64,000 nucleotides of DNA, from positions 17,092-81,091 of the forward strand of contig JAIOPD010000097.1 of NCBI GenBank assembly GCA_021414115.1. The letters run 5' to 3'. How positions within the stretch are numbered: the first letter of the stretch is position 1; each line of letters opens with the position of its first letter. Under the pieces are notes generated by a model. The model did no database searches. It saw nothing but the letters and a program-made list of their open reading frames with translations, and was not told where the DNA came from. Positions 1-64,000 of this stretch are shown here, piece after piece. This DNA is from Planctomycetia bacterium (GTDB lineage Bacteria; Planctomycetota; Planctomycetia; Pirellulales; UBA1268). The position numbers and the translations under genes are program-made.

Positions 1-741
1 TCGGAGACGCCATCCCGAGAAGGATGATGCATCGTCATCGTTGAACGCCAAGGCAGTCCGCCCTGCCAGCTCGCCGATCACGGCGGAGTCGGTGTCGCTG
101 CCAAACCGCTCCCACACGGTCATCGTCTCATCGCATGGAAACTCCCCGACCACGGCACCCGCGCCCGGGCGGGAGCCCAGCTTCCGAACGGTGAGCCCGT
201 CGATCGCCAAGACCCCGATCGTGGAAAATGGGCCTCCTGACCAGAGTGCGACGCCGATGCTCCGCGTCCCTTCAGGCACCGTGAATGTGCCAGCGCCGCG
301 GCTGGGTGACGACGCCGGGAGCGTGCCGCGCCAACCCACGCTCTTGCCGACCATGAAAAACTCGAACATCCCGGTGTGCTTGTACTCCGGGCTCGGGCCA
401 AAGCAGATCACGCTCAGCCGCATTTGTCGGTCGATGTCGTGCCAGTCGGCATCCACGGGCTCGAGTTTATAGAGCAGCCGGGTGCCCGCCGGCCCGGCCT
501 TGGTGACGCCGAAGGGCTCGAAGGAGATGAACAGATCCGCCTGCTGCGAGGGCGGGAGCCGAATCACGCCGTTCGCCGGCAGGCTCGCCGGCGTTCCATT
601 CACCGACAATGCGACGATGCGGGCGACCGCATCGGGGGCAACCTGTGGCTCCACCTGAGCCCGGGCAGGGACCATCCAGATCGTCAGCGCGATCAGCGCT
701 GCGATGCCCTGCGGCCTGACTGATGGTGAAGTCACGTCCAT
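1..741 (-). CDS. Secreted/membrane protein N-terminal part (partial, runs off the left edge); possibly the N-terminal sensory region of a signalling protein
   Basis: Minus-strand reading from ATG at 739-741 is open to the window edge: MDVTSPSVRPQGIAALIALTIWMVPARAQVEPQVAPDAVARIVALSVNGTPASLPANGVIRLPPSQQADLFISFEPFG... with a signal-peptide-like N-terminus. Not in the ORF track because there is no stop inside the window. Confidence 0.6.
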   Translation of the reverse strand, partial: MDVTSPSVRPQGIAALIALTIWMVPARAQVEPQVAPDAVARIVALSVNGTPASLPANGVIRLPPSQQADLFISFEPFGVTKAGPAGTRLLYKLEPVDADWHDIDRQMRLSVICFGPSPEYKHTGMFEFFMVGKSVGWRGTLPASSPSRGAGTFTVPEGTRSIGVALWSGGPFSTIGVLAIDGLTVRKLGSRPGAGAVVGEFPCDETMTVWERFGSDTDSAVIGELAGRTALAFNDDDASSFSGWRLR

Positions 742-979
742 GGTTTCCCCGAGCAAGTCATTATGAGGTAGGGAAACCCTCGCTGCACCCCTGGGTCGCA
801 GCCCAGTGCGATGCGGCATCCTCCCGAACATCGACCGCAACCAGGAAAGATGGTCGGTGGTCTGGCGATGCGCATGGCCAGTTTTGGCTATTTAGCCGTC
901 TGCCGGCGGTCCTATGATTTTGTTGGGGGTGTCGTCTACCCCCGAAAGCATGGAACCAGCCAGCGACCGAGGAACTGCC

Positions 980-3900
980 ATGGTCTCCTTCGCCACCCCA
1001 CGCACCGAGGTGTTTTCCACCTTCCGGCGTGGAGCACGAGTGCTCGCCACGGCGCTCCTCGTTTTGATGGGACGCGGCGGTGAGGCCACGGCGGCTGATA
1101 TCTCCCTGTTTCAAAGCGACCCCCTTGGCCAGAGCTCGTTCAATACGGGCACGAGCTGGAACGGAGGCGCCGTGCCGACCGCCGGGAACAACTACTTCAC
1201 CGGCGCCTACACCCTCCGCACCCCGAATGATTCCTCCAGCGATTTCACGTTCGCGGGCGATGCGCTGACCATCGACGTGTCCGGGGCGCTTCGCTACGTG
1301 GGGCTCGCCAATTCGACGCCGGTGATCACCATCAACAACCTGATCATGGACGGCGGCCTGCTCATCAACGGGGCCAACGAGATCGCCTCCGGCACCTCGA
1401 CGCTGACCCTCTCCGGCTCGATGACGCTCAAGTCGAACTCCGGCCTCAACCTCGGCAGTGCCGACAGCATGCAGCACAACGTGGTGCTGAATTCGACGCT
1501 CACCGGGACGGGCGGCTTCTACATCGGCACGTCGACCGTGTCGGGGTCGATCAACCCGGTGTCGACGGTGACCATCAACGGCAACAACAGTGGATTCAGC
1601 GGCGGTTTTTTCCTCAGCCGCAACTACACCGACAAGCTTGGCGGCACGGTCATCCTCAACGGCACCAACGCGACCTATCCGCAGATCATGTCGTCGGCGA
1701 CGATCCGGCTCGGGCATGTCAACGCGCTGGGCACGGGCCAGCTCGGCATCGACGCGGGCACTGTCGATCTCAATGGTTTTTCTGCCTCGATCGGCAGCCT
1801 CTCGGGCGCGGGCGGGGCGATCGTCAACAACGGCGGGGGCGCCCTGACGTTCACGGTGGGCAACGACAACACGACTTCCAGCTACTCCGGCTCGATCCTG
1901 GACCGCACCTCCGGCGCGGGCACGCTGGCCCTGACGAAGGTGGGCAACGGCGTGCTGACGCTGTCCGGGAGCAATTCCTACACGGGGGGCACGCGGATCA
2001 ACGCCGGCGTGCTGGCCTTCGGCCACACGAGCGCTCTCGGCACGGGCACGGTCACGATCGGCAGCGGCACGCTGCGGGCCGCGGTGTCGGGCACCGTGGC
2101 CAACCCCATCGCCACGAACGGCTCTTGGATCGACAGCAACGGCAATACCGTCCGGCTCTCCGGCGTGATCAGCGGGTCCAACGGCCTGACCAAAGCGGCG
2201 ACCTCGGGCACGCTCACGCTCGCGGGTGACAACACGTTCACCGGTAATGTCGTCGTCGACGGGACCGGCTCTTCGAGCGTTCTCGTAGCCACGCGGAACA
2301 CGTCGCTCGGCACGGGCACCAAGACCGTCACCGTCACAGGATTCGATCGAACGCTCGCCCTTGACGGCAGCGGCGGCAACATCACGCTGGGCAGCAACAT
2401 CAGTTACTCGCTCAGCAACTTTACAACGCAGGCTCTCTGGAATCTTGCCGGTAATAATACCATTTCCGGGTCGATCTCCATGACCGTTGGCGGCGGCGAC
2501 ACGTTCATCCGGAGCGATGCCGGCTCACTAACGCTGGCGGGAAACATCGGCGTGTCGTCCGCCAATCTGAGAATTCTCACGCTCACCGGCTCGGCCGGCG
2601 GCACCGTCAGCGGGACCCTCTGGAATGGGAATGGCACGACGGCGCTCGCCAAGACGGGGGCCGGCACATGGACGCTCTCCGGGTCGAACACCTACACGGG
2701 CGGCACGCAGATCAACGCCGGCGTGCTCGCTATCACCAACACGAGCGCCCTCGGCACGGGCACGGTGACGATCAGCAGCGGCACGCTGCGAGCCACGATG
2801 TCGGGCACCTTGGCCAACCCCATCGCCGCGAACGCCGCCAGGGTCGACACGAGTGGCAATGCGGTCAGACTCTCCGGGGTGATCAGCGGGTCCAATGGCT
2901 TCACAAAAGTCGCCACGTCGGGCACGCTCACGCTCGCAGGTGACAACACCTTCACCGGTGACGTGACCCTCGACGGGAGCACGACGATTTCGCCCGCGAG
3001 CGTCCTCGTGGTGACACGGAACTCGTCGCTCGGCACGGGCGCCAAGACCGTGTCCGTTGCCGGCTACGGTAAGACGCTGATTCTCGACGGCAGCGGTGGC
3101 GACATCACGCTGGGCAGCACCATCGGCTTCGCGTTGAGCAATGACGGAGGTCCATCCCAGGCGCTTCTGAATCTTGCGGGTAACAACACCATTTCCGGAT
3201 CTATCGGGATGACCTCGGGCGGAGGTGGCACAATCATCCAGAGTGACGCCGGATCGCTGACGCTGGCGGGAAACATCAGTTCCAACACGGGTTTGCGGAG
3301 GTTGACGCTGACCGGTTCGGCCGGCGGTACGGTAAGCGGCAATGTTGGGAACGGCGTCGGCACCGTGGGGATCACCAAGACGGGGGCCGGCACGTGGACG
3401 CTCTCCGGCTCGAACACTTATTCCAGCACGACGACCGGGTCGGCGGGCGTACTGATTTTCGGCAGGCAGGCCGCTCTGTACGGAGGGACGACGGCTAGCT
3501 GGACCAAATCGAACATCACCTTCGAGTCGGGTGCCACTCTCGGCGTGCGGGTCGGCGATGCGGCGGGCGGTTTCTTCGATTCCACGGCCGTGGACACGCT
3601 GCTCGGGGCCGGCGGTCTCGGGGCGAGCGATGCCACGTCGGGCCTCAAGAGCGGGGCTCTGTTCGCCTTCGACACGACGAACGCGACAGGTGGCTCATTC
3701 ACGTACGCCTCCACGATCGCGAACTCCAACAGTGGCAGCAACGTGCTCGGCATCGTCAAACTCGGCTCCGGCACGCTCACGCTCTCCGCGAGCAACACCT
3801 ACACGGGGGGCGCGACCGTGAGCGTCGGCCGCCTCACGCTCGGCCAAGCCAATGCCCTGGGCCCAGGCACCGCAACGGTCTCTGGCGGTGAATTGAATAT

Positions 3901-6900
3901 CGCGACATACGCTCCGAGTGTTGCCGGCTTCCGGATCACCAGCGGCACGCTCCTTGGCACCGGCACGCTGACGAGCAGCTCGACCTACGATGTGCAGGCG
4001 GGCACGGTACTTGCCAACCTCGGCGGAAGCGTGGGGCTGACGAAGTCTACCGCCAACACGGTCACGCTCGCTGGCAACAATACCTACTCGGGAGTGACGA
4101 CCGTCTCGGCAGGCACGCTCGCGCTCGGCAGCGGTGGCACCGCCGGATCCGTGGCGGGTAACATCACCAACAACGCCGCCTTGGTATTCAACCGATCCGA
4201 CAACATCACGTATTCGGGCGTCATCAGTGGGTCGGGGAGTGTCCAGAAGCTTGGCGCCAGCACGCTCACGCTGGGCGGATCGGCGACCACCGTCGGGAGC
4301 CTGCTAGTGGGCTTCAATGACACGTCCAGTGGCACCAATACGCTCGCAGTCGCCGCTGCGTCGGCCGTGTCGATCGGCACCGGAGCGAGCGACCAACTTG
4401 GCGTCGGCATCTGGGGCGTCGACATGCCATCCACCGTGACGAGCGTCCTAGATCTTCGCAACGCCACGAGCCTCACGATCAATGTCGGCAGAATCCGCGT
4501 CGGCGTGAACGATACGACCGGGTCGACGAACAGCGCCAAAAGTGCCCTCCTCCAACTTCCCGGTTCGGCCACGATCACGTCCGCGACATCGTTCGTGATC
4601 GGTGATTCCGGTGCTCCTCTGGGGCTCAATAACGAAAGCGTCACCACGACCGGTACGGGCACGATCACCCTCCGCACGCCGACCATGACGATCGGGGCGA
4701 GCAAAGCGACGGGCTCGTTCACGCTCGGTGTCGGTACGCTCGACCTCGCCGGAACAGCTGGTGGCCGTGCCTCGTTGGCTGTGGGCGATTTTTCCAACAG
4801 TTCCGCCGCGACGGGCAGTAGCTTTGCAGGCACGGCCGACTTCTCGGCCGGTACGCTCGTTGCTTCACTCAGCAGCCTCGTCGTCGGGCGAATGAATCAG
4901 GCTCTCGCGGGTTCCGAAGCAGCCACGCTGACGCTCGGCACGAGTGCCTCCAACCGGCTCGACATCAGCGGGGCCGCCGCCACCAACGGTGCGGTCATGG
5001 TCATCGGCCGCAACCTCAACGCGGGCACCGGCCTAGCTTCGGGCACCGTGACGATTGGCAACCTCGACTCCGCCAGCCAGATCGTGGCCACCGACAACGG
5101 CACGGCGATCCTCCTCGGCTCGCGGACGAGCACCGGCCCGGCCGCAGGCACGCTCAACCTCAACGGCGGCACGCTCACGATCACGACCACAGGCACCGGC
5201 ATCACCGGCGGCTCCGGGACGAGCACCGTCAACTTCAACGGCACCACGCTGCGAGCAGGAGCTACGAGTGCCAACTGGATCACGGGCCTGACCACGGCCA
5301 ACGTGCAGGCCGGCGGCGCGTTGTTCGACACGAATGCGTTCAATGTCACGGTCGCCCAGGCTTTCAGCGGCACCGGCGGACTCACGAAGCTCGGCGCGGG
5401 CACGCTCACGCTCACCGGAAGCAGCACTTATTCCGGTCAGACGAGAGTTTCCAGTGGCGTGCTCGCCCTCGGCGCGGCCAACGCCGTCTCCAACCAGAGC
5501 AACCTGCTCGTGAACGGGGGCTCGTTCGACCTCGCTACATTCAATGACACGGTCGGCACGGTCACGCTCACAAGCGGCTCGATCCTCGGTTCAGGCACGC
5601 TCACCGGCTCGAGCTACGACGTCCGGGCCGGCACCGTGCTTGCGATCCTTGGCGGAACCGCGGGCCTCACGAAGTCCACCGCCGGCACCGTCACGCTCTC
5701 GGGCGCCAACACCTACTCGGGTGCGACGATCATCCAGACGGGCACGCTCCTCACCGGGATCGCCAACGCCATCTCCGGCAATTCCGCGATCACGATCGGC
5801 AGCGCGGCCAGCCGCGGCTTCCTGGAAATCGACCATCCTCTGTCGATCTCGAGCCTCACGTTCACAGGCTCCGGCGGCGACATCTCGAGTCTGAGCACTG
5901 GCACGGCCACGTTCTTTGCGACCAGCGGCACGGCCACGATCACCGTGCTCGGCGGCACCAATGCCTTCCACGCCAATGCCACGCTCGCCTCGCCCACGGT
6001 CGTGGACGTGGCCAGCAACGCCCTTTTCAGCTTTCATAACAACCTTGCCGGCGGCGCGAGCCTGACGAAGTCGGGCGCCGGCACGATGGAACTCACCTCA
6101 GCCGACAACGACCAGCTCTCGGGCAACCTGTTCATCACCGCCGGCCGGGTAAATATCGGGTCCGGCATGAACCAGATCGGCACCGGCACGACCACGCTCT
6201 CGGGCGGGTCGATCATCGATCTCGGCGGCCAATCCTTCACCGACCGGATTGTTGTGCTCAACGGCACGATTCTGAACGCCGGTGGCACTGCCACTACCAC
6301 GACGATCGCAGGCCCCTCGACGATCAGCGGCACGACCACGCTCCTGGGCACCTACAACATCACCTCCACCGGCAGTGCCCGGTTCGAGTCGGTCGTGGGC
6401 AACGGATCCTCGATTATGAACGTGAACGTGAACTCCGGTGGCGGCACCGGCGGCCAGGCGGTCTTCGCCAGCGCCGTATCGGGCTCGGCAAATGTCACTG
6501 TCTACGCTGGTGGCACGGCAACGTTCGCCGACACGGTGAGTGGCTATGTGATCTCGCACGGCGCGAGCACGTTCAACGGCAGCTTCCTTTCCGAGGCACA
6601 GGTGCAAGGCGGCGGCTCGGCCACGTTCGCGGGTGCCACGGGCGCGGCATCGACCGTCGCGATCGCCTCCGGCGGCCGGGCGAGTTTCGCAGGGACGGTG
6701 GCGGGCCAGGTGAACGTCTCGGGATCGGCGACGTTTGGCTCGGCGAGCAGCCTGACCGGCAGCCTTTATACGGGCGTCGGCGGGGTGGCGACGCTCGACA
6801 ACGTCGCATCTGCGATCGCCGTCGGGATCCACAACGACGGCCAGCTCATCGTGAACCGAACGAGTGGCAACCAGACGATCTCCGGTTTGATTCAAGGGTC

Positions 6901-8497
6901 GGGCAGCCTTGTGAAGCAGGGGGCCGGCCTGCTCGTGCTCGACGGCCCAAATAGCGGCTACTCGGGCAGCGTCACGATCACGGGCGGCACGATCCAGGCG
7001 GGCAACGGCAACGCTCTTGGCACCGGCGCCGTGGCGGTCAATGCCGGCGGCCTCGATCTCAAGGGCAACACGGTGTCGATCGGCACGCTTTCCGGTTCGG
7101 CGGGAGCGAGCATCCAGTCGAGCGCCGGTGCGGCCCGGCTCGTGTCGCAGGCGACCGGCGACTCGACGTTCGCGGGCGTGATCTCGGACGGCGCCGGCAC
7201 GGTCGGCTTCACGAAGAACGGCGCCGGCAGGCTCACGTTTGCAGCCGCTCAAACGTATACCGGCAGCACGATCGTCTCGAGCGGCGTGCTCGCCTTGGGT
7301 GCGGCGAATGCCATCGCCAACCAGAGCAACCTGTCCGTGAGCGGCGGCTCATTCGATCTCGCCACGTTCAATAACACGGTCGGCGCGGTCACGCTCACAA
7401 GCGGCTCGATCATCGGATCCGGCACGCTCTCCGGCTCGAGCTACGCCCTCCAGGGTGGTCAAGTGACCGCCAGGCTTGGCCCAGGTGCGATCACGGTATC
7501 TACCGGCACCATCACGCTCGGCTCAGCCGGCCGGCTGAACTCGGCTTCCGGCCTGACGATCTCAAGCGGCCAGCTCACGCTCGGCGGCAGCGAGTCGGTG
7601 GCGAGCTTGGTAATCACCGGCGGCATCCTGGGTGGCGTGGGCAACACGCTCACGAGCGCCGCGTTCTACGACGTCCAGGCAGGTAGTGTGCTTGCGAACC
7701 TCGGCGGCTCTGTCGGCCTCACGAAGTCCACGGGCGGCACCGTCGTGCTCTCCGGTGCCAACACCTACTCCGGCCAGACGACAGTTTCGAGCGGCGTGCT
7801 CGCGATGGCCGCGAACGGGTCGTTTGCCAATAGCCAGACGATCGTCGTGGGCGATGCCGGTTCGAGCGGTGCAGTGCTCGACCTCACGGCGAAGAGCGGC
7901 ACCTTCGCCTTCGGCAGCGACCAGACGCTCAAGGGCGGCGGCACGATCACGCTCGCATCGAACACGGTGCTCAACGTGCAGGGCACGTTCTCACCGGGCA
8001 ACAGCCCGGGCCTATTCACCTACGACGGCGGCACGACGCTGCTCTCCGGCACGTCGATCATGGAGATCTTCGGTACGACTCGGGCCACGCAGGCATCGCA
8101 CGATTCAGGGTTCTACGACGCAGTAAACATCATCAACGGCAGCATCCTGAACTTCAACGACAGCGCGCTGACGCTCGATTTCAACCAGTCGTTTGCCGAC
8201 TTCTCCACGTTTGCCCTGTTCATGCCCAGCGGTTCGTCGAGCCTGCTGGGCACCTTTGGGTCGGTCAACGTCATCGGCTCGGCCTACACCGGCCTGAACT
8301 GGACGAGCGGCACTAGCGGCGTATGGATGTCCTCGGCCACCACGGGCGGCCAGACGCTGGAGTTCAATCCTACGACCGGCGTGCTCGTGATCGTGCCCGA
8401 GCCGGGTTCGCTCGCACTCGCCGCGGCAGGGCTCGGCGCCTTGGGTGGTGTGATATGGAAGCGGAGGCGGCTGGCTGGAGCCGGCTTGACGACATGA
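980..8497 (+). CDS. Giant autotransporter-associated beta-strand repeat protein with C-terminal PEP-CTERM sorting signal
   Basis: ORF 914..8497. Dozens of GxGTLTLSGxNTYTGxTxVxxGxLxxG repeats; C-terminus [26 protein letters not shown] is a typical PEP-CTERM motif + TM + Arg cluster. Start at 980 ([11 protein letters not shown]..., hydrophobic [11 protein letters not shown]) favoured over 914. Confidence 0.93.
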
Positions 8498-9423
8498 GCA
8501 GCCGCACTCGTGCCGGCCTGACGTTGATCGAACTGCTTGTCGTCGTGGCGATCATCGGATTGTTGGTCGCCATGCTTCTGCCGGCCGTGCAATCTGCACG
8601 GGAGGCCGCGCGGCGGGTGCAGTGCCAAAACAACCTGAAGCAACAGGTGCTCGCCGTCCATGGCTACCACGGCTCCATCCGACGGCTGCCGCCCACGAGA
8701 ATCGCCGACCACAAGGCCACGTGGCTCGTGCTCATCCTGCCCTACATCGAGCAATCGGCCTTCTTCGCGGAGTGGGACCTCAACAAGTGTGTCTACGACA
8801 TGCCGGAGGCCACTCGGACACGCTCGGTGGCCGCCTATCTCTGCCCCAACCGCGGTTCGGGACGGATCTGCCATGCGACGACTGCTGATGCCACCCTCGA
8901 TACCCGGCACTCGGACCACGGTTCCGGACCCTACGCGATGGCCTGCGCTGACTATGCGGCCGTCTATGGGACGTGGACTCCCGCACACTTTAGTATCCCA
9001 ATGAATCTTACCGACGGCGCGATGGTCACCGGGCGGATCGATGACGGCACCCCCTTGGACGTCGCCCAAAACGTGCCCTCGACCCTCGCGAGGCCCTGGT
9101 TCTCGGTGACGAGTTTCGATCACATCCGTGACGGCCTCTCGAACACGCTCCTGCTTTCCGAAGTGACGCGTGGCACGGCGGATAGACGCGGCGGCGCCTA
9201 CAACGGCGACAGTAATGTCGGCGCGACGGGTGGCGCGAACAATCCAATCTCGATTACACCGACCGACTGGAATAACCGCATGGGCAGCGACCATCCGGGG
9301 GTCTGCCCGACGGCGTTCTGCGACGGCAGCATCAAGCCGCTGCGGGTGGAAATGGGGGCGATCACGCTCGGCCAGCTCGTGACTCGAAGCGGCGGCGAAA
9401 TTATCGCAGCGGAGGCATGGTAA
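8494..9423 (+). CDS. DUF1559 family prepilin-like protein (type II pseudopilin N-terminus)
   Basis: [50 protein letters not shown], the planctomycete DUF1559 signature; start codon overlaps upstream stop (ATGA). Confidence 0.93.
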
Positions 9424-9824
9424 GCATGCTGTATCTGCGAAACATCAGCGCGGTCGTGCTCCTGGCAGCGGTTGCCGGATGCGGTGGAGAAGGTATGCAC
9501 GAAGTGACCGGCCGGCTGACCGGCCCGAACGGCGCACCGCTGCCCGAGATTCGCGTCGTCTTTATCGGAAAAGACACTTCGGTGACGGCAACGGCAACGA
9601 CGGCTACAGACGGAGTCTATCGTCTCGGCACACGGCGTCCTGGCGAAGGTTCACCCGCAGGCGACTACACGGTGCTCGCAGTGGACGACGTGCCATTCTC
9701 CGACAGTGCTCCATCACGGGCGCCCCGGATTGCCAAACGATATTCCGACCCCGCGCTCTCGGGGCTGGAGGCCTGCGTGAAGCCGGGCCGCAATCGCTTT
9801 GATTTTCAACTTGATCCGCAGTAA
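9417..9824 (+). CDS. Lipoprotein, carboxypeptidase-regulatory-like fold
   Basis: Signal peptide with lipobox (AAVAGC); [23 protein letters not shown]...DGVYRLGT; overlaps upstream gene. Confidence 0.75.
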
Positions 9825-9840
9825 TCCCGCGAGGGAATCG

Positions 9841-12414
9841 ATGACTGGCATGATGCGTGTGGCCATCGTCTTGGGCGTGGCCGCGATGGCACCGGCTGCC
9901 GCCGGGGCCGGCGGGTGGCATGAGGGCCGACATCTCGTGCGGCCCGACGCCGCAGCGACACAGCTTGTTCCGTTCGACGTGGTTCTCGCGTCGGACGAGG
10001 CGGTCGCCGACATCTACGTGGCGCGAGAGGATGCCGCCGTCGTCCACACGGCGGCCCGCCTACTGGCCGACGATATCGAGAAAACGTCGGGCCGCCGTCC
10101 CCAGATCACGCCCGACGCCGCCGCGCTCGGCCGGACGGCGGTGCTGATCGGCACGCTTGGCGCGTCGCCGCTGATCGACGACGTGGTCGCGAAGGCCGCC
10201 ATCGACACCGGCCGAATTCGGGGACGCTGGGAGGCCTTTGGCATCCAGACCGTGCAGCAACCCATCGCCGGCGTGGAACGGGCACTGCTCATCATCGGCA
10301 GCGACCGCCGCGGCACGGCCTATGGCGTGATGGAATTATGCCGTGCCATCGGGGTATCGCCGTGGCACTACTGGGCGGACGTGCCAGCCCCGAAGCGGCA
10401 GCGTGTGGTGGCGGGCAGTGAGTCGCTGGTCACGTCAGCGCCGAGCGTGCAGTACCGCGGCATCTTCATCAACGACGAATGGCTCACGATGCTGCCGTGG
10501 GTGGCCACCACGCTCGACCCGCAGGCGAAACTTCGGCCGGGGCCGGCCCTCTATACAAAGGTGTTCGAGTTGATGCTCCGGCTGCGGCTCAACCTGCTCT
10601 GGCCGCCGGCGTGGAAGCACGAGTTTGGTGAGATCCCGGGAAATTTCGCCCTGGCAGACGAATGGGGCATCGTCATCGGATCGTCCCACTGCGAGGCGAT
10701 GCTGCGATCGAATCACGTGTGCCTGGACCGCCGGCCTGAGTTGACGCCGTGGCGGTATGACACCAACCGCAACCCGATCCTTGCCTACTGGGAGGAATCA
10801 GCCCGCGACCGTGGCGCGTTCGAGGCTGTGTGGACGGTCGGCATGCGAGGGGGCGCCGACACGCCGTTCGAGGGGCCGGAGACCGCGGAGGGCAAGGCCC
10901 GGCTCATGGAGCAGGTCGTGGCCGATCAGCGGGGCCTGCTCGAGACGCACGTGCGGCCACACCGCGCCGCGATCCCACAGTGCTTCATGCCCTATACCGA
11001 CGTGCTCGAAATCTACGACGCCGGCCTCCGGCTTCCGGACGACGTGACGATCGTCTGGCCGGAAGACAACTGGGGCAATATCCGCCGGCTGCCGACGACT
11101 GCCGAACGCGGGCGTTCCGGAGGTCACGGCATCTACTACCACGTCGATTACTTCGGTCCGCCAGAGCAATACACCTGGTTCAACACCACGCCCCCGGCCC
11201 GTATCTGGGCGGAAATGCGAAAGGCCTGGGACAACGGCGTCCGCCGGCTCTGGGTATTGAACGTCGGTGAAATCAAATCACAGGAGGTATGCACCGATTT
11301 CTGGGCCCGGCTGGCCTGGAACATCGACGGCTTCGGCCCGGACTCGCAGCCGGCGTATCTGGAGGCCCTGGCCGCGGAATGGTTTGGCCCCGAGCGTGCT
11401 CCAGACGTGGCCGCGATCTGGGGAGAGTTCTTTCGGCTCTGCTGTGTGCGGAAGCCGGAACACCTCTACGACGTCCGATGGATCGCGGAACTCGGGCCCG
11501 AGATGCGGGCCAGCCTCCTGCAGTCTTATCAGGCGCTCACCGATCGCCTCGATGCGTGCCGGAAGCAGATCGCTCCCGAGATGCAGGATGCCTTCTTCGC
11601 GACTGTGTATTACCCGGCCAGGATGCTCTGCGCTGCAGGGCTGATGAGCCTGCACCGTGACCGTAGTTTCCGCGAAGCGGCCACTCCCGAGGTCGCTAAG
11701 GCGAGTGCTGCCGAGGCGGACTGCTGGCAGGCCTGCATCGACGAGGAAACCAACGCCTTCAACATGGCCCTCGCCGGCGGCAAGTGGCGACATATGATGG
11801 TCGTGGCCATGAACTGCCATCCCTCCTGCCCCGAGCCGCAGGCCGTGCTCATGGGCAAGAAGCCCTGGGACAAGTATGTCTTCGATCGTTGCGCGCAAGG
11901 TCCGGCACGCCGTTCGCTGGTGGCAACCTTTGCCGGCGGCGACCACTCCGATAAGTCAGAGGCTCCCGGCGCAACCTGGCACACGATCACGGGGTTGGGC
12001 TGGACGGGCCGAGCCGTGACGCTCCTGCCCATGGTGGAGGAAAACAATTGGGAGTTGGCTAAAGACGTCGATGCCGTGCCGCACGTGGACTATCGCTTTG
12101 AGTCTGAGGCGAAGAGTGGGGATCTCGTGGCACTCGTCCATATCCTGCCGTCCTTTCGGCTCCATCCCGGCATGGACCTGCGGGTAGCCGTGAGCGTTGA
12201 TGGGGCCCCGCCGCAGATTCAAGAGGTGCCCATGAGCGTGCCGGCCAAGGGATGGGAAGACCAGATGGGATCGCGGCGTGATGCGGTGCGCAACAACCGC
12301 ACGACGTTGTCGTTCTCATTCACGGGTGTCACCGTGGGAGCCCATAGAGTTCGACTCTGGACGCCGTCGCCCGGCGTCGTTGTGGATCAGGTTGATATCG
12401 TGGAACGACGATAG
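9841..12414 (+). CDS. Glycoside hydrolase family 115-like (putative alpha-glucuronidase)
   Basis: ORF 9799..12414; RGTAYGVMELCRAIGVSPWHYWADV, QYRGIFINDEWLTMLPW, LRLNLLWPPAWKHEFGEIPGNFALADEWGIVIGSSHCEAML, VWPEDNWGNIRRLP, GGHGIYYHVDYFGPP resemble GH115 enzymes. Start 9841 gives a signal peptide. Confidence 0.85.
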   Translation: MTGMMRVAIVLGVAAMAPAAAGAGGWHEGRHLVRPDAAATQLVPFDVVLASDEAVADIYVAREDAAVVHTAARLLADDIEKTSGRRPQITPDAAALGRTAVLIGTLGASPLIDDVVAKAAIDTGRIRGRWEAFGIQTVQQPIAGVERALLIIGSDRRGTAYGVMELCRAIGVSPWHYWADVPAPKRQRVVAGSESLVTSAPSVQYRGIFINDEWLTMLPWVATTLDPQAKLRPGPALYTKVFELMLRLRLNLLWPPAWKHEFGEIPGNFALADEWGIVIGSSHCEAMLRSNHVCLDRRPELTPWRYDTNRNPILAYWEESARDRGAFEAVWTVGMRGGADTPFEGPETAEGKARLMEQVVADQRGLLETHVRPHRAAIPQCFMPYTDVLEIYDAGLRLPDDVTIVWPEDNWGNIRRLPTTAERGRSGGHGIYYHVDYFGPPEQYTWFNTTPPARIWAEMRKAWDNGVRRLWVLNVGEIKSQEVCTDFWARLAWNIDGFGPDSQPAYLEALAAEWFGPERAPDVAAIWGEFFRLCCVRKPEHLYDVRWIAELGPEMRASLLQSYQALTDRLDACRKQIAPEMQDAFFATVYYPARMLCAAGLMSLHRDRSFREAATPEVAKASAAEADCWQACIDEETNAFNMALAGGKWRHMMVVAMNCHPSCPEPQAVLMGKKPWDKYVFDRCAQGPARRSLVATFAGGDHSDKSEAPGATWHTITGLGWTGRAVTLLPMVEENNWELAKDVDAVPHVDYRFESEAKSGDLVALVHILPSFRLHPGMDLRVAVSVDGAPPQIQEVPMSVPAKGWEDQMGSRRDAVRNNRTTLSFSFTGVTVGAHRVRLWTPSPGVVVDQVDIVERR

Positions 12415-12491
12415 CCCGGTCCTGCATCGCCACTAGCCACTATTGGCGATCGTTCTGCCGCTCCGGCAGATTAGGCTCGAGTCTTCCTACC

Positions 12492-15362
12492 ATGCGCGTA
12501 ATCCACTCTTTCTCCCATACGCCGCTCCTGATTGCGTTCGTCGCGTTGACGTGCCAGAGTCGGTTGCATGCAGCTCCGGTCGTTTCGGGTTTCGAACGCT
12601 TCGGCCGACCGGCTGTCGTTGCCGGTGAACGTCCTGCTACGGTCGAGGCTGGCCTGCTGCTCCTGGGCGAACTCGGCTGCGTGAACTGTCATGCCGCCCA
12701 GCCCGATGCTGCCCGGCACCTTTCGGTAAAGACTGGACCATCGCTGGCTGGCGCTGGCGGACGCATCAATCCGGCGTGGGTGCTCGACTACCTGAAGCAG
12801 CCCCATGCCGTTCGTCCATCCACGACGATGCCGGATGTTCTTGCCGGCGTGCCGGATCGAGATCGCGCTGCGACAGGACTGACGCACTACCTCGCATCCA
12901 CGGCGGGCTTTGACGACGGCGCGTTCCCGGAGGCATCGAAGGCCAAGGCCGACATCGGAGCTGCGCTCTACGAGCGGGTCGGCTGCGCCGTCTGCCATGG
13001 CTCCCGCCTGCCGAACGCCGCGCGGCTACCGGATCAGGTGCCACTCACACAGATCGATCGGAAGTGGTCGCCATCGGCACTCGACGAGTTTCTGCGTGAC
13101 CCCTTTGCGGTTCGTCCCTCCAGCCGAATGCCGGCGCTGCCGCTCAGCGATCAGGACCGCCGGCATCTCACGGCAGCCCTTCTCGGGTCGCTCCCCGAAT
13201 CGAGGGGCGACTACCGAGACGCGGTCGCGTTCATCGGCCATGCCTGGCTCGCCGCGATCCAACGGCTGCCGCCGCACGATTCGCTCGGGCCTCCCGCGAA
13301 GTCCGGGCCGGTCAAGGGCTTGGATGTCTTCGCCTTGGCCGGGCAACGCGATGGGGTCGTCGTGCAACTCGACGGGTTTCTCCATGCCCCGCGCGACGGA
13401 CAGTATCGCTTCTACCTGTCGAGCGACGACGGGAGTCGCGTGACGGTCGGAGACCGTGTCGTCATGGAATATGACGGCATCCACGCCGCGTCGGAGCGGG
13501 AAGGAATCATCGACCTGAAAGCGGGCGTTCATCCTATTCGCATCGACTATTTCGAGGGGCAGGGTCTGGAGGAACTGCGGGTGGACGTCGTCGTTCCACG
13601 AGGACCGAGGCTGCATCTCGCGGCGTGGGTGACGCCGACGCCCGACGGCACGCCGGCCGTTCGGCCGGCGGATGCCAAGCCGCTTGGGCAAGACTTTCCC
13701 ATTGACCAGTCGCTCGTCGAGCACGGTCGGGCCATCTTCGCAGCCGTCGGATGCGCCAACTGCCACGCCATGCCCGACGAGAACGGTGAGCGGACGACTT
13801 CCCGGGTGGTCGCCACCCCGCTGGCAAAGTTGCGGGTGGAGGATCGTGGCTGTCTGTCGGCCGATGTCAGTGCATCCGGCCCACGGTATGGCCTCGATGG
13901 CGAACAACGGGGTGCACTCCTTACTGCACTGGCTTGGATCAGATCCGCGGAGGCACAGCGACCACCGGAGCGGCAGTTGATCATCGACCGAGCCTTCACG
14001 GCGCTGAACTGCTATGCCTGCCATGAACGAGACGGCCGGGGCGGGGTCGTGCCGGCGGTTGCACGGCTCGACGACGACGGCGAACCTGTCAGAAAAGAAG
14101 CCTCGCGGGACGCCCTCTTCTCCTCAGCGCACGCGGAGCTCGGAGACGAGGGACGGCTGCCTCCGTCGCTCACGAATGTTGGCGACAAGCTCCGGCGCGA
14201 ATTCCTCCGCGAGGTGCTGCATCGCGGTGGCCAGGATCGAGGGGCTTACATGAATACCCTGATGCCCAAGTGGCACCCGCCGGCTATCGATCCGCTCGTC
14301 CCCCTTCTCACCGAGGACACCTGCACGACGATGTCCACACCACCTCTCGTCGGCCATTCCGCTGAAGCGATCGCCGAACAGGGGCGGCACCTCGTCGGCT
14401 CGAAGGCTCTGGGATGCATCAAGTGCCACGCTTTCGCGGGCGAAAAGGGCCAGAGCCTGGGCGTGATCGACATGACGCGAATGCCCCACAGACTGCGTCA
14501 TGACTGGTTCCTCGCGTATGTCGCCAATCCACAGCGGTTTCGACCGGGCACACGCATGCCAGCCAGCTGGCCAGAGGGGAAGACCTTTTTTCCGGACATC
14601 CTCGACGGAACGGCTATGGGGCAGATTGAGGCCGCCTGGCGGTATCTCTCGGGCCCCACGCCAAAACCACCGATTGGCACGGGAGCGAATCCGATCGAGC
14701 TGGTTCCGGTCGGCAAGCCGATCATCTATCGCAACTTCATCGCCGGAGCGGGCCTGCGGGCCATCGGCGTCGGCTATCCGGAGAACGTCAGTGTGGCCTG
14801 GGATGCGGAACTGATGCGGCTGGCGCTGGTTTGGCGTGGCGCGTATATCGACGCGGGCCGGCACTGGAGCAATCGCGGCGGCGGCTGGCAGCCACCACTT
14901 GGCGACGGCGTGTTCACGCCGGAGGCGGCTGCTGCCGTGGCCGCGTTGCCAGAGCCATCGGGATCGTGGCCGACGAATCCGCGGTCATCGGGCGGGCGCT
15001 TCGGCGGCTACACGCTCGATCGCACCGGTCGACCGACGTTTCAATGGTCGGTCGATGGCATGCAGATTCGTGAAACGGTCGAACCGGCGCTCGAGGGCAC
15101 TTCGGTCTGGATCCGGCGCACAATCCGGCTGCATGGACGGCCAACGGCTGGCACAGCGTTCTTCCGCCCAATCGCTGCCGCGAAGGTCGAGGACGGCCAA
15201 GACGGCTGGTTGCGAATCGATGACAGTTGGCGGCTGAGAGTGGCTGGTAGCAGCCTGGGTGCCGGCATCGACGTGACCAATGCCGGAACACGCGAGCGGC
15301 GGTATCCGATCACCTGGACGGATGCCGACACGGCAGAGTTTACGGAGGAATTGGGATGGTGA
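12492..15362 (+). CDS. Multihaem cytochrome c with internal PA14-like domain (planctomycete type)
   Basis: Five CXXCH motifs (CVNCH, CAVCH, CANCH, CYACH, CIKCH) and a PA14-like stretch DGQYRFYLSSDDGSRVTVGDRVVMEYDGIH...GVHPIRIDYFEGQGLEELRV. Confidence 0.85.
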   Translation: MRVIHSFSHTPLLIAFVALTCQSRLHAAPVVSGFERFGRPAVVAGERPATVEAGLLLLGELGCVNCHAAQPDAARHLSVKTGPSLAGAGGRINPAWVLDYLKQPHAVRPSTTMPDVLAGVPDRDRAATGLTHYLASTAGFDDGAFPEASKAKADIGAALYERVGCAVCHGSRLPNAARLPDQVPLTQIDRKWSPSALDEFLRDPFAVRPSSRMPALPLSDQDRRHLTAALLGSLPESRGDYRDAVAFIGHAWLAAIQRLPPHDSLGPPAKSGPVKGLDVFALAGQRDGVVVQLDGFLHAPRDGQYRFYLSSDDGSRVTVGDRVVMEYDGIHAASEREGIIDLKAGVHPIRIDYFEGQGLEELRVDVVVPRGPRLHLAAWVTPTPDGTPAVRPADAKPLGQDFPIDQSLVEHGRAIFAAVGCANCHAMPDENGERTTSRVVATPLAKLRVEDRGCLSADVSASGPRYGLDGEQRGALLTALAWIRSAEAQRPPERQLIIDRAFTALNCYACHERDGRGGVVPAVARLDDDGEPVRKEASRDALFSSAHAELGDEGRLPPSLTNVGDKLRREFLREVLHRGGQDRGAYMNTLMPKWHPPAIDPLVPLLTEDTCTTMSTPPLVGHSAEAIAEQGRHLVGSKALGCIKCHAFAGEKGQSLGVIDMTRMPHRLRHDWFLAYVANPQRFRPGTRMPASWPEGKTFFPDILDGTAMGQIEAAWRYLSGPTPKPPIGTGANPIELVPVGKPIIYRNFIAGAGLRAIGVGYPENVSVAWDAELMRLALVWRGAYIDAGRHWSNRGGGWQPPLGDGVFTPEAAAAVAALPEPSGSWPTNPRSSGGRFGGYTLDRTGRPTFQWSVDGMQIRETVEPALEGTSVWIRRTIRLHGRPTAGTAFFRPIAAAKVEDGQDGWLRIDDSWRLRVAGSSLGAGIDVTNAGTRERRYPITWTDADTAEFTEELGW

Positions 15363-16840
15363 GGCTGTACCCGTTCTTCGCAACGGTGCTCGGAATGGTG
15401 TGTGCCGCGCAGGCGGCAGAGAAGCCGGCTGTTCTTACTGAGGCAGATGCTTACGCCATCACGTCGGTCCCCATGCCGCCGGACGTTTCGCTCGAAGTCG
15501 GTGGCCTCGAGTGGCTGCCGGATGGACGGCTCGCCGTTGCCACACGTCGCGGGGAGATCTGGATCGCGACGCAACCCGGGGCCGATGCTCCGACCTGGCG
15601 ACGTTTCGCCCACGGACTCCATGAAGTACTGGGGTTGGCGTGGCGGGATGGCTGGCTCTACGTGACGCAGTTTCCCGAGGTCAGCCGCCTACGGGATACC
15701 GACGGCGACGGCGAGGCCGATGTGTTCGAGACGGTGAGTGATGGCTGGGGGCTTTCCGGCGACCACCACGAATACACCTTCGGCTCAAAGTTCGATCGGG
15801 ACGGCGGCCTCTGGGTGGTGCTCTGTCTGACGGCGAGCGACCGCAGCGATGCGGCGTTCCGCGGCTGGGCCATGCGGATCACGCCGGACGGCCGCATGCT
15901 GCCGACGGTGTGTGGGATTCGTTCGCCGGGTGGTATCGGCTTCGACGCAGCCGGAAACGTCCTCTATACCGACAATCAGGGGTTCTGGAACGGCTGCTGC
16001 TCGCTCAGGCATTTGGTGCCAGGGGATTTTGCAGGCCACCCCGCGGGCCTCAAGTGGTATCACCTCGCGCCCAACATGGGGCCGAAGCCGCGGGAGCCGC
16101 AGAATGGCAGCCGTTGGGCGACGGAGGTCGAGAAGATACCCGCATTGCGACCGCCGGCGGTGATGTTTCCATACGGTGTCATGGGGGGCAGTGCGGCCGG
16201 AGTTGCCTGCGACACGACAGACGGGGCATTTGGACCGTTCACCGGGCAGGTGTTCGTGTGCGATCATGCGCAGTCGATGCTGATGAGATGCTCCCTCGAG
16301 AGCGTTGATGGGGTCTTGCAGGGAGCCTGCTTCAAGGTCCGAGAGGGGTTTCGGAGCGGATCCCTCGCCTTGCAGTTCGCGCCCGATGGTTCGCTCTACG
16401 TCGGCGGAACGAATCGCGGCTGGGGCTCCCGCGGAGCCGGTGATTTCGCCCTCGAAAGAGTGACATGGACGGGCCACACGCCGTTCGAGATCACGACCAT
16501 CCGGGCGGTGCCTGGCGGATTCGATCTAGAGTTCACGCAACCCGTGGATCCAACAACGGCTGCGGATCCGGCGAGCTACGTCGCGAAGGGCTTCACCTAC
16601 ATCCTCCAGTCGAGTTACGGTAGCCCCGTCGTCGATGAAATGCCCTGCCCGGTGTCGCGCGCCGAGCCGAGCAGCGACGGCCGTCATGTACGGCTCACGC
16701 TCGGGAATCTCCGTCATGGCCTCATTCACGAGATCAAGGGCGTCGGCGTGCGCAATCAGGCTGGGCAGCCCCTCGTGCATGACACTGGCTGGTACACGCT
16801 CAACCGGCTCGCGCGCTCGTCACCACCATCAAAGCCATAG
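15356..16840 (+). CDS. Beta-propeller sugar-dehydrogenase-like protein (putative membrane-bound dehydrogenase family)
   Basis: LEWLPDGRLAVATRRGEIWIATQPG, GLSGDHHEYTFGSKFDRDGGLWVVL, GGIGFDAAGNVLYTDNQGFWNG; ATG overlaps the upstream stop by 7 nt. Confidence 0.75.
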   Translation: MVRLYPFFATVLGMVCAAQAAEKPAVLTEADAYAITSVPMPPDVSLEVGGLEWLPDGRLAVATRRGEIWIATQPGADAPTWRRFAHGLHEVLGLAWRDGWLYVTQFPEVSRLRDTDGDGEADVFETVSDGWGLSGDHHEYTFGSKFDRDGGLWVVLCLTASDRSDAAFRGWAMRITPDGRMLPTVCGIRSPGGIGFDAAGNVLYTDNQGFWNGCCSLRHLVPGDFAGHPAGLKWYHLAPNMGPKPREPQNGSRWATEVEKIPALRPPAVMFPYGVMGGSAAGVACDTTDGAFGPFTGQVFVCDHAQSMLMRCSLESVDGVLQGACFKVREGFRSGSLALQFAPDGSLYVGGTNRGWGSRGAGDFALERVTWTGHTPFEITTIRAVPGGFDLEFTQPVDPTTAADPASYVAKGFTYILQSSYGSPVVDEMPCPVSRAEPSSDGRHVRLTLGNLRHGLIHEIKGVGVRNQAGQPLVHDTGWYTLNRLARSSPPSKP

Positions 16841-16872
16841 TCGGCTGCAGCGACTCTCACTGGACCCACACG

Positions 16873-19443
16873 ATGTGCGGCATTGACATGACACAACGGA
16901 GAAGCAATGTGAACCTGCCGATGAAAGCGATTGGGGCAGCGGTGCTGATGTTCGTTGGTGGCTCGACCTCCGCCGAGGATAGGCGCGAGCCACTCTCGTT
17001 CACTCGTGACATCCGTCCGCTCCTGTCGGACAACTGCTTTCATTGTCACGGTCCAGATGCCGGCCATCGGCAGGCCGACCTTCGGCTCGATGTGCGCGAC
17101 GAGGCCGTGGCCGCCAAGGCCATCGTGCCGGGCAAGGCGGCGGAGAGTTCACTGGTCGAGCGGATCCGCGCTACCGACCCCGATGTCGTGATGCCGCCGC
17201 CGGAGTCGCACAAAAAACTCGATGCTCGGCAGCAGGATCTGATAGCCCGCTGGATCGACGAGGGTGCCACCTACCAGAAGCATTGGGCCTACGAGCCGCC
17301 CGTGAAGCCCCAGGTGCCGGCGGGCACAAACGCGATCGACCAATTGGTCGGAGCCCGGCTGAAGACGCTGGGGCTCAAGTCGGCAGCGGAGGCGGACCGC
17401 CGTGCGCTCAGCCGGCGGCTGTCGTTCGACCTGACGGGCCTGCCGCCGACGCCACAAGAGGTGGACGCGTTCGTCAACGACCCGTCACCCGACGCCTACG
17501 CAAGGCTCGTCGAGCGGCTGCTCGCCAGTCCGCATTACGGCGAACGGATGGCGATCGGCTGGCTCGACGTGGTGCGATTTGCGGATACGGTCGGCTACCA
17601 CAGCGACAACCCGCGGAACGTTTGGCCCTACCGCGACTATGTGATCAAGAGCTTCAACGATAACAAGCCATTCGATCGGTTCACGATCGAGCAGATCGCC
17701 GGCGATCTGCTGCCCGAAGCGAACCAGGACACACGGATCGCCTCGTGCTTCAACCGGCTTTTGCTCACAACCGAAGAGGGGGGCGCGCAACCGAAGGACT
17801 ACGAAGCACGAATGCTCACCGACCGCGTGCGGGCCGTGGGCGCCGTCTGGCTCGGCCAGACCACCGGCTGCGCCGGGTGCCATGACCACAAGTTCGACCC
17901 GATCACGATGCGCGACTTCTATTCGCTCGCCGCATTTTTCGCCGACGTCGAAGAGCGGACCATTGGCAAGCGGGAAGACGGCATGGTCATAGCGCCACCG
18001 GAGGATGTGAAGAAACTCGCGGATCTTGATGCCTCTCTGGTTGCCGCAAAACAGAAGCGCGACAGTATTCTGCCCCAACTCGATGCGGCGCAGAAGCAGT
18101 GGGAACACGACGTCACCGCCTACGGAATCACGCTACCCGAGTTGAAGCCCGACTCGAAGGCCACCGACGCCGACAAGAAGACGGCTGAACTTGTTGCAGA
18201 CGCCCTTGGGAAGGAACTGGCCAAGCAGAGCGGGGGCGAGCGGGGGGAAATCCAAAAGTACTTCCGCACCAAGGCGTCGCCGCATTTGTTCCGCGCTGAA
18301 CAAGATGCGGTCACGAACGCCGAAAGAGACCGCACCGCTTTTTACAACACGCTGACGAAGTGCCTCGTCACGGTGAGAAGGCCCGCACCAGCCATCGTCC
18401 GCATCCTGCCCCGCGGCAACTGGATGGACGAGAGCGGCGAGGTGATGAAGCCGGCGTTTCCGGGCTACCTGCCGGCCCCCGCGATCGACGGCCGCGAGCC
18501 CAACCGCCTCGACCTCGCCCAATGGCTCGTTTCCCGCGACCATCCGCTCACGGCGCGGGTGGTGATGAACCGGCTCTGGAAGCAGTTCTTCGGCACGGGC
18601 CTGTCGCGGGTGCTCGACGATCTCGGCGCCCAGGGCGAGCCGCCGGTGAACCCCGAGCTGCTCGACTGGCTGGCCTGCGAGTTCATGGACTCGAAGTGGG
18701 ACCTCAAGCATATGGTCCGCACGATCGTGTCGAGCGCTGCCTACCGGCAGAGTTCCGTGGCCGCGGCCGAGACGATTGCCGCCGACCCAATGAACCGCGA
18801 ACTGGCGAGGCAGACAGCCTGGCGGGTCGATGCCGAACTCGTCCGCGATGCGGCACTGGCCACGTCGGGCCTGCTCGTCCGCACGATCGGCGGCCCGAGC
18901 GTGAAGCCCTACCAGCCCGACGGCTACTGGGAGAACCTCAACTTCCCGCCCCGCGTCTATCCGACCGACACCGGCGAGAAACAATATCGCCGCGGCCTCT
19001 ACACCTGGTGGCAGCGGTCGTTCCTTCACCCGAGCATGCTCGCCTTCGATGCGCCCAGCCGCGAGGAGTGTTGCGCGGAACGGACGCGGTCGAATATCCC
19101 GCAGCAGGCCCTCGCCCTGCTCAACGACCCGAGTTACGTCGAGGCCTCGCGGGCCTTTGCCGCATGGATCATGAAGGACGGCGGCAAGTCACCGGAGGAG
19201 CGGAGCGCCTGGGCGTGGCGACAGGTGCTCCAGCGAGTGCCACGGATCGAGGAGATGGAGACGGTTGTGCCGCTCTACCGGCAGCAGCTCGCCGCCTACC
19301 AGGCCGATCCGGCGGCCGCCGCGGCGCTGGTGAAGGTCGGCTTTGCTCCTGCCCCGACCGGCGTCGATTCCGCGGAACTTGCCGCCTGGACCCACGTGGC
19401 CCGTGTGCTCTTCAACCTCCACGAAACCATCACGAGGCCCTAG
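16873..19443 (+). CDS. Planctomycete cytochrome C / DUF1549 / DUF1553 domain protein
   Basis: FTRDIRPLLSDNCFHCHGPD (PSCyt1), SRRLSFDLTGLPPTPQEVDAFVNDPSPDAYARLVERLLASPHYGERMAIGWLDVVRFADT (PSCyt2/DUF1549), NRLDLAQWLVSRDHPLTARVVMNRLWKQFFGTGL (PSD1/DUF1553). Confidence 0.95.
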   Translation: MCGIDMTQRRSNVNLPMKAIGAAVLMFVGGSTSAEDRREPLSFTRDIRPLLSDNCFHCHGPDAGHRQADLRLDVRDEAVAAKAIVPGKAAESSLVERIRATDPDVVMPPPESHKKLDARQQDLIARWIDEGATYQKHWAYEPPVKPQVPAGTNAIDQLVGARLKTLGLKSAAEADRRALSRRLSFDLTGLPPTPQEVDAFVNDPSPDAYARLVERLLASPHYGERMAIGWLDVVRFADTVGYHSDNPRNVWPYRDYVIKSFNDNKPFDRFTIEQIAGDLLPEANQDTRIASCFNRLLLTTEEGGAQPKDYEARMLTDRVRAVGAVWLGQTTGCAGCHDHKFDPITMRDFYSLAAFFADVEERTIGKREDGMVIAPPEDVKKLADLDASLVAAKQKRDSILPQLDAAQKQWEHDVTAYGITLPELKPDSKATDADKKTAELVADALGKELAKQSGGERGEIQKYFRTKASPHLFRAEQDAVTNAERDRTAFYNTLTKCLVTVRRPAPAIVRILPRGNWMDESGEVMKPAFPGYLPAPAIDGREPNRLDLAQWLVSRDHPLTARVVMNRLWKQFFGTGLSRVLDDLGAQGEPPVNPELLDWLACEFMDSKWDLKHMVRTIVSSAAYRQSSVAAAETIAADPMNRELARQTAWRVDAELVRDAALATSGLLVRTIGGPSVKPYQPDGYWENLNFPPRVYPTDTGEKQYRRGLYTWWQRSFLHPSMLAFDAPSREECCAERTRSNIPQQALALLNDPSYVEASRAFAAWIMKDGGKSPEERSAWAWRQVLQRVPRIEEMETVVPLYRQQLAAYQADPAAAAALVKVGFAPAPTGVDSAELAAWTHVARVLFNLHETITRP

Positions 19444-19446
19444 ACC

Positions 19447-20868
19447 ATGGTGAATCTCCATCTTCACAACGCGATTGCTCGCCGCGCCTTCCTGGGGAAG
19501 ACCGCGCAGGGTGTCGGCGCCGCGGCGCTCGCGGCCCTTGCCGCCCCGCAGGCCGCCTCCGCCGCGCCGCTCCGCGGCGTGCTCGAGAAGCCGCCGCTGC
19601 CCCAGAAAGCGAAGCGGGTGATCTGGCTGACGATGGCCGGCGGCCCGTCGCACCTTGAGACGTTCGACCACAAGCCCAAGCTCGCCGAGATGCATGACCA
19701 GCCGATGCCGGAAAGCATGACCAAGGGGCAGCAGCTGGCGCAGCTGCAGGGGCAAAAGCTCGTCTGCTTCGGGCCGCAACATGGATTCAAGCCGATGGGC
19801 CCCAACGGCACCCACATCTGCGAACTGTTTCCGCAGATCGGCTCGGTGCTTGGCGACATCTGCCTCATCCGCTCCATGACGACCGACGCGATCAACCATG
19901 ACCCGGCCCACATGTTCATGAACACAGGCTCGCAGATCGCGGGTCGGCCGAGCATGGGCTCATGGGTCACTTACGGCCTCGGCAGCGAGGCGGCCGACCT
20001 GCCGGGCTTCGTAGTGCTCACGTCGCTGGGCAAGGGAGGCCAAAACCAACCAATCGCCGCGCGGCAATGGTCGAGCGGGTTCCTGCCGAGCCGCTATCAA
20101 GGCGTGCAGCTGCGCGGCAAGGGCGACCCGGTTCTCTACCTCGGCAACCCAGCCGGCGTCACCCGTGACCGGCAGGGGCTCGACATCGCCGCCATCAACG
20201 CGCTCAACGCCCAACACGACGCGCTCACCGGCGACCCGGAGATCGCCACGCGAATCGCGCAATACGAGATGGCGTTTGCGATGCAGGCGAGCGTGCCGGA
20301 ACTCATGTACACGAAGAACGAGAGCGCGGCCACGCTTGAACTCTACGGCTGCCAGCCCGGCGACGGCTCGTTCGCTGCGAACTGCCTCCTCGCCCGCCGG
20401 CTCGCCGAGCGCGGCGTGCGGTTCATCCAGCTCTACCACAAGGACTGGGACCACCACGGCGGCGTCAAGGAGGGCATCGCCCTCAAGGCCGCCGAGATCG
20501 ACCGGGCCTGCATGGCGCTGATCACCGATCTCAAGACTCGCGGCATGCTCGACAGCACGCTCATCGTATGGGCGGGGGAGTTTGGCCGCACGCCGATGTC
20601 GCAAGGAGGCAACGGCCGCGACCACCACAACAAGGCGATGACCGTCTGGCTCGCCGGCGGCGGCATCAAGGGGGGCGTCGTCCACGGATCGACCGACGAC
20701 CTCGGCTACGCGGCCGTGGACAAGGTCTGCACCGTGCACGATCTCCACGCCACCATGCTTAACCAACTCGGCATCCGCCACGACGCATTCAGCGTGAAAT
20801 TCCAGGGACTCGACGCGAAGCTCACAGGCGTCGAAGGCGCGCGCGTGATCAACGAGATACTTGGTTAG
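19447..20868 (+). CDS. DUF1501 domain protein (Tat-exported, sulfatase-like fold)
   Basis: N-terminal ARRAFLGKTAQGVGAAALAALA; WLTMAGGPSHLETFDHKP, VWAGEFGRTPMSQGGNGRDHHNKAMTVWLAGGGIKGG are DUF1501 hallmarks. Confidence 0.95.
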   Translation: MVNLHLHNAIARRAFLGKTAQGVGAAALAALAAPQAASAAPLRGVLEKPPLPQKAKRVIWLTMAGGPSHLETFDHKPKLAEMHDQPMPESMTKGQQLAQLQGQKLVCFGPQHGFKPMGPNGTHICELFPQIGSVLGDICLIRSMTTDAINHDPAHMFMNTGSQIAGRPSMGSWVTYGLGSEAADLPGFVVLTSLGKGGQNQPIAARQWSSGFLPSRYQGVQLRGKGDPVLYLGNPAGVTRDRQGLDIAAINALNAQHDALTGDPEIATRIAQYEMAFAMQASVPELMYTKNESAATLELYGCQPGDGSFAANCLLARRLAERGVRFIQLYHKDWDHHGGVKEGIALKAAEIDRACMALITDLKTRGMLDSTLIVWAGEFGRTPMSQGGNGRDHHNKAMTVWLAGGGIKGGVVHGSTDDLGYAAVDKVCTVHDLHATMLNQLGIRHDAFSVKFQGLDAKLTGVEGARVINEILG

Positions 20869-20972
20869 GCCGAGGTCGACGCTTTCACCTGCGGGTAATT
20901 CGCTTATTCCCGGTTGTCGATTCCCATCCCGGCGGAAGCCTTGGGCTTAGCAATTCCAATGGGCCTGGCCGA

Positions 20973-22154
20973 TCAGGGCTGGTCGATGATCACGAGTGTT
21001 GCGTCGTCAACGACGATGCTGCCAGTCTCCAGGCCGGCGGCGGCCAGGAGCACCTGGAACTGCACGGTAACCGTGCCGGCAGGGGCCTTCGCGGCGAGGC
21101 GGCCTTCGACGAACTCATCTATCGGCCCGGCATGCTTGAGAAAATGCCGCTCCGCCGACGCGAACGGCCGATCGGCCGCGTCGGTGAACGTGAACTTCAC
21201 GAACGCTCGCTGAGGAACGGCAAGCGGGTCGTCGATCGATTGTGTCACCCGCATGGTCGCCATCATCGTCTTGCCCGCGATGTCACCGGTGTCGATCTGA
21301 TGCCAGACGAGCGGCCAAAACGGATTGCCCTTCGCGTGAATCCTCGCGGCCTGCGAGCCGGTCGCCGCGGTGTGGCTGACGAGATCGACGTACCCGAAGG
21401 AACGGCGCCAGGGGCCGAAGGCAAAGTTTCGTTGGCCGGGGACTGTCGGCGGCCCATCGACTAGCGCCTGCGCATCATCCAGTTGCTCGAACGCCGCCGC
21501 CCGCAAGACATTTTCCCCGGCCGCCAAGGCCTCGTCGTCGAACGGAATAACGACGGCCGTCTCGGCATGGTCGTGCCAGAACCGAAGGTCGTCGGTGGCC
21601 TAGCCGTCAGGATCGATGGAAAGGGCTTGGCCCGCCGTCACCAACCGGGGTGCGTCGGCCGCATCCAGCCGCACCTTTCCCTCGAACACGCCGACGCGGG
21701 TGTGGACGCCCGCCTCCACGCTCACGGCAAACTCGGTTCCCAGGTCCGTGATGAGGCCCGTCGGCGTCTCGACCCGCAACTTTGTGCCGGGAGCCGGGTA
21801 GCGGATGGAGCCTGTCGAAAGCCCGATCGCGTCGCCGGAGATCGGTTCGAACACGGCTGGTCCTTCGATTACCGCCGTGCCGCCGGAGGAGCGATCGCGA
21901 AGTCCTTCGTCAGGTAGTCGCGGAGCGTGGCTGTAGCCCATTGACGGAACTGGGTGCCCCGGGGCCGAACGGTCGCGATAGCCGACGGCGATGACCACGT
22001 TGAGTGAGTCGTGGTCCACGATTCTTTCGATCGTCCGGGAGCACTCGGCCTGAACTATTCGGAATTTCCGAACAGTTGCCTCGGGCGGCAATTCGCCTTC
22101 GGAAAAGATGTTTTGGATGTGCTCGTTAATCGTGGGCGGCCAGTTCTGGGCCAT
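20973..22154 (-). pseudogene. Chimeric remnant: RhuM-family fragment (about 22154-21890, frameshifted) joined to 5'-truncated FecR-domain protein (about 21890-20973) with an in-frame TAG at 21600-21602
   Basis: INEHIQNIFSEGELPPEATVRKFRIVQ...VDHDSLNVVIAVGYRDRS then, in the next frame, RGTQFRQWATATLRDYLTKDFAI = RhuM-like; then AVIEGPAVFEPISGDAIGLSTGSIRY...RVETPTGLITDLGTEFAVSVEAGVHTRVGVFEGKVRL = FecR-like. Codon phase continues across the TAG into ORF 20973..21527. Confidence 0.75.
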
Positions 22155-22233
22155 CTAAATTTTTGCCAAAAACACGGCATATCTAGTGATCCCTCCGAAT
22201 GTTGTCGGCGGGTAGTCTCTTCAAGGAGTCTTC

Positions 22234-22695
22234 ATGAATAGCGTTCTTGAGCAGCAGGTCGATGCACTAGCGCGACTTGCTTCGACGATCCGAACCGGCC
22301 TCACGCAAGCGGAACTCGCGGTGCCACCGATCAACGAGTTGCTTGCCGAGTTGGCCGAGATGGGTGTCTGCAATTTTGAATACGAGGGGCCGGCGGTCTA
22401 TTGCCGCCCGGCGGGCCGATCCAGCGACTACGACGAATCGTTCATCATCTACTCCGCCGCACTCACGCTGCCGGGCGGCATCGGGGCGGCCCTGTGGAGC
22501 TCGTGCGAATACAGCGAACGCGCGGAGCGCTTCTACAGCGAGCCGATTGATCTCCGATCCCGATTCGTCGCCTTCGCCCAGTGCCCTGGGCCGGTCAAGG
22601 CACTCGTCGTGTCGCATACGGGAAAACTGCTGGACGGCCTCCTGCGTGATGTCCGGCTGATTGGTGGAGACGGCCTTGCCGCCTCGCAGTTCTGA
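22234..22695 (+). CDS. Hypothetical island protein
   Basis: Strong SD CAAGGAGTCTTCATG; MNSVLEQQVDALARLASTIRTGLTQAELAVPPINELLAEL... Confidence 0.65.
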   Translation: MNSVLEQQVDALARLASTIRTGLTQAELAVPPINELLAELAEMGVCNFEYEGPAVYCRPAGRSSDYDESFIIYSAALTLPGGIGAALWSSCEYSERAERFYSEPIDLRSRFVAFAQCPGPVKALVVSHTGKLLDGLLRDVRLIGGDGLAASQF

Positions 22696-22828
22696 TCAAT
22701 TCGCAGCCCGCATAACGCGGGCCTTCTGACGCCCCGGCACGTGGCCGGAGCGGTTTTTTCCTCCGTGCCGACGGCGACGCTCGCCATCGGCTGTCTTCCA
22801 CGCCCGGATTCTCCGGGAAGGAGTTTTC

Positions 22829-23089
22829 ATGTTCCGTGAAGATGCAGAGTTTCTTGAGACCGTGGCCCATGCCCTCGGCGAACGGGTGAGCCTCGTTCGC
22901 CAACGCGGCTTCAGCCTCGTTGGCTCCAACGGGGAACGAGCCTCCGATGGGCACGATGCCGGCGTCGATGAATCGGACCTGATCGACCTCGCGGCCAGCG
23001 GCTGGCTCGACTGGGATGCCCGCGATGATGTCCGCCCCTATCGCCGGCACGCCGCCGGCCGGCGGCGGAAGCGGCTGAAGATCGCCTGA
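22829..23089 (+). CDS. Hypothetical small island protein
   Basis: Strong SD GGAAGGAGTTTTCATG; MFREDAEFLETVAHALGERVSLVRQ... Confidence 0.6.
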   Translation: MFREDAEFLETVAHALGERVSLVRQRGFSLVGSNGERASDGHDAGVDESDLIDLAASGWLDWDARDDVRPYRRHAAGRRRKRLKIA

Positions 23090-23105
23090 TCTTCCCGCGA
23101 TGTGA

Positions 23106-23153
23106 GCCGATGGCGTGATGCGAGGCGGAAGGCCGCCCAGCCACGCCATCGGC
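23106..23153. repeat. Perfect 12-bp inverted repeat (hairpin) between island ORFs
   Basis: GCCGATGGCGTG (23106-23117) ... CACGCCATCGGC (23142-23153). Confidence 0.8.
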
Positions 23154-23181
23154 GTTTCTATTCCTTCAACGGAGCGACCAC

Positions 23182-23400
23182 ATGGCACCCGACAAGAGAC
23201 AAAACGATGACTCGTTTCCCGGTAGCATGGAGATGGCCGGCCCCGGCCCTGCCAGTATGGCGTATCGCGCTCAGACCGAGTTGGTGGAGACGCTGGCTCG
23301 ACTGGTTCTGGATTCGGTGGCGAAGACCAAACACGGCGACCGACATGGCGAATCCAAATCCGAAACCCCACGTGCCAGATTGGGTAAAGGACGAACTTGA
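23182..23400 (+). CDS. Hypothetical small protein
   Basis: 72-aa ORF after AACGGAGCGACCACATG; overlaps the next ORF's start; weak support. Confidence 0.35.
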   Translation: MAPDKRQNDDSFPGSMEMAGPGPASMAYRAQTELVETLARLVLDSVAKTKHGDRHGESKSETPRARLGKGRT

Positions 23401-23989
23401 GAAGGCCTACCACCGCGTCCAAAACCTGACGGCGGCACAGCGGCTTTGGGACCGGGTCTTCACCGAGAAGGACCGCCGGAAGTGCGGCGGCACCCTCGCG
23501 AGAGCGTGGACGCCAGAAACCGCACTGACGGTCGGCATGTATTGCACCGCTCGCGGGACCACCGCCGACCGGGCACTCGTGGAAGTCGCGCATGCCCTCG
23601 GCTTTCTCAATGACCGGCTGCGGGCAGATTTGCTCGACGCCCTCCGGGAGGAACCTGCCGAGCGTGATCCCGAGAAGCCGCATTGGGACAGGCGGGCCGG
23701 TGAGTTGCGGTTCAGGGGCGCAGTGGTCCGCGAGGTGCCGAAGGTCGGCCGCTCGCACAACATCGTTCCGATTCTCGACGCATTCGAGGAGGACGGATGG
23801 CCTCCGGAAATTGACGACCCGCTGACCAGCGGCGGTAGCGACGATCGCCGCCGCCGGGCCGTCGAGACTCTGAACAAGCAGATGCTCAAGCCGTGGATGT
23901 GGTTCCAGTGCAATGGTGACGGCACCGGCTTTCGCTGGCGAGCGAAGCCGCGGCCGGCCAAAAAAGCAGCCAAGCGAAAGCGGCGCTGA
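23345..23989 (+). CDS. Hypothetical island protein
   Basis: ORF 23102..23989 with internal ATG 23345: MANPNPKPHVPDWVKDELEKAYHRVQNLTAAQRLWDRVFTEKDRRKCGG...; C-terminal Lys/Arg-rich. Confidence 0.6.
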   Translation: MANPNPKPHVPDWVKDELEKAYHRVQNLTAAQRLWDRVFTEKDRRKCGGTLARAWTPETALTVGMYCTARGTTADRALVEVAHALGFLNDRLRADLLDALREEPAERDPEKPHWDRRAGELRFRGAVVREVPKVGRSHNIVPILDAFEEDGWPPEIDDPLTSGGSDDRRRRAVETLNKQMLKPWMWFQCNGDGTGFRWRAKPRPAKKAAKRKRR

Positions 23990-24166
23990 CCGCCGCGGCC
24001 CTCGCCGGCCATTTCGATGATCCGCTCGTGGTGAATCTGGCCACGACTACGTGAGCCCGTCGCACTCGCGGGGGGCCTTTTCTTTTCCCTTCGCGAGAGC
24101 TGCACCGTGGCGCCGTCCCGAGGACGGGCGCTCCGCGGATTCTTCCAGCAAAAGGAGTTTCAGAGT

Positions 24167-24514
24167 ATGGGCGGTGTTGATTCGATGCGAGTCGCGACGG
24201 ATGCGATGGCGAATCACGGTCGAGCATGGAGGTTATTCATCATGGCAGCCAGTCGGAATCTGGGGTGCGTGAAGCTCTCGGCAGACGAGCTCGCAACCAA
24301 CTTTGCGAGCGGCCCGTGGGCCGAGAAGTATCCGCCGATTCTCACGATCGCACAGGCGGCGGACATGCTGCAGGTGCCGGTCGGCACGCTTCGCTTCTGG
24401 CGAACCACCGGCCGGCTCAATGGCTGCAGCCGTCGCTACGGCCGCGTGCTCCGCTTCTACAGGGACCGCCTTATTCGGTGGTTTTTCGAGGGGGAGGGAC
24501 GCCGTGGCGCATGA
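24167..24514 (+). CDS. Helix-turn-helix (MerR/excisionase-like) DNA-binding protein, putative recombination directionality factor
   Basis: LTIAQAADMLQVPVGTLRFWRTTGRLNGCSRRYGRVLRFYRDRLIRWFFE; SD AAAAGGAGTTTC; lies immediately 5' of the integrase. Confidence 0.75.
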   Translation: MGGVDSMRVATDAMANHGRAWRLFIMAASRNLGCVKLSADELATNFASGPWAEKYPPILTIAQAADMLQVPVGTLRFWRTTGRLNGCSRRYGRVLRFYRDRLIRWFFEGEGRRGA

Positions 24515-25825
24515 CCGACCTTCCCGCGGCCGGAAAGCCGGCCGTGAATACGAGCGGATCGGGGAGCGGGTTTCAATATTCCTGAACGGCCGCGTCTGGT
24601 ACGCGAACTGGCAGGAGGGACCGAAGCAAAAGCGACAGACCCTCGGCACCCGCAACCACGATGTCGCGAGGCAAAAGGCCCGGGCCTGGAGGGCCAACTC
24701 TCCGGCGCGGTCCCGCGGCAGGCCGGCACGTTCGACATCGTCGGCGTCGTGCAGGCGTACCTCGACGTGCAGGAATCAAACGATCGAGCCGCCAAGACCA
24801 TGATGAAGTACCGGGATGTCCTCAATCGCTTTGCGGCCCACTGCCGCGACGCGGGCGTGCGGCTCATGCACGCGATCTCGGTACAGACCCTCGACGACTT
24901 CGCCGTGCGGCGGCGGCGGGATGGCATGGCCGCGAAGACCGTTTACACCGAGCTGACGATCGTCCGGCAGTGGCTCAACTTCGCCGTCACCCGCCGGATG
25001 CTCTCCATGAGCCCGGTCGCCGGCACGAAGCTCGTGAAGCCGAAGCGAGGCCCCCGTGACTATTGGCGGCAGGACGAGCTCGACGCGATCGTGGACGCCG
25101 CCAAGGGCCCCTATAAGGCCGCTTTCGTCCTGATGGCCGAGACCGGCATGCGGATCGGCGAGGTCGTCCACCTGACGCATAACGACCTGATATTGGATGG
25201 ACCGACCCCCGTAGCCCACATCCGGGCGAAGGAGGTCGTGCCCGGGGCGAAGCCGTGGCGGCCGAAGAACGGCGAGGAGCGGGTCGTGCCGCTCTCGCCA
25301 CGTGCCGTCGCCATGCTGCGAGACCTGCCACGCCGCCGCCGCTGGGTGATCGACCGGATGAACGGAACGACCGCCACCGCGACCCAGCCGACGAATGACC
25401 GCCACATCATCGCCTACCTCAAGACCGTGCTCGCGAAGCTCGGACTCGAGGGCACGAACCACAAGTTCCGGCACTCCTTCTGCACGATCGCCGTACTCGC
25501 CGGGGTGGACTTCTTCACCCTCCGTCGCTGGGTCGGCCATATCGATGAGGAGGCGCTGAAGATCTACGTCCACATCGCCGACGAGCAGGCCCAGCTTTCC
25601 ATGCGGCAACTCACCGAACGCCGCGAGGTCGACCGGATCCTTGCCGCCTGCAAGGGGCCGGGGAAGGCTGGCCGAGTCGGCGGCGACGTGGGAGCTGATG
25701 CCAGTGCCAAACCCGCACGGGGGCGGCAGGGCATCAGCAAAGTTTCAGCAAAGCCGTCCCGCGGTGGTCGCGGGGCGGGTGGTGGTTCAGCAAAGTTTCA
25801 GCAAAGTCATGGAGGTCAACAATGA
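24504..25825 (+). pseudogene. Tyrosine recombinase/phage-type integrase, apparently frameshifted near nt 24690
   Basis: GTG 24504: VAHDRPSRGRKAGREYERIGERVSIFLNGRVWYANWQEGPKQKRQTLGTRNHDVARQKARA (frame of ORF 24303..24803) then LEGQLSGAVPRQAGTFDIVGVVQAYLDVQESNDRAAKTMMKYRDVLNRF...ETGMRIGEVVHLTHNDL...HKFRHSFCTIAVLAGVDFFTLRRWVGHIDEEALKIYVHI (frame of ORF 24749..25825). The catalytic R..HxxR..H/W..Y region is intact. Confidence 0.85.
25735..25806. repeat. Two direct copies of CAGCAAAGTTTCAGCAAAG (each itself a CAGCAAAG duplet), candidate integrase arm-type sites
   Basis: Copies at 25735-25753 and 25788-25806, spacing 53 bp, between the integrase catalytic region and the att-like repeat. Confidence 0.6.
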
Positions 25826-25877
25826 CTCGCTATGCAATGAGCCTTGGAAACAAGGCGTGTTCGATTCGACGTTCTTC

Positions 25878-25900
25878 ACCAAACGGAGAGGGCGGGATTC
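25878..25900. repeat. att-like 23-bp direct repeat, copy 1 (ACCAAACGGAGAGGGCGGGATTC)
   Basis: Identical to 26650-26672, which spans the tRNA-Ser 3' end. Confidence 0.9.
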
Positions 25901-26075
25901 TCTCGGGCCTCTTCGCCACAGGTTCGGATTTTCTGCGATTCGACCCAGGCGAAATGGTACGGCGGAATCTGACGATTGCCGCAAAAATGCACGGGCGTAT
26001 ACTCTTGCTACAGGCGCGTGCATGAGTGCCAGAAAGCTGCACACCTCGCCGAACCTGCCTCAACGGGCCGTACGC

Positions 26076-26147
26076 ATGACAACAGTTCAACTCTCGCTTC
26101 CTGATGACCTCGCTCGCCAAGCGACGGAGGCACGCCGCGTGGGCTAA
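26076..26147 (+). CDS. Truncated antitoxin-like leader (23 aa)
   Basis: MTTVQLSLPDDLARQATEARRVG*; stop overlaps the PIN-gene start (TAATG). Resembles the N-terminus of antitoxins paired with PIN toxins but is much shorter. Confidence 0.5.
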   Translation: MTTVQLSLPDDLARQATEARRVG

Positions 26148-26593
26148 TGCCTACCACTGCGGCCCGGCCGCTGATCGCAGTGCTCGATACCAATGTCGTG
26201 ATCGCAGGGCTCTTGTGGGATGGCCCTCCCTATTCGCTGTTGACGCGAGCTACCAAGCGGCAAAACATCGTTCTTGCGACGAGCGTGATACTGTTGGCCG
26301 AACTCAGCGATACTCTCGCACTGCCGAAGTTTCGGAAACGGATAGCCGGTGCCGCAACGTCCGTCGACGAGTTGGTGGCACATTATCGTGCTCTGACGGC
26401 ACTGGTGAACCCTCGCGACGTGCCGCGTCTCGTCACTGATGACGTCGATGACGACCACGTGATTGCCGCAGCCGTGGCAGCTCGCGCGACCCACATTGTG
26501 ACCGGGGACCGCGCCCACCTGCTGCCCATTGGCACACACGGCGACATTGCGATCGTTTCGCCGCGGCAGTGCCTTGACTTACTCGGGGACTGA
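26147..26593 (+). CDS. PIN-domain toxin (VapC-like, COG1569/PIN_3 type)
   Basis: LIAVLDTNVVIAGLLWDGPPYSLL...ILLAELSDTLALPKFRKRI...PRLVTDDVDDDHVIAAAVAARATHIVTGDRAHLLPIGTHGDIAIVSPRQCLDLL; conserved Asp residues and TGD present. Confidence 0.88.
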   Translation: MPTTAARPLIAVLDTNVVIAGLLWDGPPYSLLTRATKRQNIVLATSVILLAELSDTLALPKFRKRIAGAATSVDELVAHYRALTALVNPRDVPRLVTDDVDDDHVIAAAVAARATHIVTGDRAHLLPIGTHGDIAIVSPRQCLDLLGD

Positions 26594-26649
26594 ACGGCCG
26601 CTTGGCACCACCGGCAACGCAAATGGAGGCCGATTCAACTCAACGGTAT

Positions 26650-26672
26650 CCAACCAAACGGAGAGGGCGGGA
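26650..26672. repeat. att-like 23-bp direct repeat, copy 2 (within/adjacent to tRNA-Ser 3' end)
   Basis: ACCAAACGGAGAGGGCGGGATTC identical to 25878-25900. Confidence 0.9.
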
Positions 26673-26747
26673 TTCGAACCCGCGGTCCAGCTTTTGACCG
26701 GACACGTCTTTAGCAAAGACGCGCATTCGACCACTCTGCCACCTCTC
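26656..26747 (-). tRNA. tRNA-Ser (anticodon GCT)
   Basis: Minus strand GGAGAGG...CGTCT TTGCTAA AGACG...long variable arm...GCGGG TTCGAAT CCCGC CCTCTCC G: paired acceptor, anticodon and T stems; no encoded CCA. Confidence 0.95.
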
Positions 26748-26823
26748 CGAAACCCGGAACCACGGCCGTGTCTTTCGCCACCTTCCCAGATCGGAAGGTC
26801 GCCCCGAACGCAGCCGCCGGAAC

Positions 26824-28231
26824 CATGAAGAAACCCCCGTGGTCCGAGGATTCCGACGCCGACTATTCTGGACGCCGACCCCATGTCTCGCAAGGAGGCA
26901 CCGTACTCGTGCCGTCCACACCACGAAATGCCCGCCGTCCCACACCCCCCGGCGGAACCATCGCCGTCGCTCTGCTGACGCTGGCCTGCTGCGGGGGAGT
27001 TGCTCTGGCCGCCGAACGAATGTCGGCAGCCCACGCCACGATCAAGGCGGCCGACGCGGGCCGGCATGTCGGCGTGCTCGCCGACGACGCCTTCGAGGGC
27101 CGCGAGGGGGGCAGCCGGGGTGGCCGGGCCGCGGCGGCGTACATCGTGGAGCAGCTCACGAAGCTCGGCCTCGAGCCCGCCGGCGACGGGGGCAGTTATT
27201 TCCAGCCCTTCGGCGGCATGCGGAACATCCTGGCAATCCTCCGGGGCAGCGACCCGCACCTTGCCGAGGAACTCGTCGTCGTGGGCGCCCATTACGATCA
27301 CGTGGGCTACGGCAACGCCGACAACAGTTATGGCCCCTTCGGCTACGTGCACAACGGCGCCGATGACAACGCCTCGGGCGTGGCCGGCCTCCTCGAGGTG
27401 GCCGAGGCGATCCAGCACCTGCCGGAACGGCCTCGGCGGTCGATTCTCTTCGCCTTTTGGGACGGCGAAGAGAAGGGTCTGCTCGGTTCCTATCACTTTC
27501 TGCGTGTGAAGCCGGCGGCGCTCGCGCATCTCCGCGTCGCCTTCGCGTTGAATCTCGACATGATCGGGCACCTCCGCGGCGAACGGCTGGAGGTCTACGG
27601 CACCCGCACCGCTCCCGGCCTGCGGGAAGCGGTGCTCCAGGCCAACAACCGGCCCGGCAACGCGGCCGGACTGGAGCTCACCTTCGTGTGGGACATCGAG
27701 GACGATTCCGACCACTACCCCTTTATCGCCGCGAAGATCCCCACGGTGATGTTCCACACCGGCCTCCACGACCACTACCACCGGCCAAGCGACGACGTCC
27801 ATCTCGTCAACCTCGAAGGCATCGAGCCGGTGGCCCGCCTGACGCTCGGCTTCGTCACCGCGATCGCCGACGACCCGGCGGCGCTGCCGACATTCCGCCC
27901 TGAGTCGCGGACCGAATCCAATGCCACCCGCAACCGTCTCGAAGGATCGATCCCCGACACCGATGGCAGCCCGCGAGGCCGCTGGGGCCTGGGCACGCGA
28001 CACGATCCGGGAGAGCCGTCTTCCCCGGTGGTGGTCCGCGTCTGGCGCAACTCACCGGCGGCGCGGGCGGGGCTGTCACCGGGCGACCGCATCCTCACGG
28101 TGGACGAGATGAGAATCACCGGGCAGGACGACATGCTCGCCCGCCTGCGAAGCGCCGGGCCGCAGTCGAGAGTCGACATCGAGCGCCGGGGGCGGATCAT
28201 GCGGCTCGAAATGCAGGAAACCGTCGAGTAA
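26824..28231 (+). CDS. M28-family zinc aminopeptidase with C-terminal PDZ domain
   Basis: VVVGAHYDHVG, GADDNASGVAGLLEVAEA, FWDGEEKGLLGSYHF, LNLDMIGHL, TGLHDHYHRPSDD; PDZ-like WRNSPAARAGLSPGDRILTVDEMRI. ORF 26768..28231. Confidence 0.9.
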
Positions 28232-28251
28232 CCGCGGGATCGATCGGGCGC

Positions 28252-28288
28252 AAAAAAAATGGGCCCCATGAGGTGCTCATCGGGGCCC
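28252..28288 (-). terminator. Intrinsic terminator for the minus-strand acidic-tail gene
   Basis: Minus strand: GGGCCCCGATGAGCACCTCATGGGGCCCATTTTTTTT; strong stem followed by a T8 tract. Confidence 0.85.
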
Positions 28289-28342
28289 GTAACGCCTGGA
28301 AGGATCCGGCCGTAGTCCGAGGCGAACGCGACGGAGACGAGA

Positions 28343-28855
28343 TCAGTCGTCTTCGTCGTCGTCTTCCTCCTCCTCCTCGTCGTCATCCTCCCAATCCTCG
28401 TCGTCATCCTCCCAGTCTTCGTCTTCCTCGTCCTCTTCTTCCTCGTCGTCGTCGGCTTCTTCCTCGTCGTCTTCCTCGTCATCATCCTCGTCTTCGACCT
28501 CTTCCCACTCCTCGTCTTCCTCTTCTTCCTCGTCGTCGTCTTCCTCGTCGTCAAGCTCTTCGTCGTCCTCGTCCTCGTCATCCTCAGCGTCGTCGAACTC
28601 TTCGTCGTCCTCGTCCTCGCTCCGGATCACGGAGTCGGCGGGAAGCGACGTCCATGCATCGGCGACTGCAGCTGCGGCGACCGGATCGCACGATGTCGAT
28701 CCGACCTCGAAGAGATCCTCCGCGGCAAGCAACTCGGGCAACTCTTTCCACGAGAACACATCGGCGTCGCGAACGTCTCGATGCTCTCGGCCACTTGCGG
28801 CGATCGTCACGGCGAAAACCTCCTGGAACGGGTCGGCATCAACACCACGGCTCAT
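28343..28855 (-). CDS. Hypothetical protein with about 90-residue Asp/Glu(/Trp) acidic low-complexity tail
   Basis: MSRGVDADPFQEVFAVTIAASGREHRDVRDADVFSWKELPELLAAEDLFE... then SEDEDDEEFDDAEDDEDEDDEE...DWEDDDEDWEDDDEEEEEDDDEDD; terminator follows. Confidence 0.85.
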   Translation of the reverse strand: MSRGVDADPFQEVFAVTIAASGREHRDVRDADVFSWKELPELLAAEDLFEVGSTSCDPVAAAAVADAWTSLPADSVIRSEDEDDEEFDDAEDDEDEDDEELDDEEDDDEEEEEDEEWEEVEDEDDDEEDDEEEADDDEEEEDEEDEDWEDDDEDWEDDDEEEEEDDDEDD

Positions 28856-28990
28856 TTCTCTACCCGATCAAATACCCATCGTCCAATCGGCCGTCGGAAA
28901 TGCACGGCGGATCCGACGGGGGCAACCCGGCCGGGGAAAGGCGAGGCAGACAGTGTGTCGCCCACCCCCGGAGCATGCAAGGCGCTGGGT

Positions 28991-29773
28991 TCAGGATTCA
29001 GGATGAAAATCCGTTCCGCCCCCAACCGTCGCCTCCGGCTCCCCAGAGTCGGCCTCATCCAGCGGCCCCGTGGGCGGGAGATCCTCGATCCTGGCGAGGC
29101 CAAAAGCAGCCAAAAACCGTCTCGTGGTCACGTACACGTTGGGTCTGCCAAGCTCTTCCGCCCGCCCCCCCACGGCCACCAAATCCCGTTCCAGGAGCTG
29201 CCGGAGCATCTCCTCGCTGCCCACGCCCCGGATCGATTCGATCTCCGCCCGCGTCACGGGCTGCCGATAGGCGACGATCGCGAGCGTTTCCATGGCCGCA
29301 CCGGAGAGTCGGCTTCCGGCGGGCTGGTCGAGCAGCCGCCGCACCCACGGACCAAACGGCCCGCGGCTCAGGAGTTGGTAGCCGCCGGCGATCTGCTCGA
29401 CTCGAAAGGCCGCGCCCGACCCGTCCTGGAGCCGGCGAAGCTCTTTGACGAGCGACCGGGCCCGAGTGCCGTCTGCGAGCCTGGCCAACTTCGCAATCCG
29501 TCGGGTGCTGAGGGGCTCCCGGGCCAGGAACAGCGCCGCCTCCACCCGGGCGAGTTCCTCCGACCGCTCGTGACGGCCCGGCTCGACGGCCGTTGCCGCG
29601 GTGCTCGACGCTCGCTCGTCGTCAGCGAGCCGCATGAGCCAGGCCCGCGGCCGCCGCCGTGGGCCCATCCCGGCCGGCCCCCGTCCGTGATCCGAGGCAA
29701 GCGGATGGCCGCCATCTCGGCCGCGAGCGAAGACGGCCGCGAGGCTCCCCGATGGCTTGGTATGGCGGTGCAT
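28991..29773 (-). CDS. scpB: Segregation and condensation protein ScpB-like
   Basis: LARVEAALFLAREPLSTRRIAKLA..., LSGAAMETLAIVAYRQPVTRAEIESIRGVGSEEMLRQLLERDLVAVGGRAEELGRPNVYVTTRRFLAAFGL. Confidence 0.92.
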   Translation of the reverse strand: MHRHTKPSGSLAAVFARGRDGGHPLASDHGRGPAGMGPRRRPRAWLMRLADDERASSTAATAVEPGRHERSEELARVEAALFLAREPLSTRRIAKLARLADGTRARSLVKELRRLQDGSGAAFRVEQIAGGYQLLSRGPFGPWVRRLLDQPAGSRLSGAAMETLAIVAYRQPVTRAEIESIRGVGSEEMLRQLLERDLVAVGGRAEELGRPNVYVTTRRFLAAFGLARIEDLPPTGPLDEADSGEPEATVGGGTDFHPES

Positions 29774-29808
29774 CTCGGAATACCCGGCGTGATGATCCGG
29801 GCCACGCC

Positions 29809-30363
29809 TTAGAACCGGCGTTCGGCCGCCGCCGGCCCGGCCGGACCGCGCAGGGCCATTCTCTGCTTCCAGGCGGCAACGTCCGACACCAGCGCCCGCG
29901 TGGCATCATCCGCGCCGGCCCCAGACGCCTGAAACACCCTCATCAACTGGCCGGACGTGTCGAGCGGCACGCGACAGGATGCCACATGCATTCCGCCAAG
30001 CCCCTGCATCGGGCGGCACTCGAACGCCATGCCCCCCAGTTCCTCGAGCCGACGCTCGAGATCGCGGCGCTGCTGAGCGGCCTGACTGGCCGGCGCCTCC
30101 ACGACGACCGCCTCGGCCACGACTGGTGGTGGCGGTTCCGTCGGCGGAATGGCGGCCGTCCCGCCGGACGCCGGCGCGGCGACTGCGACCGAAGGCGTCG
30201 GGGAGGCTGCCAGCGCCTGGGACGGCCCCTGCCACCAGGCCACGCCATGGCCAACTGCCTCACGAACCGCCTTCCGCATGTCCGCCGGAATCCGGTGTGA
30301 AAACATCGCCACCGCAGGCACGAAGAGCATGCAGGCGACGAGCAGCGCGGAACGAAGTTTCAT
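29809..30363 (-). CDS. Hypothetical membrane-anchored/secreted protein
   Basis: Internal start MKLRSALLVACMLFVPAVAMFSHRIP...; ORF 29809..30966 5' part is likely non-coding. Confidence 0.6.
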   Translation of the reverse strand: MKLRSALLVACMLFVPAVAMFSHRIPADMRKAVREAVGHGVAWWQGPSQALAASPTPSVAVAAPASGGTAAIPPTEPPPPVVAEAVVVEAPASQAAQQRRDLERRLEELGGMAFECRPMQGLGGMHVASCRVPLDTSGQLMRVFQASGAGADDATRALVSDVAAWKQRMALRGPAGPAAAERRF

Positions 30364-30600
30364 GCGGTGAACTACCGGAGCGGGCGGAGAAGAGTAGCGG
30401 GCGTGTCCCCCGGCCACAATCGGAAATCGCCCCTGGTTTCCGCACAACGCCGTCCGGCCAGGCTGCCTGGAGCGCATTCGACTTTGGTGAATTGCCGGCT
30501 CGGGGGCGGCAAAAGTCGCCGCTTTGCGGTCCTTCGGATGCTTGCGTTGGCAGGATCGCCGACGCTCGTCGAGCGTTCGCTGCCCCCTCCCGTCGCCTCT

Positions 30601-30715
30601 CCGTCGGGAAGCCCCAAGCGCGAGCGCGGGGAATACGTCCTCCACCCCCCCACGCTCCGCCGCACCCTCACGCCAGGTCACCCGGATAACCGTCGCTCGC
30701 GCTCCGGGCTTCCCC
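30601..30715 (-). repeat. Dispersed intergenic repeat family 1, copy A (about 115 bp)
   Basis: Reverse complement GGGGAAGCCCGGAGCGCGAGCGACGGTTATCCGGGTGA...GGGTGGAGGACGTATTCCCCGCGCTCGCGCTTGGGGCTTCCCGACGG matches copy B at 36474-36587. Confidence 0.85.
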
Positions 30716-30736
30716 AGCAGCGGACACGATCGAGAA

Positions 30737-30765
30737 CCCGCGAGGGGCTGCCCGTGCCCCGAACC
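30737..30765 (+). repeat. Family 2 palindromic element, solo arm fragment
   Basis: CCCGCGAGGGGCTGCCCGTGCCCCGAACC matches the left arm of the element at 52482-52625. Confidence 0.7.
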
Positions 30766-30784
30766 TCCCAACGTCGGATGAGGT

Positions 30785-31803
30785 CTAGTTTTCGGCCGCC
30801 GCTTCCACGACCACCCTGCGTGGCAGCGGTCCGTCGGCAGGCGTGGCCGGATCGTAATGGGCCACGCCCGGCGTGTATTCCACCGTCGTGGCCCGCCGTC
30901 CTTCCACCACCAACTCCCGGATGAGCCGCGCTGCCAGCATCTTCTCGAGCCGCGGCCGGGCCGCACCGATCCCCACGCGCCCCGGCTCGATCTCGGTCAC
31001 CTTCGCGATGTGGATGCCGAAGGGAGTGATGAACGGCCGCGAGACGTCGCCTTTGGCGATCGTGAACACCGGCTTCGCGAACCCGTCGATCAGTGGTCCG
31101 TCACGACCGATCCATCCGAGATCACCGCCTCGATGCCGGCTCGGACCCGCGGAATACCGGCGGGCCGCTTCCTCGAATGTCATGCGTCCCTGAAGGATGT
31201 CGCGACGAATACCGTCGGCCTGTTTCATCCGCCGCTCGAGGCCGTCGTCGCTGACGATGTCAGGCCGCAGCACCACATGGCTCACCCGGAGCCGGGTGCC
31301 GTCCACCTCCCGACGGTTCGTCGCGTAGGCCGCCTCGATCGCCTCGGGCGTCAGTCGCTGCCGCACGTACTTTTCGAGCCCGATCTCGAGCGCCATCTGC
31401 TCTCGAAGCATCGGCTCATCCCGGCCCGACCGTGCGAGAAAATCCTCGAACGTTGTCGCCTTGCCGACGAACTGGGCCTTGAGTCGGTCCATGCCGGCGG
31501 CGATCTCCGAGTCCGCGATGCCGACGAGTTGCCGGGAGAGTTCGAGCCGCAGGATCGCCTCGTCAACGAGCTGCTCGACCACGGCGGCCTCGACTTGCAG
31601 TCGCTGCTCGCCAACTGCCAAGGCCGCCGGATTGAGGCGACGAATGACGCGGTCGATGGCCGTGCGAGCGATTGAAACGTCCCCCACTCGCACCGCGACG
31701 TCTGGATCCTCCGGCGCGGCCGCATCAACGACGCGGCATGCCGCCGCTGCGGCGAGCAGCGTTACGATGATCAGACAGGGCCGCCGCACCATGGCGGCCA
31801 TGA
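30785..31803 (-). CDS. Parvulin-type peptidyl-prolyl isomerase (SurA/PrsA-like)
   Basis: LRVSHVVLRPDIVSDDG...DILQGRMTFEEAARRYSAGPSRHRGGDLGWIGRDGPLIDGFAKPVFTIAKGDVSRPFITPFGIHIAKVTEIEPG. Start around MAAMVRRPCLIIVTLLAAAAACRVVDA. Confidence 0.9.
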
Positions 31804-32018
31804 TTCCTGTGCGGTCGGTGGAAAGAGCAACCACGGCGGGCACTCCCGGCAGCAGACGCGAAACCTTGTTTTCACCCCGAGGCATGGTACGCGACCCGCG
31901 CGGTCTTCAGAAGCCGGCCCGGCACAACTGGCGAAACACGGTGGGGCCATCCACAATGCGAGCGTTCGATCCCGGCGGCCTCGCTCCCGCCGGCCCACCA
32001 GCCGAAGCCGACGCTGCC

Positions 32019-33116
32019 ATGTCGAAAATCGCGATCAGCCTGTGCGGTGAAGGCCGGGGGCATGCCACCCGCGTCGGCTCGCTCGTCGACCGGCTCGAAG
32101 CCGACCACGAGATCCTGATCTGGACTTCTGCCGACGCCCTCGACTTCCTCCGGGGCCGGTTCGCCGCCCGGCACCCGAGGGTCAGGATCGAGGAAATCCC
32201 CGGGGTCGTCTTCGAATACAGCGGCGGCAGGCTCGACGTGATGAAGTCGATCGCCGCCGGCCTCGACTACCAGGCCCGTCAACTCGGCCCGCTCGTCGAT
32301 CGCATGCTGCGGGAGCTGGAGGCCTTTGGCGCTGACCTCGCGATCACCGACTTCGAGCCCGGTCTGCCGCGGGCGGCTGGCCGCATGGGCATCCCGCTGG
32401 TGAGCGTGGACCACCAGCACTTCCTGCTCGCCTATGACCTCGATGCCTTGCCGTGGACCCTGCAGTGGAATGCCTGGTTCATGAGCCACGCCGTCTGGAT
32501 GTATGTCATGGAGGCGGCCGATACGGTGGTGTCGGCATTCTTTCGTCCGCCGCTCCGCCGGGGCTGGGAACACGTGGTGCAGGTGGGCCCGCTGCTGCGC
32601 CGCGAGGTCGTCGAGGCGGTGCCCCGCGACGAAGGCTTTCTCCTCAGTTACCTGCGGCGGCACACTCCATTTTCCGCGATCGAAGCGCTGGCCGACTGCG
32701 GCAGGCCCGTGCGGGTCTACGGACTCGGCCACCGCGAGCACGTCGGCAACGTGTCGTTTCACGCCCTCGACGAGCGGCGGTTTATCGAGGATCTCGCCGC
32801 CTGTCACGGACTGGTGTCGGCCGCCGGCAACCAGCTCATTGGCGAGGCCCTGCACATGGGAAAACCGCTCCTCGCGCTGCCGGAGCGGGCGCACGCGGAG
32901 CAGCTCATGAACAGCCATTTCCTCCGGTCGATGGGCTGCGGCGACTTCCGCATGCTGGAGGAGGTCGATCGCGGGCACGTGCGATCGTTTCTCGATGGTC
33001 TCAGCGGATACCGTCCCGCCCTGGCGGCGGTTGCGGGACGGCTGGACGGCACCGACGACGTGCTCCGCGTGATCCGACATCGGCTCGGACAGCGGCAGGC
33101 AACCGGTGCCGGCTGA
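32019..33116 (+). CDS. Glycosyltransferase-like protein (MJ1255/Glyco_trans_1_3 type)
   Basis: MSKIAISLCGEGRGHATRVGSLVDRLEADHEILIWTS...DFEPGLPRAAGRMGIPLVSVDHQHFLL...LVSAAGNQLIGEALHMGKPLLALPERAHAEQLMNS. Confidence 0.8.
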   Translation: MSKIAISLCGEGRGHATRVGSLVDRLEADHEILIWTSADALDFLRGRFAARHPRVRIEEIPGVVFEYSGGRLDVMKSIAAGLDYQARQLGPLVDRMLRELEAFGADLAITDFEPGLPRAAGRMGIPLVSVDHQHFLLAYDLDALPWTLQWNAWFMSHAVWMYVMEAADTVVSAFFRPPLRRGWEHVVQVGPLLRREVVEAVPRDEGFLLSYLRRHTPFSAIEALADCGRPVRVYGLGHREHVGNVSFHALDERRFIEDLAACHGLVSAAGNQLIGEALHMGKPLLALPERAHAEQLMNSHFLRSMGCGDFRMLEEVDRGHVRSFLDGLSGYRPALAAVAGRLDGTDDVLRVIRHRLGQRQATGAG

Positions 33117-33118
33117 CC

Positions 33119-33745
33119 TCAGGCGGCGGCGAGCGAGCGGACGATCGCCGGGATGATCGCCCGCATCGCGCGGCCGCGATGACTGATCACCGCCTTGACG
33201 ACCGGCGAGAGCTCGCCGAACGTGCGGTGGTATTCGGAAACGATGAACAGCGGGTCGTAGCCGAACCCACCGGCGCCCGTAGGCGACTCGGCGATCACGC
33301 CGCCACACACGCCCTGGGAAACGGCGACGATCCGGCCGGACGGGTCGGCAAGCGTGGCATGGCAGGCGTAGTGGGCGGCGCGGTCGCGACCGACCATGCC
33401 GGTGAGCCGCTCGAGCAGCAGGGCATTGTTGCGGGCATCGACGGCCTCGCGATCCGCCCCCGGCGCCGGCCCGGAAAACCGCGCTGAGTGGATGCCCGGT
33501 GCGCCGCCGAGCGCGGGCACCACCAGGCCGCTGTCCTCGGCCAACACCCAGTTCCCCAAGGCACGGGCCTGGGCCTGGGCTTTGAGCGCCGCATTTTCAG
33601 CGAAGGAGGCACCCGTCTCCGCGACGTCCACCGCGCCGGCGAGCCCTACCAGCGACACGCAGCTCATGTCGAAAGGCTCGAGCAGTTCGAGGAGCTCGCG
33701 AACCTTTCCCTGGTTCGTCGTGCCCAGGACGAGCGTCGCGGTCAT
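33119..33745 (-). CDS. rdgB: XTP/dITP diphosphatase (HAM1/RdgB family)
   Basis: LVLGTTNQGKVRELLELLEP, ETGASFAENAALKA, LAEDSGLVVPALGGAPGIHSARFSG, GGFGYDPLFIVSEYHRTFGEL, SHRGRAM. Confidence 0.95.
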   Translation of the reverse strand: MTATLVLGTTNQGKVRELLELLEPFDMSCVSLVGLAGAVDVAETGASFAENAALKAQAQARALGNWVLAEDSGLVVPALGGAPGIHSARFSGPAPGADREAVDARNNALLLERLTGMVGRDRAAHYACHATLADPSGRIVAVSQGVCGGVIAESPTGAGGFGYDPLFIVSEYHRTFGELSPVVKAVISHRGRAMRAIIPAIVRSLAAA

Positions 33746-34917
33746 CGTCGCCCCGCCGGCGGCCGCGGCACGTCGATGGGTTTGGGTTGCACGTCGAGCA
33801 TGATGCCGTCGAACGACCGCGGCAGGATCTGGCCGCGGGCGAGAGCCGCCTGATCGGGACCGAGCCCCGCGACGATCCGCGCGATCTCCGGGTGCGGGTT
33901 CTGGCGGCCACCGGGCCCCGGGACGACGAGTTGGTCGATGCTGCCCACGCAGACGATGCTCGAATCGCGGTCGTGAAACTCCCAGGCTGGCCAGCCGTTT
34001 TTCCGCAGGGCCTCGGTGAGCCGGTGTGCCTTGTCGGCGGCCTCCACGAGTCTGCTCTCCTGCTGCACGCCGCGCACGTGAGGATCCTTCCAGCCGTTGC
34101 CCTTGAGCACCTCGACGAACCGCGTGACGTCCACGAGACCGCCTGACGACGGCTCCTCCTCGACGTTTCCGGCCGCCGTGTTGAAGGTGCCGGCGCCGGT
34201 GAAGGTCGCCACGCGGACGGTGTAGCGGCCCGGGCAGTCGAGCAGACCGTGGGTCACGTCGGCGTTCATCTCCATCACGAAGTCGTCGATCTGCTGCCGC
34301 GAGAAATAGTCGGCCGGCAACAGCGGGTTGGGAATGAGCAGGGCCGCGTGCAGCGGCGGCTTCGCGGCGGCGTTGCCCCCGCGGAGATGGTCGCGATTGG
34401 CCTGGAGAAACTCGCTCTCCAGACGATTCTTGGCCGAGAGCTCCGACGACTTGGGCCGCAGCGCCTTGACCTTCTGCAGCACCTTCTGGCCGCGGGGATC
34501 CTCGAACGAGGCGAAGTCGCCGACCAGCACCGCGACCTCGATCACCTGCCCCTCATTGGCATATCGCATCCGCTTCGGAGTGCCGTCGGGATTGAGCCCC
34601 ATGCCGCGCTGCTCGCCGGTGTAATCAAACGCCTTCTCGTGCGTGTACGACTGCAGCCGGTACGTGCTTCGCAACTCCTGAACGAGCCGGCGGGCGTCGT
34701 CACGGGCGCCCTCGCCGCGGAAGGTGGTCGCCAACACGAGCCACGGGCCGTCTTTTTCGGCGAGCGGATACATGGCCTGCGGATCGACGTCTCCGGAAGA
34801 GAACCAACTTGTCGGCAGCCAGCCCGTCTGAGCCAACGCGGACGGCTGGAAGGCGCCGGCCGTGAGAACCGCGAGGACAACGGCCTGATGGCTGAGGATG
34901 ACAGCGGGACGCATCAC
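33742..34917 (-). CDS. Hypothetical secreted protein
   Basis: Signal peptide MRPAVILSHQAVVLAVLTAGAFQPSALAQ; stop overlaps rdgB start. Confidence 0.75.
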   Translation of the reverse strand: MMRPAVILSHQAVVLAVLTAGAFQPSALAQTGWLPTSWFSSGDVDPQAMYPLAEKDGPWLVLATTFRGEGARDDARRLVQELRSTYRLQSYTHEKAFDYTGEQRGMGLNPDGTPKRMRYANEGQVIEVAVLVGDFASFEDPRGQKVLQKVKALRPKSSELSAKNRLESEFLQANRDHLRGGNAAAKPPLHAALLIPNPLLPADYFSRQQIDDFVMEMNADVTHGLLDCPGRYTVRVATFTGAGTFNTAAGNVEEEPSSGGLVDVTRFVEVLKGNGWKDPHVRGVQQESRLVEAADKAHRLTEALRKNGWPAWEFHDRDSSIVCVGSIDQLVVPGPGGRQNPHPEIARIVAGLGPDQAALARGQILPRSFDGIMLDVQPKPIDVPRPPAGRR

Positions 34918-35080
34918 GTGTGAGACTCCTCCTCTTCAGAACATCGCCGGATGGCAGGCCTGGCCTCATCCGGGGCGACGACGGTAGCAGGCGGCCCGAT
35001 CCGCTGCCAGACTGGAATGAACCCTGGGAAACCTGGGGTGCCCCGGTGAACGGCGGGCTCTGCCCGCGGCGGAGGAATCG

Positions 35081-35518
35081 ATGACCCGAAGCAGATCGGT
35101 GTCGGCGCTGACGGTTGTCGTCGTCGCCGTCTGGCTGGCCACGGTGTGCGGCCCCCCGGCGGCGTTCCTCGCGTGGCGGCAGCAACGGCTCGTGGTCGTC
35201 GGCAGCCCGGAGGCCCAGGCCGGCTGGGACGCCTTTCGCGCCGACATGCGAAAACAGTCGGGCCGTGACGGGCCCGTGCAACGCAAGGTGCCGAAGAGCG
35301 CCGAGCCGCCCGAACTCGTCTGGCTACGGGACTACGCGCACCTCGCGGTGATCGCGTGGGTGGCGCTCGTTGGGGTGCTCGGCGGCTTCCTCGCGGCCGT
35401 CGTGATCGGCGTCGCGCGGGGAGTGCCGCCGCTGCGTTCAGCGGCCCAGAATCAGCCGCCCGGTCAACGCGACGACGAAAAACAGCACCAACGTGATGCC
35501 CAGCACACCGACGAATGA
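35081..35518 (+). CDS. Hypothetical membrane protein
   Basis: Two hydrophobic segments (ALTVVVVAVWLATVCG; AVIAWVALVGVLGGFLAAVVIGVA). Confidence 0.5.
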   Translation: MTRSRSVSALTVVVVAVWLATVCGPPAAFLAWRQQRLVVVGSPEAQAGWDAFRADMRKQSGRDGPVQRKVPKSAEPPELVWLRDYAHLAVIAWVALVGVLGGFLAAVVIGVARGVPPLRSAAQNQPPGQRDDEKQHQRDAQHTDE

Positions 35519-35524
35519 AGTCAC
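35438..35524 (-). CDS. Candidate 28-aa single-TM membrane miniprotein
   Basis: GTG start: (M)TSFVGVLGITLVLFFVVALTGRLILGR*; antisense to the end of 35081..35518. Confidence 0.35.
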   Translation of the reverse strand: MTSFVGVLGITLVLFFVVALTGRLILGR

Positions 35525-35630
35525 GGCTGACTCCCGGATCCGGATGGGGGCGGGCGGAATGGGTTCCCGCTCGCTTCAAGGATCGTAGAGGGCGGCGGCT
35601 GGCCCGACAAGACGACCTGCCGCGTCCGCG

Positions 35631-36257
35631 TCACGACCCTGAGCCGCTCCGAAAAACGTCTTCGGCGACCATCGTTCGACCGGTGCGGCCGAGGTCGTCG
35701 AGCGTGCGACGCTGGCCCACCGTGTGCCACGGCGTGACATCCGACAACTCCGGCATGATCTCGAGGATCTGTTCGATCAGCATCGTCACCATCCGGCCCA
35801 CCGGCTGTCCCTCCGTGCGCTCGCGGATCGCTGCGGCGGTCTTCATGAGCTTCACCATCCTTGACCGCTCGAGCACCGGGCCCGACAGCTGATCATCGCC
35901 CTCGACGAGCAGTTCGGCGACCGGCACCTCCAGCACCTGCTGCCAGCGAAGCAGGTCGGAGAGCCGCAGGTCGCATTCGGGCTGCTCCTGATGCCGCACC
36001 ACGGGCAGCGACATGCCGAGCCGGCGGGCGACGTTGCGGAGCGTGACCCCTTGCCGCTGCCGCACCTCGGCGATGCGGTGCAGCGAGGGCTTCGGCTCCC
36101 GCAACCCGCGCCGTTCACGTGTCAAAGAGCCGGCGTCGAACTCGGCGCGTGCCACGTCGGAATGCTCCGTGTCTGCGACCGCACGGGGATCGTCGTAGCC
36201 GGGTTCGGAGTCGTCGAAGTCGTCGCGGCAAATCCGATCGCAATCAACGGTGGCCAT
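35631..36257 (-). CDS. XRE-like helix-turn-helix regulator
   Basis: SLHRIAEVRQRQGVTLRNVARRLGMSLPVVRHQEQPECDLRLSDLLRWQQVLEVPVAELL. Confidence 0.75.
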   Translation of the reverse strand: MATVDCDRICRDDFDDSEPGYDDPRAVADTEHSDVARAEFDAGSLTRERRGLREPKPSLHRIAEVRQRQGVTLRNVARRLGMSLPVVRHQEQPECDLRLSDLLRWQQVLEVPVAELLVEGDDQLSGPVLERSRMVKLMKTAAAIRERTEGQPVGRMVTMLIEQILEIMPELSDVTPWHTVGQRRTLDDLGRTGRTMVAEDVFRSGSGS

Positions 36258-36416
36258 GGGCGGTCCTCCGAACGTGGTACGCGTGTCCGCTACGCCGTGT
36301 GGAGGCTGAAGGCCTGATCCTTCTCGTCGTCGCGGTGCATGGACATACGCGGCTCGCGGTCAAAGCGTTCACTCGGCCGAAAAGTTTTTTTGGCCGAGCC
36401 AGTTTTTTCGTGGGGC

Positions 36417-36460
36417 GGACGCCATATTCCCGGCGCGTGCGCTTGGGGCTTCCCGACGGG
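36417..36460 (+). repeat. Family 1 dispersed repeat, half copy
   Basis: GACGCCATATTCCCGGCGCGTGCGCTTGGGGCTTCCCGACGGG matches the right half of copy B. Confidence 0.75.
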
Positions 36461-36473
36461 ATGCGGGACGCTC

Positions 36474-36587
36474 GGGAAGCCCGGAGCGCAAGCGACGGGT
36501 ATCCGGGTGGCATGTCGTGCGGACACCGACGAACGAAACGGGGTGGAGGGCGTATTCCCCGCGCGTGCGCTTGGGGCTTCCCGACGG
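36474..36587 (+). repeat. Family 1 dispersed repeat, copy B (114 bp)
   Basis: GGGAAGCCCGGAGCGCAAGCGACGGGTATCCGGGTGG...GGGTGGAGGGCGTATTCCCCGCGCGTGCGCTTGGGGCTTCCCGACGG; ends GGGAAGCCC/GGGCTTCCC are inverted. Confidence 0.85.
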
Positions 36588-36683
36588 GTTCCCCGTGCAG
36601 CCGGTCGTGGTAGCCTGCTGTCTCGGTGGCCGATCCTGCCGGTGGTGGCGGATCGACTCCACCGACTCCCTGCGGCTCTCCTC

Positions 36684-37679
36684 ATGGCCAGTGATCCAGC
36701 GACTCTCAGCCACGCTCACGCCGCACTCCGCACCGCCGTCGCGTGGAAGGACCTCCCGGGCCACGGGGTGCTCCTGGCCACCGGCCGCGACGCCGTCCGG
36801 TTCGTGGACAACTTCACCACGGCCGCCCTCTCACGACTGGACGTGGGCCAGGGCGCCGAGGGTTTCTTCACCGATTCGCGAGGCTGGGTGATCGCGTTGG
36901 CGAGCATCCTTCGCACCGCCGACGGGCTCTGGATCGACGCCGCCCCCGGGACCGCGCCGCGACTCCGAGATCATCTGGAGCATTACCACATTCGCGAGGA
37001 CGTGGCGCTCGCCGATGCGTCGGCCGACCGCGCGAGCGTGCTCATCGCCGGTCCTCGGTCAGCTGACTGGATCGCCGCGCGCGCCGCTGCCCCGGTGCCG
37101 GCGCGACTCTTCGATCATGTCGGCATTCTGCTCGGGGGCATCGACGTGCATCTCGCCCGGATGGACTGGTGCGGGCCCGATTGTTTTCTCGTGCAACTCG
37201 CCGCGACGGACGAACACGCCTTCCGACAGTGGCTCGAGGCCGAAGGCCTTCCCCGGGCGGATGCGGCCGCCTTCGAGTGTGCGCGGATCGAAAACCGTTA
37301 TCCGCTGCCCGGCGACATTCCCGACAAGACCCTTCCCCAGGAACTCGATCGGACGGCGCGGGCGATCTCGTTCACGAAAGGCTGCTATCTCGGTCAGGAG
37401 ACGGTGGCCCGTCTCGATGCTCTCGGCCACGTGAACCGCACGCTCGCGCTCGTCGCCATCGAGGGCCCGCCGCCACCGGCAGGCACGCCCGTGACCTGGG
37501 GCGACGAGGTCGTCGGCACGATGACGTCGTCATGCCCGTCAGCCGCCGGCGCTGGAGCCATCGGACTTGCGATCCTGCACCGCAAGTCGCTTGCCGGTCC
37601 CCTGGCGGTGCAGGGCCGCGTCGCTCACGTCGTCACGCGACCGGCGGCGCATGATGCAGCCACGCTGAGGGGCTCGTGA
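36684..37679 (+). CDS. ygfZ: YgfZ/GcvT-like folate-binding protein
   Basis: Signature KGCYLGQETVARLDALGHVNRTL; GcvT-like N-terminal domain. The ORF-track extension to 36339 runs through the repeat and is rejected. Confidence 0.88.
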   Translation: MASDPATLSHAHAALRTAVAWKDLPGHGVLLATGRDAVRFVDNFTTAALSRLDVGQGAEGFFTDSRGWVIALASILRTADGLWIDAAPGTAPRLRDHLEHYHIREDVALADASADRASVLIAGPRSADWIAARAAAPVPARLFDHVGILLGGIDVHLARMDWCGPDCFLVQLAATDEHAFRQWLEAEGLPRADAAAFECARIENRYPLPGDIPDKTLPQELDRTARAISFTKGCYLGQETVARLDALGHVNRTLALVAIEGPPPPAGTPVTWGDEVVGTMTSSCPSAAGAGAIGLAILHRKSLAGPLAVQGRVAHVVTRPAAHDAATLRGS

Positions 37680-38218
37680 TGGCCGATGAGACCGATCCCG
37701 ACGAACTCTTGCTCGAAACCCGCCGCTTCGCGGTGGTGCGACGGCGGGAACGATTCGCCGATGGCACCTCCCGCACCCGCGAGGTGGTGCTCCATCCCGG
37801 CAGCGTGGTCGTGGTGCCGATGGTGTCGCCCGCCCGTGTCTGCCTCGTCGAGGTCGTCCGCGCGGCGGTCGGTACGACGCTCCTCGAGCTGCCTGCAGGC
37901 ACGCTCGACCGCGAGGAATCGCTCGCCGATGCTGCGCGCCGCGAGCTGATCGAGGAGACGGGCTACCGCGCCGGGCGAATCGAGCCGGCCGGATCGTTCT
38001 GGATGTCGCCCGGCATCCTCCGCGAACGGATGCACCTGTTCGTGGCGGAGGATCTTGTGGCCGGGCCACAGGCCCTCGAACCCGGGGAGCAGATCGAGAC
38101 ACGGGTCGTCGATTGGGACGAAGCGGTGGCCATGTGCGGCGACGGCCGGATCGACGACGCCAAGACGATCGCCGCCATCCTGCTCGTGGATGCCCGTCGC
38201 CACGGTCGATGCGTCTGA
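37680..38218 (+). CDS. NUDIX hydrolase (ADP-ribose pyrophosphatase-like)
   Basis: LELPAGTLDREESLADAARRELIEETGYRAG = Nudix box. Confidence 0.92.
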
Positions 38219-38231
38219 GGTTCAGACGTCC

Positions 38232-39257
38232 TTATCGCGGAATCTCGTCGCCGCTTCCGGCCGCTGCGCGTCGCGAACGGTCGATCAGGAGCAGCACGCC
38301 GCCAACCATACCGGTGAGGACGGTGCTCAGTCCCCAGAGCAGCGCGATGGCCACTCCCTGTGCTCCGGGCACGCCCTGCTCCGCGAGCAGATACGACATC
38401 GCGTTTTCACGAACGCCAAACCCGCCGATGCTGATCGGGAGCACCATCGCGAGGGCGACCAGCGGCACGACCGAGAACCACAGCGACAGCGGCTGGTCGA
38501 CGCCGAGCGCCCGGCCGCTGAACGCCACCGCCACGGCCCCCCCCATCTGCACGACGAAACTCCAGGCGACGGCCTTCGCGATCAGGCTGGGCCGCTGCTG
38601 GTAGGGCAAGAGCTGTGCCAGGAAGCCGCGGGCCGGATGCGGCGCCGGAAATGCGGCGATCAGGCGGTCGAGAAACGAGACGACCACGAGGAACACCGCC
38701 AGCGCGAGTGCAAGCAGCGCTGTTGCGACGACCAGTGTGGCCGGCAGGCCAAGCGCGTATTTTCGGGCCGCGAGGGCGGCGCCGCCGAGCACCGCCAGCG
38801 CCGAGAGACCCGTGAGCCGGTCGGCGACGACCGAACAGCCCGCCAGCAGCCGCCGCGGTGTCGTCTCGCCGATGCGGTATGCCTTGACGACGTCGCCGCC
38901 AATCGACGATGGCAGGCAAAGGTTGAAAAACATTCCTTCAAAAAACTGCAGCACGAAGAAACGCCGCGGGAAGTCGAAGCCGAGCGGTCGGGCCAGTTCG
39001 GCCCAGCGGATACCCGCCACCACCTGCACGAGCAGACCGGTGACGAGCCCGAGAGTCCACCACGACCAATCGGCCTTGGCCATCACCGTCCACATCCCAG
39101 CCTTGACCCGGCCATCGACATCCTTGTCGTGCCAATCGATGCCGCTGAGTGCATACGCCATCAGGGTCGCGGTCGCCGCGAGCCGCAGGACCATGGTCAA
39201 CCACGGGGGCAGCGCGAACCGTTTCGCGGCGACGGGATTGGATTCGATCGCTTCCAT
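38232..39257 (-). CDS. Lysylphosphatidylglycerol synthase TM / AglD-like flippase family membrane protein
   Basis: RWAELARPLGFDFPRRFFVLQFFEGMFFNLCLPSSIGGDVVKAYRIG; SIGGFGVRENAMSYLLAEQGV. Confidence 0.85.
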   Translation of the reverse strand: MEAIESNPVAAKRFALPPWLTMVLRLAATATLMAYALSGIDWHDKDVDGRVKAGMWTVMAKADWSWWTLGLVTGLLVQVVAGIRWAELARPLGFDFPRRFFVLQFFEGMFFNLCLPSSIGGDVVKAYRIGETTPRRLLAGCSVVADRLTGLSALAVLGGAALAARKYALGLPATLVVATALLALALAVFLVVVSFLDRLIAAFPAPHPARGFLAQLLPYQQRPSLIAKAVAWSFVVQMGGAVAVAFSGRALGVDQPLSLWFSVVPLVALAMVLPISIGGFGVRENAMSYLLAEQGVPGAQGVAIALLWGLSTVLTGMVGGVLLLIDRSRRAAAGSGDEIPR

Positions 39258-39380
39258 GAACCTCGAGTCGTACGCCGCATGGACGTCCGTCCGCCAGATG
39301 CCGGCGGTGGATGAATCCCGGCGGCGAGGCGGGTACCCTACACGAAATCACGGCCACAGGCCCATCGGACCCCTTCAACC

Positions 39381-40310
39381 ATGCCGTTCACCGCCCCCTG
39401 GATCGTTCATTTTCCGGGGGCGGAGATCGCCACGGTCACGCTGGCCTTTGCGTGGGGGGCAACGGTCGGCAGCTTCATCAATGTGGTGGTCCATCGGCTG
39501 CCCCGCGGCGAATCGCCGGTCAGCGGACGGTCGCATTGCCCGAAGTGCGGGTCCGCGATTCGCGCCCGTGACAACGTGCCCGTCCTTGGCTGGCTGCTCC
39601 TCCGCGGCCGCTGCCGTGACTGCGACGCGGCAATCTCGCCGCGATATCCGCTGGTCGAGGCGGCCTGCGGCGCGCTCACCGCCGCGGTCGCGGCCGCCGA
39701 ACTCGTCGGGGGCGGCCGCTGGCTGCCGCTGCTCGCAGACGCCTCCGGCCGCGGCATCGATCGCCTCTTGCTCCTGGGGGACTGGCCGCTGCTGATTTCG
39801 TGTGGTCTGCACGCCGCGATCCTGATGACGATGCTCGCCTGGAGCCTGCTCGCCGTGGAATGCGGGTCGCTCGCCTGCCGGGGATCGGCTGCGGCAATCG
39901 TCGGCGTGATCCTGGTCGTGGTCGTGACGCCGCTGGCCGGGCCGGTGGGGGTGTTGCCCGACGGCGGTTCGTGGCCGCCATCGTCTCCCCCTTGGCCGAC
40001 ACTCGTAGCCTCGGTCGCCGGCGTTGCCCTCGGTGCCGTCGCGGGTCGACTCACGGGGGGCGTCGTCGACGGATGCTGCCTCGCACTCCTGGGCGCGGCC
40101 CTCGGCTGGCAAGCCGTAGTGGTCGTAACGGTTGGAACATCCGCCATCCGGTGGGTGACGACGGCTGTCGGCGCGGCATCGAACCGCCGCCCGCATCCCG
40201 GCGCCCCCGGGATTCCGGCGATTGTCACCGCGGCGGCGGTTCAGATTCTCTGCTGGCACCCGATCCTGACGGCCTGGCGGCATGTCATCCGGTTCATGGG
40301 CGGCTCATGA
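39381..40310 (+). CDS. Prepilin peptidase A24-like protein with degenerate catalytic motifs
   Basis: [64 protein letters not shown] (A24 N-terminal domain with CxxC pairs); C-terminal TM region [21 protein letters not shown]. Confidence 0.82.
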
Positions 40311-40407
40311 GCCGCCGGTTTAACCACTGGCTTTTGGAACCAACGCATGAAATCGCTTTCCGCCCCGTGTATGATTGGGGATCGTCGATGGGCACTGGTT
40401 CTGCCGT

Positions 40408-41577
40408 ATGAGTTTTCCTTCTCCCATCGTGCCGGTGAATCGCGGGCCGCTCGTCGGCCCCCGGGATGACGACTCGCGCATGCCGCCGGCCCCCGACAGG
40501 CCGACCGCCGCGATCAATCCCGACGAAGGTCTCGTCGAGGGTGCCCTTCGCCGCGTCAAGGAGTTTGCCGCCGACATGCGGTCGCCGGACCAGCGGATGC
40601 CGTGGATCGTGGTCGCGGTGCTCTCCGGATTGCTGATCTACAGCTACTGGCCGGGCCTGATGAACGCCCGGTCGAGTTGGGACAACCCGCAATACCAGCA
40701 CGGCTGGATCGTGCCGGTCTTCGCAGTGCTCATGATCTTCTGGTGGCGAATGCCGGTCACCGAAGTGACTCCCTCGGCGCGTGCCGCAGGAATCGGTTTC
40801 CTTGTGGCGAGTTTCGTCGCCCGGCTGTGGTGCGCCAACTTCCGGATCGTCACCCTCGACATGTACACGTTCGTACCGGCACTGATGGGTGTCTTCCTCC
40901 TCGCCGGTGGCTGGAGCATGTTTCGCTGGTCGTGGGCGCCGATCGCCACCCTGATCTTCATGTATCCGCTGCCCGACGAGGCGACCCGCTACCTGCTCGG
41001 CCCGCTCCAGACCCTGGCAACGATCCTCAGCACCTACGCCTTGCAGACGATCGGACTCGACGCCTACCGCGATGGCAATCGGATCATCCTCGGCGACGGC
41101 CAGGTACTCGGCGTGGTCGACGCTTGCAGCGGCCTGAAGATGCTGACGATCTTCATTTGGCTTGCCGTGATGCTGATGCTGGTCGGCGGTCTTGAATGGT
41201 GGGAAAACCTCGTGATCGCGGCCAGCGCGATCCCGATCGCCTTGGTGTGCAACGCCTTCCGCATCACAACCGTGGGTGTGATGTACAACTTCAACTCCTC
41301 CCTGGCGGAAGGCTTCCACGACAGCCTGCCGGCGGCCCTGTTGATGATGGTGCTGGCCGTCGGCTTCCTCGTGCTCGAAATGAAAGTGCTTTCCTATCTG
41401 GTGGTGACCGAAGACACGGCCCCCATGGCGATGCGCGGGGTCAGTCCCGCGCGGCCTCCGACGGGCCCCGTGGCCCCACCGGCGAAACATGCTGCCTTTC
41501 CGCTGATTCCGGGGGCAAACCTCGGCCAGAAACGTACCGATCAGCCGCCTCCGGAACCTGGCGGAAAAATGGGCTAA
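40408..41577 (+). CDS. Exosortase (PEP-CTERM sorting transpeptidase)
   Basis: Catalytic motifs VVDACSGLKM, CNAFRIT, EGFHDSLPAAL in a multi-TM protein. Confidence 0.92.
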   Translation: MSFPSPIVPVNRGPLVGPRDDDSRMPPAPDRPTAAINPDEGLVEGALRRVKEFAADMRSPDQRMPWIVVAVLSGLLIYSYWPGLMNARSSWDNPQYQHGWIVPVFAVLMIFWWRMPVTEVTPSARAAGIGFLVASFVARLWCANFRIVTLDMYTFVPALMGVFLLAGGWSMFRWSWAPIATLIFMYPLPDEATRYLLGPLQTLATILSTYALQTIGLDAYRDGNRIILGDGQVLGVVDACSGLKMLTIFIWLAVMLMLVGGLEWWENLVIAASAIPIALVCNAFRITTVGVMYNFNSSLAEGFHDSLPAALLMMVLAVGFLVLEMKVLSYLVVTEDTAPMAMRGVSPARPPTGPVAPPAKHAAFPLIPGANLGQKRTDQPPPEPGGKMG

Positions 41578-41696
41578 ACTGAAGAAATAGTCAGGACCCT
41601 TTTGGCAGAGTTCTCGCGTCAGGGATTTTTGGCCGTCTCGAGCCGCGGCACGATCCATCGCCACGGCGGCCCCGTAATGATGAAACGACGGACCAC

Positions 41697-43943
41697 ATGA
41701 GCGAGCCCCTCACTTCCATGGACGGACCAGCCGCCACCGTGCAGTCGCCCGTCCAGGGTGCGGGCATGCTCGCGCCGATCCGGGACTCCGTTCTCACGCC
41801 CTTTGGCACGCAAGCTGCGCCGTCGCCCTACGGACCGTCCGGTGATCCCCTCGCGGGGGGCGTCGATTACAAGCGGGTCTGGCACGCCTTTCGCCGCCGC
41901 TGGCTGCCGGCCACGGCGCTTGGTCTCTTGCTGGCCACGACGGCCGCGATCCTGACGTGGCTCTTCCTGCCGCGTGGGTTCGAGGCCGTCGCCTGGCTCC
42001 GGGTCCGCGACAAGTCGGGCATGTTCGCCGGAGGCGGACGTGACAACGCCGAGTACGAGGCCTATCGCAAGACGAATGTCGCGCTCATCAAGAGCCCGTT
42101 TGTGCTGCAGTCGGCACTCCGCCGGCCGGGGATCTCGGGCCTTCCGACCGTAGCCAACGAAGAGGATCCGGTCGGCTACCTGATGCGCAACATCCAGGTA
42201 TCGGCTCCGATGGAGTCGGAAGTCGTGCAGGTGAGGCTCCGCGGAGAAGACCCCCGGGAGGTCACGCAGCTCGTCAACGCGGTGACGACGGCATTCCTGA
42301 ACGACGTCGTCAACAAGGAGAAGACCGAACGTCTTCAGCGGCGCGATTCACTGGAGCGGAAGTACAAGGAAAACATGGCCGAGGTCCGCAGCAGCCTCGA
42401 CACCTACAACAACCTGGCCAGGTCGTTGGGCACGTCCGACAGTTCCGAAGTGGCAACGCAACGCAGCCTGCTGCTCGATCACCTCGGCACGCTCCGCGCA
42501 CAGATCAACCAGGCGCAGCGTGACATCGCGCTCATCGATGCCGAGTTGGCCATCAACGACGCCAAGGACCGGGGCGAGATCTCGCCCGAGGAGGCTGTTT
42601 CCGAGGAGACGATCGACGCGATGCTCCAGCGGGATCCACAGTTCGCGGAACTCCTCGAGCGGTTGTCGGCGATCGAGGAGTCGATGGCCTATCAGGCAGA
42701 ACGCAGCGCCCGCGGCAGCAGCGACCCGGCCGTGAAGCGATTGGAATCGATGCGCGAGTCGATGACACGGAGGCTCGAGGATCGCAAGGAGGAGCTGCGG
42801 CCCCAGATCGTCGCGCAGCTTACGCTCGAGTCTTCGGGCCGGCGGACGGGCGGCACCATCGAGAGCCCCGTGATCCTGAAGATGCGGCGGGGACTGCTGG
42901 CCAACCAGCTCGACGTGGCGACGAAGGATTTCGACCGGATCGCCACCGAAGTGAAGAGCCTGGGTGCGGCCAACGCCGATCTCATGGCCCGCAAGCAGGA
43001 AATCGAACAGTTGATGAAGGTGACCGATCAGATGGGGATGCAACTCAACGCGACCGAAATCGACGTGAGCATGCCCAACCGCGTCGAACTCATCGAAGAG
43101 GCAAGCGTGCCGGAGGGGAGTGATGAGCTCTTCCGAACGATGCTGACCGTGCTGGCGGCGGGAGCAGGGCTCGTGCTCGGCGGTGGTGCCGTGGTGCTCT
43201 TCGAGTATCTCCGCGATCGGATGAGCACCGTCGAGGAGGTGCCTCAGCGGCTCGGCCTGCGGGTGATCGGCGCCGTGCCGCGGATCTCACGGTCGCGAAA
43301 GCGGCCCAACGACGGCCACGTGGCCGAGTGCGTTGACGGCATCCGGGCCGTCATCACCCAGACGGGCCGCGAGGCTCCCAAGGTGATGCTCGTGACCAGT
43401 GCCGTCGAGCACGAGGGCAAGACCACGTTCGCCTCGCAGCTCGCGGCCAGCCTGGCCCGGTCGGGCAAGCGAACGCTGCTGCTCGACGGTGATCTCAGGC
43501 ATCCCAACGTGCATCTGGCCCTCGGGCTCGACCTCCGTTCGGGATTTCCCGAACTGCTGCGTGGCGAGATCGGCCACGATGAGGCCGTGCAGCCCACCAG
43601 CATCGACGGCCTGTTTGCGGTGACGGGTGGCACCTGTGATTATGCCGCGATCACGTCGCTGTCGCGGCCGGAGACGGCCGCCGCGATCAAGCATTTCCGG
43701 GAGTCGTTCGACCACGTCGTCATCGATGCCGGACCGGTCCTCGCGTTTGCTGACGTGCTGCTCCTCGGCCAGTTGAGCGATCTCGCGATCGTCGTGACGA
43801 TGCGCGACGTCAGCCGCGTGCCGCTGGTGAGCAGCGCCGTCGAACGGCTGCGGTCGGTGGGTGTTCGCGTGCTGGGGACGGTCGTCAACGGCGTGATCGA
43901 TTCGGCGCCGCGGCGTCTCTACTCGTCGCCCGCCCCAGTCTGA
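41697..43943 (+). CDS. Wzz chain-length determinant + BY-kinase (polysaccharide biosynthesis tyrosine autokinase)
   Basis: Wzz-like N-terminus, coiled coil, then MLVTSAVEHEGKTTFASQLAASLARSGKRTLLLDGDLRHPNVHLALGL and DHVVIDAGPVLAFADVLLLGQLSDLAIVV. Confidence 0.92.
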   Translation: MSEPLTSMDGPAATVQSPVQGAGMLAPIRDSVLTPFGTQAAPSPYGPSGDPLAGGVDYKRVWHAFRRRWLPATALGLLLATTAAILTWLFLPRGFEAVAWLRVRDKSGMFAGGGRDNAEYEAYRKTNVALIKSPFVLQSALRRPGISGLPTVANEEDPVGYLMRNIQVSAPMESEVVQVRLRGEDPREVTQLVNAVTTAFLNDVVNKEKTERLQRRDSLERKYKENMAEVRSSLDTYNNLARSLGTSDSSEVATQRSLLLDHLGTLRAQINQAQRDIALIDAELAINDAKDRGEISPEEAVSEETIDAMLQRDPQFAELLERLSAIEESMAYQAERSARGSSDPAVKRLESMRESMTRRLEDRKEELRPQIVAQLTLESSGRRTGGTIESPVILKMRRGLLANQLDVATKDFDRIATEVKSLGAANADLMARKQEIEQLMKVTDQMGMQLNATEIDVSMPNRVELIEEASVPEGSDELFRTMLTVLAAGAGLVLGGGAVVLFEYLRDRMSTVEEVPQRLGLRVIGAVPRISRSRKRPNDGHVAECVDGIRAVITQTGREAPKVMLVTSAVEHEGKTTFASQLAASLARSGKRTLLLDGDLRHPNVHLALGLDLRSGFPELLRGEIGHDEAVQPTSIDGLFAVTGGTCDYAAITSLSRPETAAAIKHFRESFDHVVIDAGPVLAFADVLLLGQLSDLAIVVTMRDVSRVPLVSSAVERLRSVGVRVLGTVVNGVIDSAPRRLYSSPAPV

Positions 43944-43988
43944 ATGTGTCGGCGGTCGTCTACTTGATCGAGGGGAGGGGAAAGCGTC

Positions 43989-44780
43989 GTGAAGACATCC
44001 ACGTCGGGATTGCTCACGCTCGCCGGTGCCACACTGCTCGTGGTGGGCGTCACCGTCGTTCAGGGCCTGTGGACGGAGCGGTGGAAAGACCGTCGCGTCA
44101 GCAAGGAACTGGAAAACGCTGCCACGCTGCTCGAGAAGACGTTTCCGGAGAGCTTCGGTAACTGGAGCATGGAGCGGGATCTCGAGGGTGACGCGAAGGA
44201 ACTGGAACGTGCCGGCGCGGTGGGACACATCTCCCGGCTGTACCGTAACAAACGCACGAAGGCTCGGGTCTCGGCCTTCGTGGTCTGCGCGCGGCCCCAC
44301 GACGCTTCGGGCCACACTCCCGACCGTTGCTATCCCGGCGCCGGCTTCGAGATCGGCGAGGCGGAGCATCGGCAGACGATTCCTCTGCCCGACGGCCGGT
44401 TGGCGGAAACCTTCACCGGCACCTTTCGCAAGACGGGACAGACGCTCCGCATCTTCTGGACCTACGGGATTCGTGACGCCGCCAGCATCGAGAAAGAGGA
44501 CGTCGCCACGAGAAGAGCGTGGATCGCGCCGCAGATCGCCCGCATTGCACTGGCGGGCGAACCGGCCGTCTACAAGCTCTACGCGATCGTTGACGAGACG
44601 CGGCTGAGCAGCACGCAGTCGATGGTGGAATGTGAGGATTTCCTCGCCAACCTCCTGCCCGCCCTCGATGCCGCCATGGCTGGCAAGGAGAACGCTCCAG
44701 GGCCGGCCTCCGACGGCGCTCCCCCGGCCGCTGACGAGACGACTCCCCGCCCCCAGGAAACGGCCGGTCCTGTTGGCTGA
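43989..44780 (+). CDS. EpsI/DUF3485-like exosortase-associated protein
   Basis: PESFGNWSMERD..., ARPHDASGHTPDRCYPGAGFEI; adjacent to exosortase and Wzz/BY-kinase. Confidence 0.82.
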   Translation: MKTSTSGLLTLAGATLLVVGVTVVQGLWTERWKDRRVSKELENAATLLEKTFPESFGNWSMERDLEGDAKELERAGAVGHISRLYRNKRTKARVSAFVVCARPHDASGHTPDRCYPGAGFEIGEAEHRQTIPLPDGRLAETFTGTFRKTGQTLRIFWTYGIRDAASIEKEDVATRRAWIAPQIARIALAGEPAVYKLYAIVDETRLSSTQSMVECEDFLANLLPALDAAMAGKENAPGPASDGAPPAADETTPRPQETAGPVG

Positions 44781-44868
44781 AGCGGAGCCGGTGCCCTCTC
44801 CGATCCGAGGGGGGCGCGGCCCCGTTGGTGTGATCCGGGGGATCGGATAGCGTCTGGACGCGATCTGA

Positions 44869-46940
<2,072 letters not shown>

Positions 46941-46949
46941 CCTACGGCT

Positions 46950-47098
46950 CGCGAGGGGGTGGCTGCCCATGCCCCGGGAGCCGGGCTCGGCGGCCAGCGC
47001 AGCCAGGATGGCGAAGCGCAGCCGGCGTGCAGAGAACGAAGGGCAGGATGCCCGCAGTGAACGTCCGGCGATGGGGCATGGGCAGCCACCCCCGGCTC
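46950..47098. repeat. Family 2 palindromic element, copy C (21-bp perfect terminal inverted repeats)
   Basis: GGGGGTGGCTGCCCATGCCCC (46955-46975) / GGGGCATGGGCAGCCACCCCC (47073-47093). Confidence 0.9.
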
Positions 47099-47123
47099 CG
47101 CACCATCGGAACGACGCCCTCGG

Positions 47124-49529
47124 TCAGCTCTCGAGCGGCTCCAGGACACCGTGGCCGAGGACGAACTTTCGCGTGCCGGCCGGGCCGTCGAAGATCACCG
47201 TCCCCACCGCGCGCGGGCCGGTGCCGCTGATGCCGGTGAGCACTCCCTCGCCGTAGTCGGCGTGCCGCACCCGCTGGCCGGGATCGTACTGATGTTTGAT
47301 CCGCGGTCCGCCAGCCATCCGCAGGGCGAGATCCGTCGCCCGTTCGATCGCGGCATCGAGGCCGCGGCGGCGCGGCGGGGCCGCCGGCCGGGCCGCAGAC
47401 TCGTCCTGCGACTCGTCGAGGTCCATGGTGAGACCGTCACCGCGGGAGATGCTTCTCGTGGAGATGCTCCGGTCGGGCGGCGGCTCCTGCGAGAGATCGT
47501 CAAAATCGCCCGCCGCAGCACGGGCGGCATCTCCGAAGGGATCGAAGCCGTCATGGCCGCGCGGGGCTTCCGCTCCCACCACCTCCGTCTCCGACCCCTG
47601 CATCTCGGCGAGAAACAGGCTCGGCGCCGAGATCCGACGCGTGCCGCGATAGTCGCGCATTCTCGCGCAACTTGCATGCACCTCCTCGCGACCGCGGGTG
47701 ATCCCGACGAACACGAGGCGGCGTTCCTCCTCGAGCTGCTCGGGATTGCCGAGGCTCCGTTCGTGAGGCAGGATCCCATCCTCCATGGCGACGAGGTAGA
47801 CGACGGGAAACTCGAGGCCCTTGGCGGCGTGAAATGTCATCAGCGCCACGCGGTCGGCGCCGGAGTCCCAGACATCGGTGTCGGCCACGAGCGCCGTCGT
47901 CTCCAGAAACCCCCCCAGCGCGTCATTGGCCTCGATGCCGGACGTCGGATCGGGAGTGAAGGTGTCGTCGAACTGCCGCGCCGCGGTGACCAGTTCCTCC
48001 ACGTTGGCCAGTCGATCCTGCCCTTCGTCGTCGTCCTCCTGATCATCGGCGAGCATCGCTCGATAGCCGGTGCGGTCGAGCACGGCCTCCAGCAGCGCCG
48101 CCACCGAGGGCTCCCGGCCGGCCGTGGCCGCAAGCTCCTCGTGCAGCCTGGCGAACACGGCCAGCGCCGTGGCTGATCGCTTGGGCATCCCGGGGATCAC
48201 GACGGCCTTCGTGGCGGCCTCCAGCCGCGTGGCCGCATGGTCCTCGGCCCACGCGGCCAGACGGTCGAGGGACTGGCGGCCAATGCCCCGCGGCGGCACG
48301 TTGACCACGCGGAGCATCGCCTCGTCGTCACGCGGATTTCGCAGCAGCCGTAGCCACGCGACCACGTCACGAATCTCTCGCCGTTTGAAAAACTCCAGAC
48401 CGCGGACGAGCTGGTAGGCGATGCCACGGGTTCGCAGCGCGAGTTCGAATGACCGCGACAGGGCGTTGGCACGAAACAGGATCGCGAAGTCGCGGGGGGA
48501 GCGCCGGCCGGCTGCCGAGGCCTGCTGGATCTCCGTGGCGATCCGCTCGGCCTCCTCGACCCCTGAGCCGTCGAGCACGATCCGCACCGGCGCACCCGGA
48601 GCTGCCGTCGTCACCAACCGCTTCGGCTTGCGCCGTGAATTGTGGGCGATGAGGCGGTCGGCCGTGCCGAGGATGTTGGCCGTGCTGCGGTAGTTGTCCT
48701 CGAGCTTCACGACCGTCGCGGCCGGATAGTCCCGCTCGAACTCCAGGATGTTGCGGATGCTGGCGCCCCGCCAGCCGTAAATCGCCTGATCGGGATCGCC
48801 GGTGACGGCGAGATTCGGATGGTCAATCGAGAGCCCGCGGAGGATGCAGTATTGGACGGCGTTGGTGTCTTGGTATTCGTCGACAAGGATGAAGCGGTGA
48901 CGGGCGTCGAGTTGGCGGCGGAGTTCGGGGTCTTCGGCCAGGAGAGTGGCGACGTGCACGAGGAGGTCGTCGAAGTCGACCGAGTTGGCCCGCAGCAGCA
49001 ACTGTTGGTAGGTCGGCCAGACTCGCAGTGCAACGTCGTCGACCGGCTTGCCCCAGCGCGGTTGGAATGTCGCAGGCGTGAGCAGGTCGTTCTTCGCCCG
49101 GGAAATCACTCCCGCGATCCGGTCAATCGGCGTGTGCGTCGCGGTGAGCCCGAGCGACTTCACGGCCCGCTTGAGGACGGCCGCCGCATCGTCGGGATCG
49201 AGGATCGAGTAATCGCTCGTCAGCCCCACCTGCCGCGCGTGGCGGCGGAGGAGCCGGGCCCCGAAGCGGTGAAAGGTGCCCATCTCCACGGGCTGTGGCC
49301 CCACCAACTCGGTGACCCGCCGCCGCATCTCGTCGGCTGCCTTGTTGGTGAACGTGAGGGCGACGATCCGTTCGGGGGGAACCCCTGCGGAGATCAGGTT
49401 GGCGATCCGATGCGTCACCACCCGAGTCTTGCCGCTTCCAGGCCCCGCCAGCACGAGGAGCGGTCCCTCGACGTGGGACGCGGCCTGGCCCTGGGACTCG
49501 TTCAGGGATGCGACATTCGAGGAAAGCAC
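47124..49529 (-). CDS. UvrD/PcrA/Rep-family ATP-dependent DNA helicase
   Basis: LAGPGSGKTRVVTHRIANLI, LTFTNKAADEMRRRV, LVDEYQDTNAVQYCIL, VTGDPDQAIYGWRGA, LMTFHAAKGLEFPVVYLV. Confidence 0.95.
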   Translation of the reverse strand: MLSSNVASLNESQGQAASHVEGPLLVLAGPGSGKTRVVTHRIANLISAGVPPERIVALTFTNKAADEMRRRVTELVGPQPVEMGTFHRFGARLLRRHARQVGLTSDYSILDPDDAAAVLKRAVKSLGLTATHTPIDRIAGVISRAKNDLLTPATFQPRWGKPVDDVALRVWPTYQQLLLRANSVDFDDLLVHVATLLAEDPELRRQLDARHRFILVDEYQDTNAVQYCILRGLSIDHPNLAVTGDPDQAIYGWRGASIRNILEFERDYPAATVVKLEDNYRSTANILGTADRLIAHNSRRKPKRLVTTAAPGAPVRIVLDGSGVEEAERIATEIQQASAAGRRSPRDFAILFRANALSRSFELALRTRGIAYQLVRGLEFFKRREIRDVVAWLRLLRNPRDDEAMLRVVNVPPRGIGRQSLDRLAAWAEDHAATRLEAATKAVVIPGMPKRSATALAVFARLHEELAATAGREPSVAALLEAVLDRTGYRAMLADDQEDDDEGQDRLANVEELVTAARQFDDTFTPDPTSGIEANDALGGFLETTALVADTDVWDSGADRVALMTFHAAKGLEFPVVYLVAMEDGILPHERSLGNPEQLEEERRLVFVGITRGREEVHASCARMRDYRGTRRISAPSLFLAEMQGSETEVVGAEAPRGHDGFDPFGDAARAAAGDFDDLSQEPPPDRSISTRSISRGDGLTMDLDESQDESAARPAAPPRRRGLDAAIERATDLALRMAGGPRIKHQYDPGQRVRHADYGEGVLTGISGTGPRAVGTVIFDGPAGTRKFVLGHGVLEPLES

Positions 49530-49701
49530 GTTTCAGAGGTCCATGGGCGTAAATCGGGCAGGCTGCGGAGGTGACGTGGACCGTCTGGCCACGCACACGT
49601 AGTCGATTTCGAACGACTTCGATTATATTGAGGTCCGGCTGCCTCCGGGTGCTCGTTGCCCCACGGCCGATCATGATCTCGATTTGCACGGGAGGGACCC
49701 C

Positions 49702-50004
49702 ATGCCGAGAGTTCCATACAAGAACCTCATGCAGTCCGACGAAATGGCTGAAAAGCTCGAAATGAGCACGGCCGAAATCGGACTTTCAGTACGCACGACC
49801 AACTGCCTGGAAGAGCGGGGCATCTTCACGGTGCATGACCTGCTCAACTGCACCCGGTCCGACTTGCTTTCAATCTCCAACTTCGGCGAAAAAACGCTGG
49901 AAGAGGTCTACAAGGCATTGGAGAAAATCGGTTTTTTCCGGTCCGCGAGCGGTGCCGGCGAATCTGCCGAGCGACAGCCGGAGCCAATGAGCCAGGCCTT
50001 CTAG
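49702..50004 (+). CDS. Stand-alone RNA polymerase alpha subunit C-terminal-domain-like protein
   Basis: EKLEMSTAEIGLSVRTTNCLEERGIFTVHDLLNCTRSDLLSISNFGEKTLEEVYKALEKIGF matches the alpha-CTD helix-hairpin-helix pattern; only about 100 aa. Confidence 0.85.
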   Translation: MPRVPYKNLMQSDEMAEKLEMSTAEIGLSVRTTNCLEERGIFTVHDLLNCTRSDLLSISNFGEKTLEEVYKALEKIGFFRSASGAGESAERQPEPMSQAF

Positions 50005-50079
50005 GAATCCGTAGAAAGTGGCCGACCGACATTCGGGCCCTTGGCCGCTGAACCCGGCCCACTGGCGGCGAGGAGGTCG

Positions 50080-51429
50080 ATGGTGAGGCTGCCGCGATTC
50101 TTCGGCAAGAAACGAGGCCATCGGAGAACCGGGTCGCCGGCTTGGGCCTCGCTCGGAGACGGCGCCTTTCACGCGGTGCTCCTGGCCGCCGGACTCGTCT
50201 TCGGCGGTTTGCTGCTCTCTGGCGTGGCGGTGCCGGAGTGGCGGATGAACCACGATTTTCTGCCGGCGACCTGCACGATCCTCGGCAAGGGACTGGTGCG
50301 GCGTACGGCCATGGAACCGGCCGGAACATCGCCATCGACATGGCAGCCCTGCCTGCGTGTCAGTTACACCGCCGACGGCCGGCCTCTCGAGGCGTGGAGT
50401 CGACCGTCTCGATCGACCCTGACCAGCGACCGCGACGTAGCCCTCGACAAACTGTCGGCGTGGCGCATCGGAGACACCATTCCGGGATGGTACGACCCTG
50501 CGGATCCCGGCACCATCGTGATCGAGCGTGGCTACAACTGGTGGATGTGGCTGCTGGCCCTGCTGCTGCCCGGAGCGCTCGTGGCCTTTGGTGGCTCGGG
50601 GCTCGCACGCACGATGCGGCGTTGGGGCAGATCGGAAGAGCGGTGTGCGGTGCCCTCGCGGCTTACGGACATCCTCGATCCGCTCGCCGCCGTCCCGCGT
50701 CAGGCTCCGGACCATCCGGGCGTGCCGTCGTGCGACGACATGATGAACTCTCCCGGCACTTTTCTCGCCTACCGTCTCCCGATCGAAAGTCCCGAGAGCT
50801 GGGCGCTCTTGGGCTTCGGCCTGTTTGCACTGCTCTGGAACGGCGTACTGGCGGTGCTGGCCGTCGGCGCCGGCCTCGATCTGCTGGGCGGCAGGACGGA
50901 TTGGCTGTTGCTGACGCTGCTCGTTCCGTTTGCAGTCGTCGGCATCGCCGGCATCGCGGTGTTTGCCCGCGGGCTCCTGCTGGCCACCGCAGTCGGTCCC
51001 ACGCAACTCGAGATCTCAGCACAGCCGCTGAGGCCCGGTGGCACCTACGAAGTGCTGCTGGCCCAGGGCGGCTCAGGAACGCTCGCCTCGCTGGAGATGA
51101 CGCTCGAACTCGAGGAGCAGGCGACGTTTCGGCAGGGCACCGACACCCGTACGGAGCGGCTCACGGTCTGGCGGCAGCCGATCCACGCCTGGCACGATCT
51201 GTCGCTGGCTCCCGGCACCCGCTTCGAAGGACGGGCGACGGTGACGATTCCGGAGGCGGCCATGCACTCCTTCGCCTCCGAACACAATGCCGCGAGGTGG
51301 AGCATCGCCGTCCGTGGCACATCCGTCCGCTGGCCGCCGTTCACCAGAACCTTTCCGCTCGTGGTGTTTCCCGCGGAGAGCCGCGGTAAGGCTGCGATGC
51401 CTGCTCGGTCACGGGGGGCCGCCTCATGA
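50080..51429 (+). CDS. DUF3592-like membrane protein
   Basis: MNHDFLPATCTILGKGLVRR...QPCLRVSYTADGRPLEAWSR...GDTIPGWYDPADPGTIVIERGYNWW, flanked by TM helices. Confidence 0.7.
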   Translation: MVRLPRFFGKKRGHRRTGSPAWASLGDGAFHAVLLAAGLVFGGLLLSGVAVPEWRMNHDFLPATCTILGKGLVRRTAMEPAGTSPSTWQPCLRVSYTADGRPLEAWSRPSRSTLTSDRDVALDKLSAWRIGDTIPGWYDPADPGTIVIERGYNWWMWLLALLLPGALVAFGGSGLARTMRRWGRSEERCAVPSRLTDILDPLAAVPRQAPDHPGVPSCDDMMNSPGTFLAYRLPIESPESWALLGFGLFALLWNGVLAVLAVGAGLDLLGGRTDWLLLTLLVPFAVVGIAGIAVFARGLLLATAVGPTQLEISAQPLRPGGTYEVLLAQGGSGTLASLEMTLELEEQATFRQGTDTRTERLTVWRQPIHAWHDLSLAPGTRFEGRATVTIPEAAMHSFASEHNAARWSIAVRGTSVRWPPFTRTFPLVVFPAESRGKAAMPARSRGAAS

Positions 51430-51857
51430 CCGCCGTGGCCGACATGCCCCGCCCGTCGCCCCGGGTATTCGTGCAGTTCTGCCGACCGGATCGCCGCTAT
51501 GATCCGCTCGATGCCATCGACATCCGCTACGAGGCCGAAGGGCTCGCAGATGACCCGCCCCGCGCGGTCGAACACTCGGTGCTCTGGTACACGGAAGGCA
51601 AGGGCGAAGAGGACTTGGGTGTGCTCTTCTTCGAGCGAATCGTCGACCAAGCGAGGCTCCCGCCGGAGACGACAGCGGAGGGCTTCGCCACGCGGCTTCC
51701 GCCGAGTCCGCTTTCCTACGAGGGTGTGATCGTCAAGATTCGCTGGTGCGTGCGCGTGCGGTTCTTCTTCACGGGTGGCCGCGACTATGTCTCCGAGCAC
51801 GAGTTTACGGTAGGGCATGTTCCGCCGGCCCGCATGCCGCGAGTGGAGGTGTCATGA
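51426..51857 (+). CDS. Hypothetical protein
   Basis: ATGA overlap with upstream gene; same operon. Confidence 0.65.
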   Translation: MTAVADMPRPSPRVFVQFCRPDRRYDPLDAIDIRYEAEGLADDPPRAVEHSVLWYTEGKGEEDLGVLFFERIVDQARLPPETTAEGFATRLPPSPLSYEGVIVKIRWCVRVRFFFTGGRDYVSEHEFTVGHVPPARMPRVEVS

Positions 51858-52468
51858 CGGTCGATGCCCCATCAGCGAGCCTCCGGCTGCCGTCGAATCC
51901 ATTTTCCACCAGGTTCACCAGGCCCGGCTCGATCCCGCCGCTCGATGCGTCCGGAGAACTGGTCGATGTCACCGCCTTGGCCGACCGGATTCCGGCACCG
52001 GGCGGATGCGGCGCGATCTCCGCGCCGCATGGGCATGGCAAAACGTCGCTGCTCCTCGCGATCCTGGAAAGGGTAGCGGCCCGGGGAAAGCCCACGGCAC
52101 TCGTGCGGGTTGGGTCGCCCCGCGATGCGTGGCGAGTGCTGGCTGTAGTGGCACGGACCGCACCGCACACAGTCGTCGGGATCGACGGCTGGGACCGGAT
52201 GTGGTTCGCCGTCATGCCAGCGGTGCGACTGGTGGCCATTTGCCGGGGAGCATCCCTTCTGGTGACGACGCACCGGCCCGGCCGGCTGCCCGTTCTTGCC
52301 CGCTGCGAAACGAGCCGTGATCTTCTGTCCGCGATCGTCGACCGGCTACCGGACCACGGCGGTCTCATCGACGCGACGGACATCGACGACGCTTTCTCCC
52401 GGCACGGAGGAAACGTCCGAGAGGCGCTCTACGACCTCTACGACCGTTTCGAGCGACGCATGCGCTGA
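51854..52468 (+). CDS. P-loop NTPase-like protein
   Basis: Walker-A-like GAISAPHGHGKTSLLLAIL; ATGA overlap with upstream gene. Confidence 0.65.
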   Translation: MTVDAPSASLRLPSNPFSTRFTRPGSIPPLDASGELVDVTALADRIPAPGGCGAISAPHGHGKTSLLLAILERVAARGKPTALVRVGSPRDAWRVLAVVARTAPHTVVGIDGWDRMWFAVMPAVRLVAICRGASLLVTTHRPGRLPVLARCETSRDLLSAIVDRLPDHGGLIDATDIDDAFSRHGGNVREALYDLYDRFERRMR

Positions 52469-52481
52469 ACGCCGTGACGGC

Positions 52482-52625
52482 CCGCGAGGGGCTGCCCGTG
52501 CCCCGAGAGCCGGGCTATGGGAGCAAGCGAAGGCAGGATGCCGAAGCGCAGCGGACATGCAGAGAGCCGAGGCCTGGAGGGCCGAGGTGAACGTCCGGCC
52601 CTCGGGGCACGGGCAGCCCCGAACC
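52482..52625. repeat. Family 2 palindromic element, copy D (20-bp perfect terminal inverted repeats)
   Basis: GGGGCTGCCCGTGCCCCGAG (52488-52507) / CTCGGGGCACGGGCAGCCCC (52601-52620). Confidence 0.9.
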
Positions 52626-52857
52626 ACCACTCGGGAACTCGGGCCCCGGCAGGCGTTTTATCCAAGTCGGATGCGTTCGAGGGGGCCGGATATGCCGACG
52701 GCACCTGCCGTGCGGGTCGTGCGGGGTGACCACCGCAAATTCATGAATCGTTCACCGCTTTTTTTCCCCAGCCTCATCCACGCGCAACCTACGCTTGGGA
52801 GTCGCCGCAAAAAACCGTGGATTTTCCCGGCGCAGGCGGCAAGCGGAGGAATGTGTG

Positions 52858-54009
52858 ATGACGATGCGTCGTGTTCCCGGGATCGTGCTGCTGGCCGTCG
52901 GCTTCCACCTCGGAAGCGGCCTTCAGGCTCGCGCTCAGTGCTGCTTCAACGACCTCTTCGCCGGCTGCGGCGCCTGCTTTCGCAAGGCCCCGGTCTATGC
53001 CGTTGCTCCCGTTGCGGCTCCGGTCATGGCCCCCATCGCCGCCCCTCCTCCGCCGGTGATGGTTCCCGTGCAGCAGACCAGCTACGTGCCGGAGACGACT
53101 TACCGCACGCAGTACCAAAACGTGCCGGTCACGACCTACAAGCCATCGTGTGAAATCGATCCCTGCACCGGCTGCCCGCGGGACTGCATGCAGCCGGTCA
53201 CCCAATATGTCCAGCAGGCTGTCAACGTGCCGGTCACTCAGTATCGCGCGGTGACGACCACGAAATACGTGCAGATGCAGCCGGGAGCCGGAGCCTACCC
53301 CGCGGCCCAGCCAGCCTTCGCAGCGCCCGCAACCGCACCGATGATGTCTCCTCCTCCTGCGGCCAGCCCGTTCGCGGCACCTGTTCAGACAACGCCCCAG
53401 GCGTGGGGCGCCGCCGGCGCCGACATTCCCCAGCAACTCGTGCCGGGCGGGAGTCCGCCGGCGCTACCCCCGGCCGGAGTGCCACAGCAGACCTACCAGC
53501 AGCCGATCAGCCCCCAGAGTGGGACCTACGTCCCGGCAGCTCCCCAGACCATGGTCCAGCCCCAGCCGACCCAGCCTCCGACGTTCGCGCCGACGCCCTC
53601 GATGGCTCCGACGCCCTCGCTCAAGCCGATCCCCGAAATGCCGCGAAACGGCACCGGCCCGGCTCCGTCACCCGCGGCCGGTGCTCAGACTGCCGCCCCC
53701 GCCCTCGCGCCGCTGGGCGGCACCAACGGCTACCAACAGCCCAGCGGCACGAGCGGATTTCCGTCGCCGAGCGGCATGAACGGCCTGTCAACGCCCAGTG
53801 GTACGAACGGCCAACAGACGCCCGCGCCGGCCGAACGTGGCATGCCCGTCCTGCCTGGCGAAGGTCCCAAGGCCTCCACGAACGCGTTTCCGCGGCTTCT
53901 CGAACCGACCAGCCACACGACATCGTGGCAGGCGTCACCGGTCGGATTTCCGGAAGTTCGCCGTCCGGGCTATCCCACCGCCTCCCTGCCCTCGCGACTG
54001 CAGCAGTAG
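52858..54009 (+). CDS. Secreted Pro/Gln/Thr-rich low-complexity protein with Cys-rich N-terminal part
   Basis: Signal peptide MTMRRVPGIVLLAVGFHLGSGLQARAQ; VPVTTYKPSCEIDPCTGCPRDCMQPVTQYVQQAVNVPVTQYRAVTTTKY; GTNGYQQPSGTSGFPSPSGMNGLSTPSGTNGQQTP micro-repeats. Confidence 0.75.
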   Translation: MTMRRVPGIVLLAVGFHLGSGLQARAQCCFNDLFAGCGACFRKAPVYAVAPVAAPVMAPIAAPPPPVMVPVQQTSYVPETTYRTQYQNVPVTTYKPSCEIDPCTGCPRDCMQPVTQYVQQAVNVPVTQYRAVTTTKYVQMQPGAGAYPAAQPAFAAPATAPMMSPPPAASPFAAPVQTTPQAWGAAGADIPQQLVPGGSPPALPPAGVPQQTYQQPISPQSGTYVPAAPQTMVQPQPTQPPTFAPTPSMAPTPSLKPIPEMPRNGTGPAPSPAAGAQTAAPALAPLGGTNGYQQPSGTSGFPSPSGMNGLSTPSGTNGQQTPAPAERGMPVLPGEGPKASTNAFPRLLEPTSHTTSWQASPVGFPEVRRPGYPTASLPSRLQQ

Positions 54010-54116
54010 CAGCGGATTGGTCGCTCTGGCCGGCCGCTTGCCAGCGTGGATGATTCTCCCGACACTTCGGACTCCGAGGCGGCGAACCCGTCCCGAGCCG
54101 CAGTGCCGAGGATCAC

Positions 54117-55892
54117 GTGACCAACGCCGAGATCGCCGCCACCTTCGACCATGTGGCGGACCTCCTCGAATACCAGGGGAGCAACGTGTTTCGCGTGCGT
54201 GCCTATCGCAACGCGTCCCGGACGATCGGCTCGATGGTGGAATCGCTCCAGACGGTGCGCCGCGACCCTGATCGCGCCCTCACCGACCTGGAGGGAATCG
54301 GTGCCGATCTCGCGGCCAAGATCGAAACGCTGCTCGATACCGGCCGGCTTCCGCTCCTCACCGACCTGGAGAAACAGGTGCCGAAGGTCGTCTTCGACCT
54401 GATGCGGGTGCCGGGGCTCGGCCCGAAGAAGGTCAAGGTGCTCGTCGACGCACTGGGAATCGACTCGCTCGACGCGCTCGAGCGAGCGTGCCGCGACGGT
54501 CGCGTGCAGGACGTCAAAGGCTTTGGCCCCAAGACGCAGGCGATGATCCTGGAAAATATCGCCTTCGCGAAGAATCCCGAGCACACGCGGCTGCTCTGGA
54601 GCGAGGCCGACGGCATCGCGACGGAACTGGTCGCATGGATGCGCCGGTGCCCTGACGCCAGGCAGGTCGAGGCCGCCGGGAGTTGGCGTCGCGGCCGCGA
54701 GACGATTGGGGATCTTGACCTCGTCGTCGACAGCGACGCCCCGGCGGCCGTCATGGATCACCTCGAACGCTGGCCCGAGTGCGCCGGAGTCCTCCTGCGA
54801 GGTGACACGAAGACCAGCATCCGCGGCCCCAAAGACGTGCAGATCGACCTGCGGGTGGTCGAGACGGCGTCGTTCGGCGCCGCCCTTCAATACTTCACCG
54901 GTTCCAAGGAGCACAACGTCCGCCTCCGTTCCCGGGCCCGGGAACGTGGACTGACGATCAACGAATACGGGGTTCACCGACTCGAAGCCGGTGCCTCCGT
55001 CGACGACCCCCGGACGAAAGGTCGCCGCGTGGCCGGCCGAACCGAGGAGGAGGTCTACGAGGCGGTCGGACTGCCCTGGATTCCCCCGGAGCTTCGCGAG
55101 GGAGGGAACGAGATCGACCGGGCGGAACGAGGCGAGCTCCCCGTGCTCGTGGAGATCACCGACATCCGTGGTGATCTCCACATGCACACCAACGCCACGG
55201 ACGGCGAGGACACGCTCGCCGAGATGGTCCGCGCAGCCGTCGCCCGCGGCCTCTCCTACATCGCGATCACTGACCACGGACAGCGGGTGACGATGGCCCA
55301 CGGTCTCGACCGCAAGCGACTCCTGAAGCAATGGGACGAGATCGACCGGCTCAACGAATCACTCGCCGCGGATGGTTCGCCCCCCATCGTCGTGCTCAAA
55401 GGGATCGAGGTCGACATGCTCGAGAAGGGGGGGCTCGATCTCCCTGACGACGTGCTCGCCCGTGCCGACTGGGTGGTGGCGAGCCTGCACTACGGCCAGA
55501 ATCAGCCCCGTGAACGGATCACGGCCCGGATCGTCGAGGCGATTGAAAATCCGTTCGTCCGCGTGATCGGCCATCCGACGGGCCGTCTCATCAATCGCCG
55601 CCCGCCGTACGACGTCGACATCGAAGCGGTGATCGAGGCCGCCGCCCACACCGGCACGTTCCTCGAGATCAATGCCAATCCATGGCGACTCGACCTCGAC
55701 GACAAGCATGCCGCCGCCGCAAAGAAGGCCGGTGTGAAACTCGTGATCTCGACCGACGCCCATTCGACCCGCGGCCTCGACGTGATGCGGTGCGGTGTGC
55801 TTCAGGCCCGCCGCGCCGGCCTCGAGAAGCACGACGTCGCCAACACCCGGACTCTCGCCGACCTCGAGACGTTGATGGCGAAGAAGGGTTGA
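54117..55892 (+). CDS. polX: DNA polymerase X family / PHP domain protein (PolX)
   Basis: VADLLEYQGSNVFRVRAYRNASRTI, DLEGIGADLAAKIETLLDTG, VPGLGPKKVKVLVDALG, GSWRRGRETIGDLDLVV; PHP: GDLHMHTNATDGEDTLAEMVRAAVARGLSYIAITDHG. Confidence 0.95.
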   Translation: MTNAEIAATFDHVADLLEYQGSNVFRVRAYRNASRTIGSMVESLQTVRRDPDRALTDLEGIGADLAAKIETLLDTGRLPLLTDLEKQVPKVVFDLMRVPGLGPKKVKVLVDALGIDSLDALERACRDGRVQDVKGFGPKTQAMILENIAFAKNPEHTRLLWSEADGIATELVAWMRRCPDARQVEAAGSWRRGRETIGDLDLVVDSDAPAAVMDHLERWPECAGVLLRGDTKTSIRGPKDVQIDLRVVETASFGAALQYFTGSKEHNVRLRSRARERGLTINEYGVHRLEAGASVDDPRTKGRRVAGRTEEEVYEAVGLPWIPPELREGGNEIDRAERGELPVLVEITDIRGDLHMHTNATDGEDTLAEMVRAAVARGLSYIAITDHGQRVTMAHGLDRKRLLKQWDEIDRLNESLAADGSPPIVVLKGIEVDMLEKGGLDLPDDVLARADWVVASLHYGQNQPRERITARIVEAIENPFVRVIGHPTGRLINRRPPYDVDIEAVIEAAAHTGTFLEINANPWRLDLDDKHAAAAKKAGVKLVISTDAHSTRGLDVMRCGVLQARRAGLEKHDVANTRTLADLETLMAKKG

Positions 55893-55920
55893 CGGCCCAC
55901 GGAGCCCGACGGGGATCCGT

Positions 55921-57084
55921 TCACGGCGACTTCACGCAGCGGAAGCCGATATGGTTGGTGCCGCTCGACACCTCACCCTTGCCGCGGGTGCCCACGATGT
56001 AGCGGGCGCAGTATTGGTCGCTGCAGAGGTAGGAACCGCCCCGCTGAACCCGTTTGGGCTGGCCGGGCTCCGCTGGGTCGAAACTATCGCCGGGGCCCTG
56101 CGGATCGGTCGTCACGGCGCCTCGTTTCGCGTCGGTGGCGTAGGTGTCGGGGCGATACCAGTCGCTGCACCACTCCCAGACGTTGCCCGACATGTCGTGC
56201 AGGCCGGAGGCGTTGGCCGGGAAACGACCCACCGGGGCGATCCTCGCGAAGCCGTCCTCGGCGGTGTTCTCCTGTGGGAAACGGCCCTGCCAGGTGTTGG
56301 CCATCCATTGTCCGGCCGGCCTGAACTCGTCGCCCCACGGATAGGTCGCGCCGGCGAGGCCGCCGCGGGCGGCAAACTCCCATTCGGCCTCGGTGGGCAG
56401 TCGCTTGCCGGCCCATGCGGCGTAGGCCGTGGCATCTTCATAGGCGACGTGGACGACCGGCTCGTCGTCACGGTTCTCGAGATCGCTCTCCGGACCCGCG
56501 GGATGCCGCCAGCAGGCGCCGGGCACATAGGCCCACCACCGCAGATGGGCCGAGCCCGTTTGATCGCGGAGCGGCACGGGGTCCGATGGCGGCGTGAAAA
56601 CGATCGAGCCCGCCACGAGATTTTCAGGGGGAGCACCGGGGAAATCCTCGGCCCTCGGTACCCGCTCCGCGACGGTGACGTAGTTCGTGGCAGCGACGAA
56701 CTCGGCAAACTGCCTATTGGTCACCTCGTGCACATCCATCCAGAAGCCGCCCACGCGGACGCGGTGAATCGGCCGTGCGTCGGTCATCGGATCAGACCCG
56801 CCGAACTGAACACCACGGGGGTCTGCGCAGCCCATCGAGAACTCCCCGCCGGAAATCCATGCCATTCCGCTCGGAGCCTCGCCCGACGCCGGACCTGGGG
56901 CGGGAATCGTTGGGGCAAACGCCCCCCTGGTCGGTGCCACTTCGGCCCGCCCGCCCGCCGGCTGCCGGGCTGGGCGACCGACCGCCCACACGGCGACGGC
57001 GAGCGCACACGGCACGAGCCAGAGCACGGCTGACTGGAAGCCCGCCCGCGGCGCGTCGCCCGCCGAAGCGTGAGGTCCGCTCAT
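55921..57084 (-). CDS. Formylglycine-generating enzyme / SUMF1 family protein
   Basis: WISGGEFSMGCADPRG, MDVHEVTNRQFAEFVAATNYVTVAER, GKRLPTEAEWEFAARGG, GLHDMSGNVWEWCSDWY, RVQRGGSYLCSDQYCARYIVGTRGKGEVSSGTNHIGFRCV. Confidence 0.93.
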   Translation of the reverse strand: MSGPHASAGDAPRAGFQSAVLWLVPCALAVAVWAVGRPARQPAGGRAEVAPTRGAFAPTIPAPGPASGEAPSGMAWISGGEFSMGCADPRGVQFGGSDPMTDARPIHRVRVGGFWMDVHEVTNRQFAEFVAATNYVTVAERVPRAEDFPGAPPENLVAGSIVFTPPSDPVPLRDQTGSAHLRWWAYVPGACWRHPAGPESDLENRDDEPVVHVAYEDATAYAAWAGKRLPTEAEWEFAARGGLAGATYPWGDEFRPAGQWMANTWQGRFPQENTAEDGFARIAPVGRFPANASGLHDMSGNVWEWCSDWYRPDTYATDAKRGAVTTDPQGPGDSFDPAEPGQPKRVQRGGSYLCSDQYCARYIVGTRGKGEVSSGTNHIGFRCVKSP

Positions 57085-58043
57085 GCTGTGCCTTTCCGCA
57101 GGGTGTGTTCGAACCGCCGCCGCAGGGAACGGCGGCGAGCCGGGCTCCACCACTTCACGAAGGTCCTGCGGGCCTGATCGGCCTGGTGCGCCTCGATCTT
57201 CCTCAGGGCACCGATCGCCTTTCGCTCTCCCACCGCTCCTTCCTGCCGCGCCCAGCGTTCGAGCCGATCGGCCGCGGCCGCGTGGTCGGTGAACTCGCCG
57301 AGATTCTCCTGGAGCAGTTCCAGGGATTTTTCACACTTCACTCGCACTCTCTCGGGAAACACCGCGGCGAAAATCTCGAGCGCGTACCGAAGTTTCTTCC
57401 CCTCGATCCGCAGGCGATGGATCTCTTCGGCATCACGAAGCCGGCGGTCAGCCCTCGCGAAGAAGCGACGCATCAGCGGCTTGAAACGACGCCGGGCATA
57501 CTGCCGGAACGTGGTGTGCCCCCGGCCGGCGGCCACCGCATCGAGCAACCGCTCGACCTGAGCGTGCCAGTCGGCGGCGGAGAGTTTCTCGCGAACCTCG
57601 TGAATGGGCTGGCGGGAGTCGGCGCGTTTGAGCGACAACATCGCGATCAATCGCCGCCGCGCAGCGTTGCCCGCGAGGGAGCGGCCAGGCGACACGGCCC
57701 CGCTCTTTCCTCTCAGGCGATCGGTCAGCACGTCCAGATCACGGGCATTGCCGGCGGCCCTCCGGATCCGACGCAGTTGTTTTTCGAACCAACTGCTCAC
57801 CTTCCCGGGGAGCAGGTCGTCAAAGGCGTCGATGGCCGCGATCGTGCGTCGGGTTGCGACCCGCAATTGGTGGATCCGCTCCGCCTCGTGTCGCGGTCCG
57901 CACACCTTGCTCAGTTCCGACCAGACCGCTTCAAGCCGCTTGCGAAGCGTGCGAATCGCCACATCATCGACCGGCGCGTCGGTGGCTTCGGTCACGGCCC
58001 ACGAGGAAAGACGTCCGGATGGGGCACGTCGTGGCGCTGGCAT
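57081..58043 (-). CDS. CHAD domain protein
   Basis: IHQLRVATRRTIAAIDAFDDLLPGKVSSWFEKQLRRIRRAAGNARDLDVL; DAEEIHRLRIEGKKLRYALEIFAAVFP. Confidence 0.88.
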   Translation of the reverse strand: MPAPRRAPSGRLSSWAVTEATDAPVDDVAIRTLRKRLEAVWSELSKVCGPRHEAERIHQLRVATRRTIAAIDAFDDLLPGKVSSWFEKQLRRIRRAAGNARDLDVLTDRLRGKSGAVSPGRSLAGNAARRRLIAMLSLKRADSRQPIHEVREKLSAADWHAQVERLLDAVAAGRGHTTFRQYARRRFKPLMRRFFARADRRLRDAEEIHRLRIEGKKLRYALEIFAAVFPERVRVKCEKSLELLQENLGEFTDHAAAADRLERWARQEGAVGERKAIGALRKIEAHQADQARRTFVKWWSPARRRSLRRRFEHTLRKGTA

Positions 58044-58142
58044 GGGGGATCAAATCCGGCGAAGTCCGGGGCTGGGCCTCGATCCGCCGAGGCCTCGACT
58101 CCCCGTCACTCTAGGGCCCGGCACGGCTGTATTCCAGCACTC

Positions 58143-58158
58143 GCTGCCCATGGGCAGC
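58143..58158. repeat. 16-bp perfect palindrome GCTGCCCATGGGCAGC
   Basis: Read directly; arms match the core of family 2 inverted repeats. Confidence 0.8.
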
Positions 58159-58167
58159 TTTCCTCGA

Positions 58168-59058
58168 TCAACGGGCGCCGACGGTCCTCGCCCCGGGAGC
58201 GGCGGCCGGGCGTTGCTCATCCAGCGAACGCTTGGTGACGAGCACGTCCGAGACGAAGACGGTTCCGGCGCCCATCGATCCCTCACCCGTCCAGAGCCGA
58301 CCCTTCGCCTCGATCGCATCTCCAGGGCCGACCAGGTCGAGCCGGGCGGCGTCGACCGTGGCGACCGCATCCTCCGCCATCGTCAGCGTGAGCCGGCGAA
58401 GCTTCCCGGCATCGACCCGCACGGAAGCGACATTCTTGCGGATCGCAGTGACCGTTCCGACGATCGTCTCGACGCGTTCAGGGCGGACCTCGTCGGGCGT
58501 AAAGCCCGGCGGGGGCGTCACGATCTCGAAGGCCTTGATGGCCGCCGTGGACCGGCCTCGCGCATCCACCTCTGCCCGCAGTCGGATCACCATGCCCGAC
58601 GCCAGCATCGACGCCGGAACGGGGCCGCTTACGGTGAAACGCGTCACGCCGGCCGGGTGAAACTGGGCGACGAGCGGTTCGGCATTGACCGCGGCGGCAT
58701 CGGCCTCGCCGAAGGCCAGCATCCCGCCGGCAAGATGCCCGGAGGCGGCACGCACCACCCCTTTGAAATCCGCCTCGGGAAGCCGGTCGATCACGAGCTT
58801 GTTCTCAGCGACCGGCACGGTGATCGCCTTGTTGGACCCGCGGCAGGCGCCGAGGTTCCAGAGCCGCTGATACGCCTGCTGAAGTTCGGGCGACTTGTAG
58901 AATGTGCCCCAGTGGATCGTGCCATCGGCGGCAATCGGGGGCAGGGCCTCCTCGTCCGCGGCGTACGGATTGAACGGAGACGCCTCGACCCCGGAGCCCG
59001 CAGCAAAAAGCGCGGCTCCGAGAACGGCAGCGCACGAACACAAACGACTCATCGGCAT
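58168..59058 (-). CDS. Hypothetical secreted protein
   Basis: Signal peptide MPMSRLCSCAAVLGAALFAAGSGVEA; beta-rich repeats. Confidence 0.7.
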   Translation of the reverse strand: MPMSRLCSCAAVLGAALFAAGSGVEASPFNPYAADEEALPPIAADGTIHWGTFYKSPELQQAYQRLWNLGACRGSNKAITVPVAENKLVIDRLPEADFKGVVRAASGHLAGGMLAFGEADAAAVNAEPLVAQFHPAGVTRFTVSGPVPASMLASGMVIRLRAEVDARGRSTAAIKAFEIVTPPPGFTPDEVRPERVETIVGTVTAIRKNVASVRVDAGKLRRLTLTMAEDAVATVDAARLDLVGPGDAIEAKGRLWTGEGSMGAGTVFVSDVLVTKRSLDEQRPAAAPGARTVGAR

Positions 59059-59232
59059 GCTCCTGTCGGGTGGACCACTCGCGTCGTCCCCTCGACACTA
59101 CTTCGACATGCCAACGCCTGCAAAAACGTTGCACTGCCACGGCTGCCGATGATGCCGGATATGCCGACGAGCGTGGCCATGATCGTCGATCATGGCTACG
59201 CCCGCACAGTCCGCGTTGCGGATACGCCGCGG

Positions 59233-63570
<4,338 letters not shown>

Positions 63571-63738
63571 GTGTCTTCTCCCTTTTTGTATTCAGAAACC
63601 GCTCGACCCGAAGATGTCTTGTTGTGCCGTCAACCGTTTTGCCTGAGGTATCACCGCGAACCGGAGAGGGTTGGTTGACGAGCGTTGGCGTATCCTCGCC
63701 CCGCAGAGGAGGCCCCATACCTTCCCGTCAGCCCTTCG

Positions 63739-64000
<262 letters not shown>

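What the first reader, a model, noticed from the sequence alone, without database searches (positions are those of the whole stretch)
25878..26672. tRNA-Ser(GCT) att-type direct repeat enclosing a 0.77-kb PIN-toxin segment: candidate tandem or nested integration
The 23-bp sequence ACCAAACGGAGAGGGCGGGATTC occurs at 25878-25900 and 26650-26672. The second copy is the 3' end of tRNA-Ser(GCT) (minus strand) plus 7 bp beyond it. Copy 1 lies about 50 bp downstream of a tyrosine integrase. Integrases of this family often target tRNA 3' ends and sit next to the att site, so copy 1 is probably the att junction of the integrase element. The DNA between the repeats would then be a second unit with no recombinase of its own that carries only a toxin gene. 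A very small passenger mobilised in trans by a neighbouring integrase would be an interesting system.
Basis: partly seen in the sequence, partly recalled or inferred. Interest (0 to 1): 0.78.

Follow-up and report, generated by a model that had tools for sequence, protein, structure and literature searches.

The report
Decayed toxin-carrying island remnant beside tRNA-Ser
Next to a serine tRNA gene in a planctomycete, a 42-kb genomic island and a 0.78-kb leftover of a related island sit in tandem; the leftover keeps the island's ends and one toxin gene, so it looks like a relic of known island turnover rather than a new kind of tiny mobile element.

Summary
The 23-bp repeat is real; copy 2 is at 26653-26675, 3 bp from the stated place. 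A third copy of its 16-bp core lies 41.8 kb upstream, outside the window, and the genome has no other exact copy. So a 41.8-kb island (serine recombinase at the left end, excisionase-like gene and tyrosine integrase at the right end, polysaccharide-degradation cargo) and the 0.78-kb PIN segment sit in tandem at tRNA-Ser(GCT). A relative (G105) has the unoccupied site. The PIN segment is not an independent cassette. It carries the island family's left end (59 bp, 91.5% identical) and, less certainly, its right ~38 bp. Its PIN gene is 74-78% identical to PIN genes that in four relatives sit just behind the same serine recombinase. Everything else is gone, including the candidate integrase arm repeats. 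Its antitoxin has a 57-residue in-frame deletion, and the neighbouring integrase is frameshifted. The best reading is an internally deleted relic of a related island in tandem with a second integration (CIME-type accretion). Mobilisation in trans is not excluded but not favoured. Two wider patterns are more interesting: the position behind the recombinase holds interchangeable toxin-antitoxin modules, and toxin-antitoxin-only mini-segments recur at this tRNA.

The parts
1..25884 (.). Right-hand 25.9 kb of the 41.8-kb island (whole island C92:1180-42975; the left 15.9 kb lies upstream of the window)
   Evidence: Core copies at C92:1180 and 42976; ends conserved in relatives; cargo Pfam hits
24242..24514 (+). 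Excisionase-like MerR/HTH_17 protein (90 aa), overlapping the integrase start
   Evidence: Pfam HTH_17 5.7e-9; PHROG excisionase 3e-4; conserved upstream of intact integrases in L069 and L059
24504..25825 (+). Tyrosine integrase gene, frameshifted by a 1-nt deletion near 24684; open catalytic part 24749-25825
   Evidence: Pfam Phage_integrase 4.1e-20; alignment with three relatives that are open at this place
25734..25753 (+). Candidate arm-type repeat pair TCAGCAAAGTTTCAGCAAAG (right end, inner)
25787..25806 (+). Candidate arm-type repeat pair TCAGCAAAGTTTCAGCAAAG (right end, outer); a third pair is at the left end, C92:1325
25878..25900 (.). att core copy B: junction of island right end and PIN-segment left end
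25882..25940 (+). Island-type left end (core + TCTCGGGCCTCTTC...GGATTTTCTGCGATT), 91.5% identical over 59 bp to the left end of the 41.8-kb island
   Evidence: same left end in G053, G030, G016
25975..26005 (+). Upstream region of the toxin-antitoxin operon, 91-94% identical over 32 bp to G053 and G008
26076..26147 (+). Antitoxin remnant, 23 aa: 57-residue in-frame internal deletion of the 80-aa antitoxin
26147..26593 (+). PIN_3 toxin gene, 148 aa; acidic residues conserved in all compared homologues are kept
26622..26659 (+). Probable island-type right end (about 38 bp), weak homology
   Evidence: Alignment test; a separate HMM test did not detect it
26653..26675 (.). att core copy C: 3' 18 nt of tRNA-Ser(GCT) plus 5 bp
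26658..26749 (-). tRNA-Ser(GCT), integration target

Best explanation
Islands of one family repeatedly integrate at the 3' end of tRNA-Ser(GCT) in this planctomycete family; a tyrosine integrase encoded at the island's right end most likely does this, using a core of about 16-23 bp. In this genome two have landed in tandem. One is the 41.8-kb island between cores A and B. The other, between cores B and C, has been eroded by internal deletions to 0.78 kb: its left end, the toxin-antitoxin module that stood behind the island's serine recombinase, and probably its last ~38 bp. The erosion removed the recombinase, the integrase, the candidate arm sites and most of the antitoxin. The segment is therefore a CIME-like relic held between two att cores. 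It could at most be carried along when A recombines with C. Shown: three cores, shared ends, native context of the toxin gene, antitoxin deletion, missing arm repeats, an unoccupied site in a relative. Inferred: integrase chemistry, function of the arm repeats, loss of mobility, order of insertion.
For: Third core copy 41.8 kb upstream, no other exact copy. Right flank of A equals right flank of B, 59 bp at 91.5%. The island right end found left of B is directly attached to the tRNA core in about a dozen relatives. Tandems of the same family in G053, G014 and G030. Unoccupied site in G105: the unit that lies left of core A here sits directly against an intact tRNA-Ser(GCT) there. PIN homologues (74-78% identical) in four relatives are all just downstream of the same serine recombinase. 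Antitoxin 23 aa against 80 aa. No TCAGCAAAG within 1 mismatch in the segment; in the genome the paired repeat occurs three times, only at the 41.8-kb island's ends. Right-end similarity: mean z 2.66 against right ends of the family, 0.26 against other flanks. Internally deleted relatives of the island at the same tRNA in G053 (4.84 kb between cores) and G015, and a left-end remnant on contig C75 of this genome.
Against: The right-end homology is weak: a profile-HMM test missed it, and the z-score comparison uses related sequences. About 30 bp between the left end and the toxin operon are unassigned. The genome is a draft in 144 contigs, so the integrase frameshift could be an assembly error. 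Toxin-antitoxin-only segments recur at this tRNA (G025, the DUF6036 unit), which leaves room for something more active than decay.
Confidence: 0.86

Rival explanations
1. The PIN segment is a working minimal passenger: two att cores around a toxin gene, excised and reintegrated in trans by the neighbouring or an incoming integrase of the same family.
For: Cores on both sides are perfect; left end and probably right end kept; other toxin-antitoxin-only segments flanked by tRNA-Ser repeats exist: Phd/PIN in G025 between two complete tRNA copies and a DUF6036 unit in G105, G002 and this genome.
Against: Candidate arm repeats absent; neighbouring integrase frameshifted; antitoxin destroyed; no such segment at the tRNA in 36 relatives' loci, 35 of them with at least 0.8 kb of flank; PIN homologues sit behind the island recombinase instead.
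Confidence: 0.09
2. The PIN segment is old resident DNA next to the tRNA and the second core is an accidental or ancient duplication of the tRNA 3' end.
For: Left flanks of the tRNA vary widely among relatives.
Against: The segment begins with the mobile family's own left end and its genes belong to that family's recombinase-adjacent position; in G105 a different unit, the one left of core A here, abuts the tRNA.
Confidence: 0.02
3. The segment arose by unequal recombination or aberrant excision within a tandem pair (for example, pieces of two islands joined), not by stepwise decay of one separately integrated island.
For: Tandem homologous ends and identical cores would favour such events; 60-bp repeats of the recombinase 3' end flank the toxin-antitoxin module in G001.
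Against: The resident island carries a different toxin-antitoxin pair (DUF433/DUF5615), so the PIN module must have come from another island; divergence of the left ends (8.5%) also points to a separate arrival.
Confidence: 0.1

Closest known systems
CIME (cis-mobilizable element) accretion, as in ICESt1-related elements of Streptococcus thermophilus (Pavlovic et al. 2004, reviewed in PMC5704250)
   Same: Element that lost its integration genes but keeps att sites, in tandem with a second element at the same target gene; the integrate-decay-integrate scenario is the published one.
   Different: Far smaller (0.78 kb); only one toxin gene left; candidate arm sites lost, so retained att function is doubtful; tRNA-Ser(GCT) of Planctomycetota.
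Dehalococcoides ssrA genomic islands (PMC3146451)
   Same: Multiple tandem islands separated by direct repeats of a tmRNA 3' end, many lacking an integration module and described as possible cis-mobilizable elements.
   Different: There a serine recombinase at attL is the putative integrase and cargo is reductive dehalogenases; here a tyrosine integrase lies at the right end and a serine recombinase at the left.
PIN-domain type II toxin-antitoxin modules (PIN_3, TIGR00305)
   Same: Toxin domain complete; relatives have an overlapping upstream 80-aa antitoxin gene.
   Different: Here the antitoxin is a 23-aa remnant, so this is an orphan toxin gene. Toxicity was not tested.

Membership tests
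tRNA-targeting tyrosine-integrase genomic island (the 41.8-kb unit) | Flanking direct repeats equal to the 3' end of a tRNA gene | tested here: met
   Cores at C92:1180, 42976 and in the tRNA at 43751
tRNA-targeting tyrosine-integrase genomic island (the 41.8-kb unit) | Tyrosine integrase next to one end | tested here: met
   Pfam Phage_integrase 4.1e-20, ends 53 bp from core B; gene frameshifted
tRNA-targeting tyrosine-integrase genomic island (the 41.8-kb unit) | Unoccupied target site in a relative | tested here: met
   G105:C26, L150
ICE (integrative and conjugative element) | Relaxase and conjugation genes | tested here: not met
   None among the island products scanned with Pfam; a few called ORFs were not scanned
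CIME (cis-mobilizable element; the PIN segment) | No integration or transfer genes | tested here: met
   Six-frame translation of the segment: only the antitoxin remnant and PIN gene recognised
CIME (cis-mobilizable element; the PIN segment) | Derived by deletion from a related element | tested here: met
   Left end 59 bp, native context of the toxin gene, right end suggestive
CIME (cis-mobilizable element; the PIN segment) | Retained attL and attR sites able to recombine | tested here: inconclusive
   Cores intact, candidate arm repeats absent; recombination itself not testable here
PIN type II toxin-antitoxin module | PIN toxin domain with conserved acidic residues | tested here: met
PIN type II toxin-antitoxin module | Intact cognate antitoxin next to it | tested here: not met
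   23 aa against 80 aa in four relatives; no homologue found elsewhere in the genome, without positive control

The most novel reading that the evidence does not exclude
The 3' end of tRNA-Ser(GCT) in this family acts as a collecting site for att-flanked toxin-antitoxin-only cassettes of 0.8-1.1 kb (PIN_3, DUF6036 nucleotidyltransferase, Phd/PIN). They would be shuffled in trans by resident integrases and exchanged with a toxin-antitoxin slot behind the islands' serine recombinase, loosely like a gene-cassette array without its own integrase.
Probability: 0.07. Interest if true: 0.75.

Novelty: new member of a known kind. Interest (0 to 1): 0.36.

Why it matters
It documents island accretion and decay at a tRNA gene in a poorly studied phylum, with the occupied, tandem, eroded and empty states visible in different relatives. 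It suggests how a toxin gene can outlast the island that brought it and even its own antitoxin, which bears on how orphan toxins arise. The exchangeable toxin-antitoxin slot behind the serine recombinase (at least five module types, empty in five loci) is a testable case of modular exchange.

Tried and rejected
The 1-mismatch core on contig C87 was checked for element ends and rejected. Profile-HMM detection of the segment's right end failed; an alignment anchored on the core, against family right ends and control flanks, gave support, so this end is marked as weak. Joining contigs C75 and C92 through a shared IS end was considered; the bases flanking the IS ends do not match as a target-site duplication, so no join is claimed. 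Chance repetition was rejected. A genome-contig scan with the integrase gave four planctomycete MAGs plus one distant Enterococcus hit. Rfam gave nothing for the 86-bp inter-core hairpin of relatives. One paper search combining Planctomycetes, genomic island, tRNA, integrase and toxin-antitoxin returned nothing on this system.

Full report
Observation. The 23-mer ACCAAACGGAGAGGGCGGGATTC occurs exactly twice in the window, at 25878-25900 and 26653-26675, with no match expected by chance even at three mismatches. It comprises the last 18 nt of tRNA-Ser(GCT), 26658-26749 on the minus strand, plus 5 bp downstream.

The missing left att. In the whole genome (4.35 Mb, 144 contigs) the 16-bp core GGAGAGGGCGGGATTC has three exact copies, all on the window's contig C92: A at 1180, B at 42976 (window 25885) and C in the tRNA at 43751. 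Window position = C92 position - 17091. A and B bound 41.8 kb; B and C bound 775 bp. Between A and B there is no other core within 3 mismatches except one isolated match at 9036, and the end sequences occur only at the two places described.

The 41.8-kb island. Its left end encodes a large serine recombinase (C92:1449-3473; Resolvase and Recombinase domains). Its right end encodes an excisionase-like HTH protein and a tyrosine integrase. Cargo includes GH115, a BNR/sialidase-like protein, an MFS transporter, a DHDPS-family protein, a 2527-aa PATR/PEP-CTERM protein and PSCyt/DUF1501 proteins. No relaxase or conjugation gene was seen among the scanned products. Close integrase relatives come from planctomycete MAGs. 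The integrase gene has a one-base deletion near window 24684 relative to three relatives whose reading frame is open there; in a draft assembly this could be an error.

The family and its ends. In about a dozen relatives the sequence immediately left of the tRNA core is the right end found left of core B (GTTCGATTCGACGTT...). The left end found right of core A also occurs right of cores in G053, G030 and G016, and with more differences in G014. Tandem islands, with a right end on one side of a core and a left end on the other, are seen in G053 and G014 as well as here; in G030 the two ends are separated by two cores 87 bp apart. A paired repeat TCAGCAAAGTTTCAGCAAAG lies about 145 bp inside the left end and about 80-150 bp inside the right end. 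Across 72 genomes of the family it is found at 18 places, and in this genome only at the three places at the ends of the 41.8-kb island. I infer that these are integrase arm sites.

Unoccupied site. The 0.84 kb left of core A (a DUF6036 nucleotidyltransferase gene and a partner ORF) is conserved in relatives. In G105 this unit lies directly against an intact tRNA-Ser(GCT) with no island between...CCATTCAAAC|GGAGAGGGCGGGATTCGAACCCGCGG. In the window genome the same ...CCATTCAAAC|GGAGAGGGCGGGATTC is followed by the island's left end. In G002 the unit is also followed by core and island left end. So everything from A to C (42.6 kb) is inserted at the tRNA 3' end relative to G105. G105's contig ends just beyond the tRNA, so synteny on the far side is not visible there.

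What the PIN segment is. (1) Its first 59 bp are 91.5% identical to the left end of the 41.8-kb island. (2) Its PIN protein is 74-78% identical to proteins in G001, G008, G029 and G053, and in all four the gene sits just downstream of the same serine recombinase; in G008 and G053 that recombinase is itself broken. (3) In those relatives the PIN gene is preceded by an 80-aa antitoxin gene; here 57 residues are missing in frame and 23 aa remain, while the toxin's conserved acidic residues are kept. (4) The last ~38 bp before core C align in register with island right ends (mean z 2.66 against members, 0.26 against other flanks, Mann-Whitney p 5e-6, with the caveat that the sequences are related); an HMM test was negative, so this end is probable, not proven. 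(5) No candidate arm repeat remains, even at one mismatch. The segment is therefore best read as an internally deleted island, not a separately built cassette. Parallel erosion is visible elsewhere: 4.84 kb between cores in G053 with truncated recombinase and integrase, a truncated island in G015, and a left end fused to a recombinase fragment on contig C75 of this genome.

Mechanism. The most likely history is integration of one island, its decay, and integration of a second island at the shared core, either at the outer core of the relic or, in the other order, at the tRNA. This is the published accretion scenario (PMC5704250; compare PMC3146451). The relic could leave with its neighbour if A recombined with C. 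Independent excision between B and C is possible in principle because the cores are perfect, but the missing arm repeats argue against it, and the resident integrase looks broken. The resident island carries a different toxin-antitoxin pair (DUF433/DUF5615), so the PIN module came from another island.

Wider pattern. The position between the serine recombinase and a conserved small downstream gene is variable: DUF433/DUF5615 (C92, G015), antitoxin/PIN_3 (G001, G029, G053, G008, and a damaged copy in G051), another PIN pair (G015, G014, G100, C86 of this genome), nucleotidyltransferase/HEPN (G053; a similar pair in G030), DUF2442 (G037), and nothing in five loci. Toxin-antitoxin-only segments between tRNA-Ser repeats also occur in G025 (Phd/PIN between two complete tRNA copies), and the DUF6036 unit carries a diverged tRNA-Ser 3' end on its far side. 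Retention of such modules during island decay, because their loss is costly, would explain this; active exchange is the more novel alternative. Neither was tested.

Verdict. Observation confirmed with a 3-bp correction. Tandem integration supported; independent trans-mobilised passenger not supported. Ordinary in kind, with an unusually complete comparative record.

Noticed in passing
C92:3474-4579 (upstream of window) and L040, L041, L073-L076, L124, L127, L128, L132, L135, L138: The interval behind the serine recombinase holds different toxin-antitoxin modules in different islands and is empty (about 90-130 bp) in five loci (L126, L129, L087, L131, L133).
   Followed up: partly
L074 2055-2114 and 2963-3022: About 60 bp of the serine recombinase 3' end is repeated on both sides of the antitoxin/PIN module in G001, as if the module had been inserted at the gene's end.
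   Followed up: no
L053 (G025), reverse complement 9370-10520: Two complete identical tRNA-Ser(GCT) genes (99-bp exact repeat) 1052 bp apart enclose a Phd/PIN toxin-antitoxin pair.
   Followed up: partly
L087 250-336 (G030) and L060 (G045): An 86-87 bp segment between two att cores folds into two strong hairpins (an inverted copy of the tRNA 3' end and a terminator-like stem; z -6.1 and -5.5); no Rfam match.
   Followed up: partly
C92:332-1170 (upstream of window); L146, L150: A DUF6036 nucleotidyltransferase unit of 0.84 kb with a diverged tRNA-Ser 3' end at its far side; in G105 it abuts the intact tRNA.
   Followed up: yes
L086 8611-9370 (G000:C75): Another island left end with a degenerate core (2 mismatches), fused to a serine-recombinase fragment and followed by two small ORFs.
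   Followed up: partly
L124, L125, L126, L128, L129, L130, L076, upstream of the serine recombinase: The same serine recombinase occurs with a different conserved upstream sequence (CCCGACAGGGATCGAACAAACGC...), in some loci near tRNA-Arg(CCG): possibly a second attachment site type.
   Followed up: no
window 914-8497: 2527-aa protein with PATR repeats and a PEP-CTERM signal inside the island.
   Followed up: no
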